Source: Symbiodinium sp. CCMP2592 (lineage: Eukaryota; Sar; Dinophyceae; Suessiales; Symbiodiniaceae). Taken from it: 64,000 nt of DNA. The translations under genes were made by a program, and so were the position numbers. The notes under the pieces were generated by a model, which was not told the origin of the DNA, searched no databases, and was given only the letters and a program-made list of their open reading frames with translations. Below, one piece after another: positions 1-64,000 of the stretch (its first letter is position 1; every line of letters starts with the position of its first letter). The stretch lies in assembly GCA_905221615.1 (NCBI GenBank), contig CAJNDT010000132.1:41001-105000 (forward strand), read 5' to 3'.

Positions 1-223
1 GCCATGAGCTGGAGCAAAAGCTTTCGTTTGATAGAAAGGCGCAATCCTCTTCTCACCGGAGTCAGACTTGCCCTCAGCTCAACATCTACAAGTATCTGCC
101 TGCAACCAGGATGTGTTTGCAGTTCCACAGATCTCTTTCGCAACAACATCTAGAGTTGAGCTTGTCATGCGTGGACTCTTTCTACATGAATTTTTTTTGA
201 TGGACGGATTTCGTTGTGTTGCA

Positions 224-377
224 CGCTCGCTGTGCGTTTGTATTTTCAGTCAGCAGTGTTTTCTATGTGTGTTGTCATGTTAAGCACCGCGCCGCTCTGG
301 TTGCTCAAACAACAGACGCAACATAGAAACACAGCTGTACGGGCCGCGGCCCCGCATGCATACAAAAAACTTTTTCA
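224..377 (+). repeat. TE-1 repeat A1 (left terminus)
   Basis: These 154 bp starting CGCTCGCTGTGCG recur at 21475-21628 with about one mismatch. This is the left half of the split direct repeat. Confidence 0.85.
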
Positions 378-440
378 AGCGCTCTTGTTTCTCTTTTGCA
401 TTGCACAGCATAGCACCGCAGCCATTTGGCCTTGCCCTGC

Positions 441-698
441 ATGGCCTCCTCCTTGGCTCCTCCTGACTCGCCTCGCACTGCCCGGCTCGTGAAGGCCATT
501 CAGGAGCTTGCACACGACACCCTTGAGTGTGCTACGCAGTTGCACCTGCGCATAGACGAGCTCAGCATTCGTGTCGAAAACCTTCGGGGTTCCATTCATG
601 CACTTGAGCGTCGCATTGTGCAAATCGAGGGCCTCCCTGAATGCACGGATGTTTTGCCTGACGCATTGCCTGGCTTTGAGTTACACGAACTTGACTAG
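441..698 (+). CDS. TE-1 small coiled-coil-like protein
   Basis: An 85-codon ORF beginning at the first ATG (441), just inside the left repeat. The middle is a heptad-like series of hydrophobic and charged residues (RIDELSIRVENLRGSIHALE), suggesting a short coiled coil. It is followed by EGLPECTD and an acidic tail ending HELD. The EGxPECTD string also appears in the first ORF of TE-2, so the two may be related accessory proteins. No known domain is recognised. Its position ahead of the recombinase matches the small ORFs at the front of TE-2. It could be a Gag-like or oligomerisation factor, but that is inference. Confidence 0.45.
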   Translation: MASSLAPPDSPRTARLVKAIQELAHDTLECATQLHLRIDELSIRVENLRGSIHALERRIVQIEGLPECTDVLPDALPGFELHELD

Positions 699-733
699 CT
701 CTAGCCAGCTATCTTAGAGACCCTTCTTTGGCA

Positions 734-1087
734 ATGTCGCACCGCCAGGGCAACAAGAAGCAACGCATTGCTACTCCGGAGCCGCCACCTGCTCGGTACA
801 GCACGGCCACTCTCGTGGAGGCTCTTCTGCACTTGAGCAGTGACTTCCCTGGCACCGCAGAGTGCATCGCTGGCGGTTTGCCTGAGATTTTTCTTTCGCA
901 ACGCTCCGCTGGCATTTTGCTTCGCTTCCTTGAGATGCCTGATAGAAAAGCACTGTCATTCTTGCATAGCACTGTGCACAGACGAATGGCAGGGACTTGG
1001 GACCTCACGCCCGGGGACCGCCGCATACTTATAACTAATCTACATAACACGGTGGCTTTGCAATATCTTCGCGCTCGCACCGCATAG
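734..1087 (+). CDS. TE-1 accessory ORF, unknown function
   Basis: A 117-residue ORF from ATG 734. It has a basic N-terminus (SHRQGNKKQR), a Pro-rich patch, then a mixed helical-looking body. I do not recognise a family. The stop at 1085-1087 is followed at once by the ATG of the next ORF (1089), an overlap-like spacing suggesting both derive from one original reading unit or are translated by reinitiation. Codon usage is heavily weighted to GCA/CAC/CGC words, as in the rest of TE-1. It may be a real accessory gene or part of a longer decayed gene. Confidence 0.4.
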   Translation: MSHRQGNKKQRIATPEPPPARYSTATLVEALLHLSSDFPGTAECIAGGLPEIFLSQRSAGILLRFLEMPDRKALSFLHSTVHRRMAGTWDLTPGDRRILITNLHNTVALQYLRARTA

Positions 1088-1088
1088 C

Positions 1089-1766
1089 ATGGCTTCGTCG
1101 GCATCCGACTCCTTCGCACTGCTCTGGCTGGCCGATGGTTGGCACGAGCGCAGAGCCCTGCAATTTTTCTTCAGCGCATGGAGCTGCATTATTAACCCCG
1201 CACAGCTTACGCACTGGCAAGCACAGGAGTCCCTCAGCATGGCATCGACATTTTCTGATGGACCCGCAATGATTGCGCCCGGCATCTTTTGTCTGGGCCC
1301 GCAACGCACGCGCAAGGAGGTGCGCCGCGTCGAGCTGCACAGTGCCTGGCGCGCTGCCCGGGCGAAACTTCTGCAACGCATTATTGGAAACTGGCACAGC
1401 AGCGTTTTGTGGCAACAGCACTGCCGCTTTGTTTCAACGTTGACCTCGGGTCCGGCACCGCACGAGCCGGAAGTGGAGCCTGGCACTGCACCGCGCGCAT
1501 CGCTACGATGTGTCGCACAGGACCTCCGCGCTTGGTTCCGCATCGTGGCACTGCTCAGCTACAAAGACATCCGCAACGCACTGGTGGTTGATGGTATGAT
1601 CTGGCATAGGACTCGCATTGCACAGCAACGGCCAAACTTCATGTTCCTGCACGGCCGCCCCGCACTTATATGGCGTAGGGGTCACACCCTACCAGTCATC
1701 ATATGCATAGGACAGCCTAGCTTAGAGTCGACCACATGCGATCGTGCTCTGATTGACTTTCTTTGA
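1089..1766 (+). CDS. TE-1 accessory ORF, Trp-rich, unknown function
   Basis: A 225-residue ORF starting one base after the preceding stop. Tryptophans are regularly spaced (LWLADGWHERRALQ, HSAWRAARAKLLQRIIGNW, RAWFRIVALL) with basic residues between them, as in a helical nucleic-acid-binding or capsid protein. No catalytic motif is seen and no family is recognised. The C-terminal ~50 residues are less protein-like and may be read-through past the true end. It sits upstream of the recombinase like the N-terminal ORFs of TE-2, but no clear similarity to them could be seen. Confidence 0.4.
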   Translation: MASSASDSFALLWLADGWHERRALQFFFSAWSCIINPAQLTHWQAQESLSMASTFSDGPAMIAPGIFCLGPQRTRKEVRRVELHSAWRAARAKLLQRIIGNWHSSVLWQQHCRFVSTLTSGPAPHEPEVEPGTAPRASLRCVAQDLRAWFRIVALLSYKDIRNALVVDGMIWHRTRIAQQRPNFMFLHGRPALIWRRGHTLPVIICIGQPSLESTTCDRALIDFL

Positions 1767-2295
1767 CAGCACCGCACGGCTGCAAAAGAATTCCTTTTCG
1801 CGCGCATCGCACCGTAACAACCGCATGTTTTGTTGCTCGGTCTTTTTCTGTTGCCCCGCCTCGGGCCAGGTCTCGCGCAAAACGATGGAGCACCGCCAGG
1901 CACGAGCGATGCCCCTCTTTACGGCCACGGCTGTGGTCTTTTTTCCGTTTGAAGCACACACTTGCTCGGTTCCGCTCTGCGCAGGTACCGCCTGTACATG
2001 CACAGCACTGTCTCGGCCTCAGACTTGGGTTGCTTAAGGTTTGCACTGCTCCGCCTTCTTTTTTCAGGTGGCTCGGCATGGTTACCTACTTGCTCCCGCT
2101 CGGGGCCGCCTCCGCACGGCAAGGACAGCTCTGCCTTCCGTTTTCTTGTTCTGCGCTGCCCGCACAGGTTTTGCCGACTTGCTCGCAGCATAGCATTGTC
2201 ACAATTTTTCGTTTTTTCTCGCAGCGCCTCTCTCGAGATCAGCACGCTCTGCTCACGCTTTCTCTGCACCGCATTGCACAGAGCATTGCGCAGCC
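1767..2295. other. TE-1 internal spacer without a clear gene
   Basis: About 530 bp between small ORFs. Frames are open by composition but none reads like a protein. The stretch is rich in GCANNGC words (such as GCACAGC, GCATAGC, GCACGGC), showing that this word bias is not confined to coding DNA. Confidence 0.5.
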
Positions 2296-3108
2296 ATGTC
2301 CAGCTTGGCAACGTGTTTGCAGATTCTGATGCAGGAAGACAGCTCTGCACGGGTCGGTGCGTTCCGCAATATGACCGTGCACCAGCTGTCTCAGCTTCGC
2401 ATGGACCTGGGCACGGCAATGCAAAGTGCCTCCGCATCGGCCCCGGCACCGCCTCGCACCGCACAGCCTTCTGAAGCACAGCCGGCTCCGCAGGAGGATG
2501 ATCCCTGGTTGGCTCATGGCTTCGCCCAGCATGGTGCACCGACATATGCGGCCCCGCACGGCAAGGGCGGCAAAGCACCGCAACGCTGGAGCTACCACGA
2601 CTTTGATCAAGCACGGCATCGCCAGGAGCAGGAACAGTCTTGGGCCGACCTTCAAGATGAAGAAGAGCAACGCAGAGCAATGTGGGAACGCCTGGAAGAA
2701 GAAGGCTAACAGCACCGCAGAGGCCGCCCAGCAACGTGGGGCGACGCTCGCCCAGCAGGGTGGGCACAGCCACCGCCTGCACCGCACAACTTTCCGCCAC
2801 CGCCCGCCCCGCACAGCTTCCCTCGCCCCGCACCGGAGAACAGGTTCTATGGAAACCCGCCTCGCAACGCACAGTTCGTCGAGGCATCCAGCAAAGTTCG
2901 CACGGAAATTCGTTGGGTGCACGGCAACGACGGGGTCTGGAGACCCGTTTTTAAGCACAGCAACACCGGGAAGCTATGTTGTGCGGCCCGGTGTGAAAAC
3001 GTGCACTGCCAGTATGGAGGCCGAGCTTGCGAGAAGCCGCTCCGCACTCCACTGGAGAGCGACATGCATGAACCGCATCGTTGCTCCAAATGCAAAGACC
3101 TCGCATAG
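2296..3108 (+). pseudogene. TE-1 Pro-rich protein with Cys-rich (zinc-finger-like) C-terminus, one in-frame stop
   Basis: From ATG 2296 the frame runs 137 codons, hits TAA at 2707-2709, then continues in the same frame with sensible protein to 3108. The first part is Gln/Ala/Glu-rich with a charged helix (DEEEQRRAMWERLEEEG). After the stop comes a Pro/His-rich linker (PPPAPHNFPPPPAPHSFPRP), then a basic region. The final ~45 residues contain a Cys/His cluster (CCAARCENVHCQYGG, later CSKCKDLA), resembling a structural zinc site. The smooth continuation suggests a 271-codon gene with a recent nonsense mutation, or read-through. It could be a nucleocapsid-type accessory protein; the family is not recognised. 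Confidence 0.5.
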
Positions 3109-3525
3109 TACAGCACTGTTTGCACAGCACTGCCTCGCACAGGTGGCCAGACCCTGCATCGCACTGCACAGCAAAAAGTCTCAGCCTCTGCACCGCATGT
3201 TGCATGGGTCTCTGGATCATGGTACCGCTTTCGACCCCTTGCCAGGACCTTTTTCTGCACAGCCCGTTACCCTCGGCATTGCCTAGGCAGTGCCGTTCCA
3301 GCATGTTTTTGGGTTGCGGTTTGCATCTCTGCTCTGCCAGGTACCTCAACTTCCTCGTGGTCTCGCTCCTTGTGTTGACGGCCCGGGCTCGGCACTTGCT
3401 CGTTCTGCTTTGCCCTGCCACTTCTGCACGTCTGTTGCACGGCACTGTGGGGTACTTCTGTTGCATGGCTAGGCTCAAATCCTTTTGTAGCCCTCAGTGT
3501 CTCTGGCTTTCGTCATGTTGCCACA
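3109..3525. other. TE-1 spacer before the recombinase gene
   Basis: About 420 bp with no protein-like frame. Words such as GCACAGCA and TGCACGGCA are dense. Nothing else is recognised. Confidence 0.5.
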
Positions 3526-5751
3526 ATGAGGCGCCGCTGGGCGGCCCAAGCAGCCCTGCGCAGAGTGGCAGAGCCCAGCAATGCATCCGAGGACCCTGCT
3601 TCAGAAGCACCGGCACCTACCTCGGACCTCGACCCAAGCTTTGAGATAGTGGATCTCACAGGGCCCAACGATCTGCACAGTTACTTTCCCCTCACTAGAA
3701 GGGGGCCTGCATCGAGTGAAGCTGGCAACGCCAGCATCAGTGACGTTGGGCTTGCCTCGCAAAGCAAAGCAGCACCGCCAGGCTTCATACCTCGCTCGAG
3801 CCCGCACGGCACGCTGCCGACAGTCGCGGACTTAGCAATCCCGCCGCCGCGGGTTGTGCACGGGCCCCCGCGTAGGGCACTGTTCCCAGCAATTACAGCA
3901 GAATCACCTTTGCCGGTTCCCCGAATAACAAAACGGTCGCGCTCGGCCTCGCCCCCTAGGCTTGGAGGCCTGACTGAACCAGAACGCCCCGCAATGCCGC
4001 GCAGCCTAGCTCGGTCCGAACCGGTGCAGACTAGCACACCTATTCAACCCATTTCGCAGCCGCCCACCCGCATTGCCCTCGCCCCGCCTGCTCTGCTTCT
4101 TCCGCCCAGACCGCATAAGGTACGGGCGGCCAGTGCCAGACAAGCTTCGGCGGCTCGGCACCAAGCATGTGGCGCTGCATGGTGCCAACTTGTGCTCAAG
4201 TTGGGCGCAGCCTCACTTCTTTGGGTCTCCTTACAGCCCTGCAAGGACCCGACTAAGCATTTCCTAGCGATTCTAGTGAACTTTCGGCCCAGCACTTTAG
4301 AACGCTACTTGAGGGATAGTTCGCTTTTTGTAATGTTCCTGCACAGTTCTGGCATTGCTTTCTCAGAGGTCGAGCTGGCACCACTGCTCGATTTTTTGGC
4401 AGCAGCCCGAGCCTCGCACGGCCAGGATAGAGAAGTACACCAAACTTCAGCCAGATCCGCCATTAAAGCCCTGAAGTCCATCGTACTGCATAGCCCAGTC
4501 ATCTCAGCATATTCTTTGCAAGGCACCTCGCAAGACCGCAAGGAGGCCCTTCCCATCCCCTGGGCCCTGGTGGTCGCATGGGAAATGTGTGTTTGTTGCT
4601 CAAGCACTAAGACCACTACCAAGCTTGCACTGGGGGCGGCACTGCTTGCACTGCACGGCAGTCTTCGATTTGGAGACCTGCAGCGCATTGATTTCGAATC
4701 GCTCTCCCTTTCCAGCACTGCCCTGCATGGTGTATGTTACGCCACGAAAACGACTAACAGAGGGCAGCCCTTCGCAGTGTCCCTGGCGGGGATCTCCGGA
4801 CGCAGTGCACAGTCCTGTTGGACGCTGCACTGGCTTGCTGCTGCCCTGCAACGCGAAGTACACCGTTTTTGGGCCCGGGGTGATGAGTTCGATTTCCTGT
4901 GGTGCAACGCTGCCCCGGAGCTAGATTCATTGCCGGATCTTTCCCCGTGCTCGTACGGCACGGCAATCCTTATCCTGCGGTGGGCGGCCACGCTGCCCTG
5001 GCTACCTCCAGGACAAGGTCTAAACAGCCTCGAAGCGCGCCAACTCACTCTGCACAGCTTAAAAAGCACGTGCCTGGCGGCAGCCGCACAGCTTAGGCTC
5101 AGCAAGGAAAATCGGCTCCTGCAAGGACATCATAGAGACTCAGCCGCACTCTACTCTCGCAACGACACGTTCGCCAGCATAGACGTGCAGCTTAGCATCG
5201 CTGACGCAATGGCGTCCGGCTGGCGCCCTGAGCGCAGCATAGCTAGAGGCGGACAAGCACCTGTGCCTGAGCCTCCTTTTGCTTTGCCGCCGGGGCCAGT
5301 GCTTCGCAAAGTGGATGCACAGCATCTCCTGTCAGGGCCTTGGTCCTGTTTTGTAACACGCCACGAGCATTTGCAAGCCCAGGCACAGCATAACGCACAC
5401 GCAGCTTCAGATGAAGTCGCGCCAACCCAGCTCACCCCCCCGGCATCGGGGTCCTCAGAGCCGCCTTGGATTGTGGTAGATGAGGAAGCAGCAATGGTCG
5501 AACAAGCCGCACTGCAGAGGGATGACAGCAGCGAAAGTCTCGCGGCCTCTTCAGTCTCGAGTGTGGAGCGGTACGCCTGCAACGGTGCATGGGGCCGGTG
5601 GCACGCACTGCGCGCCGACTCCATGAACGAATGCCCTCGCACCGCGTGCGGAATCAGGCTCAGCATAGCAGCACAGTTCTCTGACTCACCGCAAGGGGTC
5701 TTCTGCAGACGCAAGGCTTGTGTCGACCTGCACCGCACATCATTGGAGTGA
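3526..5751 (+). CDS. TE-1 tyrosine recombinase (YR)
   Basis: A 741-codon ORF from ATG 3526, predicted to integrate the circular cDNA intermediate by tyrosine-recombinase strand exchange. The N-terminal ~230 residues are Pro/Ser-rich and start MRRRWAAQA, like the TE-2 recombinase (NFRRRWSLQA). The catalytic core is in the middle. The first Arg lies in LHGSLRFGD (about residue 381), the second box is HSLKST (His about 510), then QGHH (about 535), and the nucleophile Tyr is in LYSR (about 543). The usual H-x-x-R box is H-x-x-K here and in TE-2. The last ~150 residues are Ser/Ala-rich. The frame is intact, so the protein may still be made, although the rest of TE-1 is decayed. Confidence 0.8.
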   Translation: MRRRWAAQAALRRVAEPSNASEDPASEAPAPTSDLDPSFEIVDLTGPNDLHSYFPLTRRGPASSEAGNASISDVGLASQSKAAPPGFIPRSSPHGTLPTVADLAIPPPRVVHGPPRRALFPAITAESPLPVPRITKRSRSASPPRLGGLTEPERPAMPRSLARSEPVQTSTPIQPISQPPTRIALAPPALLLPPRPHKVRAASARQASAARHQACGAAWCQLVLKLGAASLLWVSLQPCKDPTKHFLAILVNFRPSTLERYLRDSSLFVMFLHSSGIAFSEVELAPLLDFLAAARASHGQDREVHQTSARSAIKALKSIVLHSPVISAYSLQGTSQDRKEALPIPWALVVAWEMCVCCSSTKTTTKLALGAALLALHGSLRFGDLQRIDFESLSLSSTALHGVCYATKTTNRGQPFAVSLAGISGRSAQSCWTLHWLAAALQREVHRFWARGDEFDFLWCNAAPELDSLPDLSPCSYGTAILILRWAATLPWLPPGQGLNSLEARQLTLHSLKSTCLAAAAQLRLSKENRLLQGHHRDSAALYSRNDTFASIDVQLSIADAMASGWRPERSIARGGQAPVPEPPFALPPGPVLRKVDAQHLLSGPWSCFVTRHEHLQAQAQHNAHAASDEVAPTQLTPPASGSSEPPWIVVDEEAAMVEQAALQRDDSSESLAASSVSSVERYACNGAWGRWHALRADSMNECPRTACGIRLSIAAQFSDSPQGVFCRRKACVDLHRTSLE

Positions 5752-6015
5752 AAATCATACCGCTTGCTTTGTTGTTTCGGTTCCTCTGCCCTGGACCCTA
5801 CACCTCCGCCCTGCTCAGGTCATCTTCTTCTTCACGTGCGCCCTGCACTTCTCTGGTCAAGTTTGCTCTGGCGGGCATTGGTTTGCATCGCTTGCTTCCC
5901 GCAGCCTCTTTTAACTCAATTTCTCCTTTGCTCGCGCCTCCGTACTGCGTACAGATGGCTCTTGCATCTCAGGGCTTGGCTGACTCGCCAAGCCCTGTCG
6001 GACCTGCTAAGTGCC

Positions 6016-6555
6016 ATGCAGGTTCCGGAAGCCCTTTGCACCGCACTGCAAAACAAAGGCTTTAGCACCGTGCCGGATTTCGCATATGCCTTCACAACTG
6101 CACAGGAACTGGATTGCTTTTGCTCTCCGGATCACGCACAGCTCTGGCAGGACTTGGAAGTTGAGGACCCACCGCATAGCCCGGCAATGGCCCGTCTCCG
6201 ACGCGCCTGGCAACGGGCACTCGCGCTATCACAAGCCACAGATAGCGCCGTGCTCGCTCAGCCTGCCTCGGCGGCGGCGCCTCCGCAAGCAAACTCCTGG
6301 GCAGAGCATGCACCGCCACGCCTTGACTCGGCGGTTATCGCACAGCTGGTCAAAGACTTTAAGATCAACTACGGGCGAACATCTGGACAATGATGCCATG
6401 CCCAGTGTACGACTGCTTAGCATTGTTCACAAGTGGTTTGCACCGCAAGGAAGCATCGCATGGGTGCCTTGGCAGCTCAGACTTTCGCACAAGCAATATC
6501 AAGACATTGTGGAGTCCAAGTCCTCCAAAATGCTCCGCACAGAAGCACAGTTCTT
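6016..6555 (+). pseudogene. TE-1 Gag, 5' part, split by TE-2 insertion
   Basis: The N-terminal part of a Gag-like protein, broken at 6555/17244 by TE-2. ATG 6016 opens MQVPEALCTALQNKGFSTV, which matches in pattern the N-terminus of TE-2 Gag. An upstream ATG at 5955 in another frame may be the original start. A frameshift near 6365-6385 moves the sensible reading from frame 1 (ending NYGRTSG) to frame 2 (GEHLDNDAMP onward). The frame-2 reading continues without loss into the segment starting at 17244. Expected role: structural RNA-binding particle protein of the element. At least two lesions make it non-functional as it stands. Confidence 0.65.
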
Positions 6556-6776
6556 GTGTGCGTTCGCGCATGCGATGGCGTTGTCGTGTGCGGCGACAGC
6601 GAGCGACCTGCGTTTTGACGCGAGCGAAACCTTAGGCTCATACTCTTTCTTCCCTTCAAATTTTATCATTTAATTTTCGGCACTTGTGCTCGTCTTGCTT
6701 TCAACGTGCCTTTGTTCGTTGACATCCTCAGCATGACGAAGTTTTGGGCCCAAGGTCAGCCGAAAATTTCCGTTCA
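6556..6776 (+). repeat. TE-2 repeat A1 (left terminus)
   Basis: 221 bp starting GTGTGCGTTCGCGC, identical to 16699-16919 except for one visible base. It includes the ATG (6733) of the first TE-2 ORF, so A2 carries a headless copy of that start. Confidence 0.9.
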
Positions 6777-7365
6777 GCAACAGCGCCTCACTCAGCTTGA
6801 AGGGGCGCCTGAGTGCACTGACGGGCCCGATCTTCTGCATACCTTGTGTGCGCAGCAGCCCATGGACATGGCCCTGACCCGGCGAGCCGTCTGGATCCAT
6901 GTCAGTTTTGCATTGCATCGGCCGCAGATCTCTTCCCGCACTGCTGAGTTCGCTCATCGAGTCGCTTTCGACAAATTTTGTGAGGACATGCAGACACCGC
7001 AGGAACCGCTGGCCGAGCAGTTGGCCCGAGAAGCCTGGGCTCGCCATGACATCGACAACCTCGATGCTGCTTCTTTGACGCCTTCGGAATCTGGAGATGT
7101 CGGTGAAGAACGAGACCCTCACACCGTCTTCGCTGGTCTATCCGATGAACGCAAAGAAGCCTTGGCTGCCGGATCCAGCTGGGAGGCACCGACCAGAATC
7201 GTGCATCGTGCTCCCTCTGAGCCGCCGGCTACAGATTCGGACCGGGGTGGTTGCGCGGCCTCAGTGGCCGTCTCGATGACGTTGAGAGCTTTTGCGGGTC
7301 AATCATCGACCCCCGGTTCTCTCGTAGTCTTCATGCTCGCTTACTGCGAGTGGAGCGCCTGCTGA
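6733..7365 (+). CDS. TE-2 first accessory ORF, probably frameshifted near 7240
   Basis: Starts at ATG 6733 inside repeat A1 (MTKFWAQGQP). It has a Gln-rich segment, then EGAPECTD, a string shared with the first ORF of TE-1 (EGLPECTD). The middle is acidic and helical (AEQLAREAWARHDIDNLDAA). After about 7240 the frame loses protein character, while another frame reads well from about 7245 to 7500 (LSGRLDDVESFCGSII, then LLRVERLLNVPEHALAG), suggesting a one-base frameshift and an original product of ~260 residues. No family is recognised. It is the first gene after the terminus and is likely an accessory or Gag-related protein. Confidence 0.45.
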   Translation: MTKFWAQGQPKISVQQQRLTQLEGAPECTDGPDLLHTLCAQQPMDMALTRRAVWIHVSFALHRPQISSRTAEFAHRVAFDKFCEDMQTPQEPLAEQLAREAWARHDIDNLDAASLTPSESGDVGEERDPHTVFAGLSDERKEALAAGSSWEAPTRIVHRAPSEPPATDSDRGGCAASVAVSMTLRAFAGQSSTPGSLVVFMLAYCEWSAC

Positions 7366-7520
7366 ACGTCCCTGAGCACGCACTTGCTGGCGACCATATC
7401 ACACTGAGTGCACCGGATCTCTGGTCCAACCCTGAGAAATCCGGCCGTGCGCCTTTGCCTTTCAGTTTCAGTGCACGTTCCTGCGTGCGCTTGCACATGT
7501 GCTTGTGGTGAGCTGTCCTG

Positions 7521-8728
7521 TCTTGATCTGAGCGCCTTGCTTTCCGCCAATACTCTCAGCGGGGGATTCAAGCCCCATTGGCTTTGCTCGGTCGCCGCTC
7601 ACTTTCGAGGTTCGGATGTCTGCAATAAGTCCTTTTCTAGCTTTGCTTGAGCAGGCCAGATCTCTTGATGTACTGAGGTGGCCCATTTCTCAGCAACCCG
7701 GGCTGTTGAAATGTACTCCCGGTAAGCTGTCACTCAGCCCTTGTTGCAGGTTGCTGTCGACATCGTGAGCTTCAGGCCGCTCTTATCCTGGCAAGCCGGT
7801 GCCAGAGTGTGGCAAATCTTTCGGGAGGACGATCCGTCTGGTGACCGACGTCGTGGACTTCAGGCTGCCTTTCGCCCGGCAAACTGGTGCTGGGATGTGA
7901 CGAGACCAGTCTAGAAGGTCGGGTCCACCTGGCTCCGGCGACTTCCGCAGTCTGACTCTCAGCAGTTCCACTCCCAGCAAACTGGGCTGGGAATCGGCAT
8001 GACTGCTTTGCGGCAGGAGACAACTCTCCTGTTGAAGCCGCGATCTCCTCAGCAACCGGTCTGAGCGAGTCGTCCAGTTCGATGTTCCGAATCTCAGCAA
8101 ACAGGAGCTGGGAATCTTCGTCACTGCCCCGCGGCAGTTGGCGTTCTCCTGCCGAGCCGTGGGCTCCTCAGCAACTGGGTTGAGTGAGTCACCTGGCGTG
8201 GCGGTCTCGCAGGTCTAAGACCCTAGTCCTCCAGACTGCCAAGTCGTGGGCTCTTCAGCAACTGGGTTGAGCGAGTCACATGGCTTGGCGGTCTCGCAGG
8301 TCTGGGACTCTGGTTCTCTGGGCCGCTCGAAGGCCTCCGATGCCAGTTTGATCTGCGCGGTGTATCCGAGGTGTGCTGAAAGCTCACTTGCCAGGCTTTG
8401 ATACCAATCATGATATGCGTCGGCTCGCAGTGGCCGACTCAAGTTTCTTATCGTGCCTTATGCGACTTTCGTAGCCCTTTCAGGTCGGTGATCCATGCTT
8501 CGGCCCGTGATCTGCCTCATGTTGGACGCCTGCCGTGAGTACCGGGACTTGTTAGCTCCAGCCATAACTCGGTTCAGCACCAAAACGTGTGTGCCGTTGA
8601 GATGCTCCGGATTGCATTGTTTGCTACACTGCTTCCATTCGACAGCGGGGTTGCCAGCATCGCCTTGTTGTGCACAGGTTCCAGAGCTTAACTGCACAGT
8701 GTAGTCGATCGGTGTTCGCCCTAGCGAC
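7521..8728. other. TE-2 internal non-coding segment with degenerate repeats
   Basis: About 1.2 kb without a convincing ORF. From about 7790 to 8310 it contains decayed repeats built around CTCAGCAACTGGGTTGAG-like strings. Its role is unknown; it could be an internal promoter or packaging region (inference). Confidence 0.5.
8161..8307 (+). repeat. TE-2 tandem repeat, ~60 bp unit, 87 bp period
   Basis: The 60 bp at 8161-8220 recur at 8248-8307 with about six mismatches. Both contain CAGCAACTGGGTTGAG and GGCGGTCTCGCAGGTCT. More degenerate relatives lie upstream near 7970-8060. Confidence 0.7.
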
Positions 8729-9193
8729 ATGGACTCCTTGACTGATGAACAACGGGAGTACCTTGCCACACTGAATCGTCGTGGCCCGGCTAGGCTGCGT
8801 GGCGCCAGTCGCTCTCGCAGCCGCGACCGCCGTGCCATTGCTTCTTCGGCCGATGAGCGCTCTCGCCCTTGGCGTGCACCGAGTCCAATGCTGGTTCAAG
8901 GACCACCTCCTCTTGCGGAACAGGTGCGGCTCATACAGAGCAGTATTGAGATGATTGAGCGCCGCCTGACCAACCTTAACATTGGTCAAACGCAGCTGCT
9001 CATGGTGCTTGGACACCACCCAGACTTTGGGGTTCCGTTCGGGGCCATCGCTGAGTTTGTTGACACCATGAAGGCCACCGTTCAGGACATCAAGGCGTCG
9101 ATTGAGGATCTTCGCGCTAATTCTGCAGAGCAGTGCATGCTTCTTAGCAGCCGCCTTGACCGCCTCGAGGAACTGGTTCAGGCTCGCACGTGA
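8729..9193 (+). CDS. TE-2 Arg/Ser-rich coiled-coil protein
   Basis: A 154-codon ORF from ATG 8729. Residues ~20-50 are Arg/Ser-rich (RGASRSRSRDRR), like a nucleic-acid-binding or nuclear-targeting tail. Residues ~65-150 are a strong coiled-coil candidate with regular hydrophobic spacing (VRLIQSSIEMIERRL, VDTMKATVQDIKASIEDL, LSSRLDRLEELV). It ends 45 bp before the open frame of the recombinase. Position and style match the coiled-coil ORF of TE-1 (441-698). It may be a multimerising chaperone-like protein comparable to ORF1 proteins of other retroelements, which is inference. No database family is recognised. Confidence 0.55.
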   Translation: MDSLTDEQREYLATLNRRGPARLRGASRSRSRDRRAIASSADERSRPWRAPSPMLVQGPPPLAEQVRLIQSSIEMIERRLTNLNIGQTQLLMVLGHHPDFGVPFGAIAEFVDTMKATVQDIKASIEDLRANSAEQCMLLSSRLDRLEELVQART

Positions 9194-9337
9194 CTGGATC
9201 GCCTGGTGCCGACTTAGCTCTGTTGTGACAAAATGTGCCACTCAAACCTAAGTGAGGGTTGTCTAGGTGCCGGTGAAATTTCATGCAGCCTTTGCATTGT
9301 TGCCTTAGGGCCTGTTTTCTTCTCGAGACCGGGACCC

Positions 9338-11392
9338 ATGGTGAACTTCCGCCGCCGATGGAGTTTGCAGGCATCTCGAGCCTCTGAAGATGCTCGATCC
9401 CGGAGTCCTTCCGTTCGCATTGTTGAAGCAGCAGAGCGTGCTGATTCTCTCTTTGAGGAGCATTCACCTCTGCTTTCGGAAGATGCCAGATCCTGGAGTC
9501 CTTCCTTTTTCAATGCTGCATCGCGCGCCGGTTCTCCCCTTAGAGATCTGGCTGACAGCGACCACGGCCTAGATCCGGCCCCCGAACGCAGCTCGGGCTC
9601 CGATGGATGGGAACGTGTGGGATCTGCACTGCCTCAGGACCCTGGTCCGGTCCTGAGTTCCGAAGTTCAGCGAGCCGTGGTGTATCAACGTGATGTGTCC
9701 CTGCCGAAGCTTCCCTACGAACATGGCATTTGGGGCCTCGTCTTTGGGTCTCCTGCATCCCTGCCCACCACCCGTTTCCCTGCACCAGTTGGTCCACGGC
9801 CTCAACCGCTCCCCACCCCTCCCGACCCGTCCACGAATTCCCTAGAGCTCTCTTCTGCCGCAGCTCCCCCAGACATCAGCCTGGCCCGGATCAAAGCTGC
9901 CACTTTTCGTGTCACTGATGCGGCCCTTCGTGACCGTTGCTTGGTGCAGCTCAAGACTTTTTTGCTTCTTGACCCGTCGGCCACCAAGACCGGTATTCAG
10001 ATGACTACGTGCTTCGGCAAAATTTTGGAACCTGACCGAGCCCTCTTGGTTCTTCAGGACACGTTGCGGCCCAAGGCCACCGGCACCATCAGCAAACGCA
10101 CAGGCTCTCTCTGGCGCTTGGCTCACTACCTGGCCTCCGTGGACGGCCGCAGCCCCTTCATGGTTTCGGAGCCCCTTCTCTATGAGTATCTCTGCTCACT
10201 TCGTGAAGCTGACAGTGGTGCTACTTCCGGCGCCTCCGCTTTGGAGGCCTTGCGCTTCGCTGACGGTTTGTTTCGCTTCCAGCGGATCTCTCTGCGTGAG
10301 GTGGACAGCGCCCGCATTCGTGGTGTGGCGCATGCCATGTATGTTCGCAAACAAAAGCGCAAGCAAGCCCCTGCCTTGACTGTTCGTTCCATCCGCTTCC
10401 TGATGGCATGGTGCTGCGACCCGTCCCGGCCTCTGCATACGCGCATTATCTCTGGCCACCTTCTTGCGTGCATCTTTGCAGTCGCACGTTGGTCTGACTT
10501 GCGCTTCCTTGCCTTCTTCCGGGTGCTCTCTGACGACGAGTTCAGCATCTTCGAGTCCGCGACTTCCCAGCACAAGACCGCACACTCCAAGGAGGCCCAG
10601 GTCGAGCTCCTTCCATTCATTGGCTTAGGTCAGTGGCCGGGCTGTGAGTCATGGGCTGCGTGTCTTGCGACTCTTCGAGCCGAGTCCGACCTCTCGCAGG
10701 GCCTGCCATCCTGGAACGAACGCGAGCAGAAGTGGGCTCTCGGTGATCCCATGACTACTTCCGAGGCCACTGGATGGTTGCGGGAGATCCTCTCTCATGA
10801 GCTTGACCCCACCGATGTGCGGGCACTTCGTGCCCACTCCTGCAAAACCACCTTGTTGGCCTGGGCTGGCATGAGCCCTCTCTTCACTCGTGAAGAACGC
10901 ACATTGCTTGGACATCACATTGAGGCTTCTACTCGGTCGGCAACTACATACGACCGCCAGGCCATCATTCGTCTTCAGGCCAAGGTCTGGCACTTGCTGA
11001 TTTCCATCGACTCCGGCGAGTTGAGTCCTGATGCTGACGCTCTTGGCCGACTGCGTTCCATGGTGCAGGTGCATGCGCCCCGTCCAGCTTCTGCTCAGAC
11101 CTCCGCGGAGCCTGCATCTAGCTCTTCTTCCGATGATGAACCCGCCGGTCTTCCTGCACCGCTACATCGAGATCGAGTTCCCCTGCCGGCCGCCGCCTAC
11201 GAGTACGCCTGGCTTGTGCACTCTGTGAGCGGTATTGTCCATGTGCAGTCTCCCCACTCACCTGAGCGTCTGATGTGCGGCCGCTCCATTTCTTGCAATT
11301 TTGAGTGTGTTTCGCCAGCTGACCTTGATGTTGAGCAGACTGCATTTTGTGGCCAGTGCAGCGCCTCACGTGTGCTGTCCGCCGCTGCATGA
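9338..11392 (+). CDS. TE-2 tyrosine recombinase (YR)
   Basis: A 684-residue integrase candidate. I choose ATG 9338 (MVNFRRRWSLQA) because the same RRRW-xx-QA start occurs in the TE-1 recombinase. The frame is open ~100 bp further upstream but without an ATG that preserves this match. The N-terminal ~210 residues are Ser/Arg/Pro-rich. The catalytic region has Arg in VARWSDLRF (about residue 384), box 2 HSCKTT (His about 500), then TREERTLLGHH (His about 526) and Tyr in TTYDRQ (about 538). Box 2 has Lys where most family members have Arg. The C-terminal ~60 residues contain several Cys (MCGRSISCNFEC, FCGQC), perhaps a small metal site. Gag follows 124 bp downstream. Confidence 0.85.
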   Translation: MVNFRRRWSLQASRASEDARSRSPSVRIVEAAERADSLFEEHSPLLSEDARSWSPSFFNAASRAGSPLRDLADSDHGLDPAPERSSGSDGWERVGSALPQDPGPVLSSEVQRAVVYQRDVSLPKLPYEHGIWGLVFGSPASLPTTRFPAPVGPRPQPLPTPPDPSTNSLELSSAAAPPDISLARIKAATFRVTDAALRDRCLVQLKTFLLLDPSATKTGIQMTTCFGKILEPDRALLVLQDTLRPKATGTISKRTGSLWRLAHYLASVDGRSPFMVSEPLLYEYLCSLREADSGATSGASALEALRFADGLFRFQRISLREVDSARIRGVAHAMYVRKQKRKQAPALTVRSIRFLMAWCCDPSRPLHTRIISGHLLACIFAVARWSDLRFLAFFRVLSDDEFSIFESATSQHKTAHSKEAQVELLPFIGLGQWPGCESWAACLATLRAESDLSQGLPSWNEREQKWALGDPMTTSEATGWLREILSHELDPTDVRALRAHSCKTTLLAWAGMSPLFTREERTLLGHHIEASTRSATTYDRQAIIRLQAKVWHLLISIDSGELSPDADALGRLRSMVQVHAPRPASAQTSAEPASSSSSDDEPAGLPAPLHRDRVPLPAAAYEYAWLVHSVSGIVHVQSPHSPERLMCGRSISCNFECVSPADLDVEQTAFCGQCSASRVLSAAA

Positions 11393-11516
11393 CTGTGCCT
11401 TGCCGAGAAAATCGCTTTGTGCCTGCCTTGCCTAGACTTCGCATTTTGCCTCTGCCTCAGCTTGTGGTCTGTGCCTGCACCGAGTTACGGCTCACCACGG
11501 CAATTCAGACTGCGCC

Positions 11517-12758
11517 ATGGCCTTGGATTCTTCAGCTACTTTCGAGGCTCGCTGCCTAGAGCTCGGATTGGCCGCCACCTTTGTGCAAGAGCTGCATACC
11601 GGGGGCATTGACACGTATGCCTCTCTTGCCTTCTGTCAGCCACACCAGGCTAACAGTGGAATCGACGATGTTGCACTTATGCGTCATGTGGGCTCGCTCG
11701 TCTCTTCAGCTCTCTCGGCTCACCAGACCACTGCCTTGCGCCGCCTTGCGTTTGAGGCGCAGGCTCTGGCTCTGCAAGATCTGCGCAGCAAGCTTGAACG
11801 CACCTCAGATTCCGAGCCGAAAGTTCTTCCCTTACAGGAGAAACTTGAGCGCAGCTCTCGCCTACAGAATCGGCTCGTCGGGGTCACCTTCACAGATCAC
11901 AATCAGCCTGCGCATGCCCTGGTGGACAAGGCATCTCAGCAGTTCGATGAGGGCGTCCTTCAATACCTGCAGCTCAACAAGTGCATCAGCCGTTACCAAG
12001 AGGCCCTTGCTGAACGCTCTTCCGCCTCTCTGCGCTTCGGCTCGGATGGTGCCATCAAGGTGTCGCGGGAGTCCGCGGGTGGTGAATGCGATATCTCCAC
12101 TGCCCACCTCCTTCGTGCCGCTTTTCAGCGGCGGGCCATGGCTTACGACATCGCGGGTGTTGCCACCTACGAGGCTCTGGATGCCTGGGCCCAGAATCTC
12201 TTTGATCGTCTTTCGACTCCTGTGCCGTCCAGTCGTTACTCTCCTATTGGCCTCGAGCAGATTTTGGCAGCTGACAAAGCCCTTTGGGTTCGCTTGTCTC
12301 AGCTCAGTCGTGGGCTTCTGGGCCGCAGTGACGCCGCCACCGGTGCCTTGCTGGTTGACAATTTGATTCTGGATTTGAGCAACCACCCCGAGGTCGTCTG
12401 GCATTTCCTCCCGCTGGCGAATGCTTCTCACACCCCACCTCCCAAGCCTCATGCTGCACAGGCTGCCCGCAAGCGCAAACGCCAGCGTGCCTCCTCTGCT
12501 CCACCTGTGCCTGCTGCGTCACCGGGTCGAACCCCTGCGAAGGGCCCAGGCAAAGGCTCCCGCGCCGGCTCTCGCATCCAAGTGCCTGATGGCTGCACCA
12601 TTCGTTTTTCCAAGGGCCCCATTTGCATGAAGTACAACCTGGGGACCTGCCGCGCTTCTCATGTGAAGCCTGGCGCTCGTTGCAGCAACGGCTACCACGT
12701 GTGCTGGAAAATCGGATGCCACCGCCATAAGCCGGCCTGCGAGTGCAGCCACTCGTGA
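11517..12758 (+). CDS. TE-2 Gag-like protein with C-terminal zinc finger
   Basis: A 413-codon ORF from ATG 11517, the likely structural protein of the retrotransposon particle. Residues 1-~310 are helical and resemble the TE-1 Gag fragments (compare DISTAHLLRAAFQRRAMA with HLRLSTAWSGRIQTVFRNA). A basic Lys/Arg/Pro linker follows (ARKRKRQRASSAPP). The last ~45 residues are a Cys/His finger (ICMKYNLGTCR, then CSNGYHVCWKIGCHRHKPAC), a CCCH-like RNA-binding module. It ends in TGA immediately followed by CTA, and the Pol frame continues in phase, so a Gag-Pol fusion by stop-codon read-through is plausible. Confidence 0.8.
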   Translation: MALDSSATFEARCLELGLAATFVQELHTGGIDTYASLAFCQPHQANSGIDDVALMRHVGSLVSSALSAHQTTALRRLAFEAQALALQDLRSKLERTSDSEPKVLPLQEKLERSSRLQNRLVGVTFTDHNQPAHALVDKASQQFDEGVLQYLQLNKCISRYQEALAERSSASLRFGSDGAIKVSRESAGGECDISTAHLLRAAFQRRAMAYDIAGVATYEALDAWAQNLFDRLSTPVPSSRYSPIGLEQILAADKALWVRLSQLSRGLLGRSDAATGALLVDNLILDLSNHPEVVWHFLPLANASHTPPPKPHAAQAARKRKRQRASSAPPVPAASPGRTPAKGPGKGSRAGSRIQVPDGCTIRFSKGPICMKYNLGTCRASHVKPGARCSNGYHVCWKIGCHRHKPACECSHS

Positions 12759-12764
12759 CTACAC
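12753..12764 (+). promoter_or_regulatory. Candidate stop-codon read-through site (UGA CUA) between TE-2 Gag and Pol
   Basis: Gag ends at TGA 12756-12758, followed by CTAC. Pol is in exactly the same frame, with no other stop between. UGA followed by CUA is the best-documented leaky context in eukaryotic and viral mRNAs. The first in-frame ATG of Pol is only at 12852, so read-through would produce the Pol N-terminus without its own start. Confidence 0.55.
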
Positions 12765-15700
12765 GAGCCTTTGCAGACCGGCGATTTTGTCTCGCCGCCC
12801 CACGCCGGTCACCCTGCTGAGCTATTTGCGGCCCGCTTTGCCAACTCTGTTATGACTGCCGAGCAAGCCTATCAGCTTTTTGAACTTTTGCCTGCTGAGA
12901 CTCCGGCTCGTGCTGCATCTATGCTGCCTCAGTCAAAGTCTTTTACCACTGGAGCCTTTGCATACTCCAGCGGACCCGGCTTGCGTCGCCACACCCATGT
13001 TTTCCCTTTGGCGACCAAGGCCCTTGCCGATTTTGTGCGAGCTACCTGTGGCACGCACTTTTTCTCCAGCATTGCTATATTCCGCGATTTGACTGCTCCC
13101 CTGCATTTGGACGCCCTTAACCAGCCGTCCCAACCCAACCTGCTCATCCCTCTCACGGCATTTTCAGGTGGAGGCGTGTGGTATGAGTCCCCCTCCGGCA
13201 CTTCTCATCGCCTCTTGGACGGTGTCGTGACGCCTGGTTGTGTGCTTGATGTGGCCTCCGGGCCCGTCTTCCTTCCTGCTGCCGAGGCGCGTCATCAAAC
13301 GCTCCCTTGGGAGGGCACTCGCTGCGTTCTGGTTGCCTTCACTTCTCTTGACGCGCACACCCTGTGCCCCGCCGATCTCGACACTCTAAGTCGCGCCGGC
13401 TTCTCTTGTGGCGCACCTGGCATGCCAAACGCTCTGCCTCCTGTCCCGCAAACCAGCCTGCGACCCATGGCGGTCGAACTTTGCGCCGGCTCGGCCTCCC
13501 TGTCGGCCGCTCTTCGCGCTGCTGGCTTCGCCACCTTGGCGGTCGACCACCACTGGAATACGCATTCTCCGCAGCACTCCATCTGCCAGCTGGATCTCAG
13601 CTGCCCCCAGCAACAGGCTCTCTTGCTCCGATGGATGCGCACACAGCCGCTTGCACATGTGCACCTCGGCCTCCCCTGTGGCACTTGTTCGCGGGCCCGC
13701 GAACGTGCTCTGCCTCACGGTGTGCCTGGGCCCGCCCCGCGGCCTTTGCGTAATCTGCTCCACCCCCTAGGCCTCCCTAACCTCACCCCTGCCGAACACC
13801 GCCGCGTCTGCCAGGCCAATGCCGTCTTCTGGTTCGCTTTGGACGTCCTGGAGCTTGCCGCCAGCATGGGTGCCACCGTCAGCCTCGAGAACCCTTCTCG
13901 ATCCTGGCTATGGTCAGCGCTACGTGCCATGGCCGAGGAATCCCAGCGTGTGCATCTCCTCGCCCAGCTCGAAGAATGCATCTTTGACTCTTGCATGCAC
14001 GGCGGCCGCCGCAAGAAGAGCACCAAGATCTTAGGATCCCCCGGCCTTTTCAGCAGCCTCCGGGCCTCTTGCGACTCCTCACACACCCATGCGCCGTGGA
14101 CCGTTGACCCGACTGCCAGCGGGCCGCGCTTCGCCACTGCCGAGGAAGCGCAGTACCCTCGCTTGCTTTGTTTGCGCATGGCGCAGGCTCTAGCCGCGCG
14201 TCACCAGCTCCCCGAGCCTGTGCCTACTGCTTCCGCCAGTCTATCTCAGAGCGTCCGCCGCGGCTCTCGCCCGCTCATCCCCGAGTTCTACGAGTGTGCC
14301 CGGGTGCCTGCCGCCTCCACTCTGCAGCCCCACGAGCGCGTGCTGTCTTCTTTGCCATCGGGGGTACCAATCTCCCAAGACAGCATCCCTGAGTCTTCTT
14401 CCACTGCATGCGTCAACATCGGCCGACAGTGGAACCCTCAAGACTACTTGAATTTAGCCAAGCAGACCGAACATCCGAGGAATCCTGGCCAAGTTCTCCC
14501 AACGGTGCTGAAAGATGCCGTGGACACGGTGTTGACAACCGACCCGGTCGACACAGCAAAACGGCGTCTGCAGGCTGTGATAACCATCAAGCAGCTAGCC
14601 AAAGAGCTTGAGGGGAAAGAAGACGAGTTCAAATCGTCCCTGGACCCAGACGTGGCAAGCATCCTCAGTCCCAAGAAACTTTGCCTCTGGAAGGCCCTCC
14701 TCAAGGCTTCCGACTTCGATGATTGCGAGATCGTTGACTTGATGGCTAGAGGCATTCCTCTTGTTGGGACGCATGGGCCCGTCCCCAATCTAGAACCCGG
14801 AGGAGAGCCTTCCTCGGACTCACCGGACAACCTTCTTGCGTCGGCTCCTCTCAGGCGTGAAGCCATGATTCAGTCTCGTAAGATCCCCAGTGACCAGCAT
14901 CAGAACGACCTTGTCTCGGCCTCCATGGAAGAGGTCAGCAGGGGCGATCTGAAAGGCCCCCTCACGGAGAGCGATGCCCACCAGCACTTCGGTTCCGAGC
15001 ATTGGTTACTCAACCCCAGGTTCCCGATTTACCAGGGAGTTAGTCTTAAGCTTAGGGTTATAGACGACGCCAAGGCATCAGGTTTAAACTCTGCCTTCTC
15101 CCCGTCGTACAAAGTCAAGCTGATGGACATTGACGTCTTAGCCTGCCTAGTAGCCCACGTGGCCTCAGGCCTGCACTTGGGGCACTGTGACGGGAACCCG
15201 GTACACCATCTCGTGGCCTCGTCAGAGTGGGAAGGAGGCACGCTTGACTTGGCCCGAGCATACAAGCAAGTACCGATTGACCCGGCCTCGAGGCCCTTCT
15301 GTGTCGTGGGCTTCCCGACCTCGGAAGGGTGGCAGTACTACAGGTCGGACGTGTTTCCATTCGGCTCCAACGCCTCGGTGTACGCGTTCCTGAGGATCCC
15401 ACGTGCGTTGCACCATGTGTTGGTCAAGTTCCTCGCCGCACTTACCACGGTATTCTACGACGACTTTCCCATCATAGAACCGGCCATGGGAGCTCCGGTC
15501 CTGAAATCTGCGGTATCGGCCGTCCTCGACTGCTTGGGATGGGCCCATTCCAAAGACGGCGACAAAGCCCTGCAATTCGCCGGCTCGTTCGTCGCCCTCG
15601 GGGTCTTGGTCGATCTGAGGGGAATTCGGTCCGCCAAATTCCGCCTATCGAACAAGCCAGGCAGAATCGACAGGCTAGTCGAGATGATCCAGCAGTTCAG

Positions 15701-16454
15701 CGACGAGGGGCGCGTCGACTCCGGACGGCTCTCGATTCTGCAAGGTCACTTGAACTTCGCCGCCGGGTTCTACATGGCCAAGGGACTACGCTTCCTGTCC
15801 AAGGAATTTGCCAAGTTGCTGGATGGGCGTCGTTCCACATCCGAGATCAGAGCTCTGTGCAGGCTTGCCATAGCTCTTCTTCGGGGGACTCCTGAGCGCG
15901 AGTTTGACTTGGCCGTCACTGGGCAGCCTGTCATCATTTTCACTGACGGGTCCTGGGAAGGGGGCAGGGCAGGCGCCGGCGGAGTCGTTTTCGACCCAGC
16001 CACAGAAGCCACCCAAGTCTTCGAACTGGAAGTTCCGGGTGAGCTCCTTGCGGCATGGCAACAGCAGGTGGGCACTCAGCTCATCTGCCAGATCGAAGCT
16101 TACGCTGCAATATCTGCTAGATACCTCCTCCGACATGTCATCCGAGATCGCCTCGCGGTCATGTGGATCGACAACGAAGCATCGAGGGTAGCTCTCTCCA
16201 AGGGGACCGCGGACTCCGAGTCTCTGAGAGCCATGGCCAGGGTCATGCAGTCCATCGAGATCTCTCACCCTTCGGTGCTATGGTACGAGAGAGTTTGCTC
16301 CTTCAGCAACCCTGCGGACATGCCGTCCAGGGGGGATGCAGAGGCTGCAGCCCGCCTCTTCGGTGGCAGAGTCGTTGACCTCGGCTCAGATGGACCTGTC
16401 AGGGACGCGATCCTCCTTGCTGTAAGAGATCCCTACGCCAACCTGGTGGTGTAG
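12759..16454 (+). CDS. TE-2 Pol: dioxygenase-like, C5-methyltransferase-like, reverse transcriptase and RNase H
   Basis: About 1,230 codons in phase with Gag; first ATG at 12852. Numbering from 12771: residues ~65-215 resemble a 2-oxoglutarate/Fe(II) oxygenase fold, with His112-x-Asp114, distal His175 and Arg184 in GTRCVLVAF. Residues ~234-480 resemble a C5-cytosine methyltransferase: ELCAGSASLSAALRAAGF (motif I, ~236), LPCGT with Cys303 (motif IV), SLENP (motif VI, ~372), and GGRRKKST (~411). RT follows: VIDDAK (~764), LDLARAYKQV with Asp826, FPFGSNASVYAF, and FYDDF (Asp897-Asp898). RNase H has Asp1059 (TDGSW), Glu1109, Asp1134 and Asp1183 (NPADMPSR). All catalytic residues are present. TE-1 Pol lacks the first two domains. 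The enzyme-fold assignments of those two are inferences from motifs. Confidence 0.8.
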   Translation, partial: LHEPLQTGDFVSPPHAGHPAELFAARFANSVMTAEQAYQLFELLPAETPARAASMLPQSKSFTTGAFAYSSGPGLRRHTHVFPLATKALADFVRATCGTHFFSSIAIFRDLTAPLHLDALNQPSQPNLLIPLTAFSGGGVWYESPSGTSHRLLDGVVTPGCVLDVASGPVFLPAAEARHQTLPWEGTRCVLVAFTSLDAHTLCPADLDTLSRAGFSCGAPGMPNALPPVPQTSLRPMAVELCAGSASLSAALRAAGFATLAVDHHWNTHSPQHSICQLDLSCPQQQALLLRWMRTQPLAHVHLGLPCGTCSRARERALPHGVPGPAPRPLRNLLHPLGLPNLTPAEHRRVCQANAVFWFALDVLELAASMGATVSLENPSRSWLWSALRAMAEESQRVHLLAQLEECIFDSCMHGGRRKKSTKILGSPGLFSSLRASCDSSHTHAPWTVDPTASGPRFATAEEAQYPRLLCLRMAQALAARHQLPEPVPTASASLSQSVRRGSRPLIPEFYECARVPAASTLQPHERVLSSLPSGVPISQDSIPESSSTACVNIGRQWNPQDYLNLAKQTEHPRNPGQVLPTVLKDAVDTVLTTDPVDTAKRRLQAVITIKQLAKELEGKEDEFKSSLDPDVASILSPKKLCLWKALLKASDFDDCEIVDLMARGIPLVGTHGPVPNLEPGGEPSSDSPDNLLASAPLRREAMIQSRKIPSDQHQNDLVSASMEEVSRGDLKGPLTESDAHQHFGSEHWLLNPRFPIYQGVSLKLRVIDDAKASGLNSAFSPSYKVKLMDIDVLACLVAHVASGLHLGHCDGNPVHHLVASSEWEGGTLDLARAYKQVPIDPASRPFCVVGFPTSEGWQYYRSDVFPFGSNASVYAFLRIPRALHHVLVKFLAALTTVFYDDFPIIEPAMGAPVLKSAVSAVLDCLGWAHSKDGDKALQFAGSFVALGVLVDLRGIRSAKFRLSNKPGRIDRLVEMIQQFSDEGRVDSGRLSILQGHLNFAAGFYMAKGLRFLSKEFAKLLDGRRSTSEIRALCRLAIALLRGTPEREFDLAVTGQPVIIFTDGSWEGGRAGAGGVVFDPATEATQVFELEVPGELLAAWQQQVGTQLICQIEAYAAISARYLLRHVIRDRLAVMWIDNEASRVALSKGTADSESLRAMARVMQSIEISHPSVLWYERVCSFSNPADMPSRGDAEAAARLFGGRVVDLGSDGPVRDAILLAVRDPYANLVV

Positions 16455-16484
16455 GGGTGAGGGCAGACGTGCTTCCAAACAGGG

Positions 16485-16698
16485 GACATCATCCGCACGT
16501 CGATCGCCCCAGCAGTCAAAACATCAGTCCGAGGGAAGTGTACGTGCGAGTGACTGTCTGTGTTGACCTCTTAACTTCGCAAACATATTTGATTGGAGAA
16601 ACACATATCATCATTTATACATACATATATTTGGATTCGGCCAAATACTCGGCCAAATACCTTTTGAGTGTGAGCCGACGGTTTTCGTCGCAAGCGAC
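16485..16698 (+). repeat. TE-2 repeat B1
   Basis: 214 bp (GACATCATCCGCACG ... GCAAGCGAC), the same as 17030-17243. It abuts A2 exactly at 16698/16699. Confidence 0.9.
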
Positions 16699-16919
16699 GT
16701 GTGCGTTCGCGCATGCGATGGCGTTGTCGTGTGCGGCGACAGCGAGCGACCTGCGTTTTGACGCGAGCGAAACCTTAGGCTCATACTCTTTCTTCCCTTC
16801 AAACTTTATCATTTAATTTTCGGCACTTGTGCTCGTCTTGCTTTCAACGTGCCTTTGTTCGTTGACATCCTCAGCATGACGAAGTTTTGGGCCCAAGGTC
16901 AGCCGAAAATTTCCGTTCA
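16699..16919 (+). repeat. TE-2 repeat A2
   Basis: An internal copy of the left terminus (6556-6776). It is followed by a 110 bp unique spacer (16920-17029) before B2. Confidence 0.9.
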
Positions 16920-17029
16920 CCCGCCCACCACAGCCCTCGGTCACTGTCGTCATAAACTGGCTATGACCCGTGCCCTGGTAGCACGAACTTCTTTTCACCT
17001 AGGCCAACTGGGTGCCTAGCCCATCCGTC

Positions 17030-17243
17030 GACATCATCCGCACGTCGATCGCCCCAGCAGTCAAAACATCAGTCCGAGGGAAGTGTACGTGCGAGTGACT
17101 GTCTGTGTTGACCTCTTAACTTCGCAAACATATTTGATTGGAGAAACACATATCATCATTTATACATACATATATTTGGATTCGGCCAAATACTCGGCCA
17201 AATACCTTTTGAGTGTGAGCCGACGGTTTTCGTCGCAAGCGAC
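17030..17243 (+). repeat. TE-2 repeat B2 (right terminus)
   Basis: The terminal copy of B1. The next base (17244) resumes the TE-1 Gag frame. Confidence 0.9.
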
Positions 17244-17991
17244 AAGCACTGCTCTGTTTGATGAAACGCCTGAAATGCCAGTGGAGCACCTGCGTCTCAG
17301 CACAGCCTGGTCGGGTCGCATCCAAACAGTGTTCCGCAACGCCATCGCACTGTGCAAGGGCGCGCATCTTGCCCGGCTAAAGGCATTCGACAAAAAGATA
17401 CTGGATGCCGCAACGCAAAGCCCAGCAGACCCAGCACTGCGCACGGTCACTACGACCGAACTGGTGGCAGCGGATAAGAAACTGTGGCAAGAAATTGCCG
17501 CACTGTACAGCACTGGGTGGAGCTTAGACGACGCGCTGCACGAACTTACGACAGTTCGGGCAGACGTTGCTAACCTGCTGCAGTTGCGCGCAAAGCCTCC
17601 ACCACCGCCTCTTAAACCTCCTCGCAAGGAAACTAAAGGCAACGGCAAAGGCAAACCAGGCAAAGACAGACCGACTGGCACAGGCATCAAACGCAAAACC
17701 CCTGGCGCCAGCACTGCTCAGGAAATCAAACAGGGAGACCTGGTCGCACAGCACGGAGACAAAGTCTTTTGCATCCGGTGGAACAAGGGAAACTGCCGCA
17801 ACGCACAGTGTAAGTACCTGCACGCCTGTGCCTTCAAACTGCCCAGCGGTGAGCCCTGCGGGAAAAGCCATCCGGCCTGCAAGCACCGCACACCGCAGGA
17901 CCCGAGCGCCTCGTGCCCGACAGCGCACAAAAGCACTGCAAGCACACGCCAAGTGTCACACCCTCGGCCTCCGCACCGCCCCCTACCCTAA
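17244..17991 (+). pseudogene. TE-1 Gag, 3' part, with CCCH-like zinc finger
   Basis: Continuation of the TE-1 Gag displaced by TE-2. The codon begun at 6554-6555 is completed by 17244, and the frame then reads STALFDETPEMP and onward to TAA 17989-17991. The first ~110 residues correspond to the C-terminal helical half of TE-2 Gag. A Lys/Pro-rich linker follows (PPPPPLKPPRKETKGNGKGK). The finger is FCIRWNKGNCRNAQCKYLHAC, then CGKSHPACKH, a CCCH-like RNA-binding module related in layout to the TE-2 finger. The first part of the open frame before 17244 belongs to TE-2 repeat B2 and is not part of the gene. Confidence 0.7.
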
Positions 17992-18081
17992 GCCCTAAGC
18001 CTACGTTACCAATACCTGGGCCGCCTGTGCCGGAAACGCCTGCACTGCCCGGCGTATCCGCAGCATGCGCCGAAGGCATAG

Positions 18082-19728
18082 TCTCCGCATCAGAGCACTC
18101 TGATAGCTCCGACACAGACTCTAGCAAAAGCCCTGCCCCTGACGGCCCCGTTAGACCCCGGTTTCTCCTTAGGTTTCACGGTTCGGGTTTCGCACTGCCC
18201 TCGTCACAAAAAGTTCATAGACACGCTTGCAGCGCAGTCTCCTGACTCCCACCGCGCTTTCGACCCGGCGCTGCTGGCGCAACTGCACACGCTCTGCTGG
18301 TCAGGACTAGTGGGTCTGGCCTTCTTCCTCTTTGCTTTTCCTCAGTTAACGCCGGAAGGGCACGCAGAAGCCCGGGCCCTCCTCCGCGCAGCGCATCTGC
18401 AAGGAGCACAGGTTGTGTTCCTCTTCCCGACGCAATGCCCCGAGGAAGAAGAAACCGCATACGTGCATCTCTGCCAAGAACTTGCGGTGCACTGCACCCT
18501 ATCAGATGTTTTCAGCCCTGGCTCTCAGCACTTAGTTTGTTGCTCGGATTCTTCCTGCGGAAGCCTTGCACCGAGCTCAGCATCGAAGTCGCTAGAACGC
18601 CTTTTGGCACGTAACTGCTCTGCAACGGGCATAAAAGATGCCAGCCCGGACTCGACACAAAAGCACCTGCCTCAGTGCTTTCTCCCACGACGCCCGGCCA
18701 CCTGCGACGGTGCAGGAATGTTTAGCAGTGCTAGTGCTGATCACTCGGCAAACAACGTCAGCAGCAAGGTTCAGCCCCTGGCTGCCCTGTCTCTCGCCTT
18801 CAAGCGTTTCCTACAAGAGCACGGTCTTGTGCGCCGCATTGCAAAGCACCTGCAAGAATCTGCTCCAGACAACCCTCTTTCTTTAGAGCACGGCCTTGTG
18901 TTGACAGAATTTGTGCGCCTGCATCTCGCACCGGATGCTGATCCACAGTCTTTCGCTTCCATAGAACCGGGACAGCCATTCCGCTTGCAGGTACTGCAGA
19001 GCCTCGCCCGCGCAATCGGCGATAAAGATCACGCCCTGCCAGGCATTCTCGCAGAGGGCGTCCCTACCGGAGCTTTTGATCCACTGCCCAGCAGCGGCCA
19101 ATGGATAGCTGCCCAACCCGGGGTAGACTCTCCTGACGATCTTACGGGCCCGGCACTGGAGCACTGCACGGGCAACTGGACTCGAGCTGAGCAAAACCCC
19201 GAGATCCTAGAGCAGCTTATCGCTAAGGAAATAGAAAACGGCTGGGTTCGCAAATTCGAGGGCTCTCTCGAAGATGCCGCTAAACACTGGCCAGCAGGCA
19301 CAGCAGTGGGTAAACTTAACTTGGTTTTCGCGGACGGCAAAGATCCGCGCATAGTCCTCGACAGCTCCGTCTGTGGGCTTAATGGTTGCGTGCGTTTGCC
19401 AGAAAGGGTTTCGTTACCTACATCTAGTGACGTGCATCGTTCCTTCCTCTCGGAAGACTGCTTCGCACAGCTGCGAGCAGTTTGCATCGATTTCAAGGCA
19501 GCACACAAGTGTTGCAAAGTGCTGCCCAGAGATCAAGGCACGCTTCTCTTTACGCACGGTGACGCACTGTATTACTACACAGTTTTTTTTTTCGGCGCAC
19601 GTTTCTCAGCATACTGGTGGCAAAGCACAGGCGCACTTATACTGCGCTGCCTGCACGCCTTGCTTTGCAAGCATCCGCACCGGGCATGGCTCTATGTGGA
19701 TGATCTCCTTTTGCTCCTTAAGCACTGA
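18082..19728 (+). pseudogene. TE-1 Pol, reverse transcriptase N-terminal part (frame broken at 19726)
   Basis: The frame opens after TAG 18079-18081 and has no good ATG. Upstream, another frame (to 18245) carries a Pro/Ser-rich linker, so a frameshift separates Gag and Pol. Residues up to ~18750 (for example CPRHKKFIDTLAAQSPDSHRAF) are of unknown function; no dioxygenase- or methyltransferase-like motifs are seen, unlike TE-2. RT fingers and palm follow: KLNLVF, RIVLDSSVCGLNG, VCIDFKAAHKCCKV (motif A, Asp codon 19489), FFFGARFSAYWWQSTGAL (motif B) and LYVDDLLLLL (motif C, 19690-19713). The frame then meets TGA where a small inversion begins, so the RT thumb is not in phase. Confidence 0.7.
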
Positions 19729-19971
19729 GCGAGGTGGCCCAGTTGAGCAAACCAAGGCAAGCTTCTAGAGCCTTGCGAGGCACTTTAGCAGTGCTGTGCA
19801 GTTCTCGCAGTTGCGCGCGGAGCTTGAGAAGTTTATTCTGGACCAGCTCCACGGTTTCTGTGCGAAAGCAGAACTTCCAACCGCACCAGGTGGCGGTGTC
19901 AGAAAACTGTGCTTTTTTCCAGCTGACTGGTGCGTTCAGTGCTGCTAACAATGCGACTAGCAGAGCTGCTC
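19727..19971 (-). other. Inverted ~245 bp segment carrying the RT thumb region of TE-1
   Basis: Read on the minus strand, 19968 down to ~19730 encodes LLVALLAALNAPVSWKKAQF, then WCGWKF and LGLLNWATSL, which are the residues expected directly after the YVDD motif of a DIRS-type RT. Plus-strand coding stops at 19728 and resumes at ~19975 with LAPLYKDLHSAK. The simplest explanation is inversion of this segment in place. A GAGC at 19727-19730 and its complement GCTC at 19968-19971 mark likely breakpoints. Inverting it back puts the thumb in phase with YVDD apart from one TGA codon. Confidence 0.75.
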
Positions 19972-20917
19972 CTGTTTCAGACTGGCTCCGCTGTACAAGG
20001 ATCTCCACTCAGCCAAAGGCACACTGCATAGCATCGCCCCTGCAGCATGGAGCAATTTCTTTGATTGCCTGGACGACTCAGCAAAGCTCAGCCGCACTCC
20101 TCCGGGCAGTTGGCTGCCACGCAACGCACAGCTCCTTGAAGTAGGCAGCATTAAAGTGCACAGCAAAAAGGACGTGGCCCGCGTCCCGCCCTCTCACAAA
20201 CATCAATGGGTACGTTTAGCGGATCCTTCCCGGCAGGAGATACACCTGCGCCAAGAAAGTAAATTTGTGCTGCACTGGCTAAGCCTCTGCTTTGCCCACG
20301 AACAGCCCCGGTCGCTCCGCACGGCTCCTTTGCTGCACTGCATGTCAGCCGCAGACGCATTTGCAGATAAGGACCGTATGGGCATTGGCGGCTGGCTCAG
20401 CACCGCATCTTCTTTTGTCTGGTTCAGTGAACTCTTTGACGCAGCACAGGTACGAGCGGAGTGGCCACAACTTGTTGGCAGCCTTCAGCCTTACATAGGC
20501 TGTTTCGAAACGTTGGCACATCTGGCATTGGCGCACTGCTCCTGGCAACTGCTACGGTCCCGTCATGCACGGTTCGTCCTGCCATCGGCTAGTGATAATA
20601 CTAGCGCCGAATCGGGTTTAAATAAACTCTTTAGCACTGCAGAGCCACTTGGCACCTTTCTTCGCCTAGCAGCGACCTGGGCACATCTGCACCGCGTGCA
20701 GTTCCAAGTTGAGCACCTCGCAGGTGAGAAAAATAACTGGGCCGATGCACTGTCACGCGGCCGCATCGCTTTTGTCCAGCATCGCATAGCGGATCGTGTA
20801 CGCATTACACTTTCGCAGCTGGCCTCCGCTTCGCACAGCGTCACAGCTCACGGAGACACCTCCGACTGGCCAAAGCGCCTAGGCCTAGTTGAAGCCACGC
20901 ACGCAATGCTTCGCTAA
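19972..20917 (+). CDS. TE-1 Pol, RT connection and RNase H
   Basis: The C-terminal part of TE-1 Pol after the inverted segment, open to TAA 20915-20917. It begins with LAPLYKDLHSAKG (RT connection region). RNase H follows, of the type found with DIRS-like RTs: SAADAFADKDRMGIGGW (first Asp), CFETLAHLALAH (Glu), SASDNTSAESGLNKL (Asp) and HLAGEKNNWADALSRG (last Asp). All four acidic positions are present. Possible small frame defects lie near 19985-19990. This piece has no own start and depends on the broken upstream RT, so no functional enzyme is expected from this copy. Confidence 0.7.
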
Positions 20918-21248
20918 CAGTCAAACCCTTTGACCTTTTTTGCACAGACTCGCACAACTTGTCTGCTTGCCTGGCTGCCCCCGGCCAGGTACGACCTCGG
21001 CCTTCTTCTGAAGCACTTGCGCAGGCCTATACTTGCTAACGCTCTAGCTTGACTTTTCTTTGCCCTGCCATGCACACATCTGTCAGGTACAGCATGGACC
21101 TTGGCGGGAAAGGACTGAGTCGCGCGCTCCGCTTCTCAACTTTTGCACTTCGGAGCCCTGCCTTCAGGACTCTTCGCCTCCACTGCGCCCTCTCGCGGGG
21201 GGGGCTCTGTGAATAGGCGTCGGCCAGAGGTTGCAGTGTCCGCTAAAG
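20918..21248. other. TE-1 3' region before repeat B1
   Basis: About 330 bp following the RNase H stop. It is pyrimidine- and GCAC-rich. No gene or other feature is recognised. Confidence 0.5.
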
Positions 21249-21349
21249 TGGGGGCTACGCATCGTGTCTCGCACGGCACAGACTTAATAGCTCGCCACGC
21301 TTGGCACGGACAATGCAACCTCTGCCGTGAAAAAAGAGTGAGTGCGCCG

Positions 21350-21447
<98 letters not shown>

Positions 21448-21475
21448 GCGCTTACATGTAACCGTCATAGAGAAC
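21249..21475 (+). repeat. TE-1 repeat B1 with internal (CT)n
   Basis: 227 bp beginning TGGGGGCTACGCATCG, containing a ~93 bp CT run (about 21353-21445) and ending CATAGAGAAC. It is repeated at 21647-21889. Confidence 0.85.
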
Positions 21476-21628
21476 GCTCGCTGTGCGTTTGTATTTTCAG
21501 TCAGCAGTGTTTTCTATGTGTGTTGTCATGTTAAGCACCGCGCCGCTCTGGTTGCTCAAACAACAGACGCAACATAGAAACACAGCTGTACGGGCCGCGT
21601 CCCCGCATGCATACAAAAAACTTTTTCA
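21475..21628 (+). repeat. TE-1 repeat A2
   Basis: An internal copy of 224-377. It abuts or overlaps B1 by the shared AC dinucleotide. Confidence 0.85.
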
Positions 21629-21646
21629 CCCACCCTCCACACCCGT

Positions 21647-21889
<243 letters not shown>

Positions 21890-21989
21890 ACATCAGAGCC
21901 TTCTCCATCACCAACCGTCGCATAGCTCAGCCGAATTGAGCTGAAGGCTTCATGCACTAAGGGGAGTGCCCTCTCCGCAATGGTAGCCA

Positions 21990-22720
21990 AACTGTCCCCT
22001 GCCTCTGCCGAAAGGGGTGGATGGGAGAGCTTTGAAGTCTTCCAAGGAGGCTTTGAAGGAATTGAAGCCTTCGAGGGAAGGATGAAGAAGGGGGAGGATG
22101 AAGGAGGGGGGGGCTTCGAAGCCTTCGAAGGGGACATTGACGGCTTTGAAGGCTTCGAAAGGGAGGATGAAGGGGAGAGGCTTCGAAACCTTCGAAACTG
22201 GGTTTGGTTAGAAGAGAAGCCACACTTTATGGGGGTTTTTGCGAAGAGAAAAACATGAGAAAAGAAGAGTTGAAGATACAAGACGCAATCAGACACACAA
22301 AAAGAAGAAGAATCGACATGAAATCGCTTTTGGTGGTTTCTGCGAGGGAACAACAAATAGAAAAAAGAAAAGAATGAAGGTGAAGGTCGAAGCGGAGCTT
22401 CGAAGTCTCTTCGCGTGGAAAAGTCTGAAGAGAAAGAGGGCCTTCAAAGGCTTTCGAAGGCTTCGAAGGGCAGAACGAAGCCCCTTCGCCTTCTTCGAAG
22501 GCTTTGGAAGCCCTCTCTCACGTTATTTTTTTCGCAAAAACGACCGTAACTCGATTTCATGTCAAGCCTTCAGAAGTCCCCTTCGTCCTTGCCCTTCGAA
22601 GGTCTCGAAGCCTTTGTGCTTGCCTTCGAAGGTTTTTTTTTCTAATCGCGTTTTGTTTCATTAGCTATTTCCATTTTCTTCGCAAAAACCACCATAAAGC
22701 GACTTCGCGCGGCTTTTGTT
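21990..22720. repeat. Foldback-like region rich in TTCGAAGG words
   Basis: Two pairs of inverted segments are visible. 22222-22252 (TTTATGGGGGTTTTTGCGAA) is complementary to 22673-22701 (TTCGCAAAAACCACCATAAA). 22314-22345 (GACATGAAATCGC) is complementary to 22531-22563 (CGATTTCATGTC). The stretch is full of the palindrome TTCGAA and of GAAGGCTTCGAAGG words. Open frames here (Gly/Phe/Glu repeats) are by-products of the repeat, not genes. It could be an old foldback transposon or a dispersed satellite. Confidence 0.65.
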
Positions 22721-23681
22721 TATCCTGATTGTTTTTTGGTGTGCGTGTGTGTGAGTGAATGCAGAAGCTTTCAGAACTGAAGCTCCCGTCGTAAGAGCCC
22801 CCTGATGCTGCCGAGGCTGTATTCCACAGACTGAAGTCATCTTCTGCGGCATCTTTATTGCTGCTGAGCGGATTCCATACCCGTCTCCAGCACGCAGAGC
22901 TCATGAACCAACTGGGAACAGCCAAAAAAGTGCTTGCAGTCAAGCGAAAAAGTTCTCGAACAGTGCCTTCAGAAACGAAGATTTCAGAAGAGAAACACTC
23001 ACAAAAATGGACTTGAACTTTTTCTTCTTACTGGCTTTTGGAACGGAACTTGTCACTTGCATTTTGCTTTTCTCAAATTTTGGATCTCAAGACCCTGAAA
23101 GTCAATTTGCGTCTTCCAATTGGAATTCTGCAGCTTGGCATCTTGTTGCTTTTGCTTCAGTTTTTGTTGGACTTTCCTTCTGCCTTGCATTTGGAGTCGG
23201 TTTGCCCTGATCATTCGTTTCGAACCAAGTCAAGACCGGTTTGTGACGTGAAGCTTCAGAAGCTGCCAACACGCAAGATCTTGATATCAGCCTCTGCTGG
23301 TTCTTTTGGATTTCAGACAGATATGAGACACTTGAGACGTCGTGCTCAATCACAAAAAAAATTCCTGTCTGTATCATCCCTTCGCAGCCTTGAACTGTCA
23401 GTCCCGCTGTGTTCAGCTGGCACGATGTGGATTCCTGATGCCACAACGCTTGATTCTGAGCTCTCACAGTGAGTCGTTCATCACCTCCCCTGACAGAACG
23501 CCTGCTAAGGTCAATCTGGAGAGGGGAAATCGCTCTCCACTTCAGTGACTCGAGTCTTTGGAGAAGCTGCAGCTAAGGCTTCTGAAAACCACAAGATCCG
23601 AGATCTTGATATCCCCATCTGGGAAAGAGAGTGCGTGTGCCTTACAAGATTAATGATTGGAGTGAATATTTGATAAACAGA
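22721..23681. other. Unassigned segment with no recognised gene
   Basis: About 960 bp. Short frames at 23007-23210 and 23038-23472 overlap but neither shows a family motif. The string GATCTTGATATC occurs twice, at 23278-23289 and about 23602-23613, suggesting a decayed duplication. Confidence 0.4.
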
Positions 23682-24250
23682 ACGCGTCGAAATACGGGCC
23701 TGCGTTTTTTGATTACAAGTCCATACAGCGTATAAGTTGTCTTGACCAGCGTGTCTATGTTATCATGTCTAGTGTGCACTGAAAGCTGCAAATGTTTACG
23801 TGCTGTTTACTGGCTATAGGCGGGGGGAGGTCTCAGGGTTCGGGGGGGGGGGGCAAAAAAAAAATATTATTTATTGAATTATATATTATATATATATATC
23901 TTTTTTTTTTTTTTTGCCCCCCCCCCCCAACCCTGAGGCCTCCTCCCTCCCTCCACCTCCTTGCACCCCCCCCCAACCCTGAGGCCTCCGCCCTCCCTCC
24001 ACCTCCTTGCACACTGCCCGCCTGCTCCTTCTTCCTGTAGTTATGTCCTTTGTTTGTTCTTTCCCATCATCCTTCCGGCTGCTGTGTACAGAGGTCTGAT
24101 GTAGTTTGGAAAGTTTTCTCATTATGTATTATCTACATATTACTGCATTATCGAGATTTTTCTTAGACTCATCAAGTGTTGCTTTTGCTTATGCTCGTTA
24201 TTCCACATGTGTTGGTATACAAGTTTGTTTCGGCCTGAATTTCGACGCGT
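23682..24250. repeat. Short TIR-bounded segment at the transposon left end
   Basis: AACGCGTCGAAAT (23682-23694) is matched by ATTTCGACGCGTT (24239-24251). GGCC follows or precedes at the matching distance. It could be a MITE-like derivative or a duplicated left end. Confidence 0.5.
23818..24012. repeat. G-run / C-run inverted repeat with tandem C-rich duplication
   Basis: A GAGGTCTCAGGGTTCGGGGG stretch and an A-run are followed, after an AT-rich loop (23866-23898), by a T-run, C-run and AACCCTGAGGCCTCC, forming a long hairpin. The arm AACCCTGAGGCCTC plus CTCCACCTCCTTGCAC is then repeated in tandem at about 23929-23964 and 23973-24012. Confidence 0.75.
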
Positions 24251-24689
24251 TGTAACCTATATAGAACTTGCACTCATAAACATCTCCTTACTAAACTTGT
24301 TAGGCGCTGAATCCATAAAGTAATATTCTCACTATCGCTTTTTATAGAACTGACATCTGCAGGTCATGGCCTCAGCATCTTCATCGCGAGCTGCGGCGTC
24401 AGTTGGTCTGTGGTAATAGCTAAAGAAAGACCTAAGTAATACAATTAATGAATGGTTTATGCTTGTATCGTCTTCTCATCAATCGTTGTTTACGTGTAGC
24501 TGTGTAGTGTATCTCTCTAAGTAGAGAGGAATATGGATTTATATAAACTGTTTCGTAACAAAGGTAAGGAAGCGTTTGTATGTATGCCAAGAATATTGAG
24601 ATGTTCTTGCTTGTATGTTTTACGACATGATTAGCCATCGTTGGCTCCTCGACTCGAGAAGTGATAGTAGACCTGTGATCTTCCAAGCA

Positions 24690-25154
24690 ATGCCGCGCAA
24701 ACAGTGTACCGGTTGCCTGAAATGGGGGAAGAATCGATGTCAGTGTGGTGGCAAGACTACTACATTGAAAAAGGCCAAGAAAGATACAGACAACAAGCAG
24801 ACAGATAAGAACAAGCCGCCAGTATCGTCTTCCTCGCAGATTACCACTACAGTATCGTCTTCCTCGCAGATTACCACTACGAAAGATTCCGACAAGATCG
24901 TGGACAAGATAGCTCTCCAGGTCAGTCTCGAGAAATTGAAAATTGAAAGACTGCGCTTGGAAGCAAAGAAGAAGCAGCAGAAGCTTGAGAATAACCAGCA
25001 CAAGCAAGTGAACAATGCAGACGGTCGTTCCTGTTGGTACAGAACAAGGCCTAACCCAAAAGGGTGGCATCAGAGATCTTGGTGTAAGAACACCAGGAAT
25101 ACGTGGGCGTCTCACGAGGAGTACATGTCTGAACAAAACGATGGCGCCAACTGA
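24690..25154 (+). CDS. Small Cys-rich, Lys-rich protein of the transposon
   Basis: A 154-codon ORF. ATG 24690 is preferred because it opens directly into a CxxC cluster, MPRKQCTGCLKWGKNRCQCG, which resembles a zinc-binding knuckle. The frame is open from 24615, but the upstream residues are unlike protein. A Lys/Thr-rich segment follows, then a 10-residue repeat (VSSSSQITTT twice) from a 30 bp tandem duplication at ~24832-24891. A coiled-coil-like helix comes next (LEKLKIERLRLEAKKKQQKL). No family is recognised. Its place between the left TIR and the helicase suggests a DNA-binding accessory protein (inference). The opposite-strand frame is a shadow. Confidence 0.5.
   Translation: MPRKQCTGCLKWGKNRCQCGGKTTTLKKAKKDTDNKQTDKNKPPVSSSSQITTTVSSSSQITTTKDSDKIVDKIALQVSLEKLKIERLRLEAKKKQQKLENNQHKQVNNADGRSCWYRTRPNPKGWHQRSWCKNTRNTWASHEEYMSEQNDGAN
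24832..24891 (+). repeat. 30 bp tandem duplication inside the small ORF
   Basis: GTATCGTCTTCCTCGCAGAT plus TACCACTACA occurs twice in tandem, keeping the reading frame. Confidence 0.8.
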
Positions 25155-25436
25155 GCGCACGGAAGCTAGGACGTCAACGGCGGCGTCCACAAAACAAGCG
25201 CGGTGCGAGAGAACGTTATATTTGGAATGTCGTGTGCGCTTCATAATCGTGCATGTCCTGTTCTCGTTGTCTTGCTTTCTGTGTTCGTATATATGTAATA
25301 GTGCATGATACTTTGTCCCGGGGACAAGGAATACAGAGAGGCATAAAATCCACGGGAACAACAAAGAACACAAAGTAATGCAGAACACAAGGCACCAAGA
25401 GAAAACAGCGAGAACAAAGGAATAAAATGAAATAGG

Positions 25437-25765
25437 TTATCAAGGGAGCAAGGGGGCAAAGGGACAAGGAGACGGAGAGGGACAAGGGACACAAGGGGAA
25501 CAAGGGGATAAGGGAGACAGAGACAAGGGGGAGAAAAAGACAAGGGGGACAAGGGGGACAAGGGGACAAGGGGGGCAAGGGGACAAGGGGGACAAGGGGG
25601 ACAAGGGGGATAAGGGGGACAAGGGGGACAAGGGACAAAGGGAACAAGGGGGACAAGGGGGACAAGGGGGACAGGGGACAAGGGGGACAAGGGGACAAAG
25701 GGGACAGGGGGACAAGGGGGACAAGGGGGAGGAGGGGGACAAGGGGGACAATGGGAAGAAAACAT
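25437..25765 (+). repeat. G-rich minisatellite, ~9 bp unit (GGGGGACAA)
   Basis: About 330 bp of GGGGGACAA-type units with variants, almost free of T and C apart from the single C per unit. Minus-strand Pro/Leu/Ser/Cys-rich frames across it are repeat artefacts. Confidence 0.9.
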
Positions 25766-26048
25766 ACACAAATACAAGGGTACCAAAAAGAAGACATGGA
25801 AGGACAATAACAAAATACTTCCTTCTCCAACCACCATCCATCAAAATCTCAACTTACAGCTTCAGGCTACTACGTCAACAAGATGGCCGAGCGTACTGCC
25901 GGCGACTCTTCTCCATCTTGTACATGGATCCATGCATGATGCGGCTATATCTTCATAGAAACGTGTCCATGACACAGTGACAGCAATCTCGTAGTCGCTT
26001 GGTCTCAATCATCGGCCCTCTGTATTGCCTTCACTGTCCGTCAACGCC

Positions 26049-29000
26049 ATGGCAGGGGATTCTACTCCTGACGACATGGAACTTCAGTTAGAGCACCTCA
26101 TGAATGCTGAGTACGGGAGTCTACCCGAAAGTCAGGCACAACTAGAACCATCCCAGAAACGGCAACGCCTTCGCGGAAATCAGTTGCAGCTTGTTTGCTT
26201 CAAAGAAATCATTGGGGATACCTTACTAGCTTTATACATAAAGAATCGAAAAGTTTGGATTCTTGCCTTTTTCGGGAATTCAACAAACTCAGGTTTCGAG
26301 CTTTCTCGCGGTATCATGAAGAAAATCCTCCTCCTGTACCACCTGTCGTTCCAGTGCAACCACCAGCACCCGATCGCCCTTTCATATGCAAAATGACTCA
26401 GTATAACACGTGGTTTCAGCAGACTTGTGGTCATCTCGATCCTAGGACTCGAGCAGTGATCGTGCTTGGAAAGTTCGTCTGCGACTTGGACTGTGCCAAC
26501 TACATGCTCTCGAACAACCAGAAACTCTTGATCGCGATGCTGTTGGATGGGGAAAAATGGCGCGCTCACAAGAAGCAAATCTTTCATTATGACGACGGAG
26601 CATGGGTCATGGAGCCAATCCTGGTCATCAAAGCTTGGGAACATCTACTTGCTGTGGAGGGGCTCTTCATTCAGTTAGCTTTGAACTTGGAAGAATCACA
26701 GGAAGGTGTCACATGGACGTGGGCGAGTGCAGGGACCCAGATCATGGCAATTATTGAGCTTTTCCTCCAAGCGGGTACCGACTTGATTAGCCACTTGACG
26801 AAGGTTGCCAAGGACAACAGTGACCACCTCAGAGCTTCTACATCTAATAAAACCTGGCATGCTTCCTGGCCACGACGGTGTGCGGACATGCTTGCCCAGC
26901 TTCGCAAAGCCTGGGAAGATGAGAGACCTCTCACGGTATTGTCTAAGTTGTTCTTGACCGAATGGGACACGCCTATGCCGTCATCTCACGGTGTTTGCTT
27001 CGATAATGTCTACCTAGATGATGCATGGACAGAAGTACCCAAGTCTCCAGAGGCGAATTGCTACTTGAAAATCAATTACAAGTTCCACTATGAGCTGTTC
27101 CACACGGACCTGGACATCAAAGCCACCAGGGAGAAGCTTCGTATTTTCATTGAGTCTGTCTATTACAACAACGAGCATTTGTTCCAGCTTAAGTTATGCT
27201 TCATGCACGCCGCCTTCCTCGGTAAATGCACCGCCAAGATGATCTTCGAGATCGGCAAGGGTGGCGATGGAAAGGGCATGGAAGCAATCTTAGACCGGTC
27301 GTTGTTTGGTAGTGTTGCGAGTGCGACTCTCGACTGCGGCGTTTTCCTTGACAGAATGGAATTCCGCAAATCCGCAGAGTTGGCATGGAATAAGGCCAAC
27401 ATTCGTATTCAGGAAATGGAGAACCATGGCCACTTCATTGCAGACGTCTGGAAACGGTTCGTCGTGGATGAAGAAATTGACTGTCGAGTCAATTATGGTT
27501 TCACGTCAAAAAGATGTTTTGGGGCCGCGCTCAAAGTGCAGGAGTTGAACTTTGAGAACATTCCAGTCATCGAAGAAAGTCGTGACCGAAACAAGTCGTG
27601 CGAACAGCTACGACGCAGAGTGGTGTGCTTCATGATGGGGAAGGCTAGTTTCACCACCAAGGCTGAGGAGGTGAACCACGATCAAGGAATCTTTCGGTAC
27701 ATTCCTCAGGATGAGCTCGTGACCTTTCTATCTCATCCCGTTACAGCCGCTGTTTACCTTCGCGATTGGTGCATCCCCTTCTTCCGTGACAACTCCATCC
27801 AGGACTGTCTCAACATGATCAATGATCTGGCCTCTGTTCATCCCGATGTAGAGCGGGATACTCAATGGCTGGCCTTGTGTTTGTCGGGTAGTTCTGCACC
27901 CCCGCCTGGCGGTGTTGTGGATCTTGTCTCAGATGCGAATGTTCGCGTGGTAGACGTTCATGCCGACACTCCTTGGAAGAGCATCATCAAAGAGTACCTC
28001 ATTCAGAAAGTGGATGCATTGCCAGGCCATGCCGCTTCATCGAAAGGAAAACGGACCAAAATGTCTTATTTCACTGAGGCTGTGGATAACGCGACGATCC
28101 GCTTGTTCAAGCAGGTTGAGTCCAACTCATTCCATAAACTCCTCGTCCAGTGGCCGCGTCTCCTTTGCATTATGGAAGAACTTGGAGGCACTCCGATCTT
28201 CGGCGACTGGTCTATGTGGTCTTGTCCATTCGACCTTCTGCAGCATCAAGAGAAATGGGACGGGGCAGCCTTTGAACAGGATCGCCGGCTTCTCATGAAC
28301 CTGCGAACTTCGCCAATGGCAGATCCTGGCGTTTGGCGACCAACTGTTAGCTCCTTACAAGAACGCGTGGATTGGGCTTCCCTAGAGTCCTACTTGAACC
28401 TCGGCACAGATCGGCGCATGGAGATTCTCGGAAAGTACGTGGCAAGGCATCAGGTGTCCGGCATCAAGGATTCCCACTTCTCGACAGCGGTAATGGAGTA
28501 CTACAAGCTTCCTCACTATGGAAGACTTATGGTTCGGGGTCCAGGCGGCCAGAAGCTGACCAAGGAGGCGCGACACGCAGCTTTCGGCAGTCACTGTGCA
28601 GAGATAGATGCTCCTTGTTGTCACCCTCGCTTGCTCGTTCTCAAACTGAAGACTTGGTATCTATGGGACGCCGACAAGTTCCCGATGCTGAAGATTTTCG
28701 TGGAACATTATCAGGCGTGGCGCGCATGCCTTGCTAAGTACATGAATGTCGATGTCGATGTAGCCAAGACAGAGTTGACTAGGCTCTTCTATGGAGGCAA
28801 GCCCACAGTTGAACTTCCCTTTTTGTTGAAGCTTGCAGATGAGATACAGCTCGCCGCCAAGACTTTACTCTCTCACGCTGGCGCGACGGAACTCAGTGAG
28901 CTTTTTTCGGATCGCCGCAACCCTGAGTTCAGCCGCTTGTCCGCCTTGATGTCAGGCGAAGAGGCCATGCTGCTGGACAAAGTCGGTACTGTTGTGGGTG

Positions 29001-29569
29001 ACCGCATGAACATGCTTCTCTTCGACGGTGCTTACATCACGTGTGATAATCTGGAAGCGGAGACCTTGATCCTAGAGGCTTGCCAGCTTTGTGCAGACAC
29101 AGCCATTCCCTTAACAGTGAGGTCATGGCCTACCCAGTTGCCTTTGACATTGCCTCGTCGTGCACTTCGGGACAATTTGAGTGTGGTCAAGCCTGATGCC
29201 CAGATAATCTTGAACTACAAAAATTGCTTGATCAACACCATAGCCACACTATGCCCTGCGTGTGATGTGGGTGCATTTTCGGATCAGGAAGAGCCATTGT
29301 CAGCGAGAATGTTCAATGCGACCCGTCTGTTCGACTCCCAGCGCCCTGTCAGCGAAGGATACCGTTTGGTTCACATTTGCAAGGAAGACATCCTTACTCC
29401 GTCAGACTCTTCACTTGTGTGGTTTGGACATCATCCTCTTCAAGAGGGGCATGGTCACTGGTTTGGCGCCACTCAACATGAGAACGTTGTCACTGTGATT
29501 GACACAACTGCAGGCCGCAGTTTTTTTGGAATTGGACACTGCGGCTTGGCAGTCTCTTGTAGAATGTGA
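26049..29569 (+). CDS. Large SF3 (D5-like) helicase protein with possible papain-like C-terminal domain
   Basis: The main frame runs from 26195 to 29569 (1,124 codons). A preceding frame with ATG 26049 (MAGDSTPDDMELQLEHL) probably holds the N-terminus, joined by a frameshift or small intron at ~26190-26260. Numbering from 26195: FHYDDGAWV near residue 130 resembles the motif ahead of D5-type helicases. Walker A is GKGGDGKG (~354-361), the Walker B-like segment IRIQEME (~403-409), and motif C LNFENIP (Asn ~455). These are hallmarks of superfamily 3 helicases. Near the end, NYKNCLINTIATL (Cys ~1011), GHGHWFGATQ (His ~1088) and VTVIDTT (Asp ~1102) suggest a Cys-His-Asp peptidase fold. Likely a replication/unwinding factor of the transposon. 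The role and the peptidase call are inference. Confidence 0.65.
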
Positions 29570-30983
29570 CACCATGACCACATGGTTTAGTTTGAAGATA
29601 GTTCCACATGATTCTCCGGAAGAAGTCGGTCCTGCCTATGAGCTCCTGGGATCCTCTATGGCCACTTCCACGGATTTCCTCGAAATCACTACGCCTTTGA
29701 CATCCTGTGCTGAATGTGGCGCTCCTCTTGCCCGACGTGACTGTGTATCCGCACGACTCTACACATTAGGCGGCATGAAAGAAGTCACATGCGTGTCCAA
29801 GCGCTGCAGTTCCAAATCCTGCAGAATCACACACCATTACAACTTTCGGAGCGTGGAGACTCACAAATACCACACTTTGGACTTGGAAGATATGGAGTAC
29901 ATCTTCATCAACAGCAAAGTCGGCTTCTCCATCGACTTCCTGGACTATCATGCAGCACTACAGTTTCGAGGACCTCTGAGCAATAACGCGATCGAGTATG
30001 CTCAGTCCGAGACATTGTGGGAAGATTCTCAACAGCACTACCGGTGGCACAGAGAATATGCCGATGCTCAACTTTATTATATGGTGATCCAGGAGGCTTC
30101 GAGTATGTGGTCCTCCCTGCAAAAGGAGCACTTTCTCAAGAAATTGAGAACAAATGACTTGCAAAACCCCTTGACCAAAGAGTTCCTACTCTCATACAGG
30201 TCTTGGTGGCATGAAGTCGTTCTGAGCAAAAGGGAATGGCAGCGAGTTCAGGAAATCGTGATCGATGGCCATCAGAAAGTTGCAGCGAAATGCATTGGCA
30301 ATCCTCCTGCACATGCCGGTAGACCGCGTAAGGATCGAGATCCGCCAAAGCGTCAAAATGGATGGTTCATGGCCGTGGATCCCAAGAGCGGTCTCGTCTT
30401 GGCAGTTACGAATATGGAAAATCCAGAGAACAATGCGGTGGCTAAGAAGATCCTGATTCACGCTGTTTCCAAAGGACACCAGATCAACTGCATCGTCTAC
30501 GACCGCATGTGTGCATGCTATCAGCAGTTTGGTCGCGAGGCCGTTATGAAGCAGATCAAATTCTGGTGCGTTGATCGTTTCCATGCACAAGCCCACGCAC
30601 CAGGTTGCGCTTGTTCTCCACTGGTCCATAAACGGCTTGATCGTCGCCTTGAGAACGTCAACACGTCCGCCGCCGAACAAACTTTTGCATGGTTCCGAAA
30701 CTATGCTTCGGTACTCAACACCAAGTCAACGGAGTTTCACATCTTCCACGTGCTTGTCTATGTCAAGAGGCACAACGATTTGATCCGTCGCAACTACAAG
30801 AAGCATTTGAATGCATACAGCGCCATGAAAAAGGTAGCACGGGTCAACCGCGTCCTCCGCAAGCCTGCACGTTTGCCGTCGCCCCAGCGCTTCCTTCCGC
30901 ACGACCATCAAGTCCAAAAAGAATGTCATGAAGGTCCACCTGAAAAGCAAGGCGATGAAGAAGTGAAACAGCACCAACGATAG
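29499..30983 (+). CDS. DDE transposase, KDZ/Zisupton-like
   Basis: A 494-codon frame overlapping the end of the helicase gene in another phase. A T8 run at the overlap may join the two. Near the N-terminus is a four-Cys treble (CAECGAPL, then CVSKRCSSKSC), like the CxC clusters of KDZ transposases. Candidate catalytic acids are Asp256 in VIDGHQKV, Asp335 in IVYDRMCACYQQF and Glu393 in NTSAAEQTFAWFRNY. Between them sits DRFHAQAHAPGCACSP, a His/Cys segment typical of this superfamily. The C-terminus is basic. The expected role is cutting and joining of the element ends. The family name rests on motif resemblance only; another Cys-rich DDE family is possible. Confidence 0.65.
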   Translation: MTQLQAAVFLELDTAAWQSLVECDTMTTWFSLKIVPHDSPEEVGPAYELLGSSMATSTDFLEITTPLTSCAECGAPLARRDCVSARLYTLGGMKEVTCVSKRCSSKSCRITHHYNFRSVETHKYHTLDLEDMEYIFINSKVGFSIDFLDYHAALQFRGPLSNNAIEYAQSETLWEDSQQHYRWHREYADAQLYYMVIQEASSMWSSLQKEHFLKKLRTNDLQNPLTKEFLLSYRSWWHEVVLSKREWQRVQEIVIDGHQKVAAKCIGNPPAHAGRPRKDRDPPKRQNGWFMAVDPKSGLVLAVTNMENPENNAVAKKILIHAVSKGHQINCIVYDRMCACYQQFGREAVMKQIKFWCVDRFHAQAHAPGCACSPLVHKRLDRRLENVNTSAAEQTFAWFRNYASVLNTKSTEFHIFHVLVYVKRHNDLIRRNYKKHLNAYSAMKKVARVNRVLRKPARLPSPQRFLPHDHQVQKECHEGPPEKQGDEEVKQHQR

Positions 30984-31366
30984 AGACGCAATAGCAAGCG
31001 ATTTGTTAGGGAATCCTTGCGCAGGGACATGCAAAGTTATCGATAGAACATACCATCATAACATGTTGTTGTATGTCGCCAACATGCGGGAGTCATGGCC
31101 TGTGCAAGAAGACACATGCACGAACTGTGCATTGTGTGCGTGACTATGCTGGCCAGGAGTTGTTCTCACAACCCCAGCCCCAATTAGAAGAAATAGCTGC
31201 GAGACTTGCACCATGTCAACCTGCAAGACACACACTGGGTATGTAGTATATTGCTACAACTGAGGTGTTGGCCTCAGCTCCCGTCGAGCTCGATCGTCAG
31301 TTGATCAGTGATTGAATTGTGGGAGATGCCTTCTATGAAGTATTGTAAATCAAGCTGTTTTACTCG
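30984..31366. other. Transposon 3' region, no gene
   Basis: About 380 bp between the transposase stop and the right TIR. Nothing is recognised. Confidence 0.5.
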
Positions 31367-31394
31367 AAAAACACGGGCCCGTATTCCGACGCAC
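31367..31394 (-). repeat. Right terminal inverted repeat of the DNA transposon
   Basis: The reverse complement starts GCGTCGGAATACGGGCCCGT, matching the left end GCGTCGAAATACGGGCCTGC at all but three or four of 20 positions. Confidence 0.65.
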
Positions 31395-31487
31395 CCTCCA
31401 GAACAAAGATTTCTCCTTTCCACATTCGAGATAAGAGCTTGCTTTTATTACGAAATTTTCTGCCGGTCTTGCGAGTGATAAGTCTTT

Positions 31488-32596
31488 ATGCTCATTTACG
31501 CCGACGACCTACATGTGCTCAGTGGGGGCGCCGACCGCTGGCTCAATCTCTGGATGTCTCTCGCCCTTCTCTGCCTTCAGGGGACTCCTTTTCAGAGCGC
31601 AAGTGGCGTGGGGGCCTGCAGCTTGATTGGGTCGGGAATTGGATCGATTACAGTCGCTTCAAACTTAGGATTTCGGAGAAGAGGTGCCGATGGATCATTA
31701 GCGGCATCGAATCCATGGAAGGGAATGGATGGCTTGTTGATGTGAGGCGCTTTCACGAGCTTCACGGGAGGTTCAGTTTCATGTCCCAGGTTTTAGTTTG
31801 GATGAGGCCCGTCTTGGCTCCGGATTACGCTTGGCTAGCTGCTGTGCGGAAAGGTGCGGTCCTCGCACTCTCCAATCTCATCCGATGTGTTTTGTGGTTT
31901 ATTGCAGATCGCTTGAGGAACGGGGCTCGTACTTACGAGTCGGGCCGTCTTGAGAAGGACCGTGGTGAGCTTTTCCGCACGGATGCAGCTTGCAATGATT
32001 CTTCGATTGTTCTGGGCGGATGGTTTCTGCACAAAGGGCCGGATCCCAAGAAGGCCCCATGGTTTCAGATCACTTTGAGCAGAGACGATGCTTCTTGGTC
32101 GTTCAAGAAGGACTTGGGCAGTTCGTGGGCGAGCACTTCCGCTGAGGTTCTCGCTTCACTGGCGGCGCTACACTTGTTGAGACGTGGCTTCAAAGAGCTT
32201 TGGTCTGTCCCAGGGCACTTCCGGGCCAGTTTCTTTGGTGGGACAGATAATAAATCCGCTGAGGCACTGTCTTGCAAACTGCTTACGACGCGAGCACCGC
32301 TCATGTTCGTCGTGATGGAGTTTGTCACCTTTTGTGACGCTCTTGGTTTCAGGTGCAACCTCAGCTGGAGACCCAGGGACTCCAATCAGGAAGCCAGTCG
32401 CATCACCAAACATGTTTTCGAAGACTTCGATGAAAACTTGAGATTACCTTTCAGCTGGTCAGACATGACCTTGTCAGTTCTGCCGTCTCTCTTGAGATTC
32501 GCAAGCTTTCAGTCTGAGCTCGACACCATCAAGGCTTCAGAAGATGGAACAAATTCAGCTCCTCGAATAAGGTTCGAGAAGAGTCAGTGGGGATGA
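31488..32596 (+). pseudogene. Decayed reverse transcriptase-RNase H gene (third RT family)
   Basis: The plus-strand remnant starts just after the DNA transposon. LIYADDLHVLSGG (from 31488) is RT motif C, so everything upstream of it in the RT is missing. A frameshift near 31590 (TTTT run) moves the reading to another frame: GGLQLDWVGNWIDYSRFKL and then the connection region. RNase H follows with FRTDAACNDSS (Asp), TSAEVLASLAALH (Glu) and FGGTDNKSAEAL (Asp). The usual final Ala-Asp is Ala-Ser here (NQEASRIT). The frame ends at 32596. It differs from TE-1 and TE-2 Pol (YADD motif, different connection). Truncation, frameshift and the lost Asp mark it as dead. Confidence 0.7.
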
Positions 32597-32624
32597 GGGA
32601 CCGGAGATGCCCTCGTCTGCGAAA

Positions 32625-32803
32625 GGGGGGCAAATCCCTCTCGGCATCTCCTGTATGCAGGAGGTTTCATATGCACTGTGTGATCTCGGGCTATGCGGAC
32701 CAAAACGAAGTCTTCTTGCGCGTACTGCTGTCGTTCCCCTTCCTTAAACCCTTCCCTTAAACCCTCCGGGTTTTAAGAAGGTTCGAGCCTCCTAGGTACA
32801 AGC
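32625..32803 (+). repeat. Direct repeat R1 (related to R2 and R3)
   Basis: Contains AGGAGGTTTCATATGCACTG and CCTTCCCTTAAACCCTCCGG. The first ~78 bp match R2 (33303-33378) and the last ~150 bp match R3 (34554-34705), each with only a few mismatches. It may be the split or terminal repeat of the RT element. Confidence 0.8.
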
Positions 32804-32936
32804 CTCGTTTGGGTAGCGAAGCGGACCAAACAGTTTGTTCCAAGGAGGCCCGGCGGGAGGGGGACAATGGGGAGCTTGCGACCACTATCAGTTCTGTACG
32901 CCTCAGCCAGTGTGCTTCGATGCAGTTGCTTAATTT

Positions 32937-32969
32937 CAGTCATGTCAGTCATGTCAGTCATGTCAGTTG
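32937..32969 (+). repeat. 9 bp tandem repeat (CAGTCATGT)
   Basis: About three and a half copies of TCAGTCATG. Confidence 0.85.
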
Positions 32970-33302
32970 CTTGCAGTTGTCAGTTTCCTTTGCATACGAA
33001 GCATTTCAGTTTTCCCTTTTGCGAAACATTTATGTGAGATTGATTTTAAAGAAGTTTTTCTACGAACACTCCTCCTCAAAGGAGGTACTTTCCAACTCTT
33101 TGATTTATCATCTCAGACATCGGTGATTTCACGTTATTTGAGTTGCGGGCGACTCGCCCCTTTTCAGTTCAATGATATATCTTATGCCGATACATTATGG
33201 ATCAACCGGAAGGGGACTCTTAGTCCTTTTAGTGTCCCACCCGGCCCACCCTGTTTTTCGCTACTCATACGGTCTGTTTATAACAGCCCAATCTGTATGT
33301 CC

Positions 33303-33378
33303 GGGGGCAAATCCCTCTCGGCATCTCCTGTATGCAGGAGGTTTCATACGCACTGTGTGATCTCGGGCTGTTCGGACC
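33303..33378 (+). repeat. Direct repeat R2
   Basis: Matches the first part of R1: GGGGGCAAATCCCTCTCGGC and onward to CTCGGGCTGTTCGGACC. Confidence 0.8.
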
Positions 33379-34553
33379 TCCAAGATTTGAAGAGTCTGCG
33401 CCATCGCCCTCAGATAGAAAGGTTGATGAGGAGTCAGCTCCCTTGCACGCAAGGGATCCGGCAGCATGTTGAACCAGTCCTCACGAAGTTTATCCAGCGC
33501 CTCAGGAGCGAACAAGGGACCATCCCAATGCCCCGTCGCCAGACGAAAACGCCTTTGCCAAATCTGGCACATTCTCAAGAACAAACTTTCGGACACGATC
33601 CTTAAGCTGTTGTGCAAAGGCAGTAGCATCAGGACCCATGCGACGTCCCCGGCAGAGAGGTTTCCAGCGCCCCGGCGAGCATCGACCGAAGCCATCCACA
33701 AACTCGTCAGTTGCCCCGGCGAACTCGCCCACCAAAGGCGGTCCCTCACAGCCAGACTTCGGCTCGCTATATACGGAAGGTCCTCGACCTCCTTCTCATC
33801 GTCGCCGGTTCCTCCAGCGGCCGTGGTCTCGTGGCGACCACGTTTTCGCTTTCCTGGCAGATCGAATCCCAAGTCAAGCAAAGCATCCCGGTCCGGTTCC
33901 CCGAGCTGTCCATCGTTTGCAATGGTGTACCCGGCAAGGGCCAAGCGACATCCTTTTTTCGTGGAATGCCAGACATGTGGGTCGAGGGCCGGGGGTGATC
34001 TTGCCATCATCCCAGGCCAGGATGTGACCCGAAAGCCAGGAACCATTAATGAAACGACGGACCGAACCGCACTCCGACTGAACCCAAAGATCACCACCCG
34101 AAAACCCTGAACAGGCCAGAAGCAGATTTTCAAAAGGTCCGTTCGTGGTGCCCCGATGCGGCGGTTGTTTAAGATCACGAAAGAATGCTAAAGAAGTAAA
34201 GGATCGGCCAGGGAAGCCACACGAGAGCAGCTTGGCCAAAAGCTCTGAAGACAAAGGAAAGTTCCTCGTGTTGCGCCTGATGCCAACCTTGTCCGAATGA
34301 ACAAAGGCTCCTGCAGTGAAAGATCGCTGACCCTCGATCCTCTTAGCGGTTTGTCGAACTCTGTCTTCATCCGGAAGTAGCTCAGAGATGCGAAGAAGTT
34401 GCTCACGAGAAATTGTCCCGTTCCTCAAACATTCTGCAGCAAGTCGCTCAGCCGAGGAAGCATCCGAACCAGCCTCAATTTCCCTCGCCGGAAACTGAAA
34501 ACCTGATTCCAGCGCCTGTGCAGAAGAAGAGGGAGCGAGTGTTCCCCCCCCCG

Positions 34554-34705
34554 ATACAGGAGGAGGTTTCATACGCACTGTGTGATCTCGGGCTGTGCGC
34601 ACCAAAACGAAGTCTTCTTGCGCGTACTGCTGTCGTTCCCCTTCCTTAAACCCTTCCCTTAAACCCTCCGGGTTTTCAGAAGGTTCAAGCCTCCTTAGTA
34701 CAAGC
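34554..34705 (+). repeat. Direct repeat R3
   Basis: Matches the last part of R1, including CCTTCCTTAAACCCTTCCCT and a closing TACAAGC. Confidence 0.8.
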
Positions 34706-34778
34706 GAACTTTGACCCTGCGCACTTGCCCATGGGATCGCTTGCCGGACCATGGAGCAATGTGACTATGTTACGTTCC

Positions 34779-34800
34779 GCCAACGCAACTTTGGCTCAAG
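34779..34800 (+). other. Degenerate dinoflagellate spliced-leader-like string
   Basis: ACTTTGGCTCAAG at 34788-34800 matches 12 of the last 13 bases of the conserved dinoflagellate spliced leader. The upstream nine bases match only partly. Spliced-leader relics mark retroposed mRNAs in dinoflagellates. No ORF follows, so this is suggestive only. Confidence 0.35.
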
Positions 34801-35099
34801 AAACTGATGCCACAAGCTCACTATAGCTTGTAGTCGTTCGTGTACCCAAGAGGAACAGAGCCATCCCGTGCATAGACGACTCGTCACGCCTCTCGAACGA
34901 GAAAACCAGCGAGTACCGAGTCTGCCTGCCAGGGATTAGGATCTGAAGTGTGGGAAGCGTGGAGAGGACGTGTCAAGACTGTTGAGGGCAACCAATCATT
35001 CATTAGCTCGGCGGGGTGAGCGAACAAGGACAACATCAACATCAAATCCCCACGCATCAGTAGTTTCCGTTTGTTTTCCGCTATTTTCATTAACATTTC
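34801..35099. other. Unassigned spacer
   Basis: No gene, repeat or RNA is recognised. Confidence 0.4.
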
Positions 35100-35625
35100 A
35101 TTGAGCTAGTGGAAAACGAGCGGAAACCATTGGTTTTCATAGGTTTGCCATTGTTTTTTATGTTTTCATTGTGTTTTCATTATTTTCCATTATCTTAATA
35201 GAAAAAATTAATAAAAAGTTTAATGAAAATCACACAAAAACTAGCGGAACGTATTGATTTTCACTTTTATTTGCATTATTTTCCTTATGTTTCATCAATT
35301 TCTTTTGCTGCACGCACTAATTTTTCCATTGTTTTTTAACGGAACATGATGAAAAGTTGTGACGGTAGTGACACATAGTAAGAACTTCATGAATGAAAAC
35401 AGTGAAAAATGAACCAGATCACTGTAAAATCACTCATCACGAATGAGTTCAGAAATCAGATCACTATTAAATCACTAATTTAGTGGTTCGATAAATCCAA
35501 TCACTAATCTACTCGCAAATCAAATCATTATTAAATCATTAATTTAGTGATTCGATAAATCCAAATCGCTAATTAATTCACAAATCAGATCATTAGTTAA
35601 TCACCAAAAAACGATTTAAGGATTT
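35100..35625. repeat. AT-rich island with ~65 bp duplicated units
   Basis: Sharply AT-rich compared with its neighbours. The segment ATTAAATCACTAATTTAGTG with GTTCGATAAATCCAA (about 35464-35502) recurs at about 35530-35568. Many TTTTCATT words lie at 35130-35200. No gene is seen. Confidence 0.7.
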
Positions 35626-36509
35626 CCAATGCTTGGCAGCCCCCGCCAACCTTAATGCTAGTGCATGGACTACAAGCCTGTCTGATGGATCTGTGCCGGC
35701 TTGGTGACGCGTCGTTTGTGTTTTGCGCTGGCGCTGGCATTTCACTAGCTGGCATTTGGCTTTATGGCGGTTTGCGATGTTCCTCAAAACGACGGGTTTG
35801 ATGCGGACTTTGGTGGAGACAACAGTGCGGCGTGATCAGCTGCGAGCTGTGCATGCAGCAGATCCACAGTGACGCACAGCATCCGTTGATGTGTCACTTG
35901 CCGACTTCAGTCGCGATAGCAGTCAAGCTTGGCTGCAAAGTACGCAGCAGATCCGCGCTTCTGCCGGTGCATGATGGACTGCAAGCCTGTCTGACGAATC
36001 TGCGCCGACTTGGTGGCGACAGCAGGTTTGTGCAGCCTCAGCCGCACCAGCGGCAACAGATCAGGCTTGTGATTGTTGCATTACAGCTACATCAGCTGCA
36101 TCCAAGTTGATGGTTCAGTCGTCACCTGCCAGCTGCGCAATGTAGGATCAACTGCGAACTGTGCAGCAGATTCATGCTCTTGTAGTCAGTGCAGCGCGGT
36201 TTCTGCAAGTTTTTTTTGATGGATCTGTGGACACGTGGGTTGCTCGGCTGCAATCATGGCTGATGGATCTGTGATCACGTGGCTAACAACCTTTTGTACT
36301 GCAACTGCCTGAAGCAGGCCTGTGCTGTGCAGAGCAACACGGCTCTACCCAGCTCGGGTTCCTTGTTGTCCTGCAAAAGGAGCATCATTAGCTTCAATGT
36401 GTAGCTGATGCAGGCTTCTGGCGCACTTGCTGCCTTCATCTTTTGTGATGTGTGCTCGCTTGGGGCAGTGCTGACATTGTGCTGACAACGGCAGCATCTC
36501 ATCAACCTA
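35626..36509. other. Segment with decayed duplications, no gene
   Basis: CAAGCCTGTCTGATGGATCT at ~35670 recurs as CAAGCCTGTCTGACGAATCT at ~35981, with related words (GATGGATCTGTG) at 36220 and 36260. No protein-like frame is seen. Confidence 0.5.
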
Positions 36510-37123
36510 TTGCCGCAATCCTGGCCGATGGGTCAGGTCGCATGTGGTGAGGCCGGCTTCGGCGGCGACAGTATTAGTGCAGTACAAGGTCAGTTGCGAG
36601 AAGGGCAGCAGATCCAGGCTCTTGTGGTCCAGTTCCGGAAAAATCCGAAGGAAATAAAAAACTGTGGTGGAACGTTTTCATTCCCGTCATGGACAATGGG
36701 CATGCAGACTTGGACTGACGTCATCGCAAATGCTTTTTGGGAAAGACTGACTGACGGAAGGATTGACTGCATGCACACCGAACAAACCAACGAAGAAGGA
36801 ACAAAGGAATGATCCACTAGAGAGCGACTTGATCTTGTCAGTTGTCCGAGAAACGATCAGTGTGCATACCGGACATCGGTTCCATGCGAAGGGTGCGTAC
36901 ATGAGTAAACTGACTTTGCAATATGGCCGTGGGGCCTTGCCCCGATATCCCGAACATTCTGCTACCTCTTACCCCTAGCCTCGGAATTACTCGACATGCA
37001 AGCATTGACAAATTGAAAGCCTTGACCGTTGCATGAAGCACATGGCGTGGTATTGCCCGCATGCGAAGCTGCTAGACAAAGACCAACCACCCCAAAGCCA
37101 ACGAGATTTTTCCGCCTGACGTG
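36510..37123. other. Unassigned segment
   Basis: Only short overlapping frames. Nothing is recognised. Confidence 0.4.
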
Positions 37124-37129
37124 GGTTCC

Positions 37130-37306
37130 ATGGCACTCCTACGCTTGCTTGTCTGGCTGCCCCTGGCGGCGTTGTCGCAGCCACCTGGTCCTGGCCCCCG
37201 ATGTTTCGAACCCTCGCGACCTGCGTGCCAGAGCGTCGACTCACCGGAGGCAGGTGTGGGACGGGTTTCGGTATCGTCATTGCGTCAGCACGTTCGTTTC
37301 ATGTAA
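37130..37306 (+). CDS. Possible first exon with signal peptide, unknown protein
   Basis: ATG 37130 opens MALLRLLVWLPLAALSQ, a textbook-like signal peptide (Arg, ~12 hydrophobic residues, small residues near a cleavage site), followed by PPGPGPRC and a Pro/Cys-containing stretch. The frame ends at 37306 or, more likely, leaves by splicing before then. No family can be named. A downstream exon-like stretch at ~38076-38387 might belong to the same gene. If real it is a secreted or membrane host protein. It could equally be chance in GC-rich DNA. Confidence 0.25.
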   Translation: MALLRLLVWLPLAALSQPPGPGPRCFEPSRPACQSVDSPEAGVGRVSVSSLRQHVRFM

Positions 37307-38075
37307 TGAATCTTGACAGTGGCATCCAGGGGTTTTCAGGCCGCGTGGTTTGTGTTTGCAGGCTGCAAAGCCGACTTTGCGCAAAGCACCACCCAGCCAT
37401 CATGGTGAATTACCTGTCTTCAAATACAAGGGCGATGGCTAGGCTGATGACTAGGCCCAATTGATTGGTTGCCTTGCGTGACACGGCTACACGGGTCTCT
37501 GCTCTATTGGGTCCTTTCAGCCCCTCTAGATCGTTGAGAGCTTATGCTGAGTCCGCGGGTGGCGGCACTTCAGGTCCTTCTGCGCAACAGCTCGGGATTG
37601 TGCCCAGAGAGGGTGTGGCCCCAGAATTACTGGGGCTCCTACTGGCGGCTTGCCTTGAGGATTTCATGCACACTTGGAAGTGCCACTATGGAACCAACGT
37701 TTCTTGGTTTCAGACTGCCCCTTGACAGGATAACGGTGCATGACATGGCAGGAACCCACTCAATCTTGGCCGTGTGCAAGGATTCTTTCTAGATTGAAGA
37801 GTCTTACGTTTTGTTCTTGTGTATCTGGAGTTAAAACATCCCGCGCGCAACTCTCGCCCCTCCCCGAACTCGTTGCAAGTTCCACTCCGTGTCAGTCTCC
37901 CGGTTATCGGAACTGAGCACTATCGTGGTGACTTTGCTGTAGGACTACGTGTTTAGGCGTCATTTTTCCGGACCTGCAATGCTTCGGAGCCAAGGGCGAA
38001 CTACACGCAGCTTGACCAGCCATCGCCCTGTATCGTCCCTTTGGAGGTTGGGCTTAGGGAGCTCTTGTTGTTTCC
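37307..38075. other. Unassigned segment, possibly intronic
   Basis: Competing short frames (for example 37465-37725) without motifs. Confidence 0.3.
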
Positions 38076-38387
38076 TTAAATCGCTTCGGGCCTCCGATCT
38101 GGGCTCCAAAACTTCAAGAGCTGACAGGTCCGGGTGGGCCTTACGATGTCCTTGTGCCTCGGCTGAGTACGGAAGGGCTTGGAGTTGTGTGGAAGGCCGT
38201 GGTTTGTCGAGCGTGCCTTAGCTCTGTGGGTCTGAGGTCTGGTCCTCTGTTTGAGCCGGCCTCTGCTGCAAAGCTTCTCCAGATGCTGGTGAACATGAGC
38301 TCCAGCTACTACAGCCCGGGACAGTATTGCAGCTTGGCATTTAGCTGCAAGAGCTTCTCTTTCGCCAAGTGCAACCTTGTAGAGTAG
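38076..38387 (+). CDS. Exon-like stretch, unknown protein
   Basis: An open, protein-like frame with no ATG at its start: PPIWAPKLQELTGPGGPYDV, then VVWKAVVCRACL, LLQMLVNMSSSYYSPGQYC, ending CNLVE and a stop near 38387. Residue composition is balanced and Cys/Tyr/Trp are present, which is better than chance frames nearby. It could be a last exon. No domain is recognised and splice sites were not resolved. Confidence 0.25.
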   Translation, partial: LNRFGPPIWAPKLQELTGPGGPYDVLVPRLSTEGLGVVWKAVVCRACLSSVGLRSGPLFEPASAAKLLQMLVNMSSSYYSPGQYCSLAFSCKSFSFAKCNLVE

Positions 38388-39940
38388 TCTAGATGAGAGT
38401 GTACTTGTGGGCCCAGACAGAGGCAGTTTCTGACTAAACTAGAGTGCTTGGAGCAAGAACGAACCAGAGCTACACATGAGCTAACCCTGAAGACCCTCGC
38501 GGATGGTGGCCGCGATCCTCGTCACAGCTGTCTTCTTTGGGGCCTAGTATCTTCCTCGTAAAAGCTCAACTGCGGCAGGGATCAGGCGAGGCCACGATCC
38601 ATCGTGACAGGGCGGGGCACCGCCATGGAACGGCAATTCGAATAATCTGTGGATTCTTGAGAGTGACATCTGCAGACCTGATGCAACACGGCCCTCGATC
38701 CGAGGTTGCACAGCAGGGCCCTAGGCCCTAGCCGAGCCCACCATGGACCAGCCACGCTTAAAAACCAGGCAAAGCATGATGGCATGAAAAAGAGCTGCAG
38801 AAACGAAGACGGGTTCCAAGAACTCGTCTCAGGAGCAGCAAAGCAACACACGATCACGATCCACCATGGAATTAAGCCACCTCATTTGTGAAGGAGTGGT
38901 CACTGGTATCAGATACAACTGGTAATAACAAAGCCTGGTCTAACTCATCGAGAAAGTCCGGTCTAACTCATGAAGAAAGTCCTGGCATGCAGAACAAAAC
39001 CGGGTGCACTAAAGTCCATCCCCTTGCCCCCCAAACCGACAACTTTCACAAGCATCGTTGACCCCGCATGCCCGATCAACAGCTTGGAAATGTGGTCATC
39101 GCTGGTTGATGACCGCACCAGAGGAGGGAGACGGCTGGGCCATCATGCAGGGCACCAAGTTTCGCTAGATAAGTACCATCCTGTGCGGAGAAGCATCCTT
39201 GATCCAGAGTAAGGTATCTCCTTCTGTGTCCTAGACGATGGGAGTTCGCCACGGCGTGTGGCGCAGCTTTACCGCTCCTTTGCCGGGGAGGCCGTTTTCA
39301 TGCAGAGGACAGAGAGAGAGAGAGAGAGATCGACCCAAACAGGACTGCAGTGATGTATGTTTTCGCGAACCCGGGGGATCATATGGTGTTACCCATCTTC
39401 TCGAACATTATGTTACATCTACGTTACACCAAAAAGGATGATCAACCAGGGGAAAAGAAAACAAAACACTTTCACACTCCTCCAAAGTCCCCACATAATA
39501 TGGGGGGGGCCCTAGTGGCCGGGGGGTCTAACCAACCCCTCATGCCCGGCGGAAGAAGAGAGTGAGAGAGAGCAGTGTTGGCCGGGGGGCTTCGCACGCT
39601 CCCCACGCCCTGCTGAAGAAGAGCAGTGTATGAACATTGCATAGCATTTTCAAGTCGCGCGGCAAGCTTCCATAAGTTCTGTGGCCTTTCAGAGCCAGGA
39701 GTTGCCTACTCGGCGGGTCCGTTAGGCGAGCCATAACGAGAAGCATAGCCTGCACTCTGAAGATCCAAAACAGGCGAAGGGTCGACCGGGCGCGAGAACA
39801 AAGCTTTTGGCTTTAAACTGACCCCTCCCGTCCAGTTCTGCTAGATCCGGCAGGCTGGTGAAGCGCATGAGGTCGACTTCCTCCTTGGGCCTGCCGCTGT
39901 TTCCGTTCATTCATTCGATTTGCGAAAGCAAGAGAAGAGA
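38388..39940. other. Unassigned segment with small repeats
   Basis: No convincing gene. A ~22 bp tandem pair GGTCTAACTCAT-GAGAAAGTCC lies at 38937-38980. A (GA)n run lies at 39310-39329. Two related GC-rich blocks with GGCCGGGGGG occur at ~39515 and ~39580. Confidence 0.45.
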
Positions 39941-39950
39941 AGGGGAGTGA

Positions 39951-39993
39951 TACACACACACACATATACATATACATATATATATATATATCT
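39951..39993. repeat. CA/TA dinucleotide repeat
   Basis: (AC)n followed by (AT)n, about 43 bp. Confidence 0.9.
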
Positions 39994-40379
39994 CAAGGAT
40001 TGCTGGGACTCAGGGAACACGTTGGTTGCGTCGAGATTTGGTCCTGGGCAAGATCGTGCCTGGCAAGATGCATAGTGAAAGTGCCTCTAGCGATCCTGCC
40101 AAAGCCATACTTTCCATCGGGTGGACGTTTGTTGTTTGGCACTCATCCGAGGCCACCTTCGGCTTTCGCAGCATTGCGGCCCAGGCAACGTGTCGCTCCT
40201 GTGGGTTTCTATGGCATCCAGTGTCCTGTTGAGGCAAGTTTCAGCGATGGAAGATTAGTGATGTGCTGTAGCTGCTTTAGACCAACACCACGAAACGCCT
40301 GCATACAGCATTAGAGTTTCAGCCACAGTACTGTTTTTTCGATGGCAGGAATTGCGTCAACTCCCGCTACCACTGCCAC
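39994..40379. other. Unassigned segment before the trinucleotide array
   Basis: Short frames only, with no motif. Confidence 0.4.
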
Positions 40380-40731
40380 TGCCTCTCTTTTTACCCTGGC
40401 GCTGCTGTTGCTTCCGCTAAGACTGCTTCTAATTCTGCTGCTCCTGCTGCTGGTGCTGCTGCTGCTGCGGCTACGGCTACAGCTACGGCTACAGCTACGG
40501 CTACGGCTACGGCTGCTGCTACTGCTACTGCTACTCCCACTACTACTACTACTACTGCTACTACTGCTACTACTACTACTAGTACTACTACTACTACTAC
40601 TGCTACTACTGCTACTACTACTACTACGACGACGACTACTACTACTACTACCACCACTACAACAAAAAACTACTACTACTACTACTACGACGACGACTAC
40701 TACTACCTCTACTACTTCTACTACTACTACG

Positions 40732-40783
<52 letters not shown>

Positions 40784-40983
40784 GTAGCACTTTAATACTA
40801 CTACTACTACTACAACTACTACTCCTCCTCCTCCTGCTACTACTACTACTACTACTACTGCTACTACTGCTACTACTGCTACTACTGCTACTCCTACTCC
40901 TCCTCCTCCTACTACTACTACTACTACCACTATTACTACTAGTTCTGCTGCTACTACTACTACTACTACTGCTACTGCTACTG

Positions 40984-41022
<39 letters not shown>

Positions 41023-41056
41023 ATGCTACTGCCACTAAGTTACTATTACTGAGGTT

Positions 41057-41100
<44 letters not shown>

Positions 41101-41107
41101 GCTCCTA

Positions 41108-41193
<86 letters not shown>

Positions 41194-41198
41194 GCTGC
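40380..41198. repeat. Very long CTA/CTG trinucleotide array passing into a CTCCTG hexamer array
   Basis: About 820 bp. 40380-41100 is mostly ACT/CTA triplets with CTG, CGA and CTC variants. 41100-41190 is a homogeneous (GCTCCT)n run of ~15 units. Poly-Leu, poly-Val, poly-Ser and Arg-Ser frames across it are artefacts. Confidence 0.95.
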
Positions 41199-43597
41199 GA
41201 CCACGACCGTTAAGACAACGACTACCGCGACCACGAACACGACCATGACGACGACCACGACCCATCTGCTTTTATCACCTGGTCAGGTAGCGCAAGAGTC
41301 TCAGAAGCCTCTTCTGCTGTGGTCCACCACCGCGACACTGGGCCAGAAAGCCCCTTGGGCGTGGATGCAAATTGGGTGTGGCTGAGCTCCAATCCTCCCT
41401 TAACTTCTAAACGTGCATTTGGGGTTGTGCCTTTGCTTGTGCAAGGCAGGCCAGCCCCTCTGATGCACCAACTTCACAGAGCACAATTGTTGGGCAAATT
41501 GAAACTCTGCGTTTCTTGCTCTCCGTTTCTTGCCACCACAGTGTCACCATAAGCCGTAAGCGAGTGTTGGCTGCATGGGGATGCTTGGGACCTCCCTAAG
41601 TCTCCAGGAAGGGCAACCGTGGCAAGGGGCATCAGTATGCAACAATCATACACCGTCCAGGTGGTGAGCCAGGCACAGCAGCTGACCTCGACAGAGGCTA
41701 TCAGCGAGGCGGAGACAGTTTGCTGTCCCTTCCCGTCTCATCGCATGTTCAGATTCCTTGAAGTTTTCATGCAGTAATTGCTGGACGGAGCTCCTAAGCG
41801 CTTGTCGCACATTTGAGCACCTGAACCCGAAGCTGCTGACAGTGGCGTTGGGAAAGGTTCGAAACCTCCGGCAGATCTGGCGTGACGGCGGGCTTAGCCA
41901 GGATGTGCATCGGATGCAATGGTTGAGAGAGCTACTGGAATGTTGCCGTACGGTACAGTCCTATCGCGTGTAGGTTCCTTACTCTGCCAGTGTCGGTGTG
42001 CAGAGTAGCGTGTCAGATGTAGTGCGTGCCGCGTAACCGCACATGTGTCATGCTTTCGTATGCCAGGAGCTGCCTGCTCCCGCATAATCGCGGCTTGAAT
42101 CCAGAGAGCGGCTGAGACTTTCAATCCAGAGCCCAGAGTTGGCTGGAATCAGAACTCGCGGCTTCGTGGTTCTCTCATGCAAGGTGCCACCGGAGTGCGG
42201 CGAGTTTTGCGAGGTGCTGGAAGGCTCACCCTTCAGTGGCGCGGGTGCAAAGTCCGGATGAATAGCTGAAGGCACAACGGTAAACTAAACCTTGACTTGG
42301 AACCTAGATCTTCAGAAGAACGTGTCGTACGCTTAGTCAAGAATGATCCTCGAGATGTTTGCCCGAAGCATGTTGACGAGGCTGGCCAGCAAAGTCAGTT
42401 TCTTTTGCTATGATACTATCTTGTCTTCTGTTGCTAACCAATCCGCAGACGGTGTGTTGGATTCGGACTGTGGCGTGCGAGGGGATCAGCCTACACAAGG
42501 ACATACACAACAACTCGCAGATCAGTAGCTCCTCATTTCACCGAGAGCAGCTCTTGAAGAGCAGTCGCTGCGAACTATGCTGAGGTGTCGGCGAGACCTG
42601 TGCGCAGCTGACGCCTCCCGCAGGGCGCGAGCTGCGGCCTTTAGCGCTCTCTGGCGTAGAAATTCCTCTGTTAGGCTTCCTTAGACTCCTAGACTCTAGA
42701 TCGTTCTTGGCTTCCCTTCCTTCCAGAAGGCTTGGGAACGGCTGGGTAATCCTTGGGCCCTCCTGCGAGGAAGTACCTCTCCTGCGAGGGACCCTGCGAC
42801 ACCGTGACCGACCTCGTGCCTCGGGCTGCCATAAAGTCTGGAGAGCTTTTGCCTTCTGCTCGGTACTTGGTTCCATTCCTCATCGCTGAGCTTCTGGGGT
42901 TTGAGCAGATACCGAGGACTACTGCACGCGCAATGTCACCACACTGTCCGTGCAGGGCACCTGGGATCCAGCTGGGGCACTGCTGCGTCTGGGCCGGAAA
43001 AAGTCGTCAGGCTTTTCACGGGCTTCAGGAAGATGTAAGGCAGAGGATCAAGACAAGGGCTTCGGGCAAGTAGCTGAGACGAGAGGGCCTTGGCAAGTTG
43101 AGACCGCCAAGAAGCAGTGAAGCGCCTCGAAACCCTGCACAATCTCTCTCTCTACGCAAAGATTCACCAAAATCGCTGCCTCTCACCCCCTGCATCTGCA
43201 AAGCACTCGGAGGCACGGTGGCTGGCAGGCAGGCTGTCTGCAGGGAGTGGCTTTGGCCCACAGCCACCAGGACATGAAATCAGAGATTTGGCATCAGGGC
43301 CTTCCTGATAAACAGGGTTGGGGGTTTTCTAAAGTCTGTGCTGCCAGGGCCTTTCCTTCCTCGCAGGGATTTCGCCCTTACGATGAGCTTTCGGGCCCTT
43401 CTTGGGGGTGTGTCCTTAGGCAGAGCCAGGGAGGTGAAAGCCTGGGCCGGATGTTCCAATTGCATGCTGCCGCGAGCTCTTCAGATCGGGCTCGCTCGAC
43501 CTGAGGTCCAGGTTTTGGCTGGTTCCTTGTAGAGATACGGCACACAAGCGATAAGAAACCGCGACTTCGCTCATGGCGGACGTAAGGCCAAACTTCC
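41199..43597. other. Unassigned segment, no clear gene
   Basis: About 2.4 kb of unique-looking sequence with short frames only. The stretch at 42753-43073 (plus) is moderately protein-like (SCEGPCDTVTDLVPRAAIKS) but has no motif. Confidence 0.35.
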
Positions 43598-43792
43598 ATG
43601 CGTCTGACGCTCCACTTCGATGAGCCCTGCTCTCAGCTCGTCGCTGCAGACTTCGAAGCTCTTTCAACAGTTCCGAGGTCTCCCGTGAAGGTTTCTGTGT
43701 TCATGAACGGCACCCTGGCACCCTACGGGGAGTTGCGGGTGGAGGTCGGGAAGGGTCGGAAGGCAGTGAAGGAAGCCGTTGCAAAGGAGTGA
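43598..43792 (+). CDS. Exon-like ORF, unknown protein
   Basis: A 64-residue ORF from ATG 43598 with balanced, domain-like composition: MRLTLHFDEPCSQLVAADFE, then SPVKVSVFMNGTLAPYGELR and a Lys/Glu-rich end (GKGRKAVKEAVAKE) before TGA. It alternates hydrophobic and charged residues like a beta-rich domain. No family is recognised. It could be a last exon of a host gene; no flanking exons were established. Confidence 0.3.
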   Translation: MRLTLHFDEPCSQLVAADFEALSTVPRSPVKVSVFMNGTLAPYGELRVEVGKGRKAVKEAVAKE

Positions 43793-46700
43793 TCTTGTGC
43801 TCATGTAGCCAGTTTGAGAGCACGTCTTTATCATGAAATTTTGAGGTTGGGCATTCGTACCCGTGGATGCACCGTTGGGGCTGTCTGATTCGATTTCTTC
43901 GAAGCCTTCACATGACTGGCTGCTTTGGAAGCTAAGCAGATCAACTCTGAGCACGATCTAGGCCTTGTGTCGGGGCTAGGGCGAGACATGTAACCGCACT
44001 ATGTGGCAGGGAAGCTCGGTTTATTCTCCGGGAGAATGGCTGCACATCCTCATAGACGGCGCAGAGCTTCGAAGCTGCAAAGGAAATTGTGGCAGAGCGT
44101 GGCTGATGTCCAGGGAGTGCTCTCCAGTGCTCGTGATTTGTTCGACGACACATGGCATGTGCAAGGGATCTGTATTGGAATCATGGCTTCTCATCTCCGT
44201 TCAGCCTTCATGCACAAGAGGCGGACGATTCGAGGCATTTGCGTGGTGGCGGAAGTTTTCTTGTCGATTACATGGCGCTTGGAGACTGTTGCATTCCCTG
44301 CCCTCAGGTTGCTCTTCGAGTATTCCGGTGACACTGATGTTGACTGGAGCATCTGCCCCTTCACGAAAGTTGATTTCTGGCAGTCCCGAGCTTGCGGTCA
44401 GGGCTTGGCATCGTTCTGCTCGCTCCTTCAAAAGAGTGCTGGCTTGCTGCTGCCAGGTCTGGTGCAAACTTGTACCGGCTTCGTGTGCAACGCTAGCCGC
44501 CTGGTGCAGCATATCTGGAGGAAGCACGCAGGCTTTGAACGCTAAATTGCAGGATTCAGAGATTTCCAAATGGGTTCCGGAACAGGCCAGAAGATGTAAA
44601 GTAGGCGGGTGACCGCAAGCGTGCAAGTTGCTCGCATTACGCTGGAGGGATTCCCAGCTTTCGCGGCGTCTCAACTTTCCAACCCAGGGCTTTCAGGTCT
44701 AAGAGACTCTCTGCCACTGAGGCTACATACCGGACCCCACGGCTGTTTGCCAGGGCCTCGCCTGCGATCCCCAGGCGGGACAGGGTGCGGTGGCCTGAGA
44801 CGCCAAAATGTCTGCGATCCACCGTCTTTCGAGGTGGATCACGAAGTCTGCTGCGTCAAAGAGGCACCAGACCAGACAACGCCCCCTGGCCAAGAGCACT
44901 CCGCTAGGCCGCTAGCCCCTCCGGAAGAGCAGAAGAGGAAACAGATGAACTATCAAGACGACCGAAGACCGTGTGCCCGGTGTGTCAAGGTTCCTGGGCC
45001 AAGATTACCTCTCTACCACCATGGACATGAGCATCCCTCCCAGCTCCTCGGACTGCTTCAGGAGGGGATTGATCAGGATCTGCTGCGAACTCTAGGCTCG
45101 GCGGAGTTGCGATGCTTCTGGGATTTGAGAGCAGCGATTGGCGGTTAGGCGACTGGCTCCACGACATCCTACGGCGGCTGTACGAGGACGACAGCTCCGA
45201 GCTGTTTGCCTGCGTGGCACAGAACGATCCACGAGGCCAGCCCTGAAGAGCCCTGAACAGGTAGGTCTGTTTCGACAGAGTCCTGGTCCCAGAACGGTCC
45301 ACAAACGAAGCCACAGCCACGCATGATGTTGCGGCCAAGCAGCTGCAGAGTGTTTCCAGTCCACAGCTCCGAAGACATCCGCTCTGCTTTGCCTTCCTGC
45401 GATCCTAATCCTAGACTCCTCCCGCCTTTGTAAGACGATCTCAGGATGGGGTCGGGTAAGCTTATGGCTTAAGGGTTTCAGGGTTCAGAGGCGAGCGTCG
45501 GTTCAGGTTCTGAACTGAGTTAATTCGTGAGGCTGCATTCTGAACTGGTGCAGATGTCGAGCACCTCGCTTTCACCTCACATCGAAGTTAACGTGAATCC
45601 GGGCCTGGCTCTGGGCGATTCGAGAACAGAAAGGATGGTGGCATGGGAATGAAACTGGCAGAAAACCGTTTGAAGGCGAGTTACCATGTACGTGAAGAAC
45701 TGAAATAGCATCAAGCAACGTGGGCGTAAGACTCTGGAACCTGCCCGATCTAAGACCACCTGACTGGTTCTGTTTTTGGCTTCAGGCCTATTCGGGGAGC
45801 TCTGCAAAACCTACGTCGCCCGTGCCATCAGCGACGGCTTCAAAACACTACCCACGGGGCCACTTATACTCAATGCCGGGGCCTCCAGCCTGACTGAAGT
45901 AGGAATTGGGAGTTCAGGTTCCGGAGCATGGTCTCTCTCAATGGGGCTTACGCGCTATGAGTGGCGATGTCATTTTTGCAGAGCACCCTGAATTACTGGT
46001 GCTTCGTGTGGACAGACAAGTCAGGACGAACGAGATCTCGCAAGTCAATCTGTTCGAGTGAGTGACTGAACGACGAAAGCACGGCCCGAGTTCATAGCGT
46101 AGAACCGTGAACTCGTCGTGCTAGTAGTCGACATGACCTTTATTGAACCGGACTCTCGGGAAGAGGCCGACAACGCCGTTGCGGACATGGTCGCGAAGTT
46201 GCAGCAATTCAAACCACTTCCACAAATCGTGTCTTCGTCTGCAAAGATCGAGAGCCAGGTTGTCTTGGCGAGCAGCCGCAGACAAGCAGCTTACGGATCA
46301 TCTGCTGCTGGTTTCACGGTCGTCTGTCCTAGAGGTATTTGACAGCTGAAGGCCCTGTGTGCTGGGGATGGGTTCTTGCTGGAGGCCCAGAAACTCAAGC
46401 ACCTAGGTGCTGATTTGTGCCGATCTACCTATCTTTTCGAGCTTCCTGGCCAGCATCACTTGAACAGTTGATGCCGCACGGGAGCTTCACCACTTGACAA
46501 GACAGCGGATGCAGGCTTCCTCTACGGCATGATCACGAATCAGGGTGCTTTCAACTGGGCGCCTTGGCGATGTCCCAACGCTGGACCACTTTGGATCCAC
46601 GCTACGAAGCGACACAATCCATGGCCACGGCTTTTCTATGCTACTACATGTTTTCCTATCAGTGCGAAGTACCACATGAACTGCTTTGTGCGCACTGCTA

Positions 46701-47217
46701 CCAAGATGATGAATATTGGGTAAACCTGCCTTCCACCAATTGTCACATCCAGTCGAGTTGGGGAAGGATTGAATGCGGATCTGCACTATCTTCCATTGCA
46801 TTTCTTGGTTCCCAGTCGTGGGGAAAGACTGGGGTCTGATAGGAAGCCAAACAGAGCTATCCGGTTGAACTCTAATACTACATCGGGTCTAAGGTTCGAG
46901 TGCAGGAACAGAATGGCCACTTGTGACATGCTCAAAGCCTTTGAGGTTGTTTCGTGAGCCGTGCTGCGACCTCGTTGGAACCTCCAACTCCTTTGTGTGG
47001 ACGGCAAAATCCACGTGTTCGCGTCGCCGTCCATGCTTCACCCCACTGTAAGTCTCGCCACGCTACCTTTACATTGCAAAGTGCCGACCATCTCTTTCTC
47101 ATTGTGCAGCTGATCGTGTAGAATGCAGCAAGAGGAAACTACACAGGACAAGTACGAAGTGTGTCAACCCACGATGTTTCATTCTTGTGCATCGGCAGTC
47201 GGTCCGCCATCTTATAA
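43793..47217. other. Unassigned segment with competing short frames
   Basis: About 3.4 kb. Overlapping plus frames at 44001-44612, 44609-45148 and 46529-46839 look partly protein-like, but none shows a motif and splice structure is unclear. Confidence 0.35.
44680..44775 (-). pseudogene. Possible tRNA-derived relic
   Basis: On the minus strand, TAGCCTCAGTGGCAGAG matches the internal A box and D-arm of tRNA genes. CCCTGGGTT follows ~30 bases later at the B-box position, but the B box is incomplete (GGTTGGA instead of GGTTCGA). This may be a tRNA-derived SINE head or a pseudo-tRNA. Confidence 0.25.
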
Positions 47218-47300
47218 TAAATAGATATATGTATATGTATCTATATATATATATATATATATATATTTTATTATATATATATATATATTTTCGTAATGTT
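47218..47300. repeat. TA-rich palindromic array
   Basis: (TA)n runs with an imperfect ATTTTATTATAT centre, likely to extrude a hairpin. Confidence 0.9.
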
Positions 47301-47325
47301 GCACATGCTCGTCTATCCATTCTAC

Positions 47326-47500
47326 ATATATACTAATGTGTTTGTATGTATGTGGATACGTATATGCACGCGTACACGCATGAATGTATGTACACATGCG
47401 TTTGTAAGTATGGTAAGTATGTAAGTGTGTAAGTAAACATACCTATAAGCAAGTAAGTAAGTACTGTATGTATGTGAGTAGTATGTACACATGTGCGTGT
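47326..47500. repeat. GTAT/GTAA tetranucleotide-like array
   Basis: Degenerate GTATGTAT and AAGTAAGT units. Confidence 0.75.
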
Positions 47501-47639
47501 GGAGCTTTCGAGTGCATTGACGGCCGATATGGCTCGATCCTTGCGTAGTAGTTTAGCATGTTTGTGGTGCCGAAACCCGGCCAGCAGGTTTTGCTACTGA
47601 CCCGCCAAGCGGATTCATCTTCGCTGCGACCGGAAGAAA

Positions 47640-47735
47640 ATGTACGTATTTATGTGTACGTATGGCGTATACATATATACACACACACATATATATATAT
47701 ATATACGTGTACATACATATACACAGTATTGTTTC
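47640..47735. repeat. GTAT / CA / TA mixed microsatellite
   Basis: TATGTGTACGTATGG, CACACACATATATATAT and TACATACATATACAC runs. Confidence 0.8.
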
Positions 47736-47887
47736 ATGTATTGCAATCCCACGACAAGCACCACAGGAACAAACAAGCAGCACCAGAGTTCGACATGTTT
47801 TAGGCCGCAGCTCTGCAACCTTTGTGGTGTTTTTTTGGCAGGGTCAGTCGTCCATCTTTTTGTCAGGAACATGCCCACCAGCTGTTT

Positions 47888-47965
47888 CAGCATATGTAGG
47901 AACACATACATACGCACACATACATACATGCGTACGCACATACGTACGTAACTACATACATGCAT
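47888..47965. repeat. CATA/CGTA tetranucleotide array
   Basis: ACATACATACGCACACATAC and ACGTACGTAACTACATACAT runs. Confidence 0.8.
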
Positions 47966-49461
47966 TCACACCTCTACAGCCAGCAAAACACAAATCCCAA
48001 CGATTCCCTAAATTATAATCAGTTAACTCCTACAAATCCGTAACGGAGGTCCTTTTTGACTCTCTGCGATCCCTGTTATCACGCCGGTGCACTTCTCATT
48101 TTTGCATGGTGAATGCTTGTTGAGCAGACGGACTGCGACACAGCACCTGCGCTCCCTACCGTCTTCCCGGGTATAAAGCTGTGCGCCCGGCATTCGGAGC
48201 AATCCATATGTTTCCTACAACACCGCATCTTGGCGGCCTTGCGAAGGCGGAAGGTACACCAGCATCAGATGTTTTGATTATCGTGGTTATACGACATATG
48301 CCTGCAGAAAACTCATCTGTAGGTCCGTTGCTTCAAAACTACCCACCCGTACTTGTATGTCTTTGTTTTTTCGTCTACGGGAGCTGTCGACAGCTCTTTT
48401 TCACGCTGGACTGGTGGTAGAGACTGCCTGCTTGCTAGCACTGCTTGCCATGCGGCGTCCTTTCGCGAGGTTCCCGTGGGCTGAAAGTCTGCTTTGAACG
48501 GGCTTGACAGCCCTACGGTCAACCCCCAACGAACCCAAAACCCGTCGACAAAGGGGGTAGTCGGTATTGCTTCAGGTCGTCAGCGCCTTCCCATTCGAGC
48601 TGACTCTGCGCTATGTGGTGCCAGGTGTGCTCTGCAGAGTCCGTGGTATGTCGTGTCATGTGCTCGCAGCATTTGCTTGATGGTCTTGGGGACCACTTGT
48701 AGGCTCTCGCGTCTCAGCGAGCCTCTAAACGAAGACTAGAGTCACTAGAGCCCTCTCTTCAGCCTACACCCTCTTCTACAACGTGCTGGAGACCGCACCC
48801 TGGCCCTCTTGGCAGTATCTCACTGAGTATGCGGAGGATCCATCGGCACCTCGGGCATTTCAGACTTCTTGACTTCTTCTGCTTCTTATGCCCTCAAGCT
48901 CCTGCCGCTGCTGCTGTTCCAACTTGTTGCAAGCACAGAGCATGTCCGGCATTTTGTTACCTTAGTTCGGATCGGGACAGTCCTAGTCCGAGACACGAAG
49001 GAAAGCAAGAATTGACGGAAGGAAGGCAAGAAGGAAGGAACTCAAGGAAAGAGGGTTCTGGGGTGTTGGGAGGCTTTGGATACCAACGATTGGGTGTGCA
49101 GAGACTTGTTGCGTCCGTCGTTGTGGGCCCCGAGATCTCGCTACAAAGGGGCTTGTTTGTTGAAGTTCTCTGGGGCCAGATCGCTTCAAAGACAACCTTC
49201 GGAGATGGCCTGGTCTCATCGGGACAAAGTCGTTGCCTATGACAGGCTTGCGCGCTGCAGCTCACACCCCTCAGACAAGAGAAGGAAGAGCTGTTGCAAG
49301 CTGGCCTCTCGGTGCAGGCGGCAGGGCTGGGCTCGAGTTGAGGCTCTCTGAAGTTTCGGCAAGAAAGACCTTAGAGGAACGTTGAGCAGCTGCCGAAACT
49401 CCCCATCCCGCAACGAAGCTTCTGGTAGGCGGTGCAAAGTGGAGGGCCCGGGGGCCTCACT
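47966..49461. other. Unassigned segment
   Basis: No gene is recognised. A GAAGG-rich stretch lies at 49000-49050. Confidence 0.35.
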
Positions 49462-49560
49462 GCAGGAGCTTCACCTGGCATCAGCTGGGCAGATCCTGGA
49501 ATCCCTGGTGTGCTCCAACTACAACAACTTCTCCTTCCGGTACATCTCCATGGTCCAGGC
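49462..49560 (+). CDS. Exon-like stretch, unknown protein
   Basis: After a CACTGCAG acceptor-like string, the frame reads ELHLASAGQILESLVCSNYN and then NFSFRYISMVQ, which is well composed. It is followed by GC-rich sequence. A further fragment GPTFYFPEDDGRLGF reads in another frame at ~49640. Together these hint at a split host gene. No family is recognised. Confidence 0.25.
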
Positions 49561-51847
49561 CAGGGACCAGGGAGGGGGGGGCCGAGGGCCGAGCTTCTGT
49601 GGTGCGCACGATGCCAGGAGATGGGTCCCGGGCGAGACGGTCCGACCTTCTACTTCCCGGAGGACGATGGTCGGCTGGGCTTCCTGCAGCCCCAATGCAA
49701 CAAGCAAGGGAATGTTGGGGGGGTTGAGCAGGAGCTCACTCTCTCTGAGGACATTCAGGGTCATAGGAGGACTTTTGCAAGCCCTCTTCGTGCCGAAGGT
49801 ACTTTCTACGCGATGGTATGAGCCAGCAAGGGCACGGGGGAGGACAAGGCGCACCGATTCTTCAGCCAGCATTCGGCTCCATTTTTCGAGCACTTGTGCT
49901 TCGCTCTTGATTTCTGCCAACCCGGTGGGCCTCATGAGAAACCGGGCACGTCCTGCTTTGTGATCGTGTGACGAAACATAACCGAGAAACTCCGTGGTAC
50001 CTGCGTTTCCGTCACTGCGTCACTAGCTCGCATCAGATCGTGGGCTGCAGCGGCTGCGCTTTCTTGTGCGTAAGCCGAGTTCCCTTGAGATCTCTGGCTT
50101 TTTCCTGCAGGTGGCTTCGCGACGTCTCTTGGTCAGATCTACTTCGGGAACCGGGGCAGCCGAATCAACCTTGCCAGGTGCGCACATTGCAGTGGCTGCA
50201 GCTTCGGGTTCTTGTTTATCAGCATGGCATGACGTGCGACTGTCCTAGATAACAAAACCACATTGTCTGGTGGTCTGGTACAATTCAAGCTTTGTGGTTT
50301 CCACGATTTGTTGCAGCCTGTCGACTGGCGGTGGAGTGCTCTTGCGTGATGCGGCCTCAGTCGCTACAATGTCGGTCTGCGCCTAAAAACTTCGAAAATA
50401 ACACGCGAACATACATGAGACAGTAGCCAAGCTATGCAAGCTGCGGTTCGACTGACTGTCACTCGAGCACGCCTACAAACCTCATCGAAAAGATGTGGAA
50501 GGCCGAAACCAAGCGCAAGGACAAAGGAGCCAACACGGCATCTTGCGACCAGCACCGAAACGCGGCTTATTTTGGCATGATGCGGCAACAGCAGCTCTTG
50601 AGCTGTCCATCGGCACGAGTATTACTGCTGAAGATAAGGAGCCGCTGGCTCAATCCAGGCCAATATTGCAGTGGCTAATGCGGAACTTTGCAATTACCGC
50701 CGTGCTGTGTTTTGCTCTGGATCAAGTCTGATGCGCCAACAAAGAAGAGGCAGCCAGTCTGCTCCCTGCCACAACATGCAAGGCCTCGAGCTTGCAAGGC
50801 TTAAACGCACAACTGCGTCCATGTGTGTGGACCTAGATTCAGACAATATGACAACGAAGGATTGAGTTTGTTTCTTGACATGTGAGGTCCGGTTCACGTT
50901 TGGACATTTAGGGCCTCCGGACGGCAATGTGGAAGATGCGATTGGGACCCGAATGGCATAGCCGAAAGCAGGAATCCTCACACCCCAAGACTCGCAGACC
51001 TTAGCATCGCTGTCGCAGGGAGGACGTTTCTTCTTGGCGGCATGAGCCCTGGCCGCACTTCTTCTTATTCCTCTTAGTGAGTAGCTGCGTGGCAAGGAAC
51101 CAGATTTCGAGCGGCTTCTACATTCATCAGCCAAGGACATTCTCCCTCCGCTTCAGGACCTGAGAGACTTTCCTGCATGTTTTCCGCGGATTTGCACAAG
51201 TTGGCGGCCGTGAACACTGGCCAAGACAGGGGAACCCGCGGAAAGGGATGGAACCCTTGAAGCAACACCTACCCGCCCAACCCCATGGAGGCCGCAGATT
51301 GGCACCCGCCGGTTTGGATTCCTGAAACCAGCACCGCACAACAAGACTGCGAGAGAGGCATGTCGGCGCAGGGTTCAGGGTTGCCCCTGGCCCACACGAC
51401 GCATTGGAAGGAAGGAATGAAAGAGCGAGTCGGGCTTCTCCAGCGGGGGCGTGCCCTCAAGCCTGGCGAAAGAAAGGAGAGCCCCCGACTGTCCTCTGCT
51501 GAGGCTTCGGAGGCTTCGGACAGGTTAGGCCGGTAGGCTGAGGCAGTGGTGCAAGGTTCGGTGTTCGGCAGTCGAGGGATGGGAAGGCTTTCAGGTCAGG
51601 TTAAAGTGCAAAAAGCTCAGCCAGTGCGCAGGAATCAGGATGTTGAGATCCTCTCCGGGTGGGTGGGGTCGGGGGAGATACCACCCTGGATCTTCGGCGA
51701 GAGTGAGAGAGAGTGAGAGAGAGTGAGAGAGAGGGAGAGAGAGAGAGAGAGAGAAAACACCAACGAGGTCAGAGACGCCCGGAGAGTGCGAGGGCTGCTC
51801 GTGCTCTTTTGACTGTGCTGAAGGGGGAGAGAGAGAGAGAGAGAGAG
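49561..51847. other. Unassigned segment with GA microsatellites at its end
   Basis: No clear gene. GA-rich runs lie at 51698-51755 and 51828-51850. Confidence 0.4.
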
Positions 51848-51857
51848 AGATCATATT

Positions 51858-53529
51858 AACAAACATGGCATGTTCGGAGTGCGGGGGGAAGCCAAGCCAG
51901 CACGCTTGTCAATAGTCTCACACCGAACACGAACCACGGCGTAGCGCTCGCGCGCAGGGGTGGTAGGGTTCGCCCCTACCCCCCCACACGCCCTGCAAGC
52001 GGTCTTGGCAGCGTGGCTGCACTTTACGATACAGGGAAGTATTGTCCATCCATATTAATCCTGAGGAGCTGTGTGCCGCAGCGATGCTAGCTGGATTCGG
52101 TAACTGGTAGAAGCTATGCTGTATTTGTTCATGGGAAGGGGCAGCGTCCGAGAGTAAATGATCAATGCGCTCCGCAGCCTGCGTCATGCAGGATTCGGCC
52201 CAATGCATGCGGGGCCGACCTGATCTATTAGGAGCCCTAATATGTCTATACGCATGTGACGTCATGTAGGTACACTGGCTTTCTAGAGATTCTGGGTGTC
52301 TATGTATGTGTCCAAATAGCTGTAGGCGTTGTTGCGAGAACAGCTGAGAAGGAGTAATGACCCTACGGGATCTGTAGGAAAGGGATGCAAGGTATTGGTT
52401 AGAACATTGAGAATCCGATGGGTCAAGAACTCTATGGTAAAAAGAGGACTTAATTTTAAATATACGCCGAAGTGACTTGTAGTGTATAGAATCAAGTTTA
52501 CGAATTTGTGGTGATGTGAGTAGAACACTGTCCATAGCATAAGTGAGAATAGAGAGAACAATGCTCCGATATACCGTAAGTTTCCAATTCGGCGGGAGGC
52601 CGGTATGGGAGAGCAGCGGCCTGAGCAGTTTTGATGCTGCAATCGCCTGGGAATTTCTGTAAGAAGTATTCTTACGATTATTATTAGCTGGGTCAAGATA
52701 GACCCCAAGATACTTGACTTCATCTGAGAGAGGGACCGGGGTAAGAGGAGCGTGGATGCCTCCACAATATTTGCACTGGCAGGATGCCTGCGCCGATGGC
52801 GCGTAATAGATGCGGTTCGGCGAATGTAAACGCAAGTGCTCGCACTTATCTTCATTGAGGAGGAGGCCCCTCTTAAAAGCCATGGTGTTGTACTGAGTGT
52901 AGAAGGCGGTTAAGTTGCTCCGACGAACAAGAAAGGAGAACAGTATCGTCTGCGTATTCTAAGTCCCACAGAGGGGAAGGGACATGAAATACCCCAGATA
53001 TTTCTCCAAACCTGGCCTGGTAATCGTTTTCTACGTCATGAAACAAATGAGTTAACACAAAACCAAATAGATAAGGAGACAGGGGACACCCCTGACGTAG
53101 ACCTTTTGTCTGTGTGCGGACGGTAGACTTTTGCGAGGAGTCTCTGACCACGAAGGTAGGGTTATCATAAAGAGCCATAACTACTTTACGGGTGTGTTGC
53201 GGGACCCCCACGTGCACCATAGCCGCCTCGATGGCGGTGAAGGTAACGGAGTCGAAAGCCTTGCTCCAGTCTATGAATAGAGCATGAAATGGTGAGTTTT
53301 GCCTTTCGTAGACTTCCAGGAGACGGCGAATAATGTGGATAGGTTGTGTGGTAGAGCGATTGTTGCGAAATCCAAACTGTCTGTCTTGGGCGAAAGTTGT
53401 ACACAAACCTCCCAAGGGCCGTGCTTAATTTAAGCCACGAGTAATCTAATTAGGATAGGTCGGTGCTGATGGGCTAGTAGACGAAAGCCTTTCGCGTTCG
53501 AAAAAAAACGCCCTGCAAGCAAGCAAGCA
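51858..53529 (-). mobile_element. 5'-truncated LINE (non-LTR retrotransposon)
   Basis: A minus-strand RT remnant bounded by AGATCATATT at 51848-51857 and again at 53530-53539, a likely 10 bp target duplication. The 5' end (right side) is missing upstream of the RT fingers. The 3' end lies at the left, against a GA microsatellite. It contains two overlapping RT frames. Confidence 0.7.
51918..53415 (-). pseudogene. LINE reverse transcriptase, single-base frameshift near 52875
   Basis: 53415-52873 encodes the RT fingers and palm: DRQFGFRNNRSTTQPI, FIDWSKAFDSV (motif A), LRQGCPLSPYLFGFVL (motif B) and LEYADDTVLLS (motif C). At a TTTT run near 52868-52875 the frame stops, while the overlapping frame 52883-51918 continues with KRGLLLNEDKCEHLRL, VKYLGVYLDPA (motif E region) and the thumb. 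A C-terminal part follows with LFGHIHRHPE and RPRMHWAESC. No endonuclease is present because of 5' truncation. The clade is not assigned. The element is dead. Confidence 0.8.
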
Positions 53530-53539
53530 AGATCATATT

Positions 53540-56327
53540 GGCCCAAGTCGGAACCTACCCCCGGCTTGAGCCACACGACGCTAAACTCTGGTTCGAGATT
53601 GTTGTGCGGTGGAACCCCGTTTTCCAAGAATGCGGGCACCACTCTTCAGAACCGCCATGGCATAGGCATGCCCGTGCTCTTTTGCAGAGTTTTTCAAGCA
53701 CACCCAACTTGACGAGAGACCAACAAAACACCAACCGAGTTCGTCAGACTTGGAGCATGAAAGGGGGGACACCTTGGCGTGGTGTCGTGCACAGGCGTGC
53801 CTCCTCGCACGGAAAGCCGGAACCTCGGCCACCGCTGAGGGGAAAGCCGAACCTGGCGACGAGGTTTGCGTAGCCGGCCCACCGATCAGAGTCTTTAAGA
53901 AGCGGGTTGCATGTACTTGGTCACCACAAAGAGGTGTGTGACTCCCATGCAAAATCCTGGGGGGGACCGTGAATGATCGCATGTTTTTCCGGCTGCCGCA
54001 GCTTTACTTTTTTGAACGCAGGGACCTACAAGTACGACAAGTGCCGAGTGGAGCAGGGCATCACCCGCTGGAGGACAACCCACTGCGGACCAGCCTGAAG
54101 ACTGCAACGTCGGAGCACTCGCTGCCTTGACTGCTACCCAACCAGAAAACGTAACGGACCCGGACTACCCGGACGCAGCCACCGTTCCGTGGCACGCAGC
54201 CTCTCCTGAAGCGGAAGACGGGCCACAAGCTGATGAAAAGACGCACTGAGTGAAGTGAGAAATGTGTAGTGACGCGGGGTACCTCATGAGTGGTCGGCAG
54301 CGGTAGAGGGCTTCGGGGACACCACTTGCCAAAACACAAGGTTAAGGGATGAGCGGAACGTCGAAGGCAGTGTGTGCGCGGGGATAAGGCTTCTGTTCGG
54401 GATGCAGGCAGGGCTAAGGCAGGAAAGGTGGGTTTTACACAGCGCAGAGGGCAACCGCCCAACAAAAAAAGGGCACCAGCCCAGATGGGAAGACAGAGTG
54501 CCCAGGGAACACGTTGTACTAAAGCTCTGTGTGTTGTGGTTTGACTTTCGAGAAGTTGGGCACTCAATTCCCGAAAAGTTCCAGTTACAGCCGAGCCCAT
54601 TGTGTCAACATGACGCGATGGGGCTGCTCAAAAGAGCGGGGATTAGGGACTGCTTGCCCCCCACGCCCCAGAGCAAAGAAAAGCAAAGCAAAGACAGATA
54701 GAGAGAGGCCAGGTCTCCACCGTAAGGCGTCCCGAAACCAACCAAGAAGGGGGAGCTGCAATCCTTGTTCAGCATGGTTTCTTTTTTGAAGTGTTGCTTC
54801 CAAACCCGCTCCACCCGGTACCTAAACATTAGCTACGAACACACAAAAGCAATGGCTAGAGACAGGGGGAAAACCTATACTTCCTCGCAAGCTTGTGGAT
54901 GTCATCGAACCCCCGACCCTCGGGTACTGTGAGTATAAGCTGTTTATTTCAAAAGGCTGGCACATCGTGACACTCGCAACAACGTCGTGCAGGATCCTAG
55001 CCTAGTTCTGAAGCGCCCGGAACTTAGTGCAGTGTAACGGCAATGTACCTTGATGGTCTAGTGTGGAGCTGCCCACGGGGATGGGGCCGGGATGCAGGAT
55101 CTAGTGTTCAGGGGGGCATGGGTCAACGACGGACAGACGGTACCAGCTACACCGAACGAAAACATCCAACCCCTAGCGTTCAAGCCCCAATGCTCCTTCC
55201 ACCGAAAAAAGGGGAAGGGGGCGCCTCGCCGCGGGCTCGTGGGAGTTCTACCCCTGGGAAGTGGAGTGAAGAGACAGAGAGAAAGAGACAGAGGCAACTC
55301 CCCACCTCAGCCCAAACGAAAGAAATAGAGAGAGAAAAATAAAGAGAGAGGGGAAGACACGAAGAGGGAAAGCTGTTCGTTCTCCTCAGGTGAGTCCGTG
55401 TCGGCCCCGGACTCCTGGCTCTACAACCAAGCCCGCTTCAGCATCAGTGCCTCGAGCGGCCTCAACATAGTCACATAGTCTGTTCTCAAAGAGTTTTGCT
55501 CTTGCAAGATCTCTGGTGCTCGTAGGGTTTCTCTTTTCGTTTTAGGGCTTCTGTGAAACTAAGCGGCATGGAAGCCCAAAATGCTCGGCTGAGGCATGCC
55601 GAGACGCTTGGTTGCACACAGATTCTTCCGCCCGTTCTGTAGCCTCCTGCCGTGCGGGAGGAACTGCTTGTGCGGTCTCCAGAATGGCTTGGATGGTTGT
55701 GAGTTGCGAGCGCTCTTCACTCTTCCCGTTAGGCCCTTAGGCCTCTTCTAGGCAGCCTCCATCCCATTCCTAGGGGCTGAGGAAAATAGGGGCCCTCCGA
55801 ATGTCGTATGGCAAGCACCTGCGTCAATGAAGGCAGCATCACGGAGCCTGTGCTTCATGCGCAGTTGTGGCCGATGGGTCGAAGCTTGGGTGAGCAAGCA
55901 GTCTGTGGTTCTCCAAAATCGGAGTCTGCAAGCAGAATCCTACAACCAAGGAAAAGTCTTGGGCACATATCCCTGTCCGGTCGGATGCAGAGAATCTTGT
56001 TTGCTCAAAGCAGGATTTGCATTTGTTTCTCTAGCTCAGTGACAATATTGGGTTGATGCTTCATCGAGACTATAGAACTCCTTTGTGAGAACTTGGTCAT
56101 CAAGCATCACCGTGCCGCAGATCGGCATGCAAGCGAGGTTTCTGAAGCTTAAGCTGTACATCGATATCAAGCGAGCTTCAGTTCTACCTCATGTTCTACC
56201 TCATGTTGTTTCCTTTCCTATCTTTGCGCAGACCATCCGATGTGCAGAAAAAAGTGCACGTGAAACGTGTAGCACAGCTGTAAGATGTGCCGTACACCGT
56301 ACAGCCGTACACTCTATTCTTTGCAGC
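53540..56327. other. Unassigned segment
   Basis: About 2.8 kb with no recognisable gene. GA-rich sequence lies at 55264-55352. Short frames (53538-53873, 54372-54701, 55827-56042) show no motifs. Confidence 0.35.
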
Positions 56328-56490
56328 ACGGTAGCACATCATCTCAGGCAACGAATCGCTACACCTGTTCAGCCTGCCGGCCTGGCACCTACCGTCCGTC
56401 TGGAGAGACGGGATGCGTGCCGAGCCTTGGCTACAACCACCTACGGGCGAAGCACAGCGGCATAGCGTCGACGGTCATTGAGAGTCTCTA
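56328..56490 (+). CDS. Exon-like stretch with Cys-rich GCC2/GCC3-type (ephrin-receptor-like) motif
   Basis: Follows a pyrimidine tract and CAG (CTCTATTCTTTGCAG ending 56327). The frame reads RYTCSACRPGTYRPSGETGC, a C-x2-C-x3-G-x-Y-x7-GC pattern typical of small disulphide repeats in secreted and membrane proteins. It ends at a stop (56489-56491) just before a GTGAGCAG donor-like site, so the true exon end is uncertain. Together with the similar Cys-rich stretch at ~57105, it suggests a host gene for an extracellular multi-domain protein on the plus strand. Confidence 0.4.
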
Positions 56491-57104
56491 GGGTGAGCAG
56501 AGGTGCACGCAGCTGGCCAGCGACGTGTTCCAGGCTCTGGCGATGTGGATTTCATCGCTGCGTCGCACCTGTATACTGTATACTTGGACCTCACCCAAAT
56601 TCTGCAACCCCCTTCCCCCACCTCCCAATGTATCCACCACATGACGAACCAAGCTTGATTTCCGATGGACACTGCCGGTGGGCTCGGGTGGCGACTTTCG
56701 GACATTGATGAAATGTCACGGTCCTCGTGACAGTTGTTGTATGTGTAGCAAGCATGCATGCATGTATGCATGTGACAACAAGCTCTGCAGTCGTGCGCGT
56801 CTCTCCCCTGACCTATGCCATGACCTATGTTCACTGCGGCCTCTATGGGGTGACAGGGGGCCCTCTTGAGTTGTAGCTGCTGTTACGCGTGAGTGAATGG
56901 TTGCTTTCGTTGCCTCTCCGGGAAGCCATAGCTTCGTCGCATGTATGCATGTCTGTACAGTTGATGCACAAGTGCAGCTTACATGTAGGATGTGTGGGTG
57001 CGTGCCTAAATCAAGATCTTGATCGCCTTCATCTGACTCCATGGTAGTTGTCTGGCCTTCAGTTAAAAGAAAGAAAGCCTGCCTCTAATCTACGCATGTA
57101 GACC
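56491..57104. other. Possible intron between Cys-rich exons
   Basis: About 610 bp with no protein-like frame. GCATGCATGCATGTATGCAT lies at 56753-56772. Confidence 0.35.
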
Positions 57105-57209
57105 TTCCTGTAAGCCGGAACAGGATTCCTGGGCTGGGGCGATGTGCTTCAAATGCCCAGTCGGGGCATTCTGCGATCCCAGCCTCCCTGCCCAGGACCT
57201 CTGCTGTGG
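57105..57209 (+). CDS. Second Cys-rich exon-like stretch
   Basis: After an acceptor-like GCATGTAG, the frame reads CKPEQDSWAGAMCFKCPVGA and then FCDPSLPAQDLCC, followed by a GTAGTA donor-like string at about 57209. The C-x2-C-P-x-G-x-x-C spacing is again of the GCC2/GCC3 type. It could be a repeat unit of the same gene as 56328-56490. A short Cys-containing continuation is possible at ~57327 (PGKTCMNTS). Confidence 0.4.
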
Positions 57210-60200
57210 TAGTAAAAATGCAAGGAGCAGCGGGAATGCCCTCGTTCTCGAACGTATTTTCTGAAAGGTAGTTGAAGCCACCAAAGCCAGAGCATGGCAG
57301 CAACATCATATTCTGACCTTTGATAGGTGCCGGGCAAGACGTGCATGAACACTAGTCCAGAGATCGCATGTACCACTCCGTTCCAGGAGCCGATCGCCTT
57401 GCCTGGCTGCTCGGCTCCGCTTAGAGTTGTGCTATTGCTACCGTCGATTTTCCCTTGCTGTGCTAGCGATAGATATCCTTGTGGTTGCAGTATCTGGATG
57501 GTGGTCGTGTGTGCTCGCAGCTCCGCAGTCTGAAGGCGAGAGAGATGTTTGCCAGACCCTCTGCATGTTTTCCTTGCGCGGCGCTTTGTTGAGTTTCGGC
57601 CCCTGATGCTGTCGTTTCTGCCCATGAGGTTTCTTTCGCGTCGAAAACCATACCTACACGGCGATGCTCGGTTTGGGTGGAGCTATCCGGAAGCTTTCCT
57701 TTGTAGGATCCCGGGACAGTTCCGAAGTCGGGTCCCGTGCCTCGGTTTGGCCTGCTGTGACATGGCAGTCCAAGGAACTTCGGGAAGTGGTCGGTGGAGT
57801 CGGCCTGCAGCTTTAGCGAGGCCGCCGTTATATTTGTGCAGAGTCAACGCTGCGAGTCGAAACACATGCTGGCTGAAAACAACCCCTGCCAAAGATGCCA
57901 AAACCATCAATGGTAGCAGTAGTAGTAAGTACTAGTAGTAGCTGCAGTGGCAGTGGCAGCAGCAGCAGTAGAAGAGTGTTGAAGTAGAGCAGAAGTGTTA
58001 GTGCTAGTAGTAGTCGTTGTCGTAATGGTGTGGGTGTTAGTGCGTGTACTTGTAATGCGTGAATATCAGTAGCAATAATCGTAACTGTTCGATCCGTCAC
58101 CATCGGCATCAGCATGACCATCGTAGATCACGCAACCAATGTAAGTCCTATGCACCCGAGCCTTCGGGTAGGGCCTGGCAGACGCCCACGCAACCGAGCC
58201 TCGGCGAAGCACCTGGATTTTTTTGGTCGTTCTAAATCAACGGACCATAGGCTTGATTGTTGTAACGGCTTAAAGGGCTTGTAGTGTAGCACACTTGTGT
58301 GCGAAGTGACAACTCTTTGATTGCATTCTTCAGCCGATCTACTTCGAGGATCGACATGTGTTGATCGATCTGAATCCATGTATTTTCTGCTGCCCTTTTG
58401 ATTCAGGAATCTGTTTCTGTGAATTTCTCTTCTCCTCGACCTTTGTCGATCTCCGACATTCAGCGATGGCCAAGTTGGTCCAAAATACGAAAGTTATGTC
58501 CGTCGAGGAGAAGAAAACCCGACTATGTCCTCGGACCAATTCTTCCTGCTTGCACCCCGACTTGGTCAATGGATCCTGGGTTGTCCCCGATATCCTTTGC
58601 ACAATGTGGTTCCAGGGAGTCTGCCAGTGTTCCCATCATTGTTGGAGTCGGCTTGTGCAGCATGAGTGCAGCTTCGATGAAGCCACGAAATCTGTTTTCC
58701 AGTAGCAGCGAGAACTTGGAGGCAGAGACCGACGTCCGTTCGCCTACAGTTCCACGGACTGTGGTACGACCAGGCAGGTGAACCTAGTTGAAGGCGAGCA
58801 GTTCATCATAACCAGGATGGCTGACTCCGGCAGGAAGGAAATGCGGGAAGTTCAGTTCGGCACCAACTCCTGTACCGCGACTACCGCCGATGGAACCAGA
58901 CGAGGACGGTCACCGCGAGTATATTCCTGGCCGCCTGTAGCGTCGTGGGCCAACGCACGAAGCGAGGTCGGCTCAGGCTTCGGAAGGTCCTGCTTCGTGG
59001 ATATCGAGACCGTTCTTCAAGTTGTCGGATGGACACGGACTTCCGTCCAGGCAAGACCGAGGAGCCACACCCACTTTGAGACCGAAGACATTGGACAGTC
59101 GCCAGATCACTTGTTTGTGGCGGAACGTGGCTTACTACCCCGACTGCCACTCCAATCATTACTGAGGTCATCGATGCTGTTGACGAGACATGGCCCTGGG
59201 CGCTGCCTGGCACCTTCCGACGGCGACTTGGATCCTCTTTTGCTTCTATGCGGCACAGTCGGTGCACCGGCGGGGTGGATTTGCGTCCTGTTGGGCGCAC
59301 CTAGTCGATGCGTCCATCCTCGACAGACTCCATGAAACGGTGCTGTACAAGATCATGGCACTTTGGAACAACAGCCGCTTACCTTCCGAACCTCCCCCTC
59401 GGCATAGCTACCGCGACTATATGCCACAATTTTCCTGGACTGAGCGCCTCGAATGGGCTTTACACAGAGGCACCAATCGGACACCGAAACAGCTCACGAT
59501 GACTCGCTGACTCAGATCACCGTGTTGATTCACATCCTCCGATTACTACTGCAAGCGGAGGTTGGCGATCTCTCCAGAGGCTACCCGTCATGGGACAGCC
59601 AACCCCAGGGTAGATTGGCATGTCAGACCGGACCTCAACTACCACGACCCGACCTTGATGGACGACTTTGAAGTTGGGGACAAGATCTGCTCCTACATCT
59701 TGAAGAAGGACGACGTCGATGAACAGTGGGAGTCCATGGTGAACAAGATCCACGGGAGGTAAAGATGGGACTCATCCACAAACTGCCTCGCCAGGACCCC
59801 TCATCGCTGTTATTGGTTTGGAGGCACGACCGCGACGGAGGATATCGACAACTACGCAGTCGTGATCCTCGACATGCAAACGTGTTGTTGCTCACGCCGC
59901 AAGGTCCAACACTGTGGAGGAGCCGTACTCCTGTTCGGATCCGCAGCCAGCATTTGGTCCACACTACGTCGGAAGCTTCATGCAGTCGATGACTGCAGAG
60001 GCTGGTTCGAGATCTGCGTGCGGCCCAGCAAACGACAACCGCCCAGAGTTCAACAACTGGTGCAAGGGGTGCTCATTTCCCTCGAACGTGAGTTCCTCAT
60101 CATGTGTGGGTTGGCCGATGGCCGAGATCAGATGCTCGATGAGCAGATGCATTTTAGCCCGTGGGCGATTTCCAGTCGAGAACATGAGGAAGAAGAGAAG

Positions 60201-60800
60201 GGTGGGCCGGGGGGGGGGGGGAAGAAAACCCCAACTATTTCACATGAATGCTTTGTTTGTTTGGCCCACCACACGCCTCCTCGATCTGTACGTGTGGTGT
60301 CCGCCCGGACCCAGATCTCATCGGAGGGCGAAGCCACGTTGGAAGGGTACAGAAGAAACGAGAAGCAGAGGAAGGGACGATACATCAGCACGAGATTGAT
60401 TTCAAGCTGTTTTCACCGAGCTTCCGACAGTGGGGTCCTGCATGTATTTTCGCGCGCCACTGTGTCTAAATCTAAGCGCCAGACATTGCCTTCATGAGCA
60501 TTACACACGCCTTCTCACCCCGTCTTCGGTCTATTTAGCAGTGGTGAGGCTCCGCACTGGCCCGACACACCAGCACAAGAAGATAGTTCATGCAGCCACC
60601 GTGTTTCTTGAATCCGCAGCAACCTGAAAAGTTGCACAACGTCATAACGAAACTGTGCGGTGCAAGAAAGGACACATGCAGCATTGCAGCATGGAGCAGG
60701 CAAACTGCAGCGACATGTAACATACCAGAGTGCGCAACCATCACAACTTGAAAAGCAGCATGAACAAACCCTTTTAAAGCACATTCCATACAGCGTGCGG
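57210..60800. other. Unassigned segment with repeats, no confident gene
   Basis: Competing frames at 58778-59335 and 59190-59510 (the latter with ILDRLHETVLYKIMALWNNS) are partly protein-like but carry no known motif. An AGT/AGC triplet stretch lies at 57910-57990 and a G12 run near 60210. Confidence 0.35.
58210..58450 (+). repeat. Dispersed repeat copy (related to 63240-63430)
   Basis: Shares TTGTGTGCGAAGTGACA, CTGAATCCATG and AGGAATCTGTTTCTG-like words in the same order as 63275-63410. Confidence 0.65.
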
Positions 60801-62237
60801 TCACAATTGTCGCAGGCACAAATGACCAATGGGAACACATATCGAAGGAGAGTTGAAACTTCTGTTCAACACCGCATCCTCCAACGGCTGTGTCAAAAGT
60901 AGAATCTGTTCATGTAGATGGCACTGGGTGCCAAAATTTCGGTCGCACCAATGCTTCAGCTGCTTGTTTATCCATGCTTTGGGGTAGCCCCCTTGTATCT
61001 CCAGCAGTTTGCAAAACCCACTGAGCGAGTGCATCATACCCCGCTGGTCGCTCGCAAGGTGGCGACAGCGTGCAAAGCCTCCCTTGGCAATAGCCTCAAA
61101 CACCTGCTGGGGCCCGTAGGAGCACCATGGGACCACAGCCTGTTGGCATCTTTTGCCATAGAGCAGCGTCTCTCCCAGAGTTTTGTTGTGCGCATGCCAG
61201 TGTAGCTGCCCCTCACGTACATGGACGTCCATTCCCACTGTAGGGTTGACACTGTCGTCTTTGAGCTTCAAATGGTTCGGGTATGTGAGGTTGAGGATGA
61301 AATCGGAAACAGCACGTGCCCACACTTCACCTTTGGTGAGAGGAAATACCAACAGCACGCGCACATCATCAACGAATCTGGCAACACGGAATGCGATGTC
61401 CGGGAATCGTTGTAAGAGCTGTGGCCGGTAAGATGAGAGCATCATCTTGATCTCATGGGCCACCAGAACCATCCGAAAGATAGATCCTCCCGCTCCGATT
61501 CCCATCATAACGCCTGCTTGCTGCCAACCTTTAGCTTGACCAAAGACAAACTGCATGTTGTCAAACACGAAGACCAACATAGGAGCAACCTCTTCAATGG
61601 ATACGACAACCCACGATTTGCCTGATTGTTTGGACCACGAGGCGAACTTGTTGGGTCCAAGAATACCCGAAGTGACACAAGGGTTAACCCATGCCTTTGT
61701 AAAGCCCATTTCGCGTAAGAAACCCATGACGAAATGCCATGCTGAAAGGGCTTCGGGATGACGCATTCGCATGAAGCCATTGTCGACGTCTTTCGAAACA
61801 ATCAAGATACCATAATTCTGAAGGCATGCGAGCGGTACCTCAGTCCCCAACGGATTCTCGTTGATGTCCTTGAAAGTTTCAATCATGGCACTGTGTGTAG
61901 AGCGGTCAAAGTGCAGATGGCACGGGAGGCTAGCCAAACAAAGGTCCAGGAATCTAGCCAAAATACGGCACATGATCGCAGTAGGGTTACAAGATTGATC
62001 TCCCAAAGGTCTGCCAGCCAAGACGTTCTTGTTTTTGGGGACCACGCGTACACGACCCCATGATGGTTCACGTCCTGCCAGCATGGTTCTCCAGAGTCTG
62101 TGGAACCGCTGGTTTAAGCAATGTGGTTGCAGTTCCTCGCGCAAGTTTGGAACAGCGATTGTTGCAATGTCTAACCACACACGATCCAGCACATTGAAAG
62201 CAAAGTGTTCGCCTTCCTCGCGAGTCAGGGAGCCCAA
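60801..62237 (-). CDS. Reverse transcriptase-like protein, unclassified (possibly Penelope-like)
   Basis: A 478-codon minus-strand frame between stops; 62237 is a TTG, so the true start is unknown. Features in order: RVRVVPKNKNVLAGRPL and ILARFLDLCL (fingers-like), ILIVSKDVDNGFMRMRHPEA (motif A-like, Asp-x4-Met), AGVMMGIGAGGSIFRMVL (motif B-like), ARFVDDVRVLLVF (motif C, FVDD), then LKLKDDSVNPTVGMDVHVRE, which fits motifs D/E. The thumb-like end contains LHWHAHNKTLGETLLYGKR, loosely like Penelope-like elements. No endonuclease or RNase H is visible. The reading frame is intact over its length. It may be a retroelement gene or a domesticated RT. Confidence 0.5.
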   Translation of the reverse strand: MGSLTREEGEHFAFNVLDRVWLDIATIAVPNLREELQPHCLNQRFHRLWRTMLAGREPSWGRVRVVPKNKNVLAGRPLGDQSCNPTAIMCRILARFLDLCLASLPCHLHFDRSTHSAMIETFKDINENPLGTEVPLACLQNYGILIVSKDVDNGFMRMRHPEALSAWHFVMGFLREMGFTKAWVNPCVTSGILGPNKFASWSKQSGKSWVVVSIEEVAPMLVFVFDNMQFVFGQAKGWQQAGVMMGIGAGGSIFRMVLVAHEIKMMLSSYRPQLLQRFPDIAFRVARFVDDVRVLLVFPLTKGEVWARAVSDFILNLTYPNHLKLKDDSVNPTVGMDVHVREGQLHWHAHNKTLGETLLYGKRCQQAVVPWCSYGPQQVFEAIAKGGFARCRHLASDQRGMMHSLSGFCKLLEIQGGYPKAWINKQLKHWCDRNFGTQCHLHEQILLLTQPLEDAVLNRSFNSPSICVPIGHLCLRQL

Positions 62238-62243
62238 CGCCTA

Positions 62244-63000
62244 GTGATCGCGATGGTGCCCAGGTCGACCGTGAGTTTGATGTGGAGTTTGACTCCAACG
62301 ACTTACCCCAGAGGAAGCCAAGAAGACGGCGGGCAAGGTCAACTTCCTGACGGGCAGACATTTCGGCAAGGTGGGCCGAGTCGAGCACCGCTCAAAGCGA
62401 TTTACGCCCGAGCCAGCTCCAGCACACACGTCGTTGACAAACCCGCTCGACCCGTTTCGTGGCTTTGCAGGACATCAGCCAACATTGCGGCCCATGACGA
62501 TCGCCAGGATCCCCGTGACTTCCATGTACAGTGCCTTCCCACTTGCGTTCGGAAGACTCCGTGAACATCGAGAACGGATATCGGCAGTCTGCTTCCACCA
62601 AGGCGATGTACCAGCCACCGCGTACTCTCAAGGACGCCTACCAACGATCCTTGTGCGACACTCCGACCTGGTCGAGGCGACAGCAGCAATCTTGGCGCCG
62701 ATAGTTTTCGAAACTTGGTTGAATCAGTTCTACTTGGGTGTGACAACGAGGCCTCCCGGCACGCACTCAAAAAAGGCGTGTAAGCATAAGCCTCTAAACT
62801 GCCTTGCGGCGGCCCACTGGATTTGGCATAACAGAAGGGGGTCTCGCTCACCGTCTCGAGCGTGTTCCCACGAAAGCGAACACTCGCCGATGCACTCAGT
62901 TTCTTCGAGAACTCCGAGCAGTCTCATCATTGACAAGACATTCGCTCCATTGGAAACGATCGCTAGCAGAGCCATGAAGAATATGAGGGATATTTAGGTA
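62244..63000. other. Unassigned segment upstream of the RT-like gene
   Basis: A 208-codon plus frame (62371-62997) and shorter minus frames overlap. None shows a motif, and coding strand cannot be decided. Confidence 0.3.
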
Positions 63001-63089
63001 TTGCCATTAGCCACGGCTTTTCCAATATCCCCGACCCAGTAGTAAAGTCTCGTGGCATTCGCTTGCGATGGACGCGACGTGACGCGACC

Positions 63090-63263
63090 ACCACCGATGG
63101 GAAACGGTCGGTCACAATCGCGACAGACATTTCGGATCTAAATGCGAGATCCATCGATTGAAGACGTCAGATGAAGTCGATATCGGAGACCATACCACCG
63201 ATGCGAAAGCAGTTGGAAAAGAAGAATGCCGCAGGGATCTATAAAATCAAATTGAAATCTTTC
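63090..63263 (+). repeat. Repeat unit 1 (paired with 63479-63655)
   Basis: Contains GGGAAACGGTCGGTCACAAT, GCGAGATCCATCGATTGAAG and GAAAAGAAGAATGC. It recurs ~390 bp downstream at roughly 80% identity by eye. Confidence 0.75.
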
Positions 63264-63478
63264 ATGGTCGTGTAACACTGTTGTGTGCGAAGTGCGAAGT
63301 GACAGCTCTTTGCTTTCATGCTTCAATAGATCGGCTTGCAGGATCCGCACTTGTCGGTCGTTCTGAATCCATGCATATTCCGTTGCCATTTTGGTATAAG
63401 AATCTCTTTCTGAATGATTTTCTTCTTCCTCGCTCCCGACACCGGTTGTCTTCCGTTTTTCCGGAGGTTTCAGTTTGT

Positions 63479-63655
63479 GGGCACCGACCGGGAAACGGTC
63501 GTCCTCAGTTTCTCGATAGAGATTTCGGATTGACATGCGAGATCCGTCGATTGAAGACATCGGATGACGTCGATATCGCAGACCACGCCACCGATGCTAA
63601 AACAGTTTGAAAAGAAGAATGCGTCAGGGATCGATGGAATCAAATTGAAAGTTGT
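63479..63655 (+). repeat. Repeat unit 2
   Basis: Contains GGGAAACGGTCGTCCTCAGT, GCGAGATCCGTCGATTGAAG and GAAAAGAAGAATGC in the same order as unit 1. Confidence 0.75.
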
Positions 63656-64000
63656 CAACAAAAGTTATAGGTTTAGGAAGATGTTCAGTGGTGTGCGTTT
63701 TCGATTCAGGAGATGGCGAGCCCGGGCCCAAGTGGTGCAAGGGTTCCAGCATTCAGCTTGGCATCACAGCAAGTGAAGGTCTTGAGCACTTCCCAAGTGT
63801 AGGCTATAGGGCTATTGCGATTAGGCTTTTGCTCATTTGGACTGGGCAGCCGGCCCCGTCTTGTCGGAATCGGTTTCAACTTCTTGCGGCTTGCGCATAT
63901 TCCACTTTGGCTCCAAGCTGGGAACAAGCATCGTGCAGCTCCGAGGCTGGACGGAGGCCAAGAAAAACCACCGATGGTTGCTTCTGGGCCTTATTTGCTT
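63656..64000. other. Window end, unassigned
   Basis: No gene is recognised. Short frames run off or stop near the edge. Confidence 0.35.

Follow-up and report, generated by a model that had tools for sequence, protein, structure and literature searches.

The window (the whole 64,000-nucleotide stretch of DNA analysed here) holds a DIRS-type retrotransposon whose Pol appears to join a TET/JBP-like oxygenase and a DNMT-like domain to reverse transcriptase (RT) and RNase H. We hypothesize, at a probability of roughly 0.55, that the oxygenase of this Pol modifies cDNA prior to integration, most likely by converting thymine to 5-hydroxymethyluracil (5-hmU). Such elements may, in other words, modify their own DNA copies.

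The host element of the Pol frame spans 10.7 kb (6556-17243; this and all features below lie on the forward strand) and appears to be a tyrosine-recombinase (DIRS-type) retrotransposon, with split direct repeats in the arrangement A-coding-B-A-B and a recombinase-like ORF. The left terminal repeat A1 (221 nt, 6556..6776) is 100% identical to A2 (221 nt, 16699..16919) by repeat search and 99.5% identical by blastn. B1 (214 nt, 16485..16698) is 100% identical to B2 (17030..17243), which forms the right end of the element; other copies show the identical end base and differing flanks. Split direct (A-B-A-B) repeats were also found in one distant relative. The coding part comprises a small ORF of 154 aa with no assigned function (8729..9193; 93.5-96.1% identity in 4 other, sister copies), a tyrosine-recombinase-like ORF of 719 aa (9233..11392) with the motifs RWSD, HSCK, GHH and Y, a Gag-like ORF of 413 aa (11517..12758), named from its position and its C-terminal Cys/His cluster, and the Pol ORF of 1231 aa (12759..16454). 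Relatives of the Gag-like ORF (31-48% identity) sit upstream of the Pols L019, L021 and L023-L027. A Pfam search of the recombinase-like ORF returned no match; HSxK, GHH and Y are present in 9 of 9 aligned ORFs, and the Arg motif wherever the ORF extends that far, 3 of the 9 ending before it.

This element is nested inside a second element of the same general type (223..21843), with repeats identified by repeat search (A1 223-377, B1 21249-21445, A2 21474-21628, B2 21647-21843) and a recombinase-like ORF (3526-5751) that was aligned with the other recombinase-like ORFs. Its RT/RNase H-like pieces (18310-20917) were named by eye, Pfam giving no match. Inspection by eye of the decayed frames of this outer element revealed no oxygenase-like domain, and the domain may hence be dispensable. 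Separately, the C692 element is disrupted, and a search for its exact empty site in a relative gave no exact match; the protein of L033, a relative of that element, is continuous across the corresponding place.

The Pol region is one open frame of 1231 codons. The four parts that the first-pass annotation had read in a single frame (oxygenase-like, DNMT-like, RT and RNase H) all lie within it, in this order and with a linker before the RT. The frame shows ELCAGSAS, PCGT, LENP, the FYDD motif of RT and, at its C-terminus, an RNase H-like part. The RT core (residues 781-1000, 15099..15758, with FYDD) is recognized by Pfam RVT_1 at E 1.9e-4, a score below the curated cut-off, as one of 5 out of 5 subfamily Pols with an RVT_1 match. 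The RNase H-like domain (residues 1050-1231, 15906..16451) carries TDGSWE and IDNEA and is conserved in alignment A1; it has no Pfam match, and its name is a motif reading.

Residues 41-220 (12879..13418) were assigned to a TET/JBP-like 2OG/Fe(II) oxygenase domain by ligand alignments and selection. Its HxD...H...R ligands are His116, Asp118, His179 and Arg188 (codon starts 13104, 13110, 13293 and 13320), the same residues as the previously reported His112, Asp114, His175 and Arg184 once numbering begins at 12759. None of the four varies among all 5 subfamily Pols aligned (33-45% identity) or among the 18 domains of alignment A5 (25-42% identity to the domain of the window). Lack of conservation across copies had been named as a possible refutation of the oxygenase; all 26 domains that were aligned carry HxD...H...R unchanged, near-duplicates being among these rows. 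Alignment A5 has 13 invariant columns, the four ligands included, and the chance of four given positions out of 226 all being invariant is about 7 in a million (hand arithmetic). Searches of PDB with oxygenase profiles gave two irrelevant matches and then none, with no oxygenase found. AlphaFold models, built from the window sequence for each of the two domains by itself, reached a mean pLDDT of 34.7 for the oxygenase, where a double-stranded beta-helix was in question, and of 36.6 for the DNMT-like domain, and were not used.

Across 7 separate insertions the oxygenase domain is under strong purifying selection (pN/pS 0.085, 0.034-0.164), of a strength similar to that on RT (0.057, 0.021-0.114). 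RNase H gave 0.077 and the DNMT-like domain 0.198 (0.107-0.325); for L025/L026 the values were 0.11 and 0.12.

Pfam Tet_JBP (PF12851) matches 3 of 18 oxygenase domains (E 9.7e-6, 0.11 and 0.12), the other 15 having no match at E 1. The domain of the window itself has no match even at E 10, and its leaning to TET/JBP is owed to its relatives rather than to its own copy. A whole-genome scan gave 30 Tet_JBP matches, all at profile positions 73-162 and all under the curated cut-off, in frames of 1140-1340 aa (17), 826-848 aa (9) and 350-550 aa (4); one of these Pols was read (C1125, the locus also labelled L019), and the others were judged from frame length. No match was found in any of 14 control genomes. 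Since the best score (29.6 bits) is below the curated cut-off (34.9), we call the domain TET/JBP-like and do not file it as a member. Separate scans of the genome yielded 13 matches for AlkB (PF13532; all 20 candidates scored, frames of at most 517 aa) and 29 for 2OG-FeII_Oxy_3 (PF13640; all 37 candidates scored, frames of at most 690 aa), none of them in Pol-sized frames. Searches of PHROGs and NCBIfam returned weak or irrelevant matches only, and phage records searched with one oxygenase domain gave two matches, at E 6 and 8. Tet_JBP is the recurring Pfam family for this domain, and the profiles tried, together with the selection on the domain, support an oxygenase that leans to TET/JBP, not to AlkB or 2OG-FeII_Oxy_3.

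The oxygenase domain was matched at about 147 places or more in this genome. The DIRS-type Pols that bear it are deeply diverged and occur in two domain orders. A Copia Pol also carries it, between integrase and RT; in a tree of aligned domains this copy groups with a DIRS-type one (support 0.99), and no DNMT-like domain was seen by eye in the Copia Pol. The proposal that both domains are acquired cargo, argued from a relative devoid of them, is left unsupported by such sharing among diverged DIRS-type Pols and Copia. Nine sampled Pols seemed to lack the DNMT-like domain wholly, a reading we rejected: C3124, the sole one checked upstream, has such a domain (with SPPY and EAP) placed before the oxygenase.

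The DNMT-like domain of the window (residues 230-490, 13446..14228) was delimited by profile and motifs: I (ELCAGSAS), IV (PCGT, Cys307 at 13677) and VI (ENP, from 13887). Its top match among PDB profiles is DNMT2 (E 0.14), with motifs I to IV in register, so that the fold suggested by the first-pass annotation is likely. Its methyltransferase activity fares less well: PF00145 (DNA_methylase) matches none of 12 DNMT-like domains at E 10, and among 14 sampled Pols with the domain after the oxygenase the motif IV Cys is kept in 5, including that of the window, while the other 9 have A, S, V or T in its place. ENP, like this Cys, is often missing. Because of these replacements and the lack of a PF00145 match, methylation appears plausible for the family of the window, in which the Cys is present in 7 of 7 copies, and doubtful for the group as a whole. 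The domain is perhaps active in lineages retaining the Cys, the one in the window among them, and probably a binding or structural remnant in the others. Viral contigs searched with DNMT-like and whole-Pol alignments contained no relative.

The host looks to be a dinoflagellate; the spliced-leader sequence, sought in the window as a pointer to the host, had 0 matches there. In dinoflagellate genomes 5-hmU is present in bulk, and we know of no enzyme that makes it there. Copia elements make their cDNA before insertion. According to passages of de Mendoza et al. 2018 (PMC5890265), cDNA synthesis precedes insertion in DIRS elements as well. We hypothesize that the oxygenase acts on newly synthesized cDNA, at a stage when this is still bound by Pol and would not yet have been inserted by the recombinase; with thymine oxidized to 5-hmU, this cDNA would look like host DNA. 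In Breviolum, 5-hmU is enriched over certain repeats, those singled out being Maverick elements, with DIRS not named (PMC11071213).

The second-choice substrate would be 5-methylcytosine, host-made or produced by the DNMT-like domain of the element, the oxidation of which would, as with TET in other systems, relieve the silencing of the element or of the site where it lands. The TET/JBP leaning of the profile, the coupling of both domains in one frame and CG methylation by SymbioDIRS-Dnmt3 enzymes (as stated in passages of PMC5890265) make this a possibility to be considered, if a tentative one. However, the oxygenase ligands are kept in the 9 of 14 Pols without the DNMT Cys and in the Copia Pol, and the pair is therefore not obligatory.

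DIRS Pols with a DNMT are already known, and the present Pol might be of the SymbioDIRS-Dnmt3 type described in 2018, its N-terminus having been overlooked. Passages of that paper (PMC5890265) describe the same superfamily, with A-coding-B-A-B repeats, a separate tyrosine recombinase ORF, a cytosine-methylase domain with RT in Pol and more than one domain order (two Pol layouts there, two orders here). On the other hand, its main text does not use the words dioxygenase or TET, and it counted DNMT genes via PF00145 (the methylase being PF00145/Dnmt3), a profile that recognizes 0 of 12 members here. A weaker point is that 0 of 125 PF00145 rows in the genome coincide with Pol places, 123 of 1338 candidates having been scored. 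We regard this identity as unlikely.

Other known systems resemble the element in part. The TET/JBP family (PF12851) has the HxD...H...R core in common with the domain here, which differs in scoring under the curated cut-off and in being fused to a retrotransposon Pol. Iyer and colleagues (Iyer et al. 2014) are said to have linked fungal TET/JBP expansions to a class of DNA transposons; such oxygenases would there also have spread with mobile elements, reportedly as separate genes, whereas here they lie inside retrotransposon Pols. A DNA-modifying domain on tyrosine-recombinase retrotransposons is also known from DIRS elements that carry a Dam-like adenine methylase (passages of PMC5890265 and PMC6338049), but that methylase is structurally unrelated (PMC5890265), and no oxygenase is mentioned.

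Location in Pol, a handler of both RNA and cDNA, would also suit an oxygenase directed at RNA or damaged nucleic acid, in the manner of AlkB-like demethylation of genomic RNA or of cDNA repair; this appears improbable, as the TET/JBP profile reaches Pol-sized frames and the AlkB profile, at its 13 places, does not. That both domains are catalytically dead parts of Pol, structural or nucleic-acid-binding, would suit the frequent loss of Cys and ENP and is very improbable, given metal and 2OG ligands invariant in all 26 rows, beyond the need of nucleic-acid binding alone.

Oxidation of cDNA thymine remains our preferred reading. The open-licence PMC literature yielded no report of an oxygenase in a DIRS Pol and, within these searches, this would be the first base-oxidising enzyme inside a retrotransposon Pol. 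For the making and use of 5-hmU in dinoflagellates, the oxygenase domains are testable candidate enzymes. A single genome has them at about 147 places or more, and they lie on repeats, a class of DNA over which 5-hmU is enriched in Breviolum; their occurrence in two superfamilies suggests that the activity is of benefit. We speculate, at the risk of reaching too far, that dinoflagellate retrotransposons have, as an old and standard part of their Pol, a TET/JBP-type oxygenase of thymine (or 5mC) that has passed between DIRS and Copia, writes 5-hmU into cDNA so that the latter is taken for host DNA, and supplies some of the 5-hmU in these repeat-rich genomes. Substrate aside, retroelements here carry methylase-like and oxidase-like modules, with the oxidase-like active site kept more faithfully.

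The first-pass annotation had read 12759–16454 as a single open Pol with oxygenase, methyltransferase, RT and RNase H motifs, and this is borne out over 1231 codons. A dinoflagellate host, as that annotation reads it, would be in keeping with the elements present; the spliced-leader sequence has no match in the window. The surrounding DIRS-type retrotransposon (6556–17243) has the repeat layout A-ORFs-B-A-B. Four ORFs lie between the repeats: a small one, then the recombinase-like, the Gag-like and the Pol frames. By repeat search, both direct repeat pairs are 100% identical: A (221 nt) at 6556–6776 and 16699–16919, B (214 nt) at 16485–16698 and 17030–17243. The right end of the family copies L002–L008 shows the same B-A-spacer-B block. 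The second B repeat terminates at the identical base in all seven copies with a located end (L001, L003–L008), and the flanks beyond it differ, except for one flank common to L004 and L005, which are therefore probably one insertion. Telomere-like CCCTAAACC bases stand directly past the insertion in the right flank of L003. The recombinase-like ORF has no match in Pfam; HSxK, GHH and Y are common to nine aligned ORFs of this kind from the window element's family and others.

An outer element (223–21843) with split repeats of its own encloses the window's element. Its B repeats (21249–21445 and 21647–21843) are mutually 100% identical and hold a long CT/GA-type microsatellite; in its Pol region no oxygenase was seen by eye in three forward frames, all of them broken. 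On contig C692, another copy of the window's element interrupts the pol of a distantly related element, which itself carries an oxygenase domain. In copy L028 (C3646), Gag-like ORF and Pol are fused in one 1387-aa frame lacking Pol residues 1–283, i.e. the oxygenase and the beginning of the DNMT-like domain, and the A2 repeat has an internal deletion.

Within the oxygenase domain (residues 41–220), H116, D118, N121, H179 and R188 are invariant in 26/26 aligned rows and in 25/25 of a 25-Pol set. The 26 rows, which contain near-duplicates (e.g. L041/L052), comprise the window's Pol, the subfamily Pols L019, L021, L024 and L025, 20 places chosen for diversity from one oxygenase-domain search listing, and locus L057. 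Omitted were L002–L008 (same family), L022, L026 and L027 (close copies), L020 and L023 (broken frames), L028 (without the domain), and L032, which has identical ligands and is represented by L033. Among eight intact copies, pN/pS comes to 0.079 in the oxygenase, 0.059 in RT and 0.080 in RNase H, against 0.198 in the DNMT-like domain (residues 230–490) and 0.79 over residues 1–40. Removing the shared insertion, so that seven copies from separate insertions remain, gives 0.085 (bootstrap 0.034–0.164) for the oxygenase, 0.057 (0.021–0.114) for RT and 0.198 (0.107–0.325) for the DNMT-like domain. In another subfamily, L025 versus L026 yields 0.11 (oxygenase), 0.12 (DNMT-like) and 0.04 (RT); the pair L021/L022, with few changes, has an oxygenase value of 1.00. 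Between subfamilies pN/pS is uninformative, since synonymous sites are near saturation.

Tet_JBP is the only recurrent Pfam family among the oxygenase domains, matching 3 of 18 (L019, E 9.7e-6; L039, 0.12; L040, 0.11); it had no match to the window's own domain even at E 10, nor to that of C692. Scanning the genome (1.1 Gb, 5383 contigs, the window being part of it) with this profile, with 150 of 155 candidates scored, gave 30 matches at E ≤0.01 (best 2.2e-4), all below the curated cut-off and all inside profile positions 73–162; none of 14 control genomes matched. The open frames measure 1140–1340 aa in 17 cases (1283 or 1285 aa in 12 of them), 826–848 aa in nine and 350–550 aa in four; one match is the L019 Pol at C1125, the others being classed by frame length alone. 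Frames matched by the control profiles AlkB (PF13532, 13 places) and 2OG-FeII_Oxy_3 (PF13640, 29 places) reach only 517 and 690 aa; hence, judged by profile matches, TET/JBP is the only one of the oxygenase profiles tried that leads to Pol-sized frames. No stronger TET/JBP gene appeared in the genome scan, which could overlook intron-split genes.

The DNMT-like domain is read, from profile comparison, as a diverged DNMT-type fold. Pfam DNA_methylase had no match in 12/12 such domains, and the families listed were Methyltransf_31 (E 0.015) and DUF1846_C (0.13), in one domain each. In the top PDB profile match, DNMT2 (4h0n, E 0.14), the alignment runs from motif I as far as SPPC in motif IV; the remaining three matches were methyltransferases as well, and L019 had weak PHROG DNA-methyltransferase matches (E 0.053 and 0.17). 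Among the 25 Pols, the domain follows the oxygenase in 14 and does not in nine, and two are Copia-type (L050, and L049, so classed for being 96% identical to L050). Counted by eye, 5 of the 14 keep the motif IV Cys and 9 the Glu of ENP. One of the nine, the C3124 element (L043), likewise with split repeats, carries a related domain, bearing SPPY and EAP, upstream of the oxygenase. PF00145-type methylases coexist with these elements in the genome (at least 125 rows, with 123 out of 1338 candidates scored); among the matches listed, no row falls at a place of a window-type Pol. Some PF00145 matches lie in frames of 1204–1224 aa (G000:C1473, C3223, C5004), which are perhaps of the SymbioDIRS-Dnmt3 type; such methylase-bearing DIRS Pols are already known (de Mendoza et al., PMC5890265). 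No published report of an oxygenase inside a retrotransposon Pol was found in the open-licence PMC literature.

Genome searches with two oxygenase domains returned at least 138 rows of 4712 candidates and at least 150 of 4944, lower bounds because rows are the candidates scored; the latter correspond to about 147 places or more, three places being split over two rows. A 2542-aa frame on C4001 is a Copia Pol, in which the oxygenase domain lies between a preceding rve (E 5e-6, below its cut-off) and a following RVT_2 (E 7.2e-12, above its cut-off). Among the matches listed, this type of oxygenase (≥93% identity over ≥233 of 245 residues) occurs at 10 places including C4001, in frames of 394–3525 aa, Copia domains having been examined at C4001 alone. 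Frames of 2542–3525 aa with an oxygenase domain stand at G000:C4001, C3402, C5096, C5218 and C313, shown to be Copia-like for C4001 only. In a FastTree tree with many weak deeper nodes, the Copia oxygenase domains group with L057 (support 0.99, 47% identity), called DIRS-like from its RT, the recombinase being no part of the basis; owing to this grouping, the domain has probably passed between the DIRS and Copia superfamilies.

What the data show directly is the anatomy of the element and the conservation, TET/JBP leaning and spread of the oxygenase domain; its activity, substrate and timing we infer as follows. In the simplest reading, it would act on the element's cDNA, since its ligands are unchanging, Pol handles cDNA, and both superfamilies complete cDNA before integration. 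DIRS cDNA has been proposed to be methylated and may thereby escape recognition as foreign (de Mendoza et al., PMC5890265). The same logic may hold with 5-hydroxymethyluracil on the cDNA instead of methylation, a version that seems to fit better here because the oxygenase ligands persist where the methylase motifs decay. Three kinds of activity are known for TET_JBP proteins, ascorbate-using CMD1 among them (PMC11065753), so that substrate and co-substrate are not given by the family alone.

Further ORFs lie nearby. On the same contig, some 5 kb before the window begins, a 1320-aa frame contains an oxygenase-domain match (G000:C132:35528–36151). Within the window, a 385-aa ORF (31439–32596) resembles by eye the RNase H end of an L043/L057-type Pol and is perhaps a fragment of a further oxygenase-bearing element. 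Two long ORFs occupy 26195–30983: one of 1124 aa, with a P-loop-like GKGGDGKG, which by motif resembles a D5/SF3-type helicase, and one of 494 aa, whose Cys/His motifs are reminiscent of KDZ-type transposases. Iyer and colleagues are said to have described, in 2014, fungal TET/JBP genes linked to DNA transposons. If true, the presence of a KDZ-type transposon close to TET/JBP-like genes would echo the situation in fungi.
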